64,000 nt of DNA, taken from NCBI GenBank assembly GCA_029834535.1, contig JAQMWT010000534.1, positions 62,001 through 126,000 on the forward strand, read 5' to 3'. This document shows positions 1 through 64,000 of this stretch, piece after piece (positions within the stretch are counted from its first letter, which is position 1; every line of letters begins with the position of its first letter). The stretch is from Chrysophaeum taylorii (Eukaryota; Sar; Pelagophyceae; Pelagomonadales; Pelagomonadaceae). The notes beneath the pieces were generated by a model. The model searched no databases. It was not told where the DNA came from and was given only the letters and a program-made list of their open reading frames with translations. The translations under genes and the position numbers were made by a program.

Positions 1-278
1 TTCCAAGCTCTAGTCGACATTGGGGTCGCGACTTTTCTGATCTCTTTCTCTTCCCCACCCTCGCGGTATTCATCTTCCTGTCTCTCTCCTGGCGTCACAA
101 TAAACGTCGAGCCTTGCGCCCTGCACGGCCGGGGTTGCCGGCCAGAATCGCAAGCTGGCTCACGGGAAGGGCTCGTTTTCGCCCGTTTGTGGTCCAGCCA
201 AGGTGACGTAGGCACAACTCCTAGCGCAGACGTAGAGGCGGAGGAAGAGACGCCGTCGGAAGAGGGGAAAAAATTCCC

Positions 279-326
279 TTGGGGGATAATGGTTTACGTA
301 CCCAGGGATAATAAATTTTGGGTACC
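279..326 (+). repeat. Left arm of an imperfect inverted repeat
   Basis: About 45 bases containing TTACGTACCC and GGATAATAA recur in reverse complement at 2031-2078, with most positions matching. The pair brackets about 1.7 kb. It could be the terminal inverted repeats of a short DNA transposon, but no target duplication could be fixed. Confidence 0.4.
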
Positions 327-472
327 TCTATGGCAGGCAGGCACTATAAGAAGTCTTGAAGTCGTGACGTCACTCCTGAGGCACACGACTAAGAAAATCA
401 GCAGTGTTCAGCATATGGCGGAGCGACCGCTGCGACCACTCAACGAGATATTTGCCGCTGCTTTGAAGATAA

Positions 473-512
473 GATGCGAAGATGCGAAGATGCGAAGATG
501 CGAAGATGCGAA
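473..512 (+). repeat. Octanucleotide tandem repeat (GATGCGAA)n
   Basis: About five tandem copies of GATGCGAA. The run is open in several frames, so it creates apparent start codons and Met-Arg-Cys-Glu-Asp-like peptides that should not be taken as gene evidence. Confidence 0.8.
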
Positions 513-1558
513 CTGGGAACGAGTGCGACGGAACGTCCTGTTTGCTCGAGAATCATGGCGCGCGAGGCGTGCGATGCGTTCGGCTGGGATTTATTTATTT
601 CAGCAAGGAGATGAGGAACGGTGGCCTTGCAGGTATTGCGAAGCGGCTGGGGACCTATCATCATCATCGGAGTCGAGGTGCACCGAAAGGAGCAAAACGC
701 GCGCGTGAACCATCCAAGCAAACGACTCCAACCCCCCGGCCGCAGCAGCGCAGCCGCAGCCGCAGCCGCCGCGGGGAGACACTCGATGCAAGTGACGAGA
801 GCGTGGTCGAGATGACGCACTCTGCGCGGCGGCTCGGCTTTGGCGAGGAGGAGGAGGAGGAGGAGGAGGAGGACGACGACGACGAGCTTATGACCATGGG
901 CACCGAGACCATGGAAGCAGGTTGGGAGGTCATGGACGACAACGACGAGGACGACGAGATCGAGCCCCTGTCCGACGCCTCCACCAAGGCCACCCTCAAC
1001 AGGGACGGCACGCTCTGCACGCCGCGATGCACCGTGTCAAGCGGTAAGTATGAGCTCGCAGTAGTCGCCGCCGCTGGTGATTACAAGATCAGCGCAACCA
1101 AGAACCACACCGGCAAGCACGAGACAGGCGAGCGAGCCGCGCCCATTAAGAACGAATTCAAGGTGCGTTCTCTGAACCATTCGAGGTGGGGAATCGCGCG
1201 GACCACCGCTCTCAGTGCAGATCATAGCAAGGTGACGCTTTTTCCCTGGCCTGCGAGTTCCGCAAGAACAAGCCGTGCTGCCCGGCCAAGGCGAAGCTCG
1301 TTTACCACATTCGCTGCCGGTCAGGTTGAGCTCTACTTCAGCGGCGAGCCGCAGAACGACGCCAGCGACCTCAGCGACACCCGGCAATGTCGTCGAGGTC
1401 TTCTCCCGCGGCTGCTCGAGGGCCCTATCCCGGCGCGCGCTTCGCTGCCGACCCCAAACCCCGCGCCATACCCATCCGCCAGTGGCTCGTGGACACCGGC
1501 CTTATTTACAAGAACCAGTTCAAGTTGCACAAGGGCAACAGAAATCGGAGGCAGCTGA
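482..1558 (+). CDS. Long acidic reading frame, doubtful gene
   Basis: An open frame of 358 codons with an Arg/Ser-rich stretch followed by a Glu/Asp tract encoded by a GAG/GAC run near 845-890. No domain is recognised. A good splice-donor-like GGTAAGT lies near 1044, and further donor/acceptor-like sites follow, so the downstream part may be non-coding or spliced. The start lies in an octanucleotide repeat and is not convincing. It could be a fragment of a host gene or a chance GC-rich frame. Confidence 0.22.
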   Translation: MRRCEDAKMRTGNECDGTSCLLENHGARGVRCVRLGFIYFSKEMRNGGLAGIAKRLGTYHHHRSRGAPKGAKRAREPSKQTTPTPRPQQRSRSRSRRGETLDASDESVVEMTHSARRLGFGEEEEEEEEEDDDDELMTMGTETMEAGWEVMDDNDEDDEIEPLSDASTKATLNRDGTLCTPRCTVSSGKYELAVVAAAGDYKISATKNHTGKHETGERAAPIKNEFKVRSLNHSRWGIARTTALSADHSKVTLFPWPASSARTSRAARPRRSSFTTFAAGQVELYFSGEPQNDASDLSDTRQCRRGLLPRLLEGPIPARASLPTPNPAPYPSASGSWTPALFTRTSSSCTRATEIGGS

Positions 1559-1602
1559 TGCGCTTCGTCCGCCGTATGCGCATCAAGCTTGCTGCTCAGT
1601 AG
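1387..1602 (+). CDS. Basic C-terminal coding fragment, unknown
   Basis: The frame ends in a protein-like stretch, PIRQWLVDTGLIYKNQF, followed by a basic helix-rich tail (RNRRQLMRFVRRMRIKL) and a stop. Composition suggests real coding sequence, perhaps the last exon of a gene whose earlier exons lie at 1040-1380. No family is recognised, and the ATG at 1387 may simply be internal. Confidence 0.25.
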   Translation: MSSRSSPAAARGPYPGARFAADPKPRAIPIRQWLVDTGLIYKNQFKLHKGNRNRRQLMRFVRRMRIKLAAQ

Positions 1603-2315
1603 AGCCTGTCAGTGGGCGACATGGTTGCGTACACGGTCTTGATATGGTTGACGGTCGTGACCTTATTGCCCACGTTCTAGCAGCTGTCCCAAATTCTGGC
1701 ACCATTACAACAAGTGCAAGCACGTTCTCGCTCTCGCCATCCGCCTGAAGAAGCACGTTCAAGTCCCGGAAGACACACACGATCATCCTGCCCTTCCGCA
1801 AGCGCCGGCGTGGTCGCGGTGCGCGAAAGTGCGCGGCGGATAGAGGCGCGTTGAGCGCGAAGCCTGCTCGACATCGCGGGACATCGCGGCCGCAACTAAG
1901 CCCGCTGCCGTTTCCCAACCTCGTCAATTCCCACTATTCCAGGCGCGTCTGCCAAACCACCTCACCCCAACCCACCCCACACTTCATCCCATCCCAACAG
2001 GCGACTTCTTTTTATCCCGAGGGGTAACCAACCCTAAATCTTATTATCCTCGGGTACGTAAATCCATAATCCCAAGAGCGACCCGGTCCGTCGGAAGAGA
2101 ACGAGGAGCGCGAGAAGGAGCAGGTGAAGGACAGCGTGCGACGTCTGGCGGAGAATCAAATGATCCTGACCGCATTCATTACAAGCGGGGAGGCAGCGTT
2201 GAGGATAAAGCAGCGCGGATGGTAACCAGCAAGCCATAAATAGCCAGTCAAAGCACTCTGCAGTACGTCTCCACGTTTGACGACTTAATCTACTCCGAAG
2301 CGTATTACCGTGCCG
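1603..2315. other. No convincing gene; holds the right inverted arm
   Basis: Short frames on both strands show no domain. The stretch contains the right arm (2031-2078) of the inverted repeat whose left arm is at 279-326. Nothing else is supported. Confidence 0.5.
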
Positions 2316-2920
2316 GCAAAGGAACTCTCAAAACATAAGTTCGAGCGATCGGTCTCTCCTTCATCCGGCCTGATTGGAGTGGCGTTGGCGTGCATTGTTC
2401 CAGCTGACGATGGAACCAACCAACTTCGGCACGGCTTCCGTGCTCGAGGATCTGCGTCGCCGAAGAGTTTATGGTTGATGTCGAAGCGTGCGACGTGCGT
2501 ATTATTATCTTCTCGAAGATCTAAATGGGCGGCGACTTGCCGCGATCCAGAGGAATTGCGCATGCCGGCCTGCTCAACATATATCCGTTCCTTTCTGCGC
2601 CACGTTGGATGTCACCAACCCCGAACTTCCCCAGGAAAATCAGTAACGAGCCGAATTCTTCGAATTTTAGCCAGAACGGGGATACTGCTGCCGTTGTCTT
2701 CGCGCATACGAGAATACCTCTACTACCTGAGGGCTTGCTTGCTTGCTTGCGCCCCTGTTGATCAAGCATAGCATGATCGAGTCCCTGCGAGACGTTACGA
2801 GAAATGGATCAAGTACAGCAGCCACCTCGAACCAAAGAGCAAGTTCAAAAACGCCAAGAGCACCATCCCCGGTGACTCGACTCCGAGATGGAGGTTGAGG
2901 AAGAAGAAGATGACGACACA
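2316..2920 (+). mobile_element. hAT transposon relic (third family copy)
   Basis: This stretch is a diverged copy of the transposase region of the complete hAT copy at 40108-43580. The block containing CCTGATTGGAGTGGCGTT and CCAGCTGACGATGGAACC matches 41125-41200, and the block around AAAAACGCCAAGAGCACCAT matches 43160-43180. Large internal parts and both ends are missing and no frame is intact, so it is an old non-autonomous remnant. Confidence 0.7.
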
Positions 2921-2933
2921 TCATCTAGAATAC

Positions 2934-3104
2934 ATGGCCTATTTTTTCGTCGTTATCGTCGTCGCGTTCGGCGTCCGGGCGGCCGAGTTTGGCGGTGTCG
3001 GCCAACTGGACCGCGCTGCGGGCGTCGTCAGGTTTGGCCTCAGTGGTGTCCTGCAGGGCGTGGGCCGCTTTGTCGCCCTTGGGCTCGGCTACACGCCCAA
3101 GTAG
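2934..3104 (+). CDS. Small membrane-type reading frame
   Basis: Fifty-six codons beginning MAYFFVVIVVAFGVRAAEFG: an N-terminal hydrophobic segment (residues 3-14) that could be a signal or anchor, then a Gly/Val-rich stretch ending in LGLGYTPK before TAG. It starts just beyond the hAT relic. Codon use is coding-like, but no family is recognised. It could be the 3' end of a longer spliced gene. Confidence 0.22.
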   Translation: MAYFFVVIVVAFGVRAAEFGGVGQLDRAAGVVRFGLSGVLQGVGRFVALGLGYTPK

Positions 3105-3282
3105 AGTAGCGGCCCAGGATGGAAGTGATCACTCTAGCGGTAAATTTCCGTGATCATCTTTGTGACGTCGTTGCCTTTAGATTTGAGTTTGGCGCTTTGG
3201 GCGCAGCTACGGTCGAGTAGACTGGCCTGCTGAGCTTCCTTTTCGATTTTTTCATCGCTTGGCTGATTCGAATTAATTAGAG

Positions 3283-3719
3283 GCGAGTCTCGCAGCGCGT
3301 TCGAGCTGGGCGATACGGTCTGGATCGTTGGCGACGCCGCAGTGCGCCGCGTTGACGATGCCGAGGGCGTCGAGATTTCGCGCGGCGAGCTTCTGCGTCG
3401 CCCCTTCGCCCTCTCAGGATCTAGGTCCTGGGCCGTCGGCTTGAGGATCGGATCTTATCTTCTTCTGCACGTCGTCGGTCATCTCGAGGCAGAGGCGCCC
3501 GACCGGCTCGAAAATATATCTTCGGTGCGGCGGGCGAATCTGGACATGTGCTCGAAGAGCGCCTCGCCCTCGAGACAGACCTATCGGCAGCTTGAGGTGG
3601 ACGCTCTTGAGACCACGCGTATCATGTGCCCAAAGTCGTCTGTCTGTCCAGGGGGGGGGGTGGTATGAAAATAAGGTCCAAGATCGCCCTGGGCGCTGTC
3701 GCCAGTCCGGCGGTAGCAT
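3283..3719 (-). pseudogene. Minus-strand coding remnant, unknown family
   Basis: On the minus strand a protein-like stretch (RLCLEMTDDVQKKIRSDPQ) runs to an in-frame TGA near 3412. The same frame then continues for about 45 more codons (ATQKLAARNLDALGIVNAAH, then DPDRIAQLERAARLASN). Coding character on both sides of one stop suggests a recently inactivated gene, or an intron missed at this point. No domain is identified. Confidence 0.3.
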
Positions 3720-4195
3720 GGGGACCTCGCGGGCGAGTCTGTGATGGTCTTCTCACCTCTCGTTATTAAGGAGGGTTCTTAATTTGAGTCTATAATTAAT
3801 TAATTTAATTTAATTTGTGACAAGGCGAATTTAGTCGTGCTCTAGAAACTTTCACACACCGTCGAAAATTTGGATCTTCGCGCCTAGAGGAACGCCGCGA
3901 GTCGTCTGCGCACATATAAACCACCTGTTGCCCACACACCGCAGCCCCTGATTTTCGGCGCGTGGTTTGTAATTGTAGATTTATTCTGATGCAAGAAATC
4001 ACCACCCCAGGGAAGATAAGAGAACGAGGTTTGAGCCGTAGCGAGCACGGGAACTGGCAGGGGGGGGGGGCGGGGTAAAAATAAATAAAAGTGTTCACTT
4101 CACTAGACTTTGTGAGGTGAACCGTATTCGGGTTGAGCGAACGTGTGGCTGAGTGGAAGTCAAAGTCAGCGACTTACTTTCGAGAAATCAATCGA
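3720..4195. other. No gene seen
   Basis: AT-richer spacer with TTAATTAATTTAATTTAATT near 3795 and G runs at 3650 and 4060. No frame shows protein character. Confidence 0.5.
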
Positions 4196-4202
4196 CCAAA
4201 AA

Positions 4203-5190
4203 GGGATTTGGACGGGTCAATCGGCCAGGGAGTTTAAAACACGGCGCAAGCGGCCTCGTCGCCACAACTACGATAAGCGTGCTCGTCACACAGCTCCGCC
4301 TTGGACACAACAAGTCCTGCTGGCTCTGCGCCACCTTGGGGCGTCTCGCCGCGTGACTTTCTCAGAAGAACTCACCACTACATCGTCCACGAACTTTGAT
4401 GCCAAGGGGGATGAGTATAGAGGCGAGTCGATGATCTGCTCGAGCTTATTGCCGTAGTAATAAGGCTCGTGGTGGCTGATGGCGGTGGGGGCTTCTTCGC
4501 AAGTCTTGATCGTGCTCCAATCTTCTCGGGAGCTTCCAGCTTGTGGTACGTTTCCTGGACGGCGCTGGATGTCCTGTCCTGTCCTCCTTGGGAAGCTAGC
4601 TTGAAGAGGCGGACCCTGCACCGGGAAGTGGGCTCGGTGCCGTCGCCGATGCCGAGATAGCCACCGCGACGCGGTGCACGACCATCTTTCTTCGAGACCG
4701 ATACGCGCGAGATTGTTAGTTCGACAGAGGCTGATGTGAAGTACATATAGTCCACCGGCGGGTTGGCGACCAGGTCATCCGACGCCGGCCGTTGTCGTCG
4801 GCAAGGAAGATAAGGGGTGATGTCGGGCTCGAAGAAGAAGAGATTTTCTCGTCGAGTTTTAATTCTGCAGCGTCATAGGTTTCGAGTTGTCACGTGCTGA
4901 GAGTGAGTTCGTTCGTTCGTTCGTTCGTTCGTTCGTTCGTTCAACATACGGGAGTGGTTTTTGAAGGCCCCGGCCGTCTTTTGGGCAGTGACGTTGCACT
5001 CGAAGTTGGTGTCCACAACAACGAGGGGTCGATCGCAAAGTGGATGAAGTGCGCGCCTGCAACTCTCTGCAGCAGCGGCTCCAAGCGCCGCCGCCGAAGC
5101 AGCATTGAGATTTGTTCGTGCCGGCGCAGTTATGAACCGCACCAGGATAAACCCGGACGAAGGGATGCACGCGGGAGACGCAGGCCAGCC
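4203..5190 (-). CDS. P1: first copy of a duplicated gene of unknown function
   Basis: Minus-strand coding segments match the plus-strand copy P2 (37960-39535) at over about 90% of bases in their best part. A continuous frame reads DYMYFTSASVELTISRVSVS, then GGYLGIGDGTEPTSRCRVRL, FKLASQGG and VQETYHKLEAPEKIGA. A later segment (SKFVDDVV) is followed by a GTGAGT donor, a roughly 58-base GT-AG intron and a last exon whose P2 counterpart ends CGDEAACAVL before TAA. An upstream segment (TNFECNVTAQKTAGAFKNH) is interrupted by a tetranucleotide expansion. Exon borders are only partly clear, at least one frame change is needed, and no domain is recognised. Both P copies may be decayed. Confidence 0.4.
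4906..4942 (+). repeat. Tetranucleotide repeat (GTTC)n
   Basis: About nine GTTC units (GAAC on the minus strand). The repeat lies inside the P1 coding homology and adds an Asn-Glu-Arg-Thr run absent from the P2 copy, so it expanded after the duplication. Confidence 0.9.
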
Positions 5191-5249
5191 GTAAACTCCT
5201 CTGAGTCGCGAAAAAAAAAAATCTCCACTCTCGGCCGGCACCCCCCCCC

Positions 5250-5275
5250 ATAATAAATAAATAAATAAATAAATA
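5250..5275 (+). repeat. AT-rich tetranucleotide run (ATAA)n
   Basis: About six ATAA units following a run of Cs. A simple repeat. Confidence 0.8.
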
Positions 5276-5404
5276 CCCGGCCCGTCATGACTGACTCGCC
5301 AACTCTTTCGAGTGGCCGGCATTTTATTCCTCTCGGCCACGCGCAGGATTGGAGAACCAAAAAGTTGCGAATCCTAACCCCCCTACCAAGCAAGGATGAT
5401 GCGG

Positions 5405-5433
5405 CACGTGCTCGATAGTTTCGCAAGCACGTG
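5405..5433. promoter_or_regulatory. Twin CACGTG boxes before a truncated bHLH start
   Basis: Two perfect CACGTG hexamers (5405-5410 and 5428-5433) lie 23 bases apart, the second ending two bases before an ATG. The arrangement is identical, including the spacer, to that at 18549-18577 before the full bHLH gene, so the promoter-proximal segment was duplicated with it. Confidence 0.55.
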
Positions 5434-5435
5434 CG

Positions 5436-5540
5436 ATGGCTTCGGACGAGGTGTGCGCAGGCTTTGAGTTCCTCGAAGAAGCCCCAAGAAAACGTTCCTC
5501 CTCCTCGCCCGAAGCAAGCTTACGCATCGACGGCTTTTGA
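5436..5540 (+). pseudogene. Truncated N-terminal copy of the bHLH gene
   Basis: Thirty-four codons starting MASDEVCAGFEFLEEAPRKR match the first 20 or so residues of the bHLH protein encoded at 18580-19041 (MASDEVCAFVQEFLEAPRKR). The frame then diverges into a Ser-rich tail and stops before any basic or helix-loop-helix region. It is best read as a broken partial duplicate that kept the CACGTG pair. If translated, it would lack DNA binding and dimerisation. Confidence 0.65.
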
Positions 5541-6420
5541 TGGATGGTAGCACTGGTCGCGCTGTGATGAAAGGAGAGATGGACTCTTGCATTTGCTCCG
5601 ACACGGGCCCAGTGGAGATAGAACATTCGATTTAGGGTTAGTACCCCGGGGCTCCAGAAAAAGGTTGAAGGAAAGTGGCATCATCATCCGCGCGTTGGTG
5701 CGTGTGTGGTGCATGAAGGATGTGTGTGGCTTTGCCCACGGTAGGAGGGTGTTGGCGTGGGTGATCTGGATGGTGTGTCGAGGGGTTGCTCCTCCACACA
5801 TATGATGGATTTTAAGAGTCAAGGTTGATGATATCACCTAAGTTATCAACAACAACTCCTCGTTGCAAGGCAGCCCTCAATGGGTAACACTGTAGAAACT
5901 ACTACCAATGCCCCGCCGTGCAAACGGATACGGTCGTTAAAGCGCTTCGCAACCATATCGTCACGACGTCGTCGCGAGTGGGGCGTCCGCTTTTCATTCC
6001 CCACAGGAGTATATGATGAGGCATTCTAGCGCCGCCGCCGACGATAGAGACGACGAAAGTTACTCCACTTGAGCTCCACTGCAACGCGCTCATGCACCCC
6101 GCGAAAGTTGGTGGTGGTCCGAGTCTCTCTGTCCCCAAAGCTGATGACCTCACCTTTTATCTGCTTAACTTGGAATAACATGCGATTCCCCTGGTGTCAT
6201 CTGTCTCGTATATTAGCAGAGTGGTCAATACGTATTACCATGGTGTTTTTTACCAAAAGCGCTCAGGAGCGTTCGTACGCTCTCCGCAAGTGCGGTTCAG
6301 GTCAGGCTCACAGCGATAATGCTCAAGTTGATGAGCGAGGTAGTTCTCTCGAGTCCATTGTGAACACACCTTTTATTGGGCCAAAAATCGGTTGAGTCCA
6401 TTTGACACGCGCAGCCCATT
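5541..6420. other. No convincing gene
   Basis: It holds a TTAGGGTTAGTACCCC motif near 5632, also found at Copia A/B edges, and a GCATGAAGGATGTGTGTG segment near 5711 that resembles the minisatellite unit at 17 kb. Open frames on both strands lack protein character. Confidence 0.4.
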
Positions 6421-6703
6421 TCACATTCTTTTCTGGTCAACGTTTTTGACCTTTCGTATCAACTTTGTTGTACCTGCGATTAACAAGTCGTCCGTATGTT
6501 GTGTATACCTGGCGGCATCGTTTCTGGCGGGAAGAGGCAGCAGAGGCAGATTGGAGTAAATTCTTCTAGCAACATTGTTTTCTTCTTCGAGTTTAAACCC
6601 CTGACTGACTGACTGACAAGGCGCGTTGTTGTTTGTCCCACTGAACGCGTACGGCTTGAACTTGACCACCCTCCCGAACCACCACCACCACCAAAGATGG
6701 CAC

Positions 6704-7234
6704 TCAAAGGTCGTCGTCGTCGTCGTCGTCGTCGTCGAGATGTCGTAGAAGCAAAAACGTAGAGCGGGATCTATATTCGTCCTCGCGGAGAGAGAAAAAA
6801 AGGAAGCCGGCTTGTCGACGACGAACGAGAGAAGCCTGTGGAGGAACTTCAAACTCATCGAAGTAAACCGTAGTACCATCTTGCTCTTCGCCCGTCATCG
6901 TCGTCTTCCAAATCAAGATCTTCGTCGTCCTTGCGGCCGCCATTAATGTCGGCATCCTGGCTCTCACCCGACAGATTATTATTATTTCCTCCCCGATGTG
7001 ATGTTCATACGCCTTGAAACTCTCGATGGGTCCTTCGGGGCCTCGAGCGTCAGCTTTGTCTTGACGTTCGCCGCGACCGTCAAATAACTTGGACGGGGTC
7101 GTCCGTCCGTCCGTCCGTGTAAAGGTTCCATTGGCGTCCAGCATCGCCGCTTCTTCGCTAAAGAACGCCAACACTTTCAAGAACCCTTTGTCGCTACTGA
7201 AAGGTTGACTGACCCCTGTAAGGAGGAGGTTCAC
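6704..7234 (-). CDS. Unidentified protein ending in an Asp run
   Basis: A 176-codon minus-strand frame with good protein character: a helix-like start (FLKVLAFFSEEAAMLDANG), a charged middle (IESFKAYEHHIGEEIIIICR) and DGTTVYFDEFEVPPQ. It closes with an Asp run encoded by a GAC trinucleotide repeat. An overlapping frame stays open from 6879 down to 6421 and also looks protein-like (SQGFKLEEENNVARRIYSN), so the true product may pass from one frame to the other near the repeat, by intron, slippage or decay. No family is recognised. Confidence 0.35.
   Translation of the reverse strand: MNLLLTGVSQPFSSDKGFLKVLAFFSEEAAMLDANGTFTRTDGRTTPSKLFDGRGERQDKADARGPEGPIESFKAYEHHIGEEIIIICRVRARMPTLMAAARTTKILIWKTTMTGEEQDGTTVYFDEFEVPPQASLVRRRQAGFLFFSLREDEYRSRSTFLLLRHLDDDDDDDDDL
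6712..6741 (+). repeat. Trinucleotide repeat (GTC)n
   Basis: About ten GTC units. On the minus strand it encodes poly-Asp or poly-Thr depending on frame and sits at the point where the overlapping minus-strand frames exchange. Confidence 0.85.
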
Positions 7235-7253
7235 TCAGCGCTTTGTGAACGAA

Positions 7254-7258
7254 CGACA

Positions 7259-7308
<50 letters not shown>
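7254..7308 (+). repeat. Hexanucleotide repeat (CGACAC)n
   Basis: About nine near-perfect CGACAC units, followed by a G run. No coding role is evident; it is open in several frames simply because of its period. Confidence 0.9.
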
Positions 7309-7479
7309 CGGGGGGGACCTCCCCTCCCCTCCCGGCCATCCCCCTCGAGCGCGTGGCCCATGACACCAACACAAACACTGCACGCCGGCGGTCTCACTAC
7401 AAGCGGTCTGTCTCACATTGGGCGAACGTGGAGGCCTTGCGCGCGTACTACACACCGAATTTTCATAATTTGTGACGCA

Positions 7480-9650
7480 CTTTTTTCTCAAGCCTCGGAC
7501 GAGGCCCTTGGATTCCAGAAATTTCCGTTTTCTTTTTCGCGCGAGTCATACCGCCCGTCGTCGTCCTAGCCTCGTTGATGCCCAATCCGTAGGCAGGCCA
7601 GTTGAAGCTGGACCATGTTTTCGGATCTGATCCCAAGTTCCTTGGTCGTCGAACAGATCCGCAACCCACGAGAGGATCATCTGCATTGCCTCGAGCACGC
7701 TCCTCGGATCGAGAACGAAGGTACGTAGGTAAGGGCCAGCGACAGTAAAGAAAAACGACCACGAAAAAAACTGATCATCTCGACTCGACGTAGATCAACG
7801 CCTCCTCGACGATCGGCCGCGCTCCAGCTTTGAAACAGTCCTGGTATCCACTTCTGTCCACGCACGTCTCGAGCCTCTTCGTGGTGTCCAGAGTCGTTGA
7901 GCCCACGCTCGCAACTCCCCACAACACCTGGAAGACGGGCGGGCGGGCAACAGTGTCTTCTTCTTCGAAGCTACTCCAACAGTGTCTTCTTCGAAGCTAC
8001 TCGCACGAGACGATGGGAGAGTTGTCGACGATAAAGAACGCAGCACGAATCAGTCAGAATAACGGCGAGGCCACGTTGTCCGAGAGCGTTGAGTGATTCG
8101 CGAGAACATTGTCTCTGCGAGTTAAGCAACACGAGAGCAACCAAAAATCGCTCGAGGACGCGTGCGTCGGAGCCTGTAGTGCAACAACGAGGGTAGGCGC
8201 GTTGGTCAGACCTTGCTGCGACGTGCTGAAGAGTATGCGTCTTGAAGGCTTCTTCCTGTGGTGTTCGGTGTCGAGCCACCGGACCCGAGGTCTTCGACTG
8301 CTGCTCCATCGATGATGACGACTCGTTCTCAGCAACCGCGGATCTCTCTCGGTGGATGCGAGGACATTGCCGGTGGTTTGGTTCATGCGGATGACCTTGT
8401 CGACGACGGGCTCCGGAGAGGACGAGTGTGGAGTCATCCTCTTGATCACCGCGAAGTCGTCGTCCGTCCTCGAAATCAAAAAGTTTCGGCGGGCGGGCGG
8501 GCGGGAAGACGCGCGTACGAGCCGTCGGGGCGGCCGAGACGGTGCATCGCGAGCACCGCTTTCGACGAGTGCGTCCTCGAAGGCTTGCTGGGCTCCAAAA
8601 AGGACGTCTCGTACACGTCGAACTATGTGACACCACGATCTCGCTCGTACTCTACCATCCGCGCCTCAGCTCTTGCGCTTTGAAGGCATAATAGGCATCC
8701 TGCGAGGCCTCGTGGTCCTCGAGACAGAGTTGTTGCGCGTCGAGCGACTCGGCGGCGGCAGCTGCGGAGGGTGTTCTCAACAGCGTCTTCTGCTTGGAAG
8801 CCGGAAGGAACTGGCCCATCTCTCGTCCGGAGCGCGTGTCCAACGCACTTAGTGTGAAGCGTTCGACGACTCGCGGCGGTGTTGCGCGGCAACGTCACCA
8901 GTCTGCTGCTGCTGCTCGGTGGCCTCCTCATCCGACATGGCGGCGACGACGACACTACCCTCGACAGGAACGTTGGAGGCAGGTCGGTTCGTCGTCGTCG
9001 TCCAACATTTCGAGACGCGAATCAAACGGCGGCGGCGGCGAGAGCGGGAGTGGCGGTAGAGTAACCGGCGGTAGATGCGGTCGTCGTCCAACATTTCGAG
9101 ACGCGAATCAAACGGCGGCGGCGGCGAGAGCGGGAGTGGCGGTAGAGTAACCGGCGGTAGATGCGGTCGTCGTCCAACATTTCGAGACGCGAATCAAACG
9201 GCGGCGGCGAGAGCGGGAGTGGCGGTAGAGTAACCGGCGGTAGATGCGGTCGGTTCGTTTGAAACCGCGGTCGTTCGAAAGACCACGTCAAGCTCGCGGC
9301 GTCGAGGAGATGTGAAGCGTGGCGCTTCGACTCGTACCACGACGACGTCTCGAGCACCGTCGTGTAGACCATCGCACGACAAAATCAGCGATCGCAGACG
9401 ACGTCGGAGGTCTCGGCGGTCGGCGAGTCGCATGTCGACAGGAGCATCGCCGCCGGGAGTGCGCCGCAAAACTCGATCTGGGGCACGAACAAAATGACGG
9501 GGGTGGACGATCCGCAGCTTTAAGGCAACGCGTGCGTACCGGACTAGAACATGGCGCCGACCGGAATCAAATTGAACCGCGTCTAGTAGTTGAGGCGGGC
9601 GCCGTTCGAGCACAATCCGCGGTTGTTGGAATACGTCTCGACGAGACACG
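7480..9650 (-). pseudogene. Minus-strand coding debris, unknown
   Basis: Several short minus-strand stretches look protein-like but lie in different frames: MSDEEATEQQQQTGD near 8938; GREMGQFLPASKQKTLL and LEDHEASQDAYYAFKAQEL (8652-8843); DDDFAVIKRMTPHSSSPEPV near 8465. Small tandem duplications (a roughly 27-base copy near 7950-8000) disturb the frames. This may be a multi-exon host gene or a decayed one. I cannot place exon boundaries and recognise no domain. Confidence 0.25.
9001..9255 (+). repeat. Three tandem copies of an 86-bp unit
   Basis: Units begin at TCCAACATTTCGAGACGCGA at 9001, 9087 and 9173, nearly identical, each with a GGCGGCGGCG run and ending GTAACCGGCGGTAGATGCGG. Because 86 is not a multiple of three, each unit changes the reading frame. 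Confidence 0.9.
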
Positions 9651-10192
9651 CGCAGAACTCGCCTTTCCTCGGGCGCCGGCGAGTTACGGGATTGGGCCGC
9701 ATCGACGACAGCCTTTTCGACGACGACGACGACCGAGGTTCGCAGCTCTCAAAGTTGCAAGCGTTGCGACTGAAAAAAAACTGCTGCTAAAAAGTTAAAC
9801 GAAACATGCATGCTAGCCACCGAGCAGCGCCCCGCGTGCTCGCACTCCGTCTTATTACAACAGTTGACCTTTAAAGACTGATTACCACTGAACGCGTTGC
9901 GTGCTCACACCACCGCACTCCCCGCGATGGTGGTGGTCGCAGACACCTCGGTGGACACCACCCGCGCGTCTCTCTCTATTGAGCGTTTTGGCCACTCCTT
10001 TGTTTGGGCTCAGTCCGCCATGGGGTGGCCGAAAATCTCCTGTTTCCGGAAATATCTTTCCACAGAAATGGAATAATATTGAACATTTCCAGGTCGGCTG
10101 TTTTTTTTTTCTGGAAATTATTACGCGAGTCATATTCGAGGGGGGTGGTCTTTGGCGACGCTGAATGGATCGTCGTCGTCGTCGCAAGGAAT
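9650..10192. other. No gene seen before Copia A
   Basis: Spacer with a GATTACCACTG motif near 9879, also present near the left end of Copia B (about 46761), so it may be an old element fragment. No coding signal is seen. Confidence 0.35.
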
Positions 10193-10266
10193 GTAGAGAT
10201 AGAAACCTCTATTCTAGGGTTAGTTCTCTTAATCCTGTGTGATTTAAGAAAACACGTCTGAGTGTA

Positions 10267-10565
10267 ATGAAAGACTACGACACCTATGCCACTCCGGTCA
10301 CCGCCGACCTTTTTGTCAAAGAACAAATCCGCTTTGTTCGTTGCACGCTCCCGACCTATACTATTGTCGAGAACGTACCCCCTAACCCCCGAACTCACCA
10401 CGAGTGTGCTCAACTCGATTATTTATCAGCGCTTAGGCTACTTCCGCCACTCCGGCGTCTACAATGCCTCTGCTTTTGGCGATGTCATCAGCAAGACTCG
10501 CTATCTCGCTGTGTATGCCCGGCACCCGCTCGCCGGCTACAACCTCGAGAAAAACGCTTATCCTT
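10267..10565 (+). CDS. C5 methyltransferase part of Copia A
   Basis: Fossil part matching the methyltransferase of Copia B. The motif VI equivalent IVENVPPNPRTHHE and a motif VIII-like stretch are visible. See the Copia B entry for the full motif set. Confidence 0.7.
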
Positions 10566-11949
10566 AGTTATTAACCTCGCCTCCGTGCATGCTTCCTCTC
10601 CTGGATCCCAGTCACACCATCCCTGACGATCTCTGGATCGCCAAACCCGCCCTTCGTGGTACAGTGCCCCGCTCCACATTGGATTACTACCACCACAAGG
10701 CCACCTACTCCTACAAGCCCACCAACGCCTCGAAACTCTCGATTTCCGAGAATGCCCGCATCTGCCAAATGCTCGCACGTCTCACCAAGCCCTTCACGGA
10801 TCTCGGTCTAGATGCCGACGGCACCCCCTACGCCACAATGGCGTCAATTTCCAACCTACTGGTTTTCACGCTCCTGCACAACCATTTGTCGCAACACCCC
10901 ACTCTCGCCGCTTGGAACACCATCCGCTGTTTTCATGCTTCAGAGTCCCCATGTGCTTACCATTTGGATGGAGCCATCGCCAGCACCGCCGCTACTGCCG
11001 TCGCCTGTGGCTACTTCCCGCGCGCCTCCCTCACCCTTCATTCCAGGCCCCCTAAGACTTTAGACTGTTCCCATCAACCCGCAATCTTCTCCCCAACAAG
11101 CACTCCTTTGCCCTGGATGTTCCCAAGGGCACCGCCTTTCTGGTCGTCGCTTACACCACCTCCTTGGCCGCCGCTCACAGCTGTTCGCGCCCGTCCCCAC
11201 TTGGGTCCACTATATGAATCGTTCGCATCCTGGCTTTGCAGCGATCGACTCACAACGGCGAATTGCTCTCGATGACATGACCCCAAGGGACTCATTATGT
11301 CCAAAGCACGTCCCACTTACGCGGACTATGTCGGCCACATCGGAGACACGCTTCAGAAGAGAAGAGCACCAAGTGCTACTCGGTCACTGGCTCGTACCCC
11401 ACCAACACGAGCTACTCCAATGCTTTGCTGCTGATCTCTCCAGACCACATCCGTTACGCGACCCTCAACGAAATCGCAAAGTTTGGACACCACTCGGTAA
11501 ACCCGGAACTGCTCCGACTGTTCAAACAGCACCCGCCGTACTTCGCGTTCAAGGCACTGGCCAACGCCGTCCCGCACCACATGTTGCAGGCAAAGTACAG
11601 CTCTGTCCTCGCATTCCACGAATCGCACCACCACGTGAACCTTCACGTCGAATGGGCCACGATACGCCATGGCATCCCCAGCCCCGGAGACATCAACCAG
11701 GTTGCAGAATTCTTCTCGGCCATCTCCAGCCGTCTCTTAGCAGAGGAAGACCTGAACCTCACCTCCCTCTTCAATTGTACCGTTGCAGATGCTCACCATG
11801 ATGCGATCCGCAAACCAAGCAAATCGACAAAAAACCTCGAGACGCTTCTTGCCGAGGCAACCATTGCTAAAATCCGAGTCGACAAACCACCCACCCCCCC
11901 CCCAGCGCCCCGACTGCCGCTCTGCCTCCCTTGCACAAGCCCGGCACCA

Positions 11950-12960
11950 TTCAGCACGCCAAGAGAGTGCTTTTGGTCACTCGCTGGCACCGCATACACC
12001 ACCAGCAACCAGAGATTCTTCGCCGCACGATTGCCGCTAATGTAACGAATCTCCGCCCAGGTGATGATCGGTATCTGCAAGACTGCAGTGAATGCAAGCG
12101 CTGCCAATCGCATGTAAGCTTCAGTCACAAGAACAATTCCTGGTCACAGGACGAACTGGCCTACGCTCCTGGCCAACACCTCCACATGGATGTATCATAC
12201 CCGAGCATCCGCAAGTGCTACGGCGGATTTCGCCATATCATGCACTTTATGTGTATTATCCCTTACCCTGATCGCCGACTACGGTTGCGATGGAGGACGG
12301 TGCCTCATGAATCCTGAGCCTTGCGAGGGCATCCGCCCTCCCGGCGTAGGTTGGCACCTATTCGCCTCCCGGGCGGGCCGGTTGGCAGCCGGGACGTTCG
12401 AAGTGGGAAGGGGTATGGCCGGGGGCGAAGACGGAATGTTATCGACGAGTTGGTTGTCAGTCACATCGCGGTCTCCTCGTCGCATGGCGACAAGCTTGAT
12501 GGTCACTCTCCGCCGACCGACCTTTCGGCGCTCCTCGTCTACAGGCCCGTGATTCCGGACTGGCTCCTGTCGGTCCGGCCTGGCTCCCATGCTCGGGAGA
12601 GGTCTGAAGTTAAGTTATCTCAGCACACGAATGGGTCTATTTCCTGCGGAAATTAGACGCACAGGGTGTTCTGGCCGGCATCCTCTATGTGGTCAATGTG
12701 ATTAAAGTCGAATTCGATGTCAATGTGAAGATCATATTATCTGATGCCTTCTCAACTTTTCGCTCTGAAGCTTTCCACCCCCTCAAGGTGCAGCTTGATC
12801 TCCAATTCAAATCCTTGGTCGCCACCTCCACCAGCGGAACTTTGCTGAAAACATTATCAAGGAAAACACCCGAGGCACCGTAGTTCGTCTCCTCAACCTT
12901 CGCAGTGTACGCATCGAAGGAAAGTCTATTGCCGAGTATTATCACCCATTTGCTCTCCTG
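11950..12960 (+). CDS. Integrase part of Copia A
   Basis: Fossil integrase region: the zinc-binding stretch CSECKRCQSH and the first catalytic-Asp context HMDVSYPS match Copia B. A SINE-like element lies inside this part. Confidence 0.75.
12261..12614 (+). mobile_element. SINE-like retroposon inside Copia A
   Basis: About 354 bp inserted into the integrase region, shown by comparison with Copia B, where the flanks are contiguous (51840-51860). TTATC at 12256-12260 is repeated at 12615-12619, a short target duplication. The element starts CCTTACCCTGATCGCC and ends in a GTTA-type tail. Other copies are at 21279-21660 (-), 42574-42932 (+) and 54068-54253 (+). There is no convincing pol III A box, and only a weak B-box-like GTTCGAAGT. 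Confidence 0.75.
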
Positions 12961-14419
12961 CATAAGATCCAAGCCGACAACCAGCGCTCTCATGGACTGC
13001 CCTCGCGCACAAACATGAGATGCACCGTTTCCCCGGCGTATCATGTCACCCATGGCACCGCTCTTGAAGCTTCTCCCCTTTGGCGAACCTGTCACTTTTG
13101 TCTACCCTCAAAGTCACAAGCTGGAACCCTCCAGCGTCTCCGCCTCTTACTTTCATAGTAACAACTATCTCCCGAACCTCCCCGGAACGGACCGATTTAT
13201 CCGAGATGTTCACAGCTCTATCTTGCTTGTACATCAAGGGCGATATGGAAAAATCGTCACCTCAAACGACCTCCATGTCGACGCAGACATGCCAGTCAAC
13301 CGTAACAAGGAGATCGAACGGATCAAAGCACTTGCACAAATCCCACCAAAGGCACGACAAGAGGACCCGCTACCAGCTATAAGCGAACAGCAAATGCCGG
13401 AAATTAGACAGGAATCAAAAAATGAGGGCGAGACTCACGATGACGAGCACGATGATAAACCTAGCGATGACGACGAACACAAAGAACCGGATCCAACTCC
13501 CGCTGCTGATTCTAGTCCCGTCTGCAACGTGACACCTGAACAGGATTTTTCGTTCCTCAACCGGCCACCTCCGCCGGATGGTAACATTCCGATGCCCAAA
13601 CTAAAAGATCGCCTAGAGGTTGTTCTCGACGATCCAGGTTTTACTCCAGTTCTCGTGCATCGCAACCAGAGCGATAAGCTCAAAGCAGATCTCAATGACG
13701 AACGTGGATTTCGCATCCCTAAGGATCAACACTCTATGTCGTGAAACGTGTTGACGATGGAAAACTCTTCACCAGACGCATTATCGCCTCAGAGTATGGT
13801 CGCAACTGGAAATACCAGCAGGAGCAATCCACGGCTCACGCCACAGCCAACATGTCCAGCACATTGATGTTCCTCATCAGTGTCAGCGCTCTGCACCAGG
13901 GCCACGCCGCCAGCATCGCCTCTGCTCTCAACATTCGAAGAGATGCTAAGCCGCCTAATGATGTCCCGAAAGGATGTCTCCTAGCAAGTACCACACAAGA
14001 CTATGGTATCATGGGCGGCACCGCACTGGATTTGCAGAGAGAAACCGACGCAGAACTCTTGTATGTTGACTTCCCCAGGAAGCCATACCACTCATCTGTG
14101 TTGGTTGACCACCTTGATAACGACAATTCTGTTCTCAAGAACTACGTGTGCCATGACGACATGTCACCGGCAGAGTACTATGCGCGTCAATGGAACCAAG
14201 AATTCTGTTGTATGGGTTCCGCTCTTTTGCGGGACATCTCCGCGCATCAACACTACCATCTAGCTTCTCGTCACAGGCATGCCTTCATGCATGATTCTGG
14301 CGAACTCGGACACCTCTTCCTAAGTCAAAGTGATCCGAATCAACATTTTCTACAAGAAGTCATGGACTATGATTTGCAGCACGTCGATCATGTCGTGTTA
14401 CAGCTCGTGACTGCCGAAG

Positions 14420-15735
14420 ATATTGTCTACGAGCCCGAAAAGATTGTCGAACTCAAAGGACTCAGCGAAGAAGATAAGTTAAAGCACATCGCTTCGATTC
14501 GCAAAGAAATTGAAGGATTGTGCTCCAACGGTGTCTTCAAGCTGGAACCTTTACCGCCCGACCGTTCGTCTATCTCGACGAAACTCGTGCTGAAGATCAA
14601 GTATTTTGCTGACGGCACTCCGGACCGCTATAAAGCTCGTCTAGTCGCCCGAGGTTTCTTGGCACGTGTTGGCATTGACTTTTATGCCACATCCTCCCCA
14701 ACCGCAATGCTTGCTACCAACCGGCTACTGCTCGCCATCGGTGTGAAGCACAAGTTCCCGGTCGCGCACGAGGACATTCCTCAGGCATTCATCCAATCGG
14801 CACTCGATCGCCCCGTATGGATCGACTTTCCTCGTGGAATACGTGTCTCGCCAGATCTTATCCAGCAGATACAGAAGAACCATCCAGGGTCGAAGCTCGC
14901 TCTCCGACTCGTCAAGGCTCGCTATGGCCTCAAACAGTCAGCTTTGTTGTGGAACATTAAGCTCGACTCGTTTCTTCGACAACATGAGTTCGAACGCTCA
15001 CAAGTTGATACTTGCCTCTATATCAATTGGGGTCGATCTATCAACAAATGGGTATTACTATCCGTTTCAGTCGATGACTTATTGATCACTGGTACCAACA
15101 CTGCCAAAATTGCGTCTCTTCGCACCGCTTTGGGGACCGAATATGGCAAGAGTACATGGCATGACAACATCAGATCCTTTCTTGGCATCGTTGTTCACTA
15201 CGATGTCTCCGCTGGTCATCTCACTATGAATGTAGCAGCGAAGATCACTAAGATGCTCGCTGAGCATAAGCTCAACCTACATAGCCTAGACGTCCCCTAT
15301 TCGGACATCCTCATCCGAAAGCCTTCTACTAAACTTCTCTCGGACTTGGCTACTACCTTAGATATATTACGCCAAAACTTCCCTTTCTACTGTGGCACCA
15401 GCATTTATTTGTCTGTGACATGTCGGCCTGACATCACCACCTTGTGCAACAAGTGCTGCAAGGAGATGCACAACCCCGACCAAACACACCTTCTGCACTT
15501 ATATGTTTTACTTCGCTATTTAAAGGGCACTCCGAATGATTCCCTCGACTATTCATCCGCCAGCCCCTCTATTACCCCCTTTATTCAGCATCTGATCGCC
15601 CACTATCCTGAACTGCATCACCTTCGTTCACCTATTATCTGTTTTACTGATGCAAGCTTTGCTGATCGTTCTGACCCTCGCTTACGATCCAATTCTGGTG
15701 CATGTATATTCGTCTTTGGTAATCTCGTATTTTGA
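14420..15735 (+). CDS. Reverse transcriptase-RNase H part of Copia A
   Basis: Copia-type RT (RVT_2): KLVLKIKYFADGTPDRYKAR, an EDIPQAFIQSAL segment, and the YVDD-equivalent SVDDLLITG near 15070. RNase H shows CFTDASFADRSDPRLRSNSG near 15640. It is almost the same as Copia B. Confidence 0.85.
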
Positions 15736-16330
15736 TCTAGCAAACGACAAACTCTTACTGCCAAAAGAAGCTGAACTCATCGCCGCCAGCGCAGCCGCTG
15801 ATGAATGTCACTGGTTCTACAAGCTTTTCTCTCATCCCACCCCTATCTGTTTTCGTATGATCAAGCTCACGCTATCCCATTTTGCTTATTGATAACGCTA
15901 GCGCACCACATGTCGCTAATCATCCTAAAGTCAGTGCTCCTTCTCGTCATATTAACTTACGAGAATTTCGCATTCGTGACTACCAAGCTAGTTCGATCAT
16001 TAGACCTCTCTGGTGTCCTACTCTCTACCAGGTGGTCGCTGATCATTTTTCGAAGCTCCTTCCACGCAACTTTTTTCACAAGTTCCAAAACGCCTACGGT
16101 GTTCACTCCACTTCATCCTCCCCACCATCACATCAAGTTGCTCTTTCGGCTACTCTTCCACCGTACGACTCTGTCCAGAACACTCTCTACATTCTTGTCG
16201 ATGGTAAGACGCTTCCTGCTTAGTTTGATCCAGATTTCGCTCCCCGCGTTCAATCTGTAAGGGCGTAGAGATAGAAAATCTGAATTAGGGTTAGTACCCC
16301 CTATTTTAGGGTTAGTTCACTTAACTTCGC

Positions 16331-16986
16331 CACCTTTTCTTATCTAATCGCCCGCGCCGCCCGTCTTCCATCGCAACGACCAATATTATGAGAAACACAT
16401 CCTCTCGAACGTTAGAGCGAGCACAGATCATATTTGCTTGCCGCTTGCTCGGGCTCCCGTGAGGCGTTACAGCGTCGCTCGAGTGCAGAGAAATCTGCTG
16501 CCTCTTACCCTTATCCGTCCGTTGAGAACGTGATCTCTTCCTTACCCTTCTTCTTCCTTTCTACACAATCAAATAGTCCTCTGATAAATGTGCCTACGCT
16601 CATCATCATAGTCTAGCGCGTCCGGAGGTATCTAGCACTACAAACTTTACCTTTCTCGTGTGTAGTTCTAGATGCCGCCTGTCGCGTTCTGAGGATATAG
16701 GGAACATACCTTTTCATTCCCCGAATTAAATACTTCCAGACGTTCATGATGAGACGGAATGGTTTCCCAGGTGACTTACCACTGCTTGCTAAATGCTCTG
16801 CATCGAGAAAGAAACCTCTGTTGTCGTCTCCAATTTCTTTTTCGACGCTCAACGCCCCTCCTATCCCGCCGTGCGCAACGAGTAGTTATCACAACTGTGT
16901 TACCCTTCAGCAGAACGTGAGAACAGTGGTAGTCTGTCCTCGAATCCTTACTACTAATCGGCAAATGTCCTAACTACTAATCGACA
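16331..16986. other. Spacer with an inverted Copia B leader fragment
   Basis: Absent from the corresponding place at the left edge of Copia B. Bases about 16880-16960 (AACTGTGTTACCCTTCAG, then ACAGTGGTAGTCTGTCCTCG) are the reverse complement of 46690-46770 in the Copia B leader, so a second, inverted leader or LTR fragment lies here. No gene is seen. Confidence 0.5.
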
Positions 16987-17335
16987 GATGTTTGTCTGTT
17001 TGTTTGTCTTTAAATGTCGACTGCTAAGAGGGGTGTGTGTGTGGGGAGCATGAAGGATGTGGGTGGGTTTGTGGGTCTGTTTGTTTGTCTTTAAATGTCG
17101 ACTGCTAAGAGGGGGGTGTGTGTGGGGAGCATGAAGGATGTCTGTTTGTTTGTCTTTAAATGTCGACTGCTAAGAGGGGTGTGTGTGGGGAGCATGAAGG
17201 ATGTGGGTTTGTTTGTCTTTAAATGTCGACTGCTAGGGTGTGTGGGAGACAAAGGATGGGTTTGTTTGTCTTTAAATGTCGACTGCTAAGAGGGGGTGTG
17301 TGGGGAGCATGAAGGATGTGGGTGGGTTTGTGGGG
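16987..17335 (+). repeat. Minisatellite with TTTAAATGTCGACTGCTAAG core
   Basis: About five units of 55-80 bases: a GTTTGTTTGTC lead, TTTAAATGTCGACTGCTAAG, then GTGTGTGTGGGGAGCATGAAGGATG. Unit length varies by indels. One further unit is at 19664-19750, inside repeat R2. Confidence 0.85.
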
Positions 17336-17548
17336 TATGAGGGATGTGCCTGACGGGCGGAGATAAATACGCGGGACCTAGTCGGGGTCATCGCCGAGGC
17401 GTGGGGCAGGCGAAGAGAGGACGGGCCCCGCCCGTAGGTCGTACGCATGGTGCCGCCGGACGTATGTGCGACGAAGGGTGACGTCCTGCTGGGATCGGGC
17501 GGCCTGGGTGGGGTTCCCCGAGGCGGCGACATGGGTGAGGGCGTTTGT

Positions 17549-18485
17549 CCTAACTACTAATCGACAGATGTTTGTTTGTTTGTTTGTCTGTCCCTCGATT
17601 TAGGGTCCGAGGATGGATGACGTCATTCACAGTATCCCCTAACACTCCCCCCAAACCTCCACCTAAATCCAACAATACATGCCGCGTTTGGCTAATTTGA
17701 CGTTGAGCCTACAATGCTGTAAAATCCCAAATGTAGGTTTCTCGGACAACTATTAGGGTAAGGATCAGGTAGGCGCGAGAGTAAGGATCAGGTAGGCGCG
17801 AGAGCCAGACAGTGATCCTCCAAGCCGTCTATGGCGACCTCGGAGACTATTTCCACGACCCGCGGCGGCGGCTCTTTTTAGCCAGCGCGCCATTTTCACG
17901 CCCCGTCGAAACGATGTTGTCGATGCTGACAACGCGCCGGCATGAATGAATGACCACGGCCTTTTTTTCCCAAAGACGAGGCGTCGGAGTTCTTTTCGGC
18001 CGACGACTAGGTTGGGTCGGAAGACGACGCCTCGCTCTTTACAGTCGAGTTTTTTTTTTCAATTCCCTGACCACCACCACCAACGGCATGCTGACTTTTT
18101 CAGAGCGCGAGCTTAAAAAAGTCTTCGCAACCTCGAAAAACCGTCGCACGGCCACTGCAACGGTACCAGATACGTGATTGATCGTGTCGTTGTCGCCGAG
18201 GCTCCTCCAACCTGTATCCCTCAAGCCCCACCGAGGCCAAACGACGATCGACAAGAGCCAGGGCCAGACGCCCCGCGAGGTCGGCGTCCTCTTGCCCACA
18301 AGCCCGTCTTCTGTCACGCCCAGCTGCTCGACGTGGCTCTCTGTCGATCGGCAACTAACCCCGAGGATATGCTCTTCTGAGTGGAGTCGACGAGTCCGCC
18401 CTACCCCACACGTGCTGCGCAATATCGATCGACCGATAAGAGCCCCCTCCCGGCCTGGTAGGTGAACTCAATCACTAGGGTTTGA
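17549..18485 (+). repeat. Dispersed repeat R, copy R1
   Basis: Starts CCTAACTACTAATCGACAGA with a GTTT/GTCT microsatellite. It contains the doubled GTAAGGATCAGGTAGGCGCG, then CCTCCAAGCCGTCTATGGCG and CGAAACGATGTTGTCGATGC. It is close to R2 and R3 but has an extra segment near 17600-17750 and a diverged 3' end. No protein is encoded. It ends just before the bHLH promoter. Confidence 0.85.
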
Positions 18486-18548
18486 GATTGGGGCGAACTT
18501 CACTTGAAAGCTAGAACCCCCACTCTGGGGTAAGCGTGTTGGATGCGG

Positions 18549-18577
18549 CACGTGCTCGATAGTTTCGCAAGCACGTG
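18549..18577. promoter_or_regulatory. Twin CACGTG E-boxes at the bHLH start codon
   Basis: Perfect CACGTG at 18549-18554 and 18572-18577, each inside GCACGTGC, 23 bases apart (about two helical turns). The second ends two bases before the ATG at 18580. CACGTG is the classic site of bHLH factors having Arg at position 13 of the basic region, as the adjacent protein does, so autoregulation is a natural inference. The same pair is kept at 5405-5433. Confidence 0.55.
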
Positions 18578-18579
18578 CG

Positions 18580-19041
18580 ATGGCTTCGGACGAGGTCTGC
18601 GCTTTTGTGCAGGAGTTCCTCGAAGCGCCGCGGAAGCGGTCGCGGGATGAGGACGACAAGGCCGACCGGAAGCGCGAGCGCGAAAGAAGGCGACGGGCGG
18701 AAGTTGGCGAGAAGTTTGAGGAGCTCGCGCGCGTTCTGACATCCGCCGAACGGATCGTCGGCGCCGGCGCTGGTGCCGGCGCCGGCGCTGGCGCCGACGA
18801 TTCGCGCGTCGACGTTCTCCAGCGAACGATCGACACCATCAGAGCCCTCTGCGATCGGGCGACGGCCGCCGCGGCGACGGCGACGACTTCGCGAGGTGTC
18901 CAAACCGAAGCAACCGAAGCCGACGAGCAAGTCGTCGTCGTCGCGCACACGACCATGCCCCGCGCCTCGATCGAAGACCTCTTCCGCCAGGGCCGGGCCT
19001 TCGTCGCGGACCGACCCTCCTACTTTGCTAGAGCAGCTTAA
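18580..19041 (+). CDS. bHLH transcription factor
   Basis: A 153-residue intronless protein, nuclear by inference. Basic region at residues 28-39 (ADRKRERERRRR) leading into helix 1 (EVGEKFEELARVL, 41-53); a loop containing a (GA)n run (about 61-72); helix 2 at 75-91 (SRVDVLQRTIDTIRALC). The signature ER-x-RR-xx-V-xxx-F-xx-L is present: Glu35 and Arg39 stand at the positions (9 and 13) that contact CACGTG, while the usual His at position 5 is Lys31. No clear leucine zipper follows. The C-terminal part (IEDLFRQGRAFVADRPSY) is unassigned. The ATG was chosen because the frame opens there and the N terminus is shared with the fragment at 5436. Two CACGTG boxes abut the start. The flanks are repeats R1 and R2. 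Confidence 0.75.
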   Translation: MASDEVCAFVQEFLEAPRKRSRDEDDKADRKRERERRRRAEVGEKFEELARVLTSAERIVGAGAGAGAGAGADDSRVDVLQRTIDTIRALCDRATAAAATATTSRGVQTEATEADEQVVVVAHTTMPRASIEDLFRQGRAFVADRPSYFARAA

Positions 19042-19118
19042 CACTTTTATTATATGGGCGCCGAATGTCTTAGGCTACACCAGTAGTAGTAAAAGAGGCG
19101 TTCGCACGGCGCAAAGAG

Positions 19119-19412
19119 TTGGGCCTTCGAGCTTGCTGCGTCGATCCGCACGTCATCCTCGGGCCACTCTGCACGCTCGAATTTATTCTTGACCAAGCCC
19201 GGGAGGCTTCTCGAGCCCGACGACAGCTTTACTGTTGTCGCTCCCTCGAAAGCGACGACGAGGTATGCGAATTGTTTCGCGACGAAGACTTTTTATGGCG
19301 CCGGCCGGAAGCTACAGTTGATGTGTATGCGATAGGCACGACCGACCTTGGCGTTGTTGGGTTGCTTCTCGTCGTCGTTTATCCAGTACCTCAGCATCGA
19401 GATCATGCATGA
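19119..19412 (+). CDS. Coding fragment downstream of bHLH, unknown
   Basis: Ninety-seven codons with protein character (GPLCTLEFILDQAREASRAR, SDDEVCELFRDEDFLWRRPE) ending in a hydrophobic tail. The frame is open upstream from about 19098 (EAFARRKELGLRACC), so the ATG may be internal to an older exon. No domain is recognised. It is probably a remnant between repeats. Confidence 0.25.
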   Translation: MGLRACCVDPHVILGPLCTLEFILDQAREASRARRQLYCCRSLESDDEVCELFRDEDFLWRRPEATVDVYAIGTTDLGVVGLLLVVVYPVPQHRDHA

Positions 19413-19625
19413 TCAACAGGTGTGTTCGTGGACCACCAACGCGTCATCATCCGCTTGGGTTGCTTGGTGGTCCTCCCACGGGTATAGGGCCCCGCTTCCT
19501 AAAGGCTTACCCTCTTTCTAAGCCCGCCATCACAAACTTATCCCGTAATTGACATTATGCCCGCCTTCTATGACAATCATCTTCCTGATCCTGGGTATCC
19601 GTGGGTGTCTTAAATCGCCTACCGA

Positions 19626-20735
19626 CAAGCATGTTTGTCTGTCTGTCTGTCTGGCTGTCTGTTTGTCTTTAAATGTCGACTGCTAAGAGGGAGGGGTGTG
19701 TGTGGGGAGCATGAAGGATGTGGGTGGGTTTGTGGGGTATGAAGGATGTGCTGTCTGTCTGTTTGTCCCTCGATTTAGGGTAAGGATCATGTAGGCGCGA
19801 GAGTAAGCATCAGGTAGGCGCGAGAGCCAGACAGTGATCCTCCAAGCCGTCTACGGCGACCTCGCAGACTATTTCCACGACCCGCGGCGGCTCTTTCAGC
19901 GCTCCATTCTCACGCCCCGTCGAAACGATGTTGTCGATGCTGACAACGCGCGCATGACCGCGGCCTTTTTTTCCCGGAGACGAGGCGTCGGAGTTCTTTT
20001 CGGCTGACTAGGCTGGGTCGGAAGACGACGCCTCGCTCTTTACAGTCGAGTTTTCAACTCCCTGACAACCAACGGCATGCTGACTTTGATCGCGAGCTTA
20101 ATGTCTTCGCAACCTCGACCCGTCGCACGGCCACTGCAACGGTACCAGATACATGATCGATCGTGTCGTTGTCACCGAGGCTCCTCCAACCTGTATCGCT
20201 TAAGGCCCGCCTACGCCAAACGATCAACAAGAGCCAGGTCCAGACGCCCCGCGAGGTCGGCGTCCTCTTGCCCACAAGCCCGTATTCTGCCACGTCCAGC
20301 TCTACGTGGCTCTCTGTCGATCGGCAACCCCGAGGATACCCTCATCTGTCGACGACTCCACCCTACCCGTGCTGCGCAATACCGATAAGCCCCTCCCGGC
20401 GTCTACACGCACTGGTGAACTTACTGGCACCGCATTTCTGCCTGCTGTGGAGATGGGGACTAGGTGAGCTGATGACCAGGTGAACTTACTGGACCAAGTG
20501 AACTTACTGGGGTTTTTAGAGTGAACGCAACAGCGGCGTACGATCAAAGCGCCAGATTGGCGGCGCAAGGCGACGGCTGAAGGAGACGGGGTGAGTGGAT
20601 GTGAGCACGAGTGGGCTTACGCCGAACTTACTGGGGTTAGAGATTGGGACTAGGTGAACTTACTGGGACCAGGTGAACTTACTGGGGTTAGAGATTGGGA
20701 CTAGGTGAACTTACTGGCCTGCACTTGTTCTTAAT
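19626..20735 (+). repeat. Dispersed repeat R, copy R2
   Basis: Starts with a GTCT/GTTT microsatellite, includes one unit of the GTCGAC minisatellite, then the same about 650-bp core as R1 and R3, and ends in a GTGAACTTACTGG minisatellite and GGCCTGCACTTGT. R3 shares that 3' end. Confidence 0.85.
20413..20720 (+). repeat. GTGAACTTACTGG minisatellite in R2
   Basis: About seven irregularly spaced copies of GTGAACTTACTGG, linked by GACCAG or GTTAGAGATTGGGACTAG. It forms the 3' part of repeat R and recurs at 46307-46618. Confidence 0.85.
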
Positions 20736-21269
20736 CATAAAGCAACAGAGCCGATCCTCAAGTTGTGAGGACCAGGCACGCAAGTTGTTTGTGGTTGTGT
20801 GGCGAGAGAACGGCCATCCTCGTCCAGTGACTCCCATCGCGGCTTAAGGCGAGCGGCGCTTCCATCTGCCGCATGCCGGGCGCCTCCCTCACCCACCTGG
20901 TCGCTCTGCTGCGTCGATCGACCACGCCTTGTCGGCTTGGTCCAGAGAGACGCCAACGTGGAAGAGCCAGCTGTTCGGCCTTGTTTGGTCTCGTTGATCC
21001 ACGCTGCGGGTCGCTGCTTCCTGGAATGTCATCCTCTGCCGTCGAGATCTCGGTCGCGGCCGCGTCAATCTCCATCGAGCCAGACGCCGTCGACGAGCCC
21101 GCCCTCGATGAGGATGGCGATAGGCGACATATGCGCCCGTCCTTTAGAGTCCAATCTCACCATCACCCGCCCCCACCTCCGCGCATTACCTACCTACCCT
21201 ATGGACCTCGATAACGACGTCACCCTACCATGAGGCCGCCACTAACTTTCTTGCGACTAACCCATCCAG
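20736..21269. other. No firm gene; open frames on both strands
   Basis: A plus-strand frame (20799-21233) and a minus-strand frame (20758-21075) overlap. Neither has a domain. The plus-strand text includes an acidic AVDEPALDEDGD in one frame, but base composition alone could produce it. Confidence 0.35.
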
Positions 21270-21278
21270 CGTCGCCAA

Positions 21279-21660
21279 CCCACCAATTAATTCAATCAGC
21301 ACCTCTCCGAGCTGCTGGAGGCAGGCCGGACCGACAGGAGCCAGTCCGGAATCACGGGCCTGTAGACGACGAGGAGCGCCGAAAAAAAGGTCGGTCGGCG
21401 GAGAGTGACCATCAAGCTTGTCGCCATGCGACGAGGAGACCACCGCGATGTGACTGACAACCAACTCGTCGATAACCTTCCGTCTTCGCCCCCCAGCCAT
21501 ACCCCGTCCCACTGCGAACGTTCCGGCTGCCAACCGGCCCGCCCGGGAGGCGAATAGGTGCCAACCTACGCCGGGAGGGCGGATGCCCTCCCAAGGCTCA
21601 GGATTCATGAGGCACCGTCCTCCATCGCAACCGCAGTCGGCGATCAGGGTAAGGGATATA
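21279..21660 (-). mobile_element. SINE-like retroposon, minus orientation
   Basis: About 382 bp, flanked by CGTCGCCAA at 21270-21278 and again at 21661-21669 (a 9-bp target duplication). Its 5' end is at the right (ATCCCTTACCCTGATCGCC on the minus strand). The body matches the 12.3-kb and 42.6-kb copies, but the last roughly 80 bases differ and lack the clean GTTA tail, so it may be an older subfamily. Confidence 0.75.
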
Positions 21661-21766
21661 CGTCGCCAAACACCCCCCTCGAAGAAGCCCAATTCCCCTG
21701 CCAAACTACTGTAGCCTACATTGTAGAGCCACTACTACTCAGGTGCTGCGGTGCCCGTCGTCCGTC

Positions 21767-22321
21767 CTAGGGGAGGGGATACCGACCCCCTATGCTTTCG
21801 TGCTGTGCTGGGGGGGCGTTCTTTTCGTGTTCTCGCGCCCCCCCCCGGACGCGGCTGTCGCCAAGCCCGGACAGCGTCGCCTTTGGATAAAGTTCGGCTG
21901 GGAACACGGACTTGGTCGGGCGCCATGCGAGAATGTCGTCGCGCGCACGCCAAAACGTCTCGTAGAGCCGCCGGTTGACACATTGGGGAAGGCCGGGGCT
22001 AGGGTCGGTGCGGTTTGTCGGCTGCCTCAAAATGAAAACGAGGTTCGACATGGTGAACGAACGAACGAAGTCGCGGGCAAACATGAGCAGGACAGCCCAA
22101 GCCAGAAAGACGTAGTTGTCCGAGATGAAGAGGAGGGTTGTCACTCCCTGAACGCGCGCGAGCTCAGCCTTGATTGTGGCTCCGAGGTAGTTCTCGGGAC
22201 TGACCTTGGCGACAGAATTAGCCTCAACAAGAGCAGCGCCTAAAGCACCTGGCTCATGAATGATTTTTTCGCTTCCCGAAATAGATATTCCAGTTGTGGG
22301 CCTCGATGTCGTCAAGGCCAA
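21767..22321 (-). CDS. Putative membrane protein, unknown
   Basis: A 184-codon frame with convincing protein character: ALGAALVEANSVAKVSPENY, a hydrophobic segment at about residues 66-82 (TLLFISDNYVFLAWAVLLMF), then SFTMSNLVFILRQPTN and RRLYETFWRARDDILAW. The hydrophobic stretch could be one membrane span. The C-terminal 30 residues are low-complexity and may be read-through. The gene probably starts further right (minus 5'), where the frame is interrupted. No family is recognised. Confidence 0.33.
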   Translation of the reverse strand: MALTTSRPTTGISISGSEKIIHEPGALGAALVEANSVAKVSPENYLGATIKAELARVQGVTTLLFISDNYVFLAWAVLLMFARDFVRSFTMSNLVFILRQPTNRTDPSPGLPQCVNRRLYETFWRARDDILAWRPTKSVFPAELYPKATLSGLGDSRVRGGAREHEKNAPPAQHESIGGRYPLP

Positions 22322-22697
22322 TGTCTGTCGTCCCTAATCGTATATTGCAGCCATGGCTTGCTCGCGGGTCATGCCGCGCCTCGTTTCACAAACGCGCTGA
22401 CCTCCAGCTCGAGTCGAGTCAGCAAGCAGAGAACAAGGCAGGTTGCTCGTCTTTTGGCCTGAGCAAAGTGGCAAACGGGCCCAGCATTTTTTCTAGGGCT
22501 CAGTGTTGGTCGGTGGCTTCGGCGCCTAGTTCCATTCGTAGTACACCTCCGACTCGGCTCTCGGCTGCCGCGAGCTTGGCTGGCCAAACTTAAGTGTCCT
22601 TTGACGCCAACGCGGCCAAACAAGGTTTTCTTCTGGGAATTTTATCTTTCTCGTTGCGAAACCATTTTTTTTAAAAGGCACCGGTCAGTTCTTACAC

Positions 22698-23117
22698 TTA
22701 TGTTAGATACTTCCGCGTCCTCGAAGCGTCTTGGCTGGGATCTAGGGTGGTGTCCACCTCCACAATCGTCAGATGCTGGTGCCCCAGGAGCTTGCGGGTG
22801 CACGGTCTCTTCGGCCTCTTGCTGCCGTTGCTTTGGGGATTTCTGAAGCCGGTCTTCTTCTTCTTCTTCTTCTTCGGTTTGTTCGTCTCGCATCGCCTCT
22901 TTGCCGTTGGTGGCGCACGCTCGGTCGTTGTCCAGAAACTTGCGTCATCAGCACGTGGAAACGGAATTGCATTGGGGTTCCGCGGGCGCTGGCGGCGGGT
23001 ATGTAATAGGCACAGCGAATCGATCCGTCTATGATGCGGTCGAACCGGCGGTAAAATCCATGTTGTGGCGTCTACCCTCCTCGTCGATGAACCCAGCTCG
23101 TTTTTCGTTGAAGTCAT
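22698..23117 (-). CDS. Lys-rich protein fragment, paralogue at 36.5-37.5 kb
   Basis: A minus-strand frame with DDASFWTTTERAPPTAKRRC, a poly-Lys run and RPCTRKLLGHQHLTIVEVDT before the stop. The upstream (higher-coordinate) part, about 22930-23495, is clearly duplicated at about 36935-37420, where a related frame reads DVDFTAGSTGSP and SDDDASFSRRKRGGKKK. Shared coding-like text in both copies suggests a real but partly decayed gene family. The function is unknown. Confidence 0.33.
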   Translation of the reverse strand: MTSTKNELGSSTRRVDATTWILPPVRPHHRRIDSLCLLHTRRQRPRNPNAIPFPRADDASFWTTTERAPPTAKRRCETNKPKKKKKKKTGFRNPQSNGSKRPKRPCTRKLLGHQHLTIVEVDTTLDPSQDASRTRKYLT

Positions 23118-23495
23118 CCATCCAGGGTAAGATCGATGACGCCAGCAACCCCGCGTTGCGTTGCTCGAGAGTCTCCTTCAAAAGGCTATCGGACCAGGCG
23201 CTTCGGCAAGTGGGCGTTTGTTGAAAGACGGCAGCAACAACAACTGAGTCGTCGTTGACGCTAAGCCACGAAACTTCCGCGCGACGTCGTCGTCGTCGTC
23301 GTCGTCGGCACTGAATGCAGCTACCAAAGTACTACAAGTCTCGGTAGAGCCCAGGCCCTCGGTGGTATGTGCCGAGGACTTGGTTTGCGCGAAGCTCTAA
23401 ACAGGCCTCGGGGGGGCAACGCTGCGCGCCAAAACGTGCCGTATGAGGGTTTCGTCGCTCACAATAAACATCCATGTCTACCGATTTCCACCGCG
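22930..23495 (+). repeat. Segmental duplicate of 36935-37420
   Basis: Both places share GGAATTGCATT, GAACCGGCGGTAAAATC, CCCCGCGTTGCGTT, AGAGTCTC and ACCAAAGTACTACAAGTCTC in the same order and orientation, with indels. The match stops near 23495, close to the left edge of Copia C. Confidence 0.75.
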
Positions 23496-23629
23496 CGCTC
23501 ACAGAGGAGAAGCGTGGAAAAAGACGTCATGAGAGGCATTGTGGCAGAAGAAGAACACAGGAGATGTCAAGTCACGAGGTGAGGTAACGAGCACGAAGTC
23601 GAAGGAAGGGAGGAGCTTCCGTACTACGG

Positions 23630-24100
23630 GTGAAGAAGATATCGCTGAGATTGATTGTCAAGGCGGGGAATGTGTTGGAGATGAATGATGTGATTGCGAT
23701 GATATTCGGCGGTGCTGTAAAACCGAATGTCGATGTGGCGGGTGCGCCTCGTCAGACACTGGAGACGGACTTGGGTGACGGTGGTGCGGTTATCGACATA
23801 CATAGGTACCGTGTGACGAGGGAGATCAAGGTCATCAAAAAGTTTGTGAAGCCAAGTGCGCTCGGCAGTAGCGGTGGCGTAAAGAGCGAGCAATTCGGCG
23901 GCTTCAAAAGAGGAGCGGGCGGGGAGGTACTGCGAGCGGGAGGAGTAGGAAAGCATAGAGCCGGCAAGGAGAAAACAAAAGCCAGTAGTGGAGTGGCGGT
24001 CATCAGGGTCGTCGTCGGCCCAGCTGGAGTCGGAATAACCACAGAGACGAAGGGTAGAATCGCGACCAAGAACAAGGGCAAGATCTTGAGTACCATTGAG
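23630..24100 (-). CDS. RNase H part of Copia C
   Basis: Ty1/Copia RNase H: the catalytic-Asp context LCGYSDSSWADDDPDDRHST and TGFCFLLAGSMLSYSSRSQ are visible, followed by HIDIRFY near the C terminus, the usual closing motif of Copia polyproteins. Confidence 0.85.
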
Positions 24101-24299
24101 ATAACGGAGGGTATGAGATAAGGCGTGCCAGTGGGGTTTACCAGGATTGTGTGTAAAACGCGCACACTGATTGACGGTCCAAGTGATATCATCAGGGCGA
24201 GTCATAACAGAAATAAACAAGACACAACCGACAGTACGACGAAAAGGGGATGCGTGCCACGAAGACGTGATCGATCGGGGGAGCCAGGTGCAGGACAAT

Positions 24300-25270
24300 C
24301 AGCCGCAGAAAGATGAAGACCTTTGGGAGCGGGAGTCAATTCTGGTTTACTGTTGATGAAGCGATGTTCGGTGAGGATTTCACGGATAGCATGGGATTGG
24401 TCGATAGCGAGCGTGCGACGTGCGCGATCACGCGTAATGCGGAGACCAACGTAAGTGTGAAGATCGAGGTCGTTGACATCAGTGAAGGCTTTGAAACGTA
24501 GAAAGAAGACTTGGTAATGGCCAATGCAAGAACGGGGGTGCGCCACAAGAAGATCATCAACGACGAGAACAAGGCGCAGAACGACAGTGGAATTAAGCAA
24601 GAGCTTGTAACTGCAAGTGTCACCAGATCCGCGGACGAAGCCACAATCATTGACACCGAAGCGTTCCAAATAAAGCCGCCAATTGCGACAAGCTTGTTTG
24701 CAACCATACCAAGAGCGACGGAGTTTGTAAACGATCTTGGAACCATCTGTGGGTTGGCGAGGAGCATAGCCTTCGGGTGGCCAGACATAGATGTCTTCGT
24801 CAATGGGAGCTTGGATAAAAGCGGAGCTGACATCCAACTTGTGCAAATCCCAGTCATGAACAGCAACAAAGGTGAGAAAGAACCGAATGGTGACAATGTT
24901 GGCGACCGGAGAATACGTATCGTGATAATCAATGCCGTGAACCTGGGTGTAACCGCGGACAACGAGACGAGCTTTGTAAGATTTGAAGCGGCCAGATTCA
25001 TACTTCTTGCGGAGGACCCACTTTAAAGTGCAGATGTTGCCAGAAAAAGTAGAAGGAACGCGAACGACATCCCAGCAACCGAGCTGACCGAGGGAATGAT
25101 ATTCTTTGGCGATGGCTTGTAACCAGCCAGGGCGTTCAGGATTTGTATGAGCTAAAGCTTCGCGTAAATGAGTGGAAGTGATAGCGCCGTCATCAATGTA
25201 AGAATATTGAGATGCTTCTTCGGAAGCAGAGTAATAAGCGTGGACAGATTGGGGATCAACAAGGGTATGA
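24300..25270 (-). CDS. Reverse transcriptase part of Copia C
   Basis: RVT_2-type RT: CTLKWVLRKKYESGRFKSYK, ARLVVRGYTQVHGIDYHDTY, SPVA, LHKLDVSSAFIQAPIDEDIY, WYGCKQACRNW and a VVDDLLVA catalytic box. Confidence 0.9.
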
Positions 25271-25949
25271 GCTAGACAAAGGGGAAGGAAGACATAATGA
25301 ACTAACAAACGAAAGCTAGAATAAGTAACATACAGAGAGTGACAGGAGGAAACAGAATCGACATTGCGTTGTGGACAAACGCTAGAATGTGAGTTCGTGG
25401 GTTCGCGAGTAGGATCTGTTTCAGCGTAATAGGCGCGTTGGTCGACTTTGCGCGGTCGGCTCCGTTTGGCTCGACGTGATGGTGCACTTTTTGTATTGTT
25501 CGCTGATGGTTGTGGTATTGTTTCTGGGGTGATCAGTCCCGATAAGGCCGGCTCCTGAGCATCAAAAACAGGAGACAAGGGAGCAACAGCGGAAGACAAA
25601 CGAGGGTCATAATAGAACAAATCGGGGAAACGAGAATCCACAAGAGGAGGAGGAAGGGGTTGGGAGGACAGGGACTTACGCATAGCAAAATTCTCGTCGA
25701 AAACGACATCGATGGAAGTGTGAATGACGGGACCGGTGGCGCGTTGAAGAAGGATACGATAACCATGTCCAGCAGAGGGATACCCAATGAAGATGCCAGT
25801 AATAGCTTTGGTAGGCCATTTGTCGCCAGTGAGAATAGCAGCAGGGCAGCCCCAAACACGAAGAAAATCGACGCGGGGCAAGGTTTCGTGAAGCATTTCA
25901 TATGGCGTCAGGTAACCAGGGTTGGAGGCGTTTGGCATTCGCTCGGAGA

Positions 25950-26740
25950 TGAAGTCAGCCGTTTCCATGGCCCAACGCCAAAATCAGGTGGACGGTGCGC
26001 ATGCACCAAAAGAGTTCGAGTAATATCAGCAGTTGCGCGATGGGAGCGTTCCACAACACCAGAAAAAGCGTGCGCCTGTGAATTTTTAGACTGAGCAGCA
26101 GGAGCCCGTTTGATGGCGATGTTGTTGCCCAGACAGAAGGTTTCGAATTGGCCCATGAGAGACTTGTCACGATCTGTGTAGATGAGGGCAATACGATAGC
26201 CAAAGGGTCGAACCACAGTACACAGAAAAAGTTCGAGTTGACGAGCGTTCGTGAGTGCATCGTGTCGTGGAGCAAAGTAACGCGTGCGGGGGCGCGTATG
26301 ATCAACGACAAACGTAAGGATGGCACGGTCTTGGTAAATGAAAGAAGGAACACCGGTAAACATGAGATCAGCGTGGATAATAAGATAGGGCGCAACGGCA
26401 CGCGGGCGGGACAAAATTTCGTTTTCAGGAAGAGAGCTGGGTGTGGATTCACGTGGTTGACGATGGCCAACATGCGCAGCATGCATTTTACCCAAGGCAC
26501 AAGCAGGACAAAAAGAAAGAGACGCGGAACTTGGGAAGAGCGGGGCACCAACCAACAGCGAGAGAAGACAAACGGCGGATATAAGAGGGACTATAATGAC
26601 CAAGACGAGCATGCCAAATGTAGCAGGTGAGTTGGGTGCGTTGAGACACAACGGGAAAAGCGCAAGGGCCATGTACGCGAGGGAAAGAAGAAAATGCCAC
26701 AAATGGGGAAACAAAGTCCGCGTAGGGCGCAGCGGTCGTA
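25950..26740 (-). CDS. Integrase part of Copia C
   Basis: GAG-pre-integrase stretch (IWHARLGHYSPSYIRRLSS, CPACALGKMHAAH, an H-H-C-C zinc site), then DDE-core contexts LIIHADLMFTG, LIYTDRDKSLMGQFETFC and GVVERSHRATADITRTLL. Confidence 0.88.
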
Positions 26741-27079
26741 TTGCCGATCCAACAGACGATCAAGAGGAGACCACAGCGACGAAGCAGAGGAATGACATGA
26801 TGCGTCTGGCGGTGACGTAAGATTCGTTTAGGATGAGTAGGGCCAACATCCTGGATCGTATGACAATCGTAACCAACTTGCTCAAGGGCATGATCGGAAG
26901 AATCCGTTTGTCACCCAGGCCAGGAGAGATGAGTGTATGTGGGAATGCGATATGGATGCCATGAGGGGCGGAAAGAGTGGGTGCTGGAGAAGGAAGACCA
27001 CGATTGTCAAGAGGACCAATGGAAGGGGACGTTAAGTGAGCAGTGCCAGAACCAGAAACAGAGCCAGTGCCGAGAGCGG

Positions 27080-28480
27080 AATTGATTGAGTGCTGTTGAG
27101 TGTTGTCAAGGTCAGTAAAACCTTCAGGGGAATTGAAGAGATTGACGTTGGCACCTGTATCGTAGACAACGAGACGAAGATTGTTGAAGTGAAGATAATC
27201 GCGCTGACGGGCGGTGAGCAGAGCGGTAAGGGCGTTGGTAGAAGATAAGACTCGGTGAATGGTGGGGGAGATGGAAAAAAGATGGAAATTGAAAGATGGA
27301 TAGGTGGGTGCAGGAAAAGATGGGTCAGGAGGGGAAGATATGGCGGTGGGAGGCGGGACAGAGGGTGTGGTGGGGGGTGGCAACGCAAGAAGCGGCGGAG
27401 AGGGTTGAGAGGGAGGCAAGAGTGGGATGGGGGCGGAGAGATAGTGTTGGTAGAATGGTGGATTTGGGCGAGGTGGGTATTGGGGACGTGGGCGAGGTGG
27501 GTATGGGGGATGAGAAAGAGGGCGGGTTGCAGCTTGGGAGAGTAAATAGCGTTGGCGCTTGAGACAGTCTTTCTTGTGATGACCAGGAATGCCACAAAAG
27601 TGGCAAAGGCCAGTAGGGCGTGGGCGCTTTGGGATTAGGAGAGCCACGCTAAAATGGAGGCTGATGCCTGGAACGGAAAGGTGGGCGAGGGCGGGAACGT
27701 GGATGGAAGCGCAAAGAGCATTGAGACGATGAAAGCATTTAGCAGTGGGATGGTTGGTGCGACCACAAAAGTCACAATTATCGCGACGGCGGGGATCCGC
27801 ACGTAGAGCAACAAGCGAAGACTTGGATTGGAGATAATCGGAGACTTTGCTGTTGAGGCGATCAACGAAACTATCATATGTGCGCAGTTTTTTAGGATCA
27901 AGCGCAATGAAATCCTTAGACAAGATGGAGTCTGGAATCTTTGTTTGAAGCAATTGCAATGCAAGAGCGTCAGAGAAATCTTGATGATGCCGAGCAACTT
28001 GAACACCGGTGATGAACTTGTTAAGAAAGGACTCAAGTTCATCGATATTATTGCACACCAGTGAATGCAGTGAAGCAATTGCAGACTGAGCGACGCGATC
28101 CCCGTGGCCCACGTAGACATCGGTAATGATGCGCTTGTAAAGCCGCGTGAAGTTCATATCGCGGTTTTTACGGATATCCGCACGATCAGCAGTATCATGC
28201 ATCGGGAGGGCCATAAACAAAGCAGAGTACCAACGTTGCTGCTTGACGCCAAATTCTTCTTCAGAGCAGCCAGAGGTGGAGATGCTGATCCAAGTTTCGT
28301 TGGTCAAAATAATGCGATCGCCGGTGGAAATGATCATGTTTTCAAGACGACGTGTCCATTGGTGGAAAAGATGTCGCTCACCACTGAAAAAAGCATCAAG
28401 TTTTTGAGAAAGCTTACTGTCTTTGATTTCGATCGAGGAAATGTTAGACGACAACGAACCGAACACGTAGCAATGAACTG
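27080..28480 (-). CDS. Gag and protease part of Copia C
   Basis: UBN2-like gag helices (LYKRIITDVYVGHGDR, LQLLQTKIPDSIL) precede two zinc knuckles, CDFCGRTNHPTAKC and CHFCGIPGHHKKDC. A Pro-rich linker leads to the aspartic protease active-site stretch LVVYDTGANVNLFNSP. Confidence 0.85.
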
Positions 28481-28515
28481 AAGCCGATATGAGGAGTCGC
28501 CGCGAAGTCAAGCAC

Positions 28516-28545
28516 AGGTTCGATCGAAACGAACACCTGCTACCA
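28516..28545 (-). other. Primer binding site of Copia C (initiator tRNA-Met type)
   Basis: On the plus strand this reads like the 3' end of a tRNA: T-arm GGTTCGATCGAAACGAACA, then acceptor-like CCTGCTACCA. The complement, TGGTAGCAGG on the minus strand, is the usual Copia priming sequence for initiator tRNA-Met. The match extends through the T-arm, longer than the common 12-18 bases. LTR-like TG follows at 28546. Confidence 0.65.
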
Positions 28546-28650
28546 TGTGACAACAGGAATGGGGCGTTGCTCTAGCACAATAAGGGAATGACGTAGGGAT
28601 ACGTGGTGCAGGGGTAAGTGTCATAGCTTCCTCACATCACCGGTGACGAC

Positions 28651-29599
28651 AACCTTTTTCACCGGATAATAAATAACCGCGATCAACTGCGATTAAGGAT
28701 AACCGGGGAAAATCTCCAGGATGGCTGTTGGCTCCCACAAAACAAACGGCCATAGATCGTTCAAATTCGAGTTGTGCAGCCACCATGGGGTTGTTGGGGG
28801 CCGCAGTGCTGCGCGACGCCGGCGTGTCGATCGATACACTCGGATTTGGAGCACCCAGGGACGTCATGAACAAGGGCGAGAGCTGGAGTGTGCAGAACAC
28901 GCCCACGTGGGCATACCCGGCGCATCACCATTGTCGACTTGGAGGTCTGGAAGCAGAATAAGATGACAACATCCTCCCTCGCCGAATTGCGGCGCGTCTG
29001 ACACCGGCCGCAACCAGTTTCCCAAGATTGCCCCCGAGCAGCCTCGACACGCTCGCTGTCCTGTCTGCCACGCACATGCTTCTCTTCGCGTACATCAACC
29101 TCTGCCTCATCAACAAGTGCACACCGCCCGAGATCTGCGACTTCCACATGCAGTGCGTTACCGGCGAGCGCGCCATCGCCGACTAAGACAACGACGTTGA
29201 GATCGTCGACGACCCCACCGCCACCCCTGCCGACGACGCCGGCGGCTGCTGAAAAAAGCAAGAAAAATCAAGCAAGGTCGGCAAGCTCAACACAACCCCC
29301 TCTCGCTCCTTTGTCTCCCTCTATGACCGTCCATTCTGACTCTTTTTGCCTCGGAGTTGCACAATTACATTAATAACAATGAACCGCGCGGTGTGGCGGG
29401 GCGAAAGTCGCGGGGGCGCTGGCCGAGGACCTGGAGCCAGGCGTGCGTAGTCAGGACGGGGACGCGTCGCACGATCGAGCGAAAGGCGAAGAACGGCGGG
29501 TAGCAGGGTCGTGAAAATACGGGGGTAAGCTGACGTGGCGGTGAAAAACATAACCCCCCCCCCCCTGGAGTTCGTCACGTATAATAACCGGATAATAAC
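28651..29599. other. Spacer with faint plus-strand coding traces
   Basis: Plus-strand text near 29040-29185 looks protein-like (LDTLAVLSATHMLLFAYINL, CTPPEICDFHMQCVTGERAI), followed by a short Asp-rich tail. A separate 78-codon frame begins at 28728. No domain and no clear start; possibly an exon or remnant of a host gene. A run of Cs is at about 29555. Confidence 0.3.
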
Positions 29600-32195
29600 C
29601 ACCGTTGGGAATTCACTTCAGCAAGTGAACGCGAACCACTTCACCAGCAGCCACGCGCAATACTGGTGAAGTGATTTGAAGTGAACGCGTCGCCCTACGT
29701 GGTTAAAGTGAACCTTTGTGAAGCGAACGCCACCTTTTTTTTTTAACGCCAGCGCCGACGGTCCCTGCCGCGCCCCGTCAGTTTTTTCCGTGCCCCCCGC
29801 GCGCTATTGGCTCCTAGGACCTAGGCTAGGTCTGGTGCTCTTAGATTCATTCGCGTTAAATTCGGGGCGAAGGAGGAGTTAGTTACCGTGGATGGGGTTC
29901 AGCGTTTCTTACTTACTTTAGGCGGTGTGAACGAACGAACGAACGACCTCGGTATCTTCGTCTGGTTCTTCCTCATCAACCTCCATCTCCAAAGAGTCTT
30001 CGGGGAAGGAATCATGGTGCTCTCGGCGTTTTTAAAAAGGCTCGGTCTCGTGTCACGCGAGGTCGTCCCTGTACTTAAAATCCGGGCCGCCGCCGCCGCA
30101 ATGAAGATTTTTTTTTCATGCGCAGTATGCTGGCAACAACTTTGTCCGTCTCGTCCGCGCCGAGCAGCAACGTGTTTCCCTCAGTCAGGACAAGATTTCC
30201 AATGCTCAGGCAGCGCTCGCAGTAGTAGCTCTGCGCGCCGCCATGTGTACTACCAATTGAGAAAACCCTTAGAGGAGGCTCTCGCCATGTCCGGAAGGAA
30301 GGAACCCATACTGCTCCTTGGTGAGCGGTCGATACAGCTTTCCAACGTCGAGCACAGCCAGATCTGTGAAGAAGCCGACTTCATCCTTCTTCTCAAGTTC
30401 AGGATAATGCTCTTTCCAGTCGAGCGATCTCGACAGCCTGATGATCCATAGAGTAAAGACCTACCTGTTCAAACTCCTCCACATTGAAATCGGGCATCTG
30501 GTTCTCAGGCATAGCAAAAGACGGCACGTCGCCACTAATGTCGTCGTCCCAAGCGTCGGGTGCGTCGAGTGCCGCCAAGAGACTGCGGGCAGGCGCAGGC
30601 TCGGAGGGCGGCGCAGACTCGGAGGAGGAAGTATTTGCCTTTTCGTGGTGGAATGCAGTCCGCGCGTAAATCACATGTTCTTCCTTGAGCAAGCAACTTC
30701 CTGGCCTGAGCTCTCTGATTGGACGACAGGTTCCGGCAGTTGATAGTCCGAAAGTCAAGAAGGAAGGCAATCAGCTCGCGATCGTTGAATTCGTAGTCGA
30801 AGTGACGCACGTAGTTGTTTTCATTATTCCCGCAAAAAAAACGACGCTCACATTCGAGTATAGCCCGCTGAAGACAGATTTTGCCGGTCTCGCTGAGGTC
30901 GTCAACATCGACAGTCTTACGTGGCATGGATTTCGCAGTTATTTATGTTCGGAGATCAATGACTTCTAGCGTTCCAGCTCGCAGAGACTCGATCATGTTG
31001 TGCTTGATCAATGCGGCACACGCCCCCAGGTATAAGTGTTCATGTTGCACGAAAACAACGGGGTCATCCGTTATAGCAAAAATCGCCTCGAATTCAGCCA
31101 ACGCCACCCATTGCTCATTTTCACTGATTTTGTCCAAGGGAGTCCAGTGTTGGTAGCCGCGTACAGTTCGAGCACGTTGTGCATACGCAGCAAAGAACGA
31201 ACGAATAAGTTGGTATCGCGCCCGGAACCTCGTCTTATTGAGGTCGAGCTTTCGGCGATTTATTTCCCCGGCTGTAATGGCAAAAGCGCATGCAGATCCT
31301 TCAAACGTGTGCTGCCGTAAGAAAAGTACTCGGCTCCACCGTGGCCACCACTGTTCAGCAGCTCCTGGCCAGCTGGGAATGGATTGATCACCTGCTTGCC
31401 TCTGGATCGTGTCAAGTCGCCACATGCCGCTGCCGAGACCTTTGAGATATATCATGCATGTCACACACGCTTGGACCTCAACAAAAATTTCTTCAGCGAC
31501 GCCAATTGCAGCCCGGTCTCGTGAACAATGGTTGCGGCCGCCAAATCGATATCGATTCCCGAACGCTCCGCGACCACAGAACGGAGCAGAGAAGACGTGC
31601 CGGAATCGGTTCCGATAGGCCAATGGCCTGTCGCTTGAACTTCTTATCCTTGAGTGTCCCGCCGCCGTCATGCAGCACACACCTGGGGGGCGAATGGATT
31701 GCCGAAAGCCGCTTCATAAATAACACTCCGCAACGACGTGCTTCAAGATTCGAACAACAAAACAACGATATTCGGCGTTGTTCCACCCATTCATCAAACA
31801 GCGCCTTTCGAGTCATGAACGAGGGCGCTTGCCTTTTCCGCCGCCACCGCCGCGGTAATAATAATACGCCGCCTCAATTATTTGGTTGCGATGATCTTCG
31901 TCGTCAGTCAAAGGTGCGCTTGGGAAAAATCCGCTGCGACGTGTGCGCGTAGTGCCGAGCCGAGAATGCCATCATCAGGGACGAGTGCTTTGCTTGGCAT
32001 GGGCATGGTCATGAAGTATCTCGTAATATTCGATTTACCCTTCGAGGCAGGCAGCCACAACGACCGTCATAAAAAAACGCTCCTCCTTTTCTTGGTCTGT
32101 CTTCTGTTTCTTGGTGAGCTGTCAACACGTCCCAGCTCGTCGAATCCTCCTCCTCCGGATGCGCAGCCTTGAAGTGGGCCGGCCCCAAGAGGGCT
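29600..32195 (-). mobile_element. hAT copy 1 (one end missing)
   Basis: Reverse-orientation copy of the complete hAT at 40108-43580. The left edge CACCGTTGGGAATTCACTTC is the 3' terminal inverted repeat, followed by the same subterminal TTCACTTCA motifs. Homology ends at about 32195, before the 5' inverted repeat, so this copy is truncated and cannot move by itself. Bases 30241-30253 are the unoccupied site of the SINE-like insertion seen in copy 2. Confidence 0.85.
30399..31680 (-). CDS. hAT transposase fragments, copy 1
   Basis: Minus-strand frames read LFLRQHTFEGSACAFAITAG, FEAIFAITDDPVVFVQHEHL and SLRAGTLEVIDL, then in an overlapping frame TVDVDDLSETGKICLQRAIL and VRHFDYEFNDRELIAFLLDF. 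The same text is in copy 2. Frames are interrupted at several places. Assignment to hAT rests mainly on the ends and target duplication of copy 2. Confidence 0.55.
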
Positions 32196-33640
32196 TGGTC
32201 GCATCCGGATTTTTCAGGCCCCCATAAATATATTTGTCCTCGACAAAACTTGCCGGAAAATCGCTTCGATTTTTATCTCTTTCCGCTGTTCGTCTGACAG
32301 TCGCCAAGGGACCGACCGCGTCTTGGATCTGGTACAGACGAAGAAGAAGAGGTCGATTCAGCCGGAGCAGCAAAAACCGACTGCAGCAGGTTGTGGCGCG
32401 CAGTCTTCCGTTCGACTTTGAGTTTGGCCGCCGCTGACGGTTGAGGGCACAGACTGTGCAGCTCACCCAGGCGCCATCTCGATCGCACGGGCGCTTTGTT
32501 TAAAGCAGTCGACTTCCGGCCATTAAGTTGAAAGTAGGCTTGGAGCATGTTGCGGAAGTGCGGATCGTCGAATGTTCTGAGATTCGCTGGTTCCCATATA
32601 GCAATCAATAGAAGCGCGATGAGAAGGCCAGCGTGACTGCCATCTCGTTGTTGTTGCTAGTCGTCACAGTAATCATCCAAGAGAGCCCTTTCGTTGCTTT
32701 GCCTGCACAGACGCGCTATCCATCGCATCCGAAAATTCGACGACTTTGCGCGCTTGGCGGCGGCGGCGGCGTTTTCAGATAGATTTCTTGGGGGATTCTT
32801 GAAGGGCTGCAGCGGATCGGTCGTGTTCCACGATCCCCCGTAGCACTTGATCGAGTCGTAACAAGTGTCCGGCTTCGTGTAGCAATGAGTCTTCTTGCTT
32901 TCTCGAATCGGTGTCTTCCTTCGCGCACCACTCAGGATGATCGCATCGTCAAAAAGCGCTTGACAGCGGCTGGTCCGGCAGCCATACTCTCCGCTCTCGA
33001 CGAAACACGTCATGCGATGATGATGATTCGATGATTTGTCGCTGCTCCACCTTGCTGCACTTTCACCTCGAGTGGCCTGACCGGAGCTTCCCACTGTCAA
33101 AGCACCAGCAGATGCTCCCGGCGGCCTTTAGACGTCAGCACCCATCTCCAACGCGCCACCGCTTTAGACCGAGTTGGCTGGAAAGACGCCTTCGAGCACG
33201 CGACAAAAGAGGGACTCGACATGGCGCAACCCGACTGCCGGAGCGGCTTTTGTTGGGACGATGTTCACATTCCTTTTTTCGACTGGGACGCTCTGGACGG
33301 CGAGCGAGAACAAGACTTGCGAATCTGTGGTCCGCGTAATTGCGGAAGCGTCTCTTGGTGACTCCAAGTCTCCGGGTGGTAAAACCGTGTTAGGGACGGG
33401 GCTCAAAAGATCTTGTGCTAGAGTCTCCCAGGAAACTCTGCATGCGACCCGGCCCCTGCCTACTTTGTTCAGCGCACCTAACGCCAAGGTCACACCCCTT
33501 ACACCCTCCCAGCATCTAGAGGCTTCGAATGGATGGATATGAGCGACGTTGTCGACTGCGGTTGAGGACGCACTGGCTGGAACGGAGCCGGTCGGCATCG
33601 ACACTTCGACGTTAACGATCTCGTGTACCGCATCTGTCGT
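32196..33640. other. No firm gene
   Basis: Short frames on both strands. A plus-strand stretch near 33170-33330 looks protein-like (GWKDAFEHATKEGLDMAQPD, FFDWDALDGEREQDLRICG) but has no clear start and ends within 70 codons. Possibly a broken host gene. Confidence 0.3.
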
Positions 33641-34207
33641 CTAGCCTCGAGGGGGCGCTGGTTGGCGCTCGACGATGACTTCTACGGCCCCCACTTCAAA
33701 TAGGCCATCGGCGTCGACTTTGGCGTCGTACACCGCATCTGCGAGAAGCACGACTGTCTTGAAGAGTTCTTTCTTCGTCCGATTCGCTGATGGCTCGGGG
33801 TTCTTCCACCGCCCGAGAAGCACGCTGGCGCGGGCTGTGAGCAGGGAGGAGGTCGACCAATACCTCTCCAGGGCCAGGATTTCGCTGACGCCGCAGCTGG
33901 ACAATTGGATCGCCTGCAATTTGCCATCGGGAAGGTCAGATGGCTGATCGTCGACCCAATTCGTTCGTCGGCGCAACTTATCTGTCCGGGCGACCAGATT
34001 CCACTTCGCAACTCCCAACACCGCACGGCTGCTCTGCGCAAAGGCTGGGCCGCCCTTGGGGGGCCGCCGAGGAGCGTCAGAACCACCGACGAACTCATCA
34101 ACGAGAACGCCAGCGGACTCTATGGCCGGCCGGCCGGCACCCGAAGGAGGCTGGCATGAGATCGAGGAGGAGGTGCCCGAACCCATGGATCTTGACCAAA
34201 CTAACAA
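33641..34207 (-). CDS. Unidentified 188-residue protein
   Basis: The minus-strand frame has good protein character in its C-terminal two thirds (VLGVAKWNLVARTDKLRRRT, LQAIQLSSCGVSEILALERY, KKELFKTVVLLADAVYDAKV, GLFEVGAVEVIVERQ). The N-terminal 25 residues look weak, so the true start may be an upstream exon, perhaps the frame at 34345-34665. No domain is recognised and no signal peptide is evident. Confidence 0.35.
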   Translation of the reverse strand: MLVWSRSMGSGTSSSISCQPPSGAGRPAIESAGVLVDEFVGGSDAPRRPPKGGPAFAQSSRAVLGVAKWNLVARTDKLRRRTNWVDDQPSDLPDGKLQAIQLSSCGVSEILALERYWSTSSLLTARASVLLGRWKNPEPSANRTKKELFKTVVLLADAVYDAKVDADGLFEVGAVEVIVERQPAPPRG

Positions 34208-34236
34208 CCGGCTTCCACGACGACGACGACGATGAC

Positions 34237-34400
34237 GCCCCGTCTCCCGGGCCTATGCTCCATGAGCATAGCCGTGTCCTCCTCCTCGACCTCGATCGAG
34301 GCGTTGTTGATCTTACGCCACTTCTCACGCCCCGTCTCCCAGGCCTATGCTCCACGAGCGTAGCCATGTCCGCTTGTTCGATCGAGGCGTTGTTGATCTA
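34237..34400 (+). repeat. Tandem duplication of a roughly 85-bp unit
   Basis: Two copies sharing GCCCCGTCTCCC, GGCCTATGCTCCA and GATCGAGGCGTTGTTGATCT. In the minus-strand reading each copy holds an EHRPGRRGV-type stretch, so a coding segment was duplicated. Confidence 0.75.
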
Positions 34401-34665
34401 TCTTTCGCCAATTCTCCTTCCCGTAAGGGAGCACCTCCTGGAAGAGAGGAATGAAGAAGTGAAAGAGGTCTGGGCGGTGCTGGATGATGCTCTCCGAATT
34501 ATGCTTGCGATTTTGTAGCTTGGGCCAAACCAACGAGATGTTTTTTTTTTGAGCTTGCGAACTTCGTGCCAAAGCTGAACGTCGTGGTGGGAGCCGCTCC
34601 GCCTCCTCCGCGTCGAGTACGTCGTCCAGATCATCGTCGTCCATTACGGCTCTGGTTCTCGGCAT
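34345..34665 (-). CDS. Acidic-start protein with a Trp-containing helix
   Basis: A 106-codon frame: MPRTRAVMDDDDLDDVLDAE, a basic linker, then DLFHFFIPLFQEVLPYGKEN and WRKIDQQRL. The YGKENWRKI stretch recalls SANT/Myb helices (YGKxNWxxI), but the other conserved Trp residues are not seen, so this is only a hint. The frame probably continues across the tandem duplication at 34237-34400, perhaps spliced to 33641-34207. Confidence 0.35.
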   Translation of the reverse strand: MPRTRAVMDDDDLDDVLDAEEAERLPPRRSALARSSQAQKKNISLVWPKLQNRKHNSESIIQHRPDLFHFFIPLFQEVLPYGKENWRKIDQQRLDRTSGHGYARGA

Positions 34666-36490
34666 GTGACAGCACGTTGCGTCAGAAATATACCGCAGAT
34701 ACTGTAAACAATATCAAGTTAGGAATCTAGTGTTCTCCCCGCTGATTGGTAAAGTCGAAAGCTTGCAGCCCTTCGTCACCGTGCTCGCGGTCAACTCCTC
34801 CGCTCTGCCTCGTCGACGAACACCTCGTTGTTGTTGCGGGACTCGCTTCTCCTATGGGCTTCGACGATGTCCGCGTTCCAGGCATGTTGCTGGAACGTCG
34901 GTCGAAAGCTCGGCGAACTCGATCTGCCGCATCTTGTTTGCGCTCGGGACCAACGAATTTATCTTCGAGTGAGTGAGTGAGTTTTATAACGAGGCGCTCG
35001 CCTCCTGGACGACGACCTTGGCGTTATTTGTCCAGTAGGCGCCGCGATATACGCTGGCAGATGATGATGGACAGGAAGCGATCGATCGTCCGTGAACGAT
35101 GGAAGCTGGAAGAAGTAGAACCTCTATTGCTCGAACTCGGCGCATCGACGGCATTGTCGGTCTGAATCTTATCTCGAGACGCTACAGCAGCGTCTCGAGG
35201 AAAGAAAATGAGACTTGCATCGCGGAGGACGACCGCTCCTTGAAAATGTCGGGGAGGAGCTCATCACTACGTGCTGTTTCTTCTTTGGAACGCCACGCCC
35301 GCCGAGTTCGGCGGCCGAATCTGTCTCGTCAATCCAAGCCTCGATCGTCGCGTGATGAATAGAAGTTTATTTGTTCCACAACGCCAATCGGTCTTCGCTT
35401 ATGCGGCGACCTCTTCTCTTCTGGAATCGAGGAGGCCGTTCGGCCCTCCGACATATCAGGGCCATTCGCAATCTTATCATTTTGGGCTTGGACATCGTCT
35501 TCGGCAGTCTCCTCGTACGGTTCGAGGTCGCGCGTAGTAGCGCCGAGAGCTCGCCGCGTTCTGGACGACAACACGACGATAGCGGCATCTTGGGCTCGTT
35601 TTGCCAGCTGCTTCTTCTTCCGCGCGTTGTAGAAGAAGGAGTTCAGAAGAGGCGACCCTCGTCTCTGTCTGCGAGGGAGCCTTTGAGGAGGAGGAGGAAG
35701 TGCATTGAAGTAAGGAAGACCGAGCGAAATGTGCTTGACTTTGTCGTAGTGAAACTTAGCTTCCGTGGTCGAAGTCAATACGATCTCGACGACGACCATA
35801 AAGCAGTCCCTATCTCACCCGTATTATCTCGTCGTCGAAGTGTTATCCAAATGAACCTTGGTGGTGTTGGAACGAGACCTGGAAGAGTCGACCACATCCA
35901 ATTCAGCCAGGGGGTATAGCCTAGCCTTGGAGGGAACATATCGGTCGTCGCGCCAGGTGCTCGCGCGTATCCTTGATTCCGCATCTCCATGGCGAGGCTA
36001 GTCATCGCATACGCCGCCGCCGCTTGTGTGACATCATGAGCAAAAGACGTAATCATAAGTCGTCTCATCGAGAGCTCCTCCTTGTTGAGAACCACGCGCC
36101 ACACAGTTAGCACTTAAAAAAAGTCGCTTTTTTTGCTTGCCGTGGCCAGGTTTCGTGCGTGCGTGGGTCGTTCTGCCGATCCAACCGAAGCTTGCCAAGA
36201 GAAACTTGACGTCTTTCTTCCCTCAGAAGCTACCATAAAAGAAGAAAAAAGCACCTTAGCTGCTGTCATTCTCGGCTCCTCGCGCCGGCCCAGGCCGCGA
36301 GCTCAGGAACTTATAACACCCTCATTCGGTGGTGGTGGTGACCTCTCTCGTCGAGTCCTTTTTCATCACGAAAGCCAGGCTCATCCCGTTGGGTTCGAAG
36401 AACGCGAAGAATCGTGGCCTTACACTGCAGCTGCCTCCGCCGCGTCTTATAATAGGAATTTTTTGAGATCAGCCGAGTATTTATTCAAGA
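34666..36490. other. Weak minus-strand coding traces
   Basis: Two neighbouring minus-strand frames, 35775-36113 (MRRLMITSFAHDVTQAAAAY, FPPRLGYTPWLNWMW) and 35329-35799 (KFHYDKVKHISLGLPYFNAL, SFFYNARKKKQLAKRAQDAA), look protein-like and could be two exons of one gene. No domain and no sure splice sites. The rest shows nothing. Confidence 0.27.
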
Positions 36491-36522
36491 AACGAAACTG
36501 AAAAGCCCCGACCACGAGTGCA

Positions 36523-37464
36523 TCATCCTCGAATTGTGTGTTCCCACTTCGAGCATGTCCTCTCTCCCCTCGAAAACGGAGTCAATACCTTCTGCGCGAG
36601 TCGTACTATCTGAGCTACGACAGCATGCTTCTTCGTCTGGACGCAACGCGCCAAATACAGCTCCCCAATAACCAGGATCTCTGGAGTTTCTCTTTTCCTC
36701 GAGCTCGTTGCCTCCTCGATAACTTTGGCCCGAAGCTGGCTCGATTTTTTTCTTCGCCCTGTGATGTCTACTGCATCTGGGAGCTGGCCCACCAAATCGG
36801 CGATTTGGCGATTGAGTTTGCGTCGGCAACTACACCTAGAGAGGATCTTGACTCGGCGCGGTCTCGCTTTTGCGGGAGGATAAGTTATGGACAGACAACG
36901 GGACGCTTTTTTTTTTCCTCCTCGTTTTCGTCTCGAGAAGCTCGCGTCGTCGTCGGAAAAACGGAATTGCATTAGGGGTCCAATATTAATCGGCGATCCG
37001 GTAGAACCGGCGGTAAAATCGACGTCGTGGCTCGTGTGTCTGGGGCCCTCATCATCCTGGGTAAGATCGGCGAGGCGAGCACCCCCCGCGTTGCGTTTTC
37101 GAGAGTCTCTTTCAAAAGGCGATCGGACCCAGGCGTTTGTTGAGAGACTGCAGCAACAACAACAACTGGGTCGTCGTCGGTCGACGCGGAGACGAAACTT
37201 CGGTGGTGGTGGTGGTGGCATCGTCGGCATACAAATAGCAAACCAAAGTACTACAAGTCTCTGTAGAGCGCACCACCGTCCAGGCCCTCGGTGGTACAAT
37301 CTGCTTAATGTGCGTGAAGCTCGAACCACGCCTCTGGGGGGGGGCGACGCCACCAAAACGTGCTGCTGCCGAATTTTAGGGTCTCTCGCTCGCAATAGAC
37401 GTTTCAAACCGATTTCCACCGAGTTTCTTGCTCGGGGAGACAGACCCAGGGCGAGAACGACCAA
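36523..37464 (-). CDS. Paralogue of the 22.7-23.1 kb fragment, unknown
   Basis: A 313-codon frame whose best parts are DVDFTAGSTGSPINIGPLMQ, SDDDASFSRRKRGGKKK and, towards the C terminus, IADLVGQLPDAVDITGRRKK and EILVIGELYLARCVQTKKHA. The first half is low-complexity (a poly-Pro run from a GGT repeat) and probably not coding. The duplicated partner lies at 22930-23495. Function not recognised. Confidence 0.3.
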   Translation of the reverse strand: MVVLALGLSPRARNSVEIGLKRLLRARDPKIRQQHVLVASPPPRGVVRASRTLSRLYHRGPGRWCALQRLVVLWFAICMPTMPPPPPPKFRLRVDRRRPSCCCCCSLSTNAWVRSPFERDSRKRNAGGARLADLTQDDEGPRHTSHDVDFTAGSTGSPINIGPLMQFRFSDDDASFSRRKRGGKKKASRCLSITYPPAKARPRRVKILSRCSCRRKLNRQIADLVGQLPDAVDITGRRKKSSQLRAKVIEEATSSRKRETPEILVIGELYLARCVQTKKHAVVAQIVRLAQKVLTPFSRGERTCSKWEHTIRG

Positions 37465-37959
37465 GGTGCTGGTACGATGGGATCGACGGCATCTTCAAAG
37501 GATGCTCGTCGCGGAACTAAGAAGAAGAAATGAGTTCTTTTTTTTTTGCAAGGACGTTCGCGCAATGAATGATGATGACGCGTAGAGTAGCTATAATCTG
37601 AAGCACCAGATGTAACAATCGGAATTGGAAATTTGTTGCTTTTTTGAGAACTAGGTAGTTTTGCCACCAGAGTAGTAAAAAAATAACCACGTCGTCAGTC
37701 GCGCCGCCAGTCGCATTCTTAGCAATCCAAGTCCTCGTGCAGCATCGCCTTCTCGTCCACCGCTTCAGGAACCGGGAATCACTGTCCGTTGGGCGTTGCG
37801 ATCGATGTGCACCAAACCAACAAGGTTCTTCTTCTCGCGTCAGACAATCGGCGGAAAACACGCTGACATCAATTATCATCTTCTGGCGCTCGAGCGGCGG
37901 CCAAAGCTCTTCTTCGACGTTGTTGGGTGAGTGGAGATGGCGGCTCGGAGGAGGTTACG
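37465..37959. other. No gene seen
   Basis: Spacer between the duplicated segment and P2. Open frames on both strands show no consistent protein character. Confidence 0.35.
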
Positions 37960-39535
37960 GCTGGCTCACGTCCTTTCTCCTGCGTGCATCCCTTCGTCCG
38001 GGTTTATCCGCCGACAAATCTCAATACTGGTTCGGCGGCGGCGCTTGGAGCTGCTGCTGGCCCAGAGAGTTGCAGATTTGCGAGAGTGAATGAATGACCA
38101 CCTGTTCGGGCAGTTTGTAGACCCCAACACGGACCTGCAGCTCCTAGACACAGATGTTAGTCGAGTGGAGGAAGTGCACCTCGCGTTGTGATACGACATG
38201 CCAGAAGGCAGATCCAGCCTACCTAAAACACGAGGAGGCTTCCTTCGCCGTCAAAGGCTTAAATCCCGAGTCGGACTTCTATAGTGCGTACTCACCACTT
38301 ACGATGCAGGGTCGCACACCGATCGCTACGCGGTGGTGTTGCCGTTGTGATGTGCCTTCCTCGCCTTATTTTGTCAACAACGGACCTATACGGGTTGACC
38401 TTCTTCCGCGAGGCCAGAGATTCTGGTAAAGTTTCGACGCCCTAAAGGGGCATTCAATCTGATAACGGCGCTATGCGAACAAATTCTTGAGATATCACCC
38501 GTAGCAGAATCGACGCAACTTTCTTCTTCGCGAGAGTCACGACGCTGCCACCAAACAAGGAGGGTGCGATTACAGCAGCATTTGTCGATGACCCTTTGAT
38601 AGCAGGTACAGACACATCATCGCTCATGGAAAAAGTAAGAGAGACGCGCTCGAGACCTTCCCGTAAAGCTCCTCTAACTAAATAAATAACTCTCCTGACA
38701 CCAAGTTCGAGTGCAACATCACCCTAACCCAAAATACTTTCTGGGTTTTCTTCTTCAACCACGACGGGATGTTGAACGAGGCATCCTCTCGGTACGTGAC
38801 AGCTACGACGCTACAGAACTAAAACTCTTCTTCTTCGAGCCCGTGGGCGACATCACCAAGTTTTCGCACCTTCATCTTCCTCGCCGACGACGGATGACGT
38901 GGTCGCCAACCCGCCGGCCGGATTGTATTGGCCGACGTCCGCACGCGGACCGTACTTCACATAGGCCTCTGTGTCAGGAAAGCATCGGTCTCGAAGAAAG
39001 ATGGTCATGCACCGCGTCGCGCCGGTGGCTATCTCGGCATCGGCGACGGCACCGAGCCCACTTCCCGGTGCAGGGTCCGCCTCTTCAAGCTAGCTTCCCA
39101 AGGAGGACAGGACAGGACAGGACAGGACAGGACAGGACAGGACAGGACAGGACAGGACAGGACAGGACAGGACAGGAGAGAACAGGACATGCAGCGCCGT
39201 CCAGGAAACGTACCACAAGCTGGAAGCTCCCGAGAAGATTGGAGCGCGCACGATCAAGACTTGCGAAGAAGACCTTTCCGCCATCAGCCACCACGAGCCT
39301 TATTACTACGGCGATAAGCTGAAGCAGATCATCGACTCGCCTCTATACTCATCCCCCCTGGCATCAAAGTTCGTGGACGATGTAGTGGTGGTGAGTTCTT
39401 GTGAGAAAGTCACGCGGCGAGACGCCCCAAGGTGGCGCAGAGCCAGCAGGTCTTGTTGTGTCCAAGGCGGAGCTCTGTGACGAGCACGCTTATCGTAGTT
39501 GTGGCGACGAGGCCGCTTGCGCCGTGCTTTAAACT
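37960..39535 (+). CDS. P2: second copy of the duplicated unknown gene
   Basis: Plus-strand counterpart of P1. Coding-like segments in order: FGQFVDPNTDLQLLDTDVSR (38100-38160), EEASFAVKGLNPESDFYSAY (about 38240), AAFVDDPLIAGTDTSSLMEK (38580-38640), TKFECNITLTQNTFWVFFFN (38705-38765), TELKLFFFEPVGDITKF (about 38810), GGYLGIGDGTEPTSRCRVRL (39030-39085), VQETYHKLEAPEKIGARTIK and HHEPYYYGDKLKQIIDSPLY up to SKFVDDVV near 39385. A GTGAGT donor and a GT-AG intron of about 58 bases then lead to VSKAELCDEHAYRSCGDEAA and TAA near 39533. A GGACA expansion at 39105-39189 puts its two sides out of frame. No family is recognised. Confidence 0.42.
39105..39189 (+). repeat. Pentanucleotide repeat (GGACA)17
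   Basis: Fourteen perfect GGACA units, two variants and one more perfect unit. P1 has only three units at the same place. The 70-base difference is not a multiple of three, so the downstream P frame is shifted here relative to P1. Confidence 0.92.
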
Positions 39536-40003
39536 CCCTGGCCGGCCGACCGACCGACCGCAAAGCGGACGGCAACTGCACTGCTCGGTGATGGGTTGAA
39601 GGTAGGGCTCGCACTGGGCGGGCAGCGGTCCGAGCGGGGTGGGGCGACGTAGATGACCCGCTCGTCGGAGACGGAAGAGAAGACGTCGAGCTCCGCTTCC
39701 TGACCCTGGAGATTCGGTTCCAGTCGAGAGAGCATCTACGCTGCGCCGGATCCGACCATCCCGATCGTCGTCTTCGACCCGCCGACGAGCAACACGCCGC
39801 GGATAATGCTGGCTGCAGCTGCTCTGTGTCGCTAGCGCGGAGGTGGACCGCGTGCCCTCGCGTTGAATCTCCGACTCGTCGTCATCGACCTCGGACTCCT
39901 CGTCGTCATCGACGACCCAACGCCTGCAGGCAGAGGTCCAGCTGCTTCTTCTAGCCTGCCACTCGGTTGTGTAAGTCCAAGTCGGCCGCCGTCGGACCGC
40001 CAT
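39529..40003 (-). CDS. Minus-strand coding fragment overlapping the P2 end
   Basis: One frame reads SIIRGVLLVGGSKTTIGMVG, a TAG, then MLSRLEPNLQGQEAELDVFS and SDERVIYVAPPRSDRCP (39529-39735). Another upstream frame has an acidic run (DDDEESEVDDDESEIQ). Protein character is fair, but the pieces do not join without interruption. It may be a decayed gene convergent to P2. Confidence 0.27.
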
Positions 40004-40409
40004 CTGCTCCTAACGGACGGCGGCACCAACGACGGAACCCGACAGATATGAGAGGAATTCAAAGTGACCCGCCCAAATCCCTTTTTGGTCGATTTCTCGA
40101 AAGTAGGCAGCGTTGGGAACTCGCTGGGCTCACTTCACGAGGTTCACTTCACTTCACTTCACTTCACTTCACTTCACCGAAAATTTTCGTCCGAAGTCCA
40201 ATGTTCACTTCACGTTCATTCACTTCGGCTGACGGTCAAGTCTGATGAGCCAAGTCGAGCCGCGCTACCTGGAGGTGGAGGATAATGTTGATGATGAGGA
40301 GGAATTTAAACGCGGTGTTAACAGAAGGAGGAAGTTCACAAGAACGAGCCGATTGCGACGTCGATGTTATGACGTGGAAAACACGCCCGGCACCAAAAGT
40401 GGACGATCA

Positions 40410-40693
40410 ACAACCAGGTTTTTCCAAGGTGTGGTGGGACTGCGTGCGTCGACTGAAGGAACATCATCCCGACCACCGCGTTGACCAGTGGGAAGGCGAC
40501 GACGCATGTGTGTATCCGGTGCTGGGAGCGCCTGAAGGCGACGAGAGACTTCAAGAAAAGGGCACATGGCAGACGACCATGCCCTCTTGGGGCCCACTTC
40601 AAGACTGCGCATCCGGAGGAGGATTCGACGAGCTGGGACGTCGACAGCTCACCAAGAAACAGAAGACAGACCAAGAAAAGGAGGGCGTTATGA
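40410..40693 (+). CDS. BED-type zinc finger segment of hAT copy 2
   Basis: SKVWWDCVRRL in one frame, then after a frame change VCIRCWERLKATRDFKKRAH, ending in GAHFKTAHPEE. C-x2-C and H-x4-H with the preceding Trp match the BED finger found at the N terminus of hAT transposases. DITRYF follows shortly, typical of the linker after BED. Confidence 0.5.
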
Positions 40694-41059
40694 CGGCCGT
40701 GGGCGTTGTGGCAGCCTCAAAGGGTAAATCGGATATTACGAGATACTTCATGGCCATGCCCAGCCAGGCAAAGCACTCTTCCCTGATGATGGCGTTCTCG
40801 GCTCGGCACTACGTGTACACGTCGCAGCGGATTTTTTCCAAGTGCACCTTTGACTGACGACGAAGATCATCGCAACCTAATTGAGGCGGCGTATTACCGC
40901 GGCGGTGGCGGGAAAGGCAAGCGCCCTCGTTCATGACTCGAAAGGCGCTGTTTGATGAATGGGTGGACGCCGAATATCGTTGTTTTGTTGTTCGAATCTT
41001 GAAGCACGTCGTTACGGAGTGTTATTTATGAAGCGGCTTTCGGCAATCCATTCGCCCAA

Positions 41060-42276
41060 GTGCTGCGTGACGGCGGCGGGACACTCAAGGATAAGTTCAA
41101 GCGACACGCCATTGGCCTATCCTTCATCTGGCCCGATTGGAGTGGCGTTGAGACGGTGTGCGTGGGCCTCGTTCCAGCTGATGACGGAACCGATTCCGGC
41201 ACGGCTTCTCTGCTCCGTTCTGTGGTCGCGGAGCGTGCGGGAATCGATATCGATTTGGCGGCCGCAACCATTGTTCAAGACCGTGCTGCACTTGGCGTCG
41301 CCGAAGAATTTTTTGTTGAGGTCGAAGCGTGTGTGACATGCATGATATCTCAAAAATCTCGGCAGCGGCATGTGGCGACTTGACACGATCCAGAGGCAAG
41401 CAGGTGACCAATCCATTCCCAGCTGGCCAGGAGCTGCTGAACAGTGCCCACGATGGAGCCAAGTTCTTTTCATACGGCACACGTTTGAAGGATCTGCATG
41501 CGCTTTTGCCATTACAGCCGGGGAAATAAATCGCCGAAGCTCAAGCTCAAGCTCGACCTCAATAAGACGAGGTTCCGGGCGCGATACCAACTTATTCGTT
41601 CCTTGCTGCGTATGCACCACGTGCTCAAACTGTACACGGCTACCAACATTGGACTCCCTTGGACAAAATCAGTAATGAGCAATGGGTGGCGTTGGCTGAA
41701 TTCGAGGCGATTTTTGCTATAACGGATGACCCCGTTGTTTTCGTGCAACATGAACACTTATACCTGGGGGCGTGCGCCGCATTGATCAGGCACAACATGA
41801 TCGACTCTCTGCGAGCTGGGACGCTAGAAGAGTCATTGATCTCCCGAACATAAACAACTGCGAAATCCATGCCATGTAAGACTGTCGATGTTGACGACCT
41901 CAGCGAGACCGGCAAAATCTGTCTTCAGCGGGCTATACTCGAATGTGAGCGTCGTTTTTTTTGCGGGAATAATGAAAACAACTACGTGCGTCACTTCGAC
42001 TACGAATTCAACGATCGCGAGCTGATTGCCTTCCTTCTTGACTTTCGGACTATCAACTGCCGGCACCTCTCGTCCAATCTGAGAGAGCTCAGGCCAGGAA
42101 GTTGCTTGCTCAAGGAAGAATATGTGATTTACGCACGGACTGCATTCCACCACGAAAAGGCAAATACTTCCTCCTCCGAGTCTGCGCCGCCCTCCGAGCC
42201 TGCGCCTGCCCGCAGTCTCTTGGCGGCACTCGACGCACCCGACGCTTGGGACGACGACATTAGTGGCGACGCATAG
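41060..42276 (+). pseudogene. hAT transposase body, copy 2
   Basis: DGGGTLKDKFKRHAIGLSFI with WPDWSGVETVCVGLVPADDG resembles the region around the first catalytic Asp of hAT transposases (Asp-Gly, then an aromatic-rich beta-hairpin). Further on are GVAEEFFVEVEACVTCMI, FEAIFAITDDPVVFVQHEHL and, at 41869-42276, TVDVDDLSETGKICLQRAIL with VRHFDYEFNDRELIAFLLDF. Frames are separated by stops and shifts. The C-terminal dimerisation motif of the family was not seen. Confidence 0.5.
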
Positions 42277-42573
42277 CCTTCTTTTGCTATGCCTGAGAAG
42301 AACCAGATGCCCGATTTCAATGTGGAGGAGTTTGAACAGGTAGGTCTTCACTCTATGGATCATCAGGCTGTCGAGATCGTTCGACTGGAAAGAGCATTAT
42401 CCTGAACTTGAGAAGAAGGATGAAGTCGGCTTCTTCACAGATCTGGCTGCTGTGCTCGACGTTGGAAAGCTGTATCGACCGCTCACCAAGGTTGTGCAGT
42501 ATGTGTTCCTTCCTTCCGGACATGGCGAGAGCCTCCTCCTCTTAAGGGTTTTTTCAATTGGTAGTACACATGG

Positions 42574-42932
42574 CCCGATCGCCGACCGTATGGTTGCGAC
42601 GGAGGACGGTGCCTCATGAATCCTGAGCCTTGCGAGGGCATCCGCCCTCCCGGCGTAGGTTGGCACCTATTCGCCTCTCGGGCGGGCCGGTTGGCAGCCG
42701 GAACGTTCGCAGTGGGACGGGGTATGGCCGGGGGGCGAAGACGGAAGGTTATCGACGAGTTGGTTGTCAGTCACATCGCGGTCTCCTCGTCGCATGGCGA
42801 CAAGCTTGATGATCACTCTCCGCCGACCCACCTTTCGGCGCCCCTCGTCTACAGGCCCGTGATTCCGGACTGGCTCCTGTCGGTCCGGCCTGGCTCCCAT
42901 GCTCGGGAGAGGTCTGAAGTTAGTTTTAGTTA
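42574..42932 (+). mobile_element. SINE-like retroposon inside hAT copy 2
   Basis: 359 bp with a perfect 13-bp target duplication, GTAGTACACATGG (42561-42573 and 42933-42945). The empty site, with one copy of this 13-mer, survives in hAT copy 1 at 30241-30253 (reverse complement). The 3' tail is GTTAGTTTTAGTTA. A frame of about 105 codons from 42616 stays open; it is largely shared with the 21.4-kb copy and could be chance or a scrap of the source gene. Confidence 0.88.
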
Positions 42933-43588
42933 GTAGTACACATGGCGGCGCGCAGAGTTACTACTGCGAGCGCTGCCTGAGCATTGGAAATCTTGTCTCC
43001 TGACCGAGGGAAAGAAACACGGTCATGCTCGGCGCGGACGAGACGGACAAAGTTGTTGCCAGCATACTGCTGCGCATGAACAAAAATTTCTTCATTGCGG
43101 CGGCGGCGGCCCGGATTTTAAGTACAGGGACGACCTCGCGTGACACGAGACCGAGCTTTTTTAAAAACGCCGAGAGCACCATGATTCCTTCCCCGAAGAC
43201 TCTTTGGAGATGGAGGTTGATGAGGAAGAACCAGACGAAGATACCGAGGTCGTCGTTTCGTTCACATCGCCTAAAGTAAGTAAGAAACGCTGAACCCCAT
43301 CCACGGTAACTAACTCCTCCTTCGCCCCGAATTTAACGCGAATGAATCTAAGGGCACCAGACCTAGGAGCCAATAGCGCGCGGGGGGCACGGAAAAAACT
43401 GACGGGGCGCGGCAGGGACCGTCGGCGCTGGCGTTTAAAAAAAAAAAGGTGGCGTTCACTTCACCAAGGTTTAGCCACGTAGGGTGACGCGTTCACTTCA
43501 AATCACTTCACCAGTATTGCGCGTGGCTGCTGGTGAAGTCGTTCACGTTCACTTACTGAAGTGAATTCCCAACAGTGCTGAAAGTAGG

Positions 43589-43836
43589 TCATTATTCACT
43601 ACGAGTTATTCTCAGGTATTTGAAGGAAAAAGTGCGAGCGATGTGCTCGGCCATTCGACCCGCAAAAAGCTCAAAACAACGACTCGTGGAGTGCCCTTTC
43701 GAAGTCCTGAGAAAGGAGCTGGGGCCGAACGGCGTGGACGGGTCATCCGAGTAATTGGCCACGAAAATCAATCATCACTCCGACGGTGATTTCCTGGGGG
43801 TTGCGCGGGTTTCTGAAGGAAATTGCCTGCGGACTC
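43589..43836. other. No gene seen
   Basis: Short spacer right of the hAT target duplication. No coding signal. Confidence 0.4.
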
Positions 43837-44862
43837 CTAGGAGTCAGTCCCCACGGACGCCCCGGTGTGACCGGAACTTTTTCTGGTGAGCTCTGTTGTA
43901 TGCTTCCGGATTTTCCGTCTGGGCGTGCGCTTCGAGGAGTGTCTGTCTGAGAGGCTGCCCGAGGGCGACTCAGACACTTGAGGTGGTGTTGGAAGCTCGA
44001 ATACGGGAAAGCGGTGGCTCTCGGCGGCTATGCACTCCGCTGCCGGGGGCAAACTTTGGCTCTCGGCGGGGGGGGCAGGAGGGGAGGATTTTCGGGAGCT
44101 AAACTCCAAGGAGGGCGATCTTGCCGGCGGTGGTGTAGGCTCCGAGGTTGTGCTTGCCAAGATGGGGCCTTTACCGAGTAGCCCCCGAGACACCTTGCTT
44201 GAGGTAAGAGAGCCGGAGTTTGTTGTTTCTCAGCGAAGTTGGCGCCACCACCCACGGGACAGCTTTGGAGGTCAGGCCATCGCCGGCAGCGTTGGGAACT
44301 TCTTCGGATTCTGCATCCGGGGTGGCGTTGGCGGCGGGGGTGGCGCGTGTTCAGAACCGTGGCCCGCCGCGGCGTCCTGCTGCACCTGGCAGAGCTGGGT
44401 CCAACAGGGGGGCCTGGTTGGTCGAAGGAGGAGAGGCCTCGAAGGAGGAGAGGCCTCGTGGTTGTCCTCCCTCCTTGGGCTGGAGCGCGGCCCGCCACAA
44501 GCTTAAGCACTCGAACGTCTCTTGGAGAGAGATTCAAGGCGACGCGGCGTAGATCTTCACCGAAGTTTTCTCTCCGACCACGTCGCGGCCTCGACCGGGC
44601 TGATGCTGTCCACGATCTTCTTGAGGCCGCGAGACTGACCGCCCAGTCCCCATTTTGATCCAGAGCTCCCGGCGCTAAAACCTCGAGTGGCACCTCCGTC
44701 GTCGTTGTTGTTGGTGGCACGTTTTCTTTGATGATCGATTGCCGCAAGCCCGGCGTAACCCGCGATCTGCGACCGCCCTGTAGCTGACGCCAGGCCGCAG
44801 TCGGCCTGCGCCTTGTTCAAAGCGCTCGCGACAACAGGCCCCCCGACGGCCACGAGACGCAT
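43837..44862 (-). CDS. Possible multi-exon Ser/Pro-rich gene, unknown
   Basis: Three minus-strand stretches look coding in different frames: MRLVAVGGPVVASALNKAQA with IAGYAGLAAIDHQRKRATNN (44557-44862), ENFGEDLRRVALNLSPRDVR (about 44520), and a Ser/Pro-rich tail, PTPPQVSESPSGSLSDRHSS (43837-44193). They could be exons of one gene whose start lies 120 bases from, and divergent to, the uL10-like gene at 44982. No domain and no certain splice sites. Confidence 0.3.
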
Positions 44863-44924
44863 CGCTGCCTCGCTTCGCCTCGTCGCGGCAGGCCGCGGGC
44901 CGCGGGCCGCAACCTCAAGAAGTT

Positions 44925-44951
44925 TTTAGGTTAAGGGTTAGGGTAAGTAAT
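44925..44951 (+). repeat. Short telomere-like TTAGGG stretch
   Basis: Reads TTAGGTTAAGGGTTAGGG. Only about three degenerate units, in the divergent intergenic space before the uL10-like gene. It may be a regulatory telo-box-like motif or an interstitial scrap. Confidence 0.4.
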
Positions 44952-44981
44952 TTTGTTCCAAATAAGGGGAAGTACAGCTGG

Positions 44982-45494
44982 ATGCGTCGCGTGCGGAAGA
45001 GTCGTATTATCGACAAGGCTCGCGCTGCCCTCGCGTCGCCCGTCGTCGCCGTCGCGACCGTTGCGCGCGGGGACGTTCCCACCTTGACCGCGACGCGCGC
45101 CATATTTCGGTCCCGGAATTTTGAATTCAAAAAAATTCCAAACCGTCTCGCCGCGATCGCTGTTCCGGAACTTTCCGGACTCTTCGCCGGCGACTGCTAC
45201 GTCGCGACCGGTCCGGACCTCAAATCTCTCGTCGATGCGGCCAAAGACGCGAACGCGACGGTGATTGGCGCGGCCCTCGGCGAGACATTTGTCTACCCAA
45301 CGGACCTCGAAGCGGCGGCGAAGATAAATCGAACGGACATCGAAGCTGCCGTCGCCAGAGCCATTGCCGCGGTTCCGCAGGGGGTTCGCGCGACGCTCCG
45401 CGCGCCTGTCTTGCAGGCGGCGCGGTCTTTTGCCGCACCGCCTCTTCGCTTGGCCCAGGCCCTCCAGAAGAACATCGAGAAGACGACGGAGTAG
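44982..45494 (+). CDS. Probable mitochondrial ribosomal protein uL10
   Basis: A 170-residue intronless frame. The layout fits bacterial/mitochondrial uL10: an N-terminal basic helix and strand (SRIIDKARAALASPVVAVAT, residues 7-26), the paired-helix region TLTATRAIFRSRNFEFKKIP with NRLAAIAVPELSGLFAGDCY (34-73; compare the family's R..L......K..KN.L...A), then the alternating strands VIGAALGETFVY and a helical tail ending APPLRLAQALQKNIEKTTE. This protein anchors the L7/L12 stalk to 23S-type rRNA; import to mitochondria would be expected, and the Arg-rich start fits. Length agrees with the family. Identification is by pattern only and a plastid copy is not excluded. It lies 120 bases from a divergent putative gene and is followed at once by Copia B/R repeat sequence. 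Confidence 0.55.
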   Translation: MRRVRKSRIIDKARAALASPVVAVATVARGDVPTLTATRAIFRSRNFEFKKIPNRLAAIAVPELSGLFAGDCYVATGPDLKSLVDAAKDANATVIGAALGETFVYPTDLEAAAKINRTDIEAAVARAIAAVPQGVRATLRAPVLQAARSFAAPPLRLAQALQKNIEKTTE

Positions 45495-45593
45495 ATGAGA
45501 ATAATGGGGGTAAAGATAGAAAATCTGAACTAGGGTTAGTATCCCATATTGTTTTCAGGAGGGTGAGTTCGCTTAACTTTTGCCACCTTTATC

Positions 45594-46626
45594 CTAACTA
45601 CTAATCGACAGATGTTTGTCTGTCTGTCTGTCTGTTTGTTTGTTTGTCCCTCGATTTAGGGTAAGGATCAGGTAGGCGCGAGAGTAAGGATCAGGTAGGC
45701 GCGAGAGCCAGACAGTGATCCTCCAAGCCGTCTACGGCGACCTCGCAGACTATTTCCACGACCCGCGGCGGCTCTTTTAGCGCGCCATTCTCACGCCCCG
45801 TCGAAACGATGTTGTCGATGCTGACAACGCGCGCATGACCGCGGCCTTTTTTTCCCGGAGACGAGGCGTCGGAGTTCTTTTCGGCTGACTAGGTTGGGTC
45901 GGAAGCCGACGCCTCGCTCTTTACAGTCGAGTTTTCAACTCCCTGACAACCAACGGCATGCTGACTTTGATCGCGAGCTTAAAGTCTTCGCAACCTCGAC
46001 CCGTCGCACGGCCACTGCAACGGTACCAGATACATCATCGATAGTGTCGTGTCACCGAGGCTCCTCCAACCTGTATCCCTCAAGCCCCACCGACGCCAAA
46101 CGATCAACAAGAGCCAGAGGCAGACGCCCCGCAAGGTCGGCGTCCTCTTGCCCAAGCCCGTCTTCTGCCACGTCCAGCTCTACGTGGCTCTCTGTCGATC
46201 GGCAACCCCGAGGATATCCTCTTCTGAGTCGACGACTCCACCCTACCCCACACGTGCTGCGCAATACCGATAAGCCCCCTCCCGGCGTCTACACGCGCAC
46301 GGTAGGTGAACTTACTGGGACCAGGTGAACTTACTGGGGTTTGAGATTGGGACTAGGTGAACTTAGTGACCAGGTGAACTTACTGAGACCAAGTGAACTT
46401 ACAGGGGCTTTTAGAGTGAACGCAAAGGCGAGCGGCGTGTACGGATCAAAGCAGCTTAGATTGGCGGAGGTGAGAGCGACGAGCTCGAAGGAGAGTGGGG
46501 TGAGTGGATGTGAGCACGAGTGGGCTTACACCGAACTTACTGGGGTTAGAGATTGGGACTAGGTGAACTTACTGGGACCAGGTGAACTTACTGGGGTTAG
46601 AGATATGTGAACTTACTGGCCTGCAC
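45594..46626 (+). repeat. Dispersed repeat R, copy R3
   Basis: About 1.03 kb, from CCTAACTACTAATCGACAGA to GGCCTGCACTTGT, collinear with R1 and R2. In Copia A the flanking motifs AGGGTTAGTT and GTGATTTAAGAAAAC lie close together (10230-10252) without R, so R appears inserted inside the left end of Copia B. Confidence 0.8.
46307..46618 (+). repeat. GTGAACTTACTGG minisatellite in R3
   Basis: About seven copies of GTGAACTTACTGG or close variants with the same linkers as in R2, forming the 3' part of repeat R. Confidence 0.85.
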
Positions 46627-46779
46627 TTGTAGTGATTTAAGAAAACGCTGTGTGTTATTCACACACACCGGCGGTTGTTGTCCTCGATTAAGAGACAGAT
46701 TCGAGGACAGACTACCACTGTGCGCACGCTCGGCTGAAGGGTATAATAACACAGTTGGGATTACCACTGTTCTCTACTA

Positions 46780-46800
46780 GGTATTGGGCACCAGAGCCCC
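46780..46800 (+). other. Primer-binding-like site of Copia B
   Basis: ATTGGGCACCAGAGCC resembles the common Copia priming sequence ATTGGTATCAGAGCC (complement of initiator tRNA-Met) and lies between the leader and the gag-like region, as expected. The match is imperfect, so this is tentative. Confidence 0.35.
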
Positions 46801-48750
46801 AGGATTCCCAGACAAGTCGTCAAGCTCGCCGACGTTGCTGAACCCAAGCAAAATGCAAACCAGTCAAGAACTACTCCAGAAGGAGTTAAAAAAGAACAAG
46901 AAGTTCGTTTCAAACAGCAAGCTCGAGCGTACGAAGCTCGGCATAAACAAGAGATGCAATATCAAGAAACTCGCTTGATGGCACAATTCAATGCCCAATT
47001 AAGCGCTTTGTCCACCCAAGTGCAAGCAACACGAGGGACACCACCACCTGCCGTCGCTGCTGCGGCTCCGCCTCCCACTCCGGCTCAACAAGATCCCACC
47101 AACTCCAAGATTAACACCTTTAGTGACCCACCAAGTGCCGTTCTCAAGTCCCTCGGCACAATGTGACACCGCAGATGCTTTCGTTTTGTGTCATGCAATT
47201 GTTCGTCGAACATTTGATGCCTGAAACAGGTATAACTCAATACTTCCTACAGGGCTTGCTTCTACGCGTGGGAATCCGTCCTGCGCGGATCTAACGATCT
47301 CGCTGACGCGCTCCTAGGAAAAGAAGCCGACTTCATCATCATCGTATATCTCCGCGAGACTGTAGTACACCCCCTCTTTCGCCGTTTCCTACATGCCGGT
47401 AGCGACTCCGTCAAGCACCCAGCATACGACGAAATTGATGCACTCGAATCCTCCTATCTCCGATAGGGGACTCGAATTCGTGCTTCAAGTTCGCCTCGGA
47501 CTCGATAAGCACACGGGCCAAAACCACATCCACCATGCGCATTATGTTTACAATGCCCCTTTCTGGACACGCCGTTCAACCCTGAAATACATGAACCAGC
47601 TCACTACATCGACTACATGCGTCATGTCCAGCAGCAACTCCGCCAGATCACCACGGAGAGCTTCTCTCTCCAACTTCCCGACAACAAGATCCTTCCTCGA
47701 GGAAATTCACCAAATTCTCCGCTTCGAGTACCCCCCAAGCTTTTGCTAAACTCCCGCGCCCCAACACACATCAAGGGCTTTTCACGTCTTGCCAACTGTC
47801 TGCGCACTCCCAACGACTCGCTGTTACTCAACGAAGACAAGGACGCCATCCACCACCTTCCTAAGCATCATCGCTCGCATCACCGTCATTTCAACGTTTG
47901 AGCGCAACTTTTGGGCTCACCTCAACAAGCCTCACCCCACTCTTAACTTCAAGCCTTTGCGCTTCGTTACGGACTTTGGTCGTCTGCCAACAAAAGACAA
48001 AGACAACCCCCGCTTTCGCTCCCGCCGTCACGGTCTCCACCGAAAACGATGATGACACTTCTCCCTCTGAAGAACACGACACCCCACCGGACCCCGTCGA
48101 AGACGCCGACCCCGTCGCCGTTTTTCTCACGGAGGCCAATCTTGATCAAGAGGAAGACAATGATCTTATTCATCAACTCCACGCCTACCGCAAGAAGCAA
48201 ATTTCGCGGCACGTCAAAAAGCCCCCTCCAAGCAAAATGCCTCCCAATCCTCGCTCCCCGTCTTACTACGACGTCAATGCCAGTCCTAAGCCCCCAAGGC
48301 CACCTCTGTCACCCCACCGAAGAACAAGCACCGTCCCCGCGCTCCTCCTGTCACCCCTGACAAACGAGAGCACCCGCATCTTCGCAAGGTCACCTTCCCC
48401 ACACAACCTCATCCCCCCAAACCATCTACTCCAGACCAACGCTTCAAGGTCCCCCTTCGTGAAGTCCGTCGCAAGCTCCAAACCATACGGAATCTTAGCC
48501 AAGCCGGTCGCCAACATACGTCCAGCTCCGAGCATATGAACAAGCTCATCAACCTCATCACCACCATTTCCGACGAGAAAATTCTTTCCGAAGCCGAAAA
48601 TGACGCCGCCGAATTCCTCCAGATGTTAACGTCCGATCCCCAAGACGATCAACCTGATGAGGGCGAAACCGAAACCGATGAACAAGACGACAAAGGACAC
48701 CTCGGTCTCTATGACGACAACGGCAAAACGTCACCGTGACTACATGCGTG
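46800..48750 (+). CDS. Gag-like region of Copia B
   Basis: Position between primer site and protease implies gag. The visible text is charged and Pro-rich (SEEHDTPPDPVEDADPVAVF, ISRHVKKPPPSKMPPNPRSP). No zinc knuckle was found. Assignment rests on order alone. Confidence 0.4.
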
Positions 48751-48949
48751 CTCTCCACACCAGAGTCGGCTTTTTCGCTGATGGTTGCCGACGACGCCTG
48801 TGCCGCCAACCACACCTTACTTCATCAGGCACCAAACCTCCAGATGACGAATTTCCCAACCTCATCGACTATTTCCACTCGAGTAGTCGCAGATTTTCTT
48901 TGTGCAACTTACACTCCAGGAAAAAAGACATCAAAGAAGACTAACTCGC

Positions 48950-49310
48950 TGCACGGATGCAATGGACCCGGCACTGAAACCTCATTGATTGACGGTGGCG
49001 CATCTTTTTGCTTTACGCGCACAATTCAAAATTTTGTTCCCGAGACCATACGCCGAATTCCCGAACACACCATTCATATGGGCCGAGGGACTCTTACCAG
49101 TCACTTCATCGGTGTTAAACCGTTGTATCTGCAGGCTGCAGGTCTCTCTTCAAAGGATACAAAAGACAAAACCGGTTACGCTTCTTTTTCTCGTATTTAT
49201 GGTAGTCCCGCAATTCAGGCAAGGTTATCGCAACATCTCAGGTCAAAGCTCTGCATGTACAAGCAACAGACCCGCCACTGCCCCACGAGCCCTCCTTTAT
49301 GAGCTCCTAA
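48950..49310 (+). CDS. Aspartic protease part of Copia B
   Basis: The active-site-like TSLIDGGASFCFTRTIQ, with D-G-G-A at the position of D-S/T-G-A, lies between the gag-like region and the methyltransferase part. Confidence 0.55.
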
Positions 49311-49462
49311 AGTCATCAACCTCAGACCCCCACAATTACGCAACACTTCTAGGAAAGACCGCCGTCGTACTTGCCACTCGCAAGCCTAACGGCCTGTTGT
49401 CTCTGCCATCCCACCCAAAGCAAACATTCGCCACTGTGGTCAGCTTTCACACAAGATAACGA

Positions 49463-50920
49463 ATGTCACTCAAGGATGAGATTGCACACATCACCCAGCA
49501 TGTCGCAAAGACACGCTCACAATCGCACATGCTTGACTTCGTGAAGTTGCAAAACCATTCCCTGTATCTCGACGAACTGCTCAACATTCAATCTCCTGTC
49601 GTCCACTACGCCTTCAATGGCTCAGCAGACCTCTCTGCGCAGCCGCAAACCCCTCTGCTCAAAACCGCCATTATTGCAGGTGGACTCCACCAGGAAGGTT
49701 TCGACACTTTTCGCAAACGATTCGACAGCCTTACTGTCCTGGTCACCTGCGAAATCAACGATATCCTGCGCACCCGTGCGCAACAACTCTTTCCGCACGC
49801 CAAGCACTATGCGGACCTCAGAAAACTCAATGCCGCACTCCAAACCGGCAAAATACGACTCCCTACATTCGACCTGGCACTTTTCACATTGCCCTGCCAA
49901 CATCTGAGTGTAATGAAAGACTACGACGGCTATGCCACTCCGATCACCGCCGACCTTTTCGTCAAAGAACAAATCCGCTTCGTTCGTTGCACGCTCCCGA
50001 CCTATGCCATTGTCGAGAACGTACCTCCCAACCCCCGAACTCACCACGAGTATGCTCAACTCGCCAAGGGTTATCAGCGCTTAGGCTACTTCCGCCACTC
50101 CGGCGTCTACAATGCCTCTGCTTTTGGTGATGTCATCAGCAAGACTCGCTATCTCGCTGTGTATATCCGGCACCCGCTCACCGGCTACAACCTCGAGAAA
50201 ACTGCCTCTACTTGGTTAACCTCGCCTCCGAGCATGCTTCCTCTCCTGGATCCCAGTCACACCATCCCTGACGATCTCTGGATCGCCAAACCCGCCCTTC
50301 GTGGTACAGTGCCCCGTTCCACATTGGACTACTACCAGCACAAGGCCACCTACTCCTACAAGCCCACCAACGCCTCGAAACTCTCGATTTCCGAGAATGC
50401 CCGCATCTGCCAAATGCTCGCACGTCTCACCAAGCCCTTCACGGATCTCGGTCTAGATGCCGACGGCACCCCCTACGCCACAATGGCGTCCATTTCCAAC
50501 CTACTGGTTTTCACGCTCCTGCACAACCATTTGTCGCAACACCCCACTCTCGCCGCTTGGAACACCATCCGCTGTTTTCATGCCTCAGAGTCCCAATGTG
50601 CTTACCATTTGGATGGAGCCATCACCAGCACCGCCGCTACTGCCGTCGCCTGTGGCTACTTCCCGCGCGCCTCCCTCACCCTTCATTCCAGGCCCCCTAA
50701 GACTTTAGACTGTTCCCATCAACCCGCAATCTTCTCCCCAACAAGCACTCCTTTGCCCTGGATGTTCCCACGGGCACCGCCTTTCTGGTCGTCGCTTACA
50801 CCACCTCCTTGGCCGCCGCTCACAGCTGTTCGCGCCCGTCCCCACTTGGGTCCACTATATGAATCGTTCGCATCCTGGCTTTGCAGCGATCGACTCACAA
50901 CGGCGAATTGCTCTCGATGA
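49463..50920 (+). CDS. Cytosine-5 DNA methyltransferase part of Copia B
   Basis: Transfers a methyl group from S-adenosylmethionine to cytosine C5 in DNA. Family motifs in order: I, AIIAGGLHQEGFDTF (about 49670-49710, SAM binding); II, VTCEIND; III, HYADLRKL; IV, FDLALFTLPCQHLS with the catalytic Cys (about 49890); VI, AIVENVPPNPRTHHE with the ENV Glu (about 50020); VII-like, YQRLGYF; VIII-like, ASAFGDVISKTRYLAVYIR (about 50125). The following about 230 residues would be target recognition or element-specific sequence; motifs IX and X were not placed. Motif spacing fits C5-MTases rather than N6-adenine enzymes. It lies between protease and integrase, in the element's own orientation, and the same region is present in Copia A, so it belongs to the element family. 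Confidence 0.85.
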   Translation: MSLKDEIAHITQHVAKTRSQSHMLDFVKLQNHSLYLDELLNIQSPVVHYAFNGSADLSAQPQTPLLKTAIIAGGLHQEGFDTFRKRFDSLTVLVTCEINDILRTRAQQLFPHAKHYADLRKLNAALQTGKIRLPTFDLALFTLPCQHLSVMKDYDGYATPITADLFVKEQIRFVRCTLPTYAIVENVPPNPRTHHEYAQLAKGYQRLGYFRHSGVYNASAFGDVISKTRYLAVYIRHPLTGYNLEKTASTWLTSPPSMLPLLDPSHTIPDDLWIAKPALRGTVPRSTLDYYQHKATYSYKPTNASKLSISENARICQMLARLTKPFTDLGLDADGTPYATMASISNLLVFTLLHNHLSQHPTLAAWNTIRCFHASESQCAYHLDGAITSTAATAVACGYFPRASLTLHSRPPKTLDCSHQPAIFSPTSTPLPWMFPRAPPFWSSLTPPPWPPLTAVRARPHLGPLYESFASWLCSDRLTTANCSR

Positions 50921-51549
50921 CATGACCCCAAGGGACTCGTAATGTCCAAAGCACGTCCCACTTACGCGGACTATGTCGGCCACATCGGAGACACGCTTCA
51001 GAAGAGCACCAAGTGCTACTCGGTCACTGGCTCGTACCCCACCAACACGAGCTACTCCAACGCCTTGCTGCTGATCTCTCCAGACCATATCCGCTATGCG
51101 ACCCTCAACGAAATCGCAAAGTTTGGACACCACTCGGTAAACCCGGAACTGCTCCGACTATTCAAACAGCACCCGCCGTACTTCGCGTTCAAGGCACTGG
51201 CCAACGCCGTCCCGCACCACATGTTGCAGGTTCACGTCGAATGGGCTACAATACGCAATGGCATCCCCAGCCCCGGAGACATCCACCAGGCTGCAGAATT
51301 CTTCTCGGCCTTCTCCAGCCGTCTCCTAGCAGAGGAAGACCTGAACCTCACCTCCCTCTTCAATGCCGTTGCAGATGTTCACCATGATGCGATCCGCAAA
51401 CCAAGCAAATCGACAAACCTCGAGACGCTTCTTGCCGAGGCAACCATTGCTAAAATCCGAGTCGACAAGCGACCCAGCCCCCCCCCCCGCGCCTCGACTG
51501 CCGCTCTGCCTCCCTTGCACCAGCCTGGCACCACTCAGCACGCCAAAAG

Positions 51550-52200
51550 AGTGCTTTTGGTCACTCGCTGGCACCGCATACACCACCAGCAACCAGAGAT
51601 TCTTCGCCGCACGATTGCCGCTAACGTAACTAATCTCCGCCCAGGTGATGGTCGGTATCTGCAAGACTGCAGTGAATGCAAGCGCTGCCAATCGCACGTA
51701 AGCTTCAGTCACAAAAACACTTCCTGGTCACAGGATGAACTGGCCTCTGCTCCTGGCCAACACCTCCACATGGATGTGTCATACCCGAGCATCCACAAGT
51801 GCCACGGCGGATTTCGCTATATCATGCACTTTGTGTGTATCATCGCAGCACACAAATGGGTCTATTTCCTACGGAAATTAGACGCCCAAGATGTTCTGGC
51901 CGGCATCCTCTATGTGGTCAATGTGATTAAAGTCGAATTCGATGTCAATGTGAAGATCATATCGTCTGATGCCTTCTCAACTTTTCGCTCTGAAGTTTTC
52001 CACCCCCTCAAGGTGCAGCTTGGTCTCCAATTCCAAATCCTTGGTTGCCACCTACACCAGCGGAACTTTGCTGAAAACATTATCAAAGAAAACACTCGAG
52101 GCACCGTGGTTCGTCTCCTCAACCTTCGCAGTGTACGCATCGAAGGAAAGTCTATTGCCGCAGAGTATTATCACCCATTTGCTCTCCTGCATAAGACCGA
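51550..52200 (+). CDS. Integrase part of Copia B
   Basis: Zinc-binding H-H-C-C region (TRWHRIHHQQPEILRR, then CSECKRCQSH), and DDE core contexts HLHMDVSYPSIHKCHGGF (first Asp), KIISSDAFSTFR (second Asp) and RNFAENIIKENTRG (Glu). Confidence 0.85.
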
Positions 52201-53639
52201 CAACCAGCGCTCTCATGGACTGCCCTCGCGCCCACACATGCCATGCTCCGTTCCCCGGCGTATCATCTCACCCACGGCGCCGCTCTTGAAGCTTCTCCCC
52301 TTTGGCGAACCTGTCACTTTTGTCTACCCTCAAAGTCACAAACTGGAACCCTCCAGCGTCTCTGCCTCTTACTTTCATAGTAACAACTATCTCCCGAACC
52401 TCCCCGGAACGGACCGATTTATCCGTGATGTTCACAGCTCTATCCTGCTTGTACATCAAGGGCGATATGGACAAATCGTCACATCAAACGACTTTCATGT
52501 CGACGCGGACATGCCAGTCAACCGAAACAAGGAGATCGAACGGATCAAAGCACTTGCACAGATCCCAACAAAGGCACGACAGAAGAGGACCCGCTACCAG
52601 CTATAAGCAAACAGCAAATGCCGGAAATTAGACAGGAATCAAAAAATGAGGGCGAGACTCACGACGACGAGCACGATGATAAACCTAGCGATGACGACGA
52701 ACACAAAGAACCGGATCCAACTCCCGCTGCTGATTCTAGTCCCGTCTGCAACGCGACACCTGAACAGGATTTTTCGTTCCTCAACCGGCCACCTCCGCCG
52801 GATGGTAGCATTCCGATGCCCAAACGAAAAGATCGCCTAGAGGTTGTTCTCGACGATTCGGGTTTTACTCCAGTTCTCGTGCATCGCAACCAGAGCGATA
52901 AGCTCAAAGCAGATCTCAATGACGAACGTGGATTTCGCATCCCTAAGGATCAACTCTACATCGTGAAACGTGTTGACGATGGAAAACTCTTCACCAGACG
53001 CATTATCGCCTCAGAGTATGGTCGCAACTGGAAATACCAACAGGAGCAATCCACGGCTCACGCCACAGCCAACATGTCCAGCACATTGATGTTCCTCATC
53101 AGTGTCAGCGCTCTACACCAGGGCCACGCCGCCAGCATCGCCTCTGCTCTCAACATTCGAAGAGATGCTAAGCCGCCTAATGATGTCCCGAAAGGATGTC
53201 TCCTAGCAAGTACCACACAAGACTATGGTATCATGGGCGGCACCGCACTGGATTTGCAGAGAGAAACCGACGCGGAACTCTTGTACGTTGACTTCCCCAG
53301 GAAGCCATACCACTCATCTTTGTTGGTTGACCACCTTGATAACGACAATTCTGTTCTCGAGAAATATGTGTGCCATGACGAAATGTCACCGGCAGAGTAC
53401 TATGCGCGTCAATGGAACCAAGAATTCTGTTGTATGGGTTCCTCTCTTTTGTGGGACATCTCCGCGCATCAACACTACCATCTAGCTTCTCGTCACAGGC
53501 ATGCCTTCATGCATGGTTCTGGCGAACTCGGACACCTCTTCCTAAGTCAAAGTGATCCGAATCAAGACATTATACAAGAAGTCATGGACTATGATTTGCA
53601 GCACATCGATCACGTCGTGTTACAGCTCGTGACTGCCGA

Positions 53640-55190
53640 AGATATTGTCTATGAGCCCGAAAAGATTGTCGAACTCAAAGGACTCAGCGAAGAAGATAAG
53701 CTAAAGCATATCGCTTCGATTCGCAAGGAAATTGAGGGATTGTGCTCCAATGGTGTCTTCAAGCTTGAGCCTTTACCGCCAGACCGTTCGTCTATCTCGA
53801 CGAAGCTCGTGCTGAAGATCAAGTATTTTGCTGACGGCACTCCAGACCGCAAAAAAGCTCGTCTAGTCGCCCGAGGTTTCTTGGCACGTGTAGGCACTGA
53901 CTTTTATGCCACATCCTCCCCAACCGCAATGCTCGCTACCAACCGGCTACTGCTCGCCATCGCTGTGAAGCACAAGCTCCCCGTCGCGCACGCGGACATT
54001 CCTCAGGCATTCATCCAATCGGCACTCGATCGCCCAGTATGGATCGACTTTCTTCGAGGAATACGTGGTTATCGACGAGTTGGTTGTCAGTCACATCGCG
54101 GTCTCCTCGTCGCATGGCGACAAGCTTGATGGTCACTCTCCGCCGACCGACCTTTCGGCGCTCCTCGTCTACAGGCCCGTGATTCCGGACTGGCACCTGT
54201 CGGTCCGGCCTGGCTCCCATGCTCGGGAGAGGTCTGAAGTTAGTTAGTTAGTTATACGTGTCTCGCCAAATCTTATCCAGAAGATACAAAAGAACCACCC
54301 AGAGTCGAAGCTCGCTCTCCGACTCGTCAAGGCTCTCTATGGCCTTAAACAGTCAGCTTTGTTGTGGAACATTAAGCTCGACTCATTTCTTCGACAACAT
54401 GAGTTCGAACGCTCACAAGTCGATACTTGTCTATATATCAATTGGGGTCGATCTATCAACCAATGGGTATTACTAACCGTTTCAGTCGATGACTTATTGA
54501 TCACTGGTACCAACACTGCCAAAATTGCGTCTCTTCGCACCGCTCTGGAGACCGAATATGGCAAGAGTACATGGCATGACAACATCAGATCCTTTCTTGG
54601 CATCGATGTTCACTACGATGTCTCCGCTGGTCATCTCACTATGAATGTAGCAGCGAAGATCACTAAGATGCTCGCTGAGCATAAGCTCAACCTACATAGT
54701 CTAGACGTCCCCTATTCGGACATCCTCTCCCAAAAGCCTTCTACTAAATTTCTCTCCGACTTGGCTGCTACCTTAGACGTATTACGCCAAAACTTCCCTT
54801 TCTACTGTGGCACCAGCATTTATTTGTCTGTCACATGTCGGCCTGACATCACCACCTTGTGCAACAAATGCTGCAAGGAGATGCACAACCCCGACCAAAC
54901 ACACCTTCTGCACTTATATGTTTTACTTCGCTATTTAAAGGGCACTCCGAATGATTCCCTCGACTATTCATCCGCCAGCCCCTCTATTACCCCCTTTATT
55001 CAGCATCTGATCGCCCACTATCCTGAACTGCATCACCTTCGTTCACCTATTATCTGTTTTATTGATGCAAGCTTTGCTGATCGTTCTGACCCTCGCTTAC
55101 GATCCAATTCTGGTGCATGTATATTCGTCTTTGGCAATCTCGTATTTTGGTCTAGCAAACGACAAACTCTTACTGCCAAAAGAAGCTGAA
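53640..55190 (+). CDS. Reverse transcriptase-RNase H part of Copia B
   Basis: RVT_2 text KLVLKIKYFADGTPDRKKAR, LPVAHADIPQAFIQSAL, catalytic SVDDLLITG near 54485, and RNase H CFIDASFADRSDPRLRSNSG near 55060. A SINE-like insertion lies at 54068-54253. Confidence 0.88.
54068..54253 (+). mobile_element. 5'-truncated SINE-like retroposon in Copia B
   Basis: 186 bp with a 7-bp target duplication, ATACGTG (54061-54067 and 54254-54260). Copia A keeps the empty site (GGAATACGTGTCTCGCC near 14840). Only the 3' half of the element is present and it ends in tandem GTTA units. Truncation at the 5' end is typical of target-primed reverse transcription. Confidence 0.88.
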
Positions 55191-55455
55191 CTCGTCGCCG
55201 CCAGCGCAGCCGCTGATGAATGTCACTGGTTCTAGAAGCTTTCTCTCATCCCACACCTATCTGTTTTCGTATGATCAAGCTCACGCTATCCCATTTTGCT
55301 TATTGATAACGCTAGCGCACCACATGTCGCTAATCATCCTAAAGTCAGTGTCCTTCTCGTCATATTAACTTACGAGAATTTCGCATTCGTGACTACCAAG
55401 CTAATTCGATCATTAGACCTCCTCTCTGGTGTCCTACTTACTCTCTACCAGGTGG

Positions 55456-56700
55456 TCCGAACGCGCGTGCGGCTGCGGCGCGGCTTTGGCGTGGGCAGTG
55501 TCTGCGTGATCATTCAAGGGAGCGGCGGTACGAGGAGCGAGTTTTGTGACTTCCTTGTGTGTGACGAAGATGATGATGCAGGGTTCACCCCCTCGAGTCG
55601 AATCTCTTGGGAGAGGGACGACTCAGTCACTCGAGAGAGAGTGATTGACCTCGAGGGCGCTGTCCGAACTGGGTCTTCGAAGACGGAAAGTGCCGTTGTC
55701 GCCCTCGCTGTCGCGACCTCCGCCGCTCACCTGGGCTGCAACCTGCCAGCAAAGTGGCTGGTTTGGAGTGGGCCTGCCAGCCATCTCGTAGCTTCCAGTA
55801 CTACAACTTCCGCGCTCACCCGGATGGTCGCGCCCTTCCGCGTCTGGATCATCGACGGCTAGATGTTCTCCATCTTCTAGTCACTGACGGCAAGACCTGG
55901 AAGCTCGCTCGCTCATCTACTACCCTACTGCTTCCTCGCTCGTTCCTCGGCCGGAGACTACATAGATACGAGGGCGACGGCAAAGGCAATAAAAACCACT
56001 GCGACATCCTCGCGCTGTAATATGGGGCGGATCGCCAACCACACCAACGACGTCGAGTGAGCCGCCTCGTCGATCGCCAGAGCCGTCGCCGAGTTCGTCC
56101 GGACTGCGTTCCAGCACGTCCTCGTGGCAGTCCTCCTGATCAAATACCCCCGCAGCAAGCTCCTACAATTGGTGTTCACGATTGCCGGGTCCAACGAGAA
56201 GGAGGGCAACAGCGAGCTCCGGATCCACCACGAGCGTGCGCTAAATACCAGCCGCATCAAAGTCTGGCTTGTCGGCGAGTTCGAGAAGCAGCTGCTGATA
56301 CGGCAACGGTGCGTCGTTCCATTATTAACAAAGTCATGGTCTGCCTTGACAACGCGTTCCTATAGCAGTTGAGGAAATGTACGAGAGCCCTTCGCGGCCG
56401 CGGGTCCGCAACAGTTCGGCGCCGGAACGTGGGCGCGATGCCATAGAACAGCACGCTGCCGCCCGCGAGAAGTCGGCCAGGGCGACGATGTCCGGACTTC
56501 GTCCCCAAGTAGGTCGGCTTGCACATCACTGTGCCCCACGAGAGCGGCAAGGGCATTCGTCTCGTGCGTGCCGATGAGCTCAAATCTGCGCTCGTCGAGG
56601 AGCTCGCAGGCTGCCCTCGGCCCGGCCCGCAGGGCGCGCCCCCTCTGCCTCAGCCCAATCAGTCCTCGACCGATCCTCGCCGCAACCAAACGTTCGTGTC
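55456..56700 (+). pseudogene. Host coding remnants between Copia B and the STAND gene
   Basis: Plus-strand protein-like stretches in several frames: EFCDFLVCDEDDDAGFTPSS and ISWERDDSVTRERVIDLEGA (55530-55660), LDVLHLLVTDGKTWKLARSS (about 55862), VAVLLIKYPRSKLLQLVFTI with ALNTSRIKVWLVGEFEKQLL (56120-56300), and LHITVPHESGKGIRLVRADE (about 56520). Stops and frame changes separate them; some could be introns. No domain is recognised. Sequence change at 55455 marks the edge with Copia B. Confidence 0.33.
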
Positions 56701-57101
56701 CTCGTCACCTGGGCCGCCCGCCGTTGGCCGGTGCCGCGCCCTATTTCGCTTTCTTCTTCCGTCCGCGTTGTCGTCCTCGCGCTCCCCCCATCGCGGCGCG
56801 GCCTCTCAGCGCTTTGGGTATGGTCTCCGGAAAGGCGCTCCGTCATGCGGGGACGCGACAGGCGAGAGGGCCAGGTCGCCCGCTGGATGCTGGACACCTT
56901 GCAGGCAGGAAGGAACAAACAAGGGCCGCACACACGGTGGGCTCCACGTCAGAATGAAACCAACTTGGTGTATATCTGATATCCATCATCGGACGTCTTC
57001 GTCCCACAAGCTCAAGTTGCACATTTCGAAATTTATTCAACGGAATATCGAAATTTCCAGTAATAAGGGTTATTATTAGATTTGGTTGGAGGCCGAAGAA
57101 G
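56701..57101. other. Upstream region of the STAND gene
   Basis: No gene. It becomes AT-rich over the last 140 bases and holds a direct repeat, TCGAAATTT, at 57026-57034 and 57048-57056 (22-base spacing), about 50 and 75 bases before the ATG. It may be a promoter element; no TATA box was identified with confidence. Confidence 0.35.
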
Positions 57102-60100
57102 ATGAAGGAAGCGATCGAGCGGACGGACCCAAAGAGAGAGGAGGTGGAGCGAGTGGACGCTATTGTTGACCGCGGGCTCGACATTGTCACGACTCTCTTG
57201 ACGATTGGAAAGGCGATTCCCCTAATCAGTGCCCCATGCGGCGTTGCCAAGGAGATCCTCGAGGACGTGCGAAAATACAAGAACAAGGCGAATGACGTGG
57301 TACAGGCCGGTCGCCGCGTCCTTGATGTCCTCGAGTTCCTCCGACTCCTCGCGCCTCGCGTCCACGAGCTAACCCCTGAATCAAAGCGCGAGGTGCGCGC
57401 GGCGATGGAAGACATCACGCGGTTGCTCGTGGAGTTCGAGACGGCCGTTAAAAAATTCGGCGAGCCCGGCTTCTTCGAGCGAGCCTGGAAGCTGCGCAAG
57501 TACGCGGGGACGCTCTCGCGCCTCGACGGTGAGATCCGCGACAAGCTCGACTTCCTGACGAATGCGTACGGCCTTGCGAGAGACGCCCACGTCGAGGGCT
57601 TGATACGAGGTATTCCGTACGAGCTCGAGCAGGCGCTCAAGAAATATGCCGACAAGCGCCACGACGACGACGAAAGGGCGCTCAAGGACGTGGCCAAGGA
57701 GGGCGGCGTCGACCCAGAGGAGACCACGACGGCGCTCGTCGTGCTGCACCAGAAAATGGACGAGCTCGTCGTGCTCGAGAAGGAGATCTATGTTAAGCTC
57801 GAGGGACAAGACGCCCTGTTGAAGCGCGCCATTGAACGCTTCGATGGCGCTGCTGTTCAAAATGCCCGCGAGAAGGTGGTCGAAGTGATGGCCAAAACAT
57901 GCTCGCTCGATGTGTACGAGAAAGGCCTCGTCTTGCAGCTGCTCGTGGCGAGCTTCGCTGACGACACCAAGACGATCGAAGCACTCCTAGAAAAGGCGCC
58001 GGATATAATCCACGAGAAGTTGTCCGACGTCGGCGGCGCCTGTTGGGCGCTCTCGGCGCTTCACGTCTCAGCGATGCGTGGCAACATAAAGGCCATCAAG
58101 AAGCTGAGAAACATGAACGGTGACTTCACCATCGCCGACGCGCGCCAGCGGATGCCGTTGCATCACGCCGCTGCTCACGGCCACGTCAACGTGGTCTCTT
58201 ATTTGCTAAGGCACTGCGGTGTCGATGTCAACGCCAAAGATCGCAGCGACCGGACAGCCTTGATGCGCGCCAGCTACGAAGGGTTCCTCGACGTCGTCGT
58301 TTGTCTTGTTGACGTCGGTAAAGCAGACGTGAACGCCGGATACGATGACGACTACGGCGAGGAAACTGCCATCGACTGTGCTCTTTGTGGAGGCCACACC
58401 GACGTTGTGAAGTTCTTGGAGGAGCGCGGGGCACGTCGACTCTCCAAACCAATGCCGATGAAAACTAGCGGTGTCTCGATGTTTACGCTGACTCTTGGCG
58501 TTTGTCAGACAGCAAGCGTGCGTCTCTTATCCCCTATCGCCGAAAAACAGTGCGACCAGAAAAGTTCGGGCGACGTCGTGATGTCAAGTAGCGGAGTTTC
58601 CGTCGATCAACCCGTGGCAGAAGAAAAAGATGCTGTTGCTGCTGACAATGTCTTGGGCACGCACGAGCGGTATTCTGGCGAATCCGTCGACACAGGCATT
58701 GTTGATCCTCTTTCCACGAAACTCACCAAACCCCATCGTTCTCTCGGCGTCGGCAACCTCGATATAGGACACCTTGTTTGCTTGCCTACGACAGGCCGGC
58801 CCGTGTTTGAAGTCGTCGACTTCGTCGCGGAAGGGGCTCATGGCGAAGTCTACGTGGTTCGATCGACGACTCGAGCAGCGGCGTCGTTTGCGATGAAATG
58901 CGTCCGTTCGGACGATGAGCTCCGCGGCGCTTCGGGCGCCGCGAAGAAGAAGAATAATATCGAGGAAGAAATCCGACTTTGTCGCGAGGCCTTGCTTATG
59001 GCCGAGCTCGGCACGCACCCTCACATCGTTTCGTTGCACTACTGCGTCGTGTCAGGCAGTAATGCAGAATTCTTGCTCTTCATGACGCTCGTCGACGGGG
59101 CCCGCGACTTGGAGCGACTCGTCTCGAGCGGCGACCTTTACGACCGGGACACGCGTCTCGTGCGCGCGTCAATCTTCTCAATACTTCAGCAATTGGCCTC
59201 GGCGCTTGCATTTTCTCACTCGCGAGGCGTTCTGCATCAAGACGTCAAGCTCGAAAACGTATTGGTCGACACCGTGGGTCGCGCCTATCTGGGGGACTTT
59301 GGTCTCGCGCGCCACGGCGATGGGGTCGGCGCGCAGCTCCGAGCGCCGCTCGAGGGTTGCACACCGGCATACGCGTCCCCCGAAGTAATTGCGGCGCTCG
59401 ACATACCGTCGGGTCGAAATCGCGGGGTCATACGGAGTGTTTCTCCCGCCGAGACTGATATTTGGGCGTTTGGAGTCGTCGCCCTACTCTTGTACCATGG
59501 TGACGAGGAGGGGTGTCCCGAAATGCAGACGGCGCTCGAGAGTATCCAGACGCTGCAGGCACCAGAGCCAAGTTGGGGGCGGCTCGAAGTGCGCGCTTGG
59601 TTGCAAAAGCACTCGCTCTCCATTCAGGAGGACACACTCGACGGTGCAGCGCTATTCGAATTGTCGCCGAACAACCTCCACGATGCTTTACCGTGGCTTC
59701 CAAAGAAACGAGATCGAGCACGATTGCGTCGAATGCTCTTGGCGCCACCTCCCGCCGTGAGCATTCTCCTTCGGCAATGTCTCGCCGCTGACATCACCCA
59801 AAGACCAACCTGCGGCGCAGCTCTGCTCGAATTGATGCAAGTTCCCGCCACGTCGACAACTCATCATCATCCTGTGGAGGAGGATGTCGCAGGGACGCTG
59901 CTCAATATTGGCCGAGCGTTGGTCGAGCTAGAAGATGTTAAACTTGCATGCAGGGCACTCGAGGCTGCGGCGGCGAGTGGCAGCGACGCGGCAGAATGTT
60001 ACTCGCTCATCGCGTGCGCGCACGTGCGCGCTGGCAGCTGCGAAGAAGCAATGGTGGCATGCGACCGGGCTTTGAGCCACGACGCAGAGCACGGCGTTGC

Positions 60101-63100
60101 GCTTTTTGCCAAGGCGGAGGCAACGTATCGCCACGACTCCTCGGACTCGCTGTTTCTCGATGTCGTACACCAGGCGCAGCTGTATGATGCGAAGCTCTTT
60201 CCCGCACCGCGCGTGGAAAAGGGCGCCGTCGCCTACCTCGAGGCCGCCAAAGACGAAGCGGACTGGGCGCGCGATCCCGTCACCGACGACCGTGTCTCGG
60301 TGTCTAAGTGTTTGCGAGACCTCCCGCCAAAAATCGTCTATCGACGCGACGTCAAGACCGATTTTCGGGGTGCGCCACCGTCCACGACGGCGGAGGGCTC
60401 GAGCGTTCGAGGAGCCCTCGCCGACGTCTTGCACATCGGCGAAGGCGTCGATGCGGCGATGCGCACGGGTCGCGTTGTGATCGAGGGAGACGCGGGCTCG
60501 GGAAAGGGGTGGATTCTGCGCGCTGTCGTTGTTGCGCTGTGCAAGAAGCAACTCGATAATGTTTCGGGTGAATCGAGCGAGTCGGAATTCCTGCTCCCAT
60601 TGACCATCGCTCTTTCGAGCATCGAAGATCCCAAGAGCGACTGGGTCGGTCGCATGATCAACAATGTTCGAGAGGGTGGCGACGCCCTTCGAGCAGCGCG
60701 GATGGACCGACGTCTTGTTCTTTGTCTCGACGGCCTCGACGAAGTCGCGCCGACAACTCGACCGTCGCTCGTCGAGAAGATTGTCGAGTTCGCCCCAGGT
60801 TGTGCTCTGACTGTCATCACCTCGCGTCCGGCAGCTGGGAACATCGGCGATCTCGCCCCGCACGGCTTTGCGTTCCTTAGCATTGCTCAAGTCGATCGCA
60901 GACGCGTCGAGGCCCTTAAGGGTATTCCTCCCGACATCGCGAGTTTCGTCGAGACTCCTCTAGCCCTCCGGCTCGCGTTGCTTGCCTTATCTTCTCCTGG
61001 AGAATTGCAGACACCAGCTTTTCTTCTTCGCGATCGTTCTGATTTGTTCTGCGTGGCGGACGAGATGTTTGTGGCTCGCGCTGTGGCGTCGACGCGACAA
61101 GACGGAGCGCTCGCACTTGCGCGTGATGTTCTCCGAGAGTGCGGCAGAGCGTGGAAGTGCGCAAGGTCTTCGAGCGACTTGCGCTCGTGGCGCACCAGGA
61201 TCGACGAACTTTGATTCAACGTGGCGACCTCGAGAGCTTGGGATCCCACCGCTTGGCTGCGGCGGTTTGGAGCTTAGCGCGGTCCGGGCTGTTGCCTCCA
61301 TTCGCGCCGCGGGGGAGCAGCTCGGTTGCCTTCTTCCACCTAACGTTCCAGGAATATTATGTTGCGGCGCTCCTTGGCCTAGACAGCTTGCTTGTTGGCG
61401 ACTCGTTCGACGTCGGCGACCCCTGGTGGCAATCACCCGCGCTCTTTGCGTTCCAGCTCGCGGAGCCGGGTGGACGCGAGCGTGCGCTCGCCGCCCTCGC
61501 TCGGAAGATTCCCGCGGTGCGTCTTGGCGAGACGGTCGAAGTCCTTTTGGAAAATTTTTGGACGTATTACCCACATATTGTTGTCTCGTTGGACGAGTTC
61601 GGATCGAGTCGCAAAATTGGTGTCAAAGAACATTCGTGGTCCGAACAAACACAAGCCGTCTCCGTGGAACGCGTGCGGCGAGATGTGGCGGGAGTTGCAG
61701 CGCTCGCACGGCGCGCAGCCGCAGAAGGCGAAACTGCGCTCGTGGCAGGACTTCTGGATCGTGGTGCCGACCTCATCACGCCAGTCGATTCCACGACGAA
61801 AGATAGCGCGCTGCATGCGGCCGCGAGGTCTGGCAGGCCCGAATGTGCTCGACTCTTGATTCGCGCCGGCGCGTGGTCGCACTCTATGAATAAGTTTGGT
61901 TCTTGTCCAGTCGACCTCGCTTTCTCTCGCGTGGTCCGAGCCGACCAAAGAGCTGAGATGGTTCGTCTCTTTCGGCCACCACAATGCGATGAAGACCTTT
62001 CCGCTCATCCTATCGTTCCAGAAGTTCTAGAGTGGCTCGACGCCAATCAAGCATTAGACGCGATTCCTAAAGACTGGGACGACGAAGTGCGTTTGTACGC
62101 GTTCGCTCAAGCGTGTCATCGAAGGCAAGTGCAAGCCGCCGCGACACTAGCGCCCACCATCGACGCGAATGGTCGTTTCCCTTGCGGCGGCAATAGTAAA
62201 CCGCTTCATTTCGCGGTCGTTAATTCGTGCATTCGTGCCGTGAGCGTGCTGATCGAACGAGGAGCGCGATTGCACGACGGGATGGGCGAATCAGCGTTGG
62301 CACTCGCTTCGAGATTGTATCGCACGGATGCTCTCTCGATGATACTTCAAAACATGCAGTTCGACGAGGAAGCTCTCGTGTTACATCCTGCTGCGCAGTT
62401 TGGGTTTATCGAATGCGTCCGCCTGTTGATCGAGAAGGGCGCCGACGTCGACAAAGCGTGGACCGACGATGGCGCGACCCCGCTTTACATGGCGTCTGAG
62501 AACGGCCACGTCGAGTGCGTCCAGCTGTTGATCGAGAAGGGCGCGGTCGTCGACAAAGCGCGGACCGACGATGGCGCGACACCGCTTTACGCGGCGTCTC
62601 AGAACGGCCACGTCGAGTGCGTCCGGCTGTTGATCGAGAAGGGCGCCGACGTCGACAAAGCGCGGACCGACGATGGCGCGACACCGCTTTACGTGGCGTC
62701 TTTTAACGGCCACGTCGAGTGCGTCCGGCTGTTGATCGAGAAGGGCGCCGACGTCGACAAAGCGCGGACCGACGATGGCGCGACACCGCTTTACGTGGCG
62801 TCTGAGAACGGCCACGTCGAGTGCGTCCAGCTGTTGATCGAGAAGGGCGCGGTCGTCGACAAAGCGCGGACCGACATCGGCGCGACCCCGCTTTGCGCGG
62901 CGTCTGAGAACGGCCACGTCGAGTGCGTCCGGCTGTTGATCGAGAAGGGCGCCGACGTCGACAAAGCGCGGACCGACGATGGCGCGACACCGCTTTACGC
63001 GGCGTCTCAGAACGGCCACGTCGAGTGCGTCCAGCTGTTGATCGAGAAGGGCGCGGTCGTCGACAAAGCGCGGACCGACATCGGCGCGACCCCGCTTTGC

Positions 63101-64000
63101 GTGGCGTCTTTTAACGGCCACGTCGAGTGCGTCCGGCTGTTGATCGAGAAGGGCGCCGACGTCGACAAAGCGCGGACCGACGATGGCGCGACACCGCTTT
63201 ACGTGGCGTCTGAGAACGGCCACGTCGAGTGCGTCCAGCTGTTGATCGAGAAGGGCGCGGTCGTCGACAAAGCGCGGACCGACATCGGCGCGACCCCGCT
63301 TTGCGTGGCGTCTGCGATCGGCCACGTCGAGTGCGTCCGGCTGTTTATCGAGAATGGAGCCGACGTCAACAAAGCGCGGACCGACAATGGCGCGACCCCG
63401 CTTTACGTGGCGTCTGCGATCGGCCACGTCGAGTGCGTCCGGCTGTTGATCGAGAAGGGTGCCGACGTCGACAAAGCGCGGACCGACAATGGCGCGACCC
63501 CGCTTTACGTGGCGTCTGCGATCGGCCATGTCGACTGCGTCCGTCTGTTGATCGAGAAAAGCGCCGACGTCGACAAAGCGCGGACCGACAATGGCGCGAC
63601 CCCGCTTTACGTGGCGTCTGCGATCGGCCACGTCGAGAGCGTCCGTCTGTTGATCGAGAAGGGCGCCGACGTCGACAAAGCGCGGACCGACGTTGGCGAA
63701 ACCCCGCTTTACGTGGCGTCTCAGAACGGCCACGTCGAGTGCGTCCAGCTGTTGATCGAGAAGGGCGCCGACGTCGACAAAGCGCGGACCGACGATGGCG
63801 CGACCCCGCTTTGCGTGGCGTCTCAGAACGGCCACGTCGAGTGCGTCCGGCTCTTGATCAGCAAAAACGCCGATGTAAACAAAGCGCGGACCGACATTGG
63901 CGAAACCCCGCTTCACGCGGCGTCTCGCAACGGCCACCTGGAGTGCGTGCAGTTTCTAATCGCGAAGGGTGCCGACGTCAAGGCAAGGACCCTAGATCAT
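57102..64000 (+). CDS. HeLo-like/ANK/kinase/SAM/TPR/NACHT/ANK STAND-type protein
   Basis: Open at the window edge. The first 1370 codons are uninterrupted (57102-61214). Residues 11-165: helical bundle resembling the MLKL 4HB/HeLo cell-death domain. 315-447: four ankyrin repeats. About 566-915: protein kinase with glycine loop GAHGEV, Lys599, HQD (His712, Asp714), Asn719, DFG (Asp732) and YASPEV, with a SAM-like domain inserted at 825-878 before the last kinase helices. 926-1010: two TPRs. 1120-1290: NACHT ATPase with Walker A GDAGSGKG (Lys1135, then Gly where Ser/Thr is usual), Walker B LCLDGLDE (Asp1210) and VITSRP. The NACHT-associated part then continues in the +2 frame from about 61124-61170, with FFHLTFQEYYVAALL at 61331-61375, ankyrins near 61806 and an array from 62400. 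The frame change may be an intron, slippage, a sequencing error or a mutation. By family logic it would be a cytosolic sensor coupling ligand binding to phosphorylation or cell death. Partners are unknown. Confidence 0.85.
62400..64000 (+). repeat. Ankyrin array: about 16 nearly identical 99-bp units
   Basis: Each 33-residue unit reads like GHVECVRLLIEKGADVDKAR followed by TDDGATPLYVASENG. Many units are almost identical at the DNA level. Two unit types partly alternate (CVRLLIEKGADVDK with TDDGATPLY, and CVQLLIEKGAVVDK with TDIGATPLC), giving a partial 198-bp higher-order period. Only the last two units before the edge diverge more (LLISKNADVNK, FLIAKGADVK). This points to recent expansion or gene conversion. 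The array runs off the window. Confidence 0.95.

What the first reader, a model, noticed from the sequence alone, without database searches (positions are those of the whole stretch)
49463..50920. Copia retrotransposon family carrying a cytosine-5 DNA methyltransferase between protease and integrase
The sequence shows C5-MTase motifs (AGGLHQEGF, LPCQ, ENVP, a motif VIII-like stretch) inside Copia B, in the element's orientation and order, and a matching piece in the same relative place in Copia A. Presence in both copies means the domain was part of the mobile unit. From memory, methyltransferase-bearing retrotransposons are known in a few algae (dinoflagellates, charophytes), so the principle is not wholly new, but this lineage and the order PR-MTase-IN-RT may be. 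A retroelement that methylates DNA could mark its own copies, resist host control, or tune host chromatin.
Basis: partly seen in the sequence, partly recalled or inferred. Interest (0 to 1): 0.93.

Follow-up and report, generated by a model that had tools for sequence, protein, structure and literature searches.

The report
Copia retrotransposons carrying a DNA methyltransferase
In an alga's genome, a large family of jumping genes of the Copia type carries, as a conserved part of its own protein, an enzyme domain of the kind that adds methyl marks to DNA; such enzymes are normally thought of as tools for silencing jumping genes.

Summary
ORF 49463-50920 contains a C5-cytosine methyltransferase core (PF00145 E 3.3e-8) between the protease motif and the integrase of a degraded Ty1/Copia element. 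It is a family trait: at least 102 places in the genome match the domain; 44 have the family's RT ORF downstream on the same strand, 42 of them at 2.3-3.1 kb, and 0 have it upstream. One copy has an open 1952-aa PR-MTase-IN-RT frame. Whole LTR pairs bracket 3 of 18 fetched copies, 2 with 5-bp target-site duplications. The MTase core is under purifying selection (median dN/dS 0.17; PR, IN, RT 0.14-0.16) and largely tracks RT. The catalytic PCQ is kept in 19 of 19 readable copies. Other PF00145 genes identified: DNMT2 and DNMT5; 3 of 57 matches went unchecked. MTase retrotransposons are known as LINE, DIRS and Gypsy; my searches found no Copia case. Activity, substrate and domain extent (motifs I, IX, X) are unproven, and mutational traces of self-methylation are weak.

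The parts
46634..46778 (+). fragment of the 5' LTR of Copia B (no 3' LTR match at its other end)
   Evidence: 82% match to the L025 3' LTR, which is 196 bp, TAGAGA...TCTCTA
47042..48740 (+). degenerate gag-region of Copia B (gag by position)
   Evidence: blastn match to the L025 5' region; open frames there in L025 (578 aa) and L022 (735 aa), no significant Pfam match
48991..49005 (+). protease active-site motif D-G-G-A-S
   Evidence: located; D in 18 of 19 copies; assignment by eye
49463..50743 (+). methyltransferase, in-frame part of Copia B
   Evidence: PF00145 E 2.5e-8 on this stretch, above cut-off; frame leaves the family reading at about 50743
49793..50182 (+). Pfam-matched MTase core (profile positions 43-166)
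49892..49900 (+). motif IV, catalytic P-C-Q
   Evidence: 19 of 19 readable copies of 20; Copia A lacks the stretch
50015..50023 (+). motif VI, E-N-V
   Evidence: E and N in 20 of 20 copies, V in 19 of 20
50138..50152 (+). motif VIII-like S-K-x-R-Y
   Evidence: R in 20 of 20 copies
50942..51250 (+). continuation of the MTase/linker region with candidate motifs IX (51089-51112) and X (51194-51217)
   Evidence: conserved across copies but no Pfam match and not significant in profile scans: inconclusive
51548..52090 (+). integrase: H-H/C-C zinc motif and D, D, E residues
   Evidence: rve E 0.055 (B) and 0.0061 (L025), below cut-off; D 15 of 15, D 13 of 16, E 15 of 16 copies; residues assigned by eye
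53752..55189 (+). Copia reverse transcriptase (RVT_2) in two ORF pieces, interrupted by a ~180-bp inserted repeat at 54068-54246
   Evidence: PF07727 E 6e-15 and 8.6e-13; insert seen
10254..11590 (+). MTase remnant of Copia A, lacking motifs I-IV
   Evidence: 96% identical to B 49900-51230; frame changes between ENVPP and SKTRYL
13741..15735 (+). Copia A reverse transcriptase ORF, 664 aa
   Evidence: PF07727 E 5.8e-38

Best explanation
This is a multicopy Ty1/Copia LTR-retrotransposon family of about 9.3-9.4 kb from LTR to LTR whose Pol polyprotein has a resident C5-cytosine methyltransferase between protease and integrase (gag / PR-MTase-IN-RT). Shown: domain identity, fixed position, mobility as one unit (LTRs, target-site duplications), broad co-inheritance with RT, purifying selection, invariant catalytic cysteine. 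Inferred: the protease releases the MTase with the other Pol enzymes inside the particle; it methylates cytosines on the double-stranded cDNA (or the fresh insertion), so that the new copy arrives already marked as self. The host's DNMT5, a maintenance-type enzyme, could then carry the mark forward. A pre-set mark could let the element pass host discrimination against unmethylated DNA, or dampen its own later expression. Confidence is about 0.95 in the structural part and about 0.5 in DNA-directed catalytic activity on the element's own DNA.
For: PF00145 above cut-off in the window ORF and matched in 15 of 15 family members. 111 protein-level matches in 102 merged places in the own genome; family RT on the same strand 2.3-3.1 kb downstream in 42, 5-8 kb downstream in 2, 2-9 kb upstream in 0. 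Of the 20 fetched top PF00145 places (of 57), 18 belong to this family; 14 of the 18 have the IN ORF next on the same strand, 12 of 18 part of the RT ORF, 10 of 18 the RVT_2 part itself. One 1952-aa open frame holds PR motif, MTase, IN and RT core; it ends at a stop before the RNase H region. Whole LTR pairs in L012, L026, L027 (96.5, 97.5, 94.4% identical), with 5-bp duplications GTATA (L026) and CCTGC (L027). dN/dS median 0.171 for the MTase core (167 pairs) against PR 0.146, IN 0.138, RT 0.160. MTase and RT distances correlate (r 0.72; 1 of 2000 permutations reach it), MTase and IN 0.71 (0 of 2000); 6 of 11 internal splits are shared. PCQ 19 of 19, E-N of motif VI 20 of 20. The best solved-structure profile matches are DNA C5 methylases (M.HhaI E 0.0064, 4dkj E 0.01). 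Precedent: some retrotransposon DNMTs methylate CG de novo in yeast (PMC5890265, parts 1-4 of 7 read).
Against: Motif I is atypical (AIIAGGLHQEGF) and a DNMT2-derived motif I row does not find it; candidate motifs IX and X are not significant. The AlphaFold model is useless (pLDDT 32). Element CpG o/e (0.98-1.29) is no lower than in a Copia family without detected MTase (0.88-1.05), though lower than one host-gene stretch (1.41). C/T differences are about as frequent before T as before G in all divergence bins. The third-position CG/CH transition ratio is 1.51 (1.25-1.87) against 1.06 (0.68-1.51) in the control, and the intervals overlap. Among deep pairs (dS > 0.4) RT (0.089) and IN (0.116) are more constrained than the MTase core (0.164). 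5 of 11 splits differ between MTase and IN-RT trees, some well supported, so copies have probably exchanged pieces. Target-site duplication was not seen in L012 (1 of 3). In the paper cited, SymbioLINE and KnitGypsy DNMTs gave no detectable methylation in yeast (stated there to be inconclusive). No expression or methylation data were available.
Confidence: 0.55

Rival explanations
1. The domain is an RNA cytosine methyltransferase: it modifies the element's genomic RNA or the primer tRNA in the particle, as DNMT2 does with tRNA, and does not mark DNA.
For: Copia reverse transcription runs on packaged RNA and a tRNA primer (established knowledge). The lack of clear CpG depletion fits an RNA substrate. 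The 2018 paper considers RNA methylation for the LINE case (PMC5890265, parts 1-4 of 7 read).
Against: The best profile matches are DNA methylases (M.HhaI, 4dkj), not DNMT2, and no DNMT2 chain is in those lists; the host already has a DNMT2 gene (L009, 1g55 E 3.9e-39). All these profile scores are weak.
Confidence: 0.2
2. The domain is kept for a non-catalytic job, such as nucleic-acid binding or Pol folding, in the particle.
For: Atypical motif I and unproven motifs IX-X could mean lost SAM binding.
Against: The catalytic PCQ is invariant in 19 of 19 readable copies and ENV nearly so; the core I-VIII (median dN/dS 0.171) is at least as constrained as the following region (0.203).
Confidence: 0.2
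3. Chance resemblance or nesting: a host or bacterial gene sits next to a Copia by insertion, or assembly joined them.
For: Many Copia copies crowd this genome (150 of 150 scored RVT_2 matches pass cut-off, of 1670 candidates), so neighbours are common.
Against: Fixed order at 44 places, with 0 of 102 in the upstream control and 4 of 102 on the opposite strand; one open frame through PR, MTase, IN and RT; LTRs and target-site duplications around the unit; co-inheritance.
Confidence: 0.02

Closest known systems
KnitGypsy-Dnmt3 of Klebsormidium nitens (PMC5890265, parts 1-4 of 7 read)
   Same: LTR retrotransposon with a C5-MTase inside the Pol ORF, multiple copies, purifying selection on the MTase
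   Different: Gypsy, not Copia; its MTase is of the DNMT3 clade; this one is divergent, with no relative found in the protein database and an atypical motif I
SymbioDIRS-Dnmt3 and SymbioLINE-Dnmt of Symbiodinium (PMC5890265, parts 1-4 of 7 read)
   Same: retroelements in an alga carrying a C5-MTase, many copies, coding-level constraint; DIRS versions methylate CG de novo in yeast
   Different: tyrosine-recombinase and LINE elements, not LTR/Copia with a DDE integrase; that paper says Symbiodinium Copia lack a DNMT; SymbioLINE shows CpG depletion against LINEs without DNMT, this family shows none against one other Copia family
Retrotransposon DNMT3 described as 'LTR Copia and DIRS' in PMC12344493 (passages read)
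   Same: uses the word Copia for a DNMT-bearing LTR element
   Different: it cites the 2018 paper, whose text says Gypsy, so it looks like a slip; no Copia element is described in the passages seen
Sola1 DNA transposon of Ectocarpus with ParB-like domain and N4C/N6A methyltransferase (PMC12477816, passages read)
   Same: a transposon that may modify its own DNA, in an alga
   Different: DNA transposon; methyltransferase predicted to make N4-methylcytosine or N6-methyladenine, not a C5 enzyme
Host DNMT5 (L010) and DNMT2 (L009) of the same genome
   Same: PF00145 enzymes
   Different: genes outside Copia; profile comparison with the retrotransposon MTase not significant (E 0.14 and 0.24); of four pairwise tests one was nominal (DNMT2 C-terminus, 28 of 1000 shuffles) and three were not

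Membership tests
Ty1/Copia LTR retrotransposon | RVT_2-type reverse transcriptase | tested here: met
   PF07727 E 1.6e-38 (L025), 5.8e-38 (Copia A), 6e-15 and 8.6e-13 (two pieces of Copia B)
Ty1/Copia LTR retrotransposon | integrase upstream of RT in one Pol frame | tested here: met
   order; rve match weak (E 0.0061, below cut-off), D, D, E and HH/CC residues largely conserved
Ty1/Copia LTR retrotransposon | two LTRs and a 5-bp target-site duplication | tested here: met
   whole LTR pairs in L012, L026, L027, partial pairs in L025 and probably L011, of 18 fetched copies (many stretches too short to show both); duplication in 2 of 3; not shown for the two window copies
Ty1/Copia LTR retrotransposon | primer-binding site complementary to a host tRNA | not tested
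   sequence after the 5' LTR seen, not compared with host tRNAs
C5-cytosine methyltransferase (PF00145) | profile match above the curated cut-off | tested here: met
   33.8 bits against 22; 15 of 15 members at E <= 0.01; NCBIfam dcm matched but below its cut-off
C5-cytosine methyltransferase (PF00145) | catalytic motif IV PCQ and motif VI ENV | tested here: met
   PCQ 19 of 19; E and N 20 of 20, V 19 of 20
C5-cytosine methyltransferase (PF00145) | SAM-binding motif I and C-terminal motifs IX-X | tested here: inconclusive
   conserved candidates without significant scores
C5-cytosine methyltransferase (PF00145) | methyl transfer to cytosine | not testable with these tools
   needs enzyme assay or native 5mC data
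DNMT-bearing retrotransposons of de Mendoza et al. 2018 | MTase inside retrotransposon coding frame with purifying selection (Ka/Ks < 0.2) | tested here: met
   median dN/dS 0.171 for the core, 167 pairs of 20 copies; frame
DNMT-bearing retrotransposons of de Mendoza et al. 2018 | belongs to the LINE, DIRS or Gypsy element described | tested here: not met
   RT is Copia RVT_2, with an integrase upstream of it
DNMT-bearing retrotransposons of de Mendoza et al. 2018 | MTase of the DNMT3 clade (DIRS, Gypsy cases) | tested here: inconclusive
   no DNMT tree was built: no homologue at E <= 1 among the 8000 candidates scored; profile nearest to M.HhaI, weakly

The most novel reading that the evidence does not exclude
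The retrotransposon MTase is the only de novo DNA cytosine methyltransferase in a genome that otherwise has just a maintenance enzyme (DNMT5) and a tRNA enzyme (DNMT2): the host's methylation landscape is seeded by its own Copia elements and only copied by the host. One search showed no other PF00145 gene that I identified, but it scored 123 of 474 candidates, reads exon by exon, and 3 of its 57 matches were not checked, so a divergent or intron-split DNMT1, 3 or 6 is not excluded.
Probability: 0.12. Interest if true: 0.93.

Novelty: new variant of a known kind. Interest (0 to 1): 0.74.

Why it matters
It would be a further independent capture of a C5-MTase by a retrotransposon and, as far as my searches reach, the first described in the Copia superfamily, in a red-lineage alga apart from the charophyte and dinoflagellate cases reported. 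Repeated capture by LINE, DIRS, Gypsy and now Copia elements argues that methylating something during retrotransposition pays, the reverse of the usual view of methylation as host silencing. A background in which DNMT5 and DNMT2 are the only host DNMTs seen also offers a test of where new methylation comes from in lineages without DNMT1 or DNMT3.

Tried and rejected
Second divergent MTase in L017 (25% blastp match): the frames there look low in complexity and rich in S/T/H by eye, rejected. Host or bacterial contamination: no relative at E <= 0.001 or E <= 1 among the roughly 8000 candidates scored from a 5.8-billion-protein database; none confirmed in viral contigs (3 and 12 pattern matches) or prokaryote genomes (45 pattern matches). 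These searches need shared exact words, limit candidate length and may leave out records near this genome, so absence is weak evidence. Pairwise alignment to host DNMT2 and DNMT5 is too insensitive to be a test: it misses even the Pfam-significant core. Structure prediction from the two window sequences failed (1 of 2 jobs used). Placing the host by its 18S rRNA and testing for DNMT1-RFD and SRA domains could not be done: the genome server did not answer. 18 of 67 RT places show no MTase within 9 kb; Copia A is one of them although it has an MTase remnant, so part of this is the search's scoring limit. The other 17 were not checked; the fetch for 10 of them did not complete.

Full report
What is there. 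The window lies in a 70.8 Mb, 697-contig genome. The ORF at 49463-50920 carries a PF00145 core above the curated cut-off. It sits in a degraded Copia element (Copia B) that runs from a 5' LTR fragment (46634-46778) to about 55442. Protease motif, MTase, integrase and RT follow in that order. The ORF end at 50920 is an accident of frame changes between about 50743 and 50942. Copia A, at about 10254-16337, is a 5'-truncated relative without motifs I-IV.

Genome-wide family. PF00145 gave 57 matches over cut-off. Two are the host genes below; 44 overlap family protein hits; 5 more were fetched and are family (L011, L013, L021, L023, L024); 3 more have family RT downstream (C104, C216, C322; coordinates); 3 (C23 and two on C683) were not checked. 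A protein search with the window domain gave 111 matches, 102 places after merging pieces. With PF00145 matches added and the two host genes removed the union is 113 places. At least three are duplicates on near-identical contigs (C25/C521 twice, C10/C297), and Copia A is missing from the list, so the count is a lower bound of about 110. By my count, 24 of the 111 matches cover at least 400 of 406 residues without a stop. The family RT search gave 74 matches in 67 places. Of 102 MTase places, 44 have RT on the same strand 0-9 kb downstream, 42 of them at 2310-3073 bp; 0 have RT 2-9 kb upstream; 4 have it on the opposite strand nearby. For the union the figure is 49 of 113, and 18 of 67 RT places lack a detected MTase. 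All these searches score only their best candidates.

Anatomy. I fetched the 20 best of the 57 PF00145 places as stretches of 8.8 to 10 kb. 18 are this family. Of these, 14 have the IN ORF next on the same strand, 12 part of the RT ORF and 10 the RVT_2 part. L016, L017, L021 and L028 show no IN ORF beyond a short fragment, L022 has no RT, L015 has RT only on the other strand, and L014 and L020 only the part of the RT ORF before RVT_2. L025 has one 1952-aa stop-to-stop frame with protease motif (aa 82), MTase (from aa 242), integrase residues (aa 957-1130) and RT (PF07727 1.6e-38); it ends at a stop before the RNase H region, which follows in the next ORF. LTRs are about 196 bp with ends TAGAGA...TCTCTA; L012, L026 and L027 measure 9.3-9.4 kb from LTR to LTR; L026 and L027 are flanked by 5-bp duplications, L012 is not; L025 and probably L011 show partial pairs. 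Whole LTR pairs are 94-98% identical, so insertions look fairly recent, though I have no rate to date them.

Selection and co-inheritance. Using only unbroken open pieces of 20 copies, pairs with dS above 0.1 and at least 100 codons, median pairwise dN/dS is 0.171 in MTase motifs I-VIII (167 pairs), 0.203 in the following region (175), 0.146 in PR (163), 0.138 in IN (117), 0.194 in the stretch between IN and RT (109) and 0.160 in RT (88). For deep pairs (dS > 0.4) it is 0.164, 0.182, 0.136, 0.116, 0.180 and 0.089, so RT and IN are tighter than the MTase among deep pairs. Pairs are not independent. MTase distances follow RT (13 copies), IN (16) and PR (18) distances: r 0.72, 0.71, 0.68, with 1, 0 and 0 of 2000 permutations reaching them. 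MTase and IN-RT trees of 14 copies share 6 of 11 internal splits. Five differ, some with high support on one side (for example Copia A with Copia B, 1.0 in the MTase tree only), which suggests exchange of pieces between copies.

Is it an enzyme? PCQ is kept in 19 of 19 readable copies (Copia A lacks the stretch), E-N of motif VI in 20 of 20, the R of motif VIII in 20 of 20. Motif I is atypical. The conserved stretch IRYATLNEIAKFG...ALANAVPHHML (51089 to about 51223) looks to me like motifs IX-X, but Pfam does not match it (4 of 4 C-terminal pieces without a hit). A DNMT2-derived motif IX row ranks it first in the polyprotein, with 456 of 2000 shuffles scoring as high; the motif X candidate ranks fourth. 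By the same scan motifs IV and VI rank first, with 199 and 419 of 2000, and motif I is not found, so the scan is weak for true motifs too. Solved-structure profiles name M.HhaI and 4dkj, weakly (best E 0.0064 and 0.0092); a single-sequence search found nothing. The fold prediction failed.

Traces of methylation. CpG o/e is 0.98-1.29 in 20 family stretches, 0.88-1.05 in 5 stretches of another Copia family, 1.09 in the third Copia of the window and 1.41 in one gene stretch. So there is no CpG depletion relative to other Copia. In the control family no MTase was found by tblastn; its stretches hold only part of the region upstream of IN, but none of its five places lies near a match. C/T differences at CG relative to CH are 1.47-fold for the youngest pairs (12 pairs, under 6% divergence), 1.27 (21 pairs), 1.18 (66) and 1.15 (70) for older ones; the CT context is about as high as CG throughout. 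At third codon positions the CG/CH ratio is 1.51 (1.25-1.87, 34 pairs) against 1.06 (0.68-1.51, 10 pairs) for the control. A mild CG effect in this family is possible but not established.

Host background. Besides this family, PF00145 found one DNMT2 gene (L009; 1g55 E 3.9e-39) and one DNMT5 gene with SNF2 domain (L010; 7r76 E 2.4e-129). The strand opposite L009 encodes a light-harvesting protein (PF00504 E 1.2e-13) whose best solved matches are VCPI-6 and FCP8, so the host is an alga of the red plastid lineage, probably an ochrophyte (inference); the species is unknown. DNMT5 is described as a maintenance enzyme, and C. neoformans, which relies on it, as lacking de novo activity (PMC10538959, passages). 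This makes a retrotransposon-borne de novo enzyme interesting, but the DNMT survey here is not complete.

Relation to print. PMC5890265 (parts 1-4 of 7 read, and passages) reports LINE, DIRS and Gypsy cases and says Symbiodinium Copia lack a DNMT. PMC12344493 (passages) mentions 'LTR Copia' while citing that paper. The passages seen of PMC9998398, PMC3145265, PMC12477816 and PMC6338049 do not describe such an element. Searches, seen as listings, showed no paper on a C5-MTase in a Copia element by title or abstract start; several lists were cut (20 of 240, 20 of 109, 20 of 347, 12 of 315). Most subscription papers are not in the library; Iyer et al. 2011, cited in PMC5890265 for RT-linked DNMTs, was not seen.

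Noticed in passing
window 54068-54246; also 12253-12617, 21296-21661, 42574-42932: A short dispersed repeat (about 180-360 bp, with a GTTA-repeat tail and what looks like a short target duplication in Copia B) occurs four times in the window and in several fetched loci; SINE-like by eye. It interrupts the RT of Copia B.
   Followed up: partly
window 23624-28553, minus strand: A third Copia element (RVT_2 E 1.5e-36, SH3-like domain) without a PF00145 match.
   Followed up: no
window 57102-61214: 1370-aa ORF with ankyrin repeats, a protein kinase domain and a weak NACHT match below cut-off: an unusual receptor-like combination.
   Followed up: no
window 29600-32201 and 40574-43577: Large inverted duplication, 88-94% identical in pieces, about 8.4 kb between the arms.
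   Followed up: no
window 62307-63932: Tandem array of a 102-bp unit, coding in a long open frame on the minus strand.
   Followed up: no
G000 contigs C25/C521 and C10/C297: Near-identical coordinates and scores of element copies suggest duplicated (uncollapsed) contigs in the assembly.
   Followed up: no
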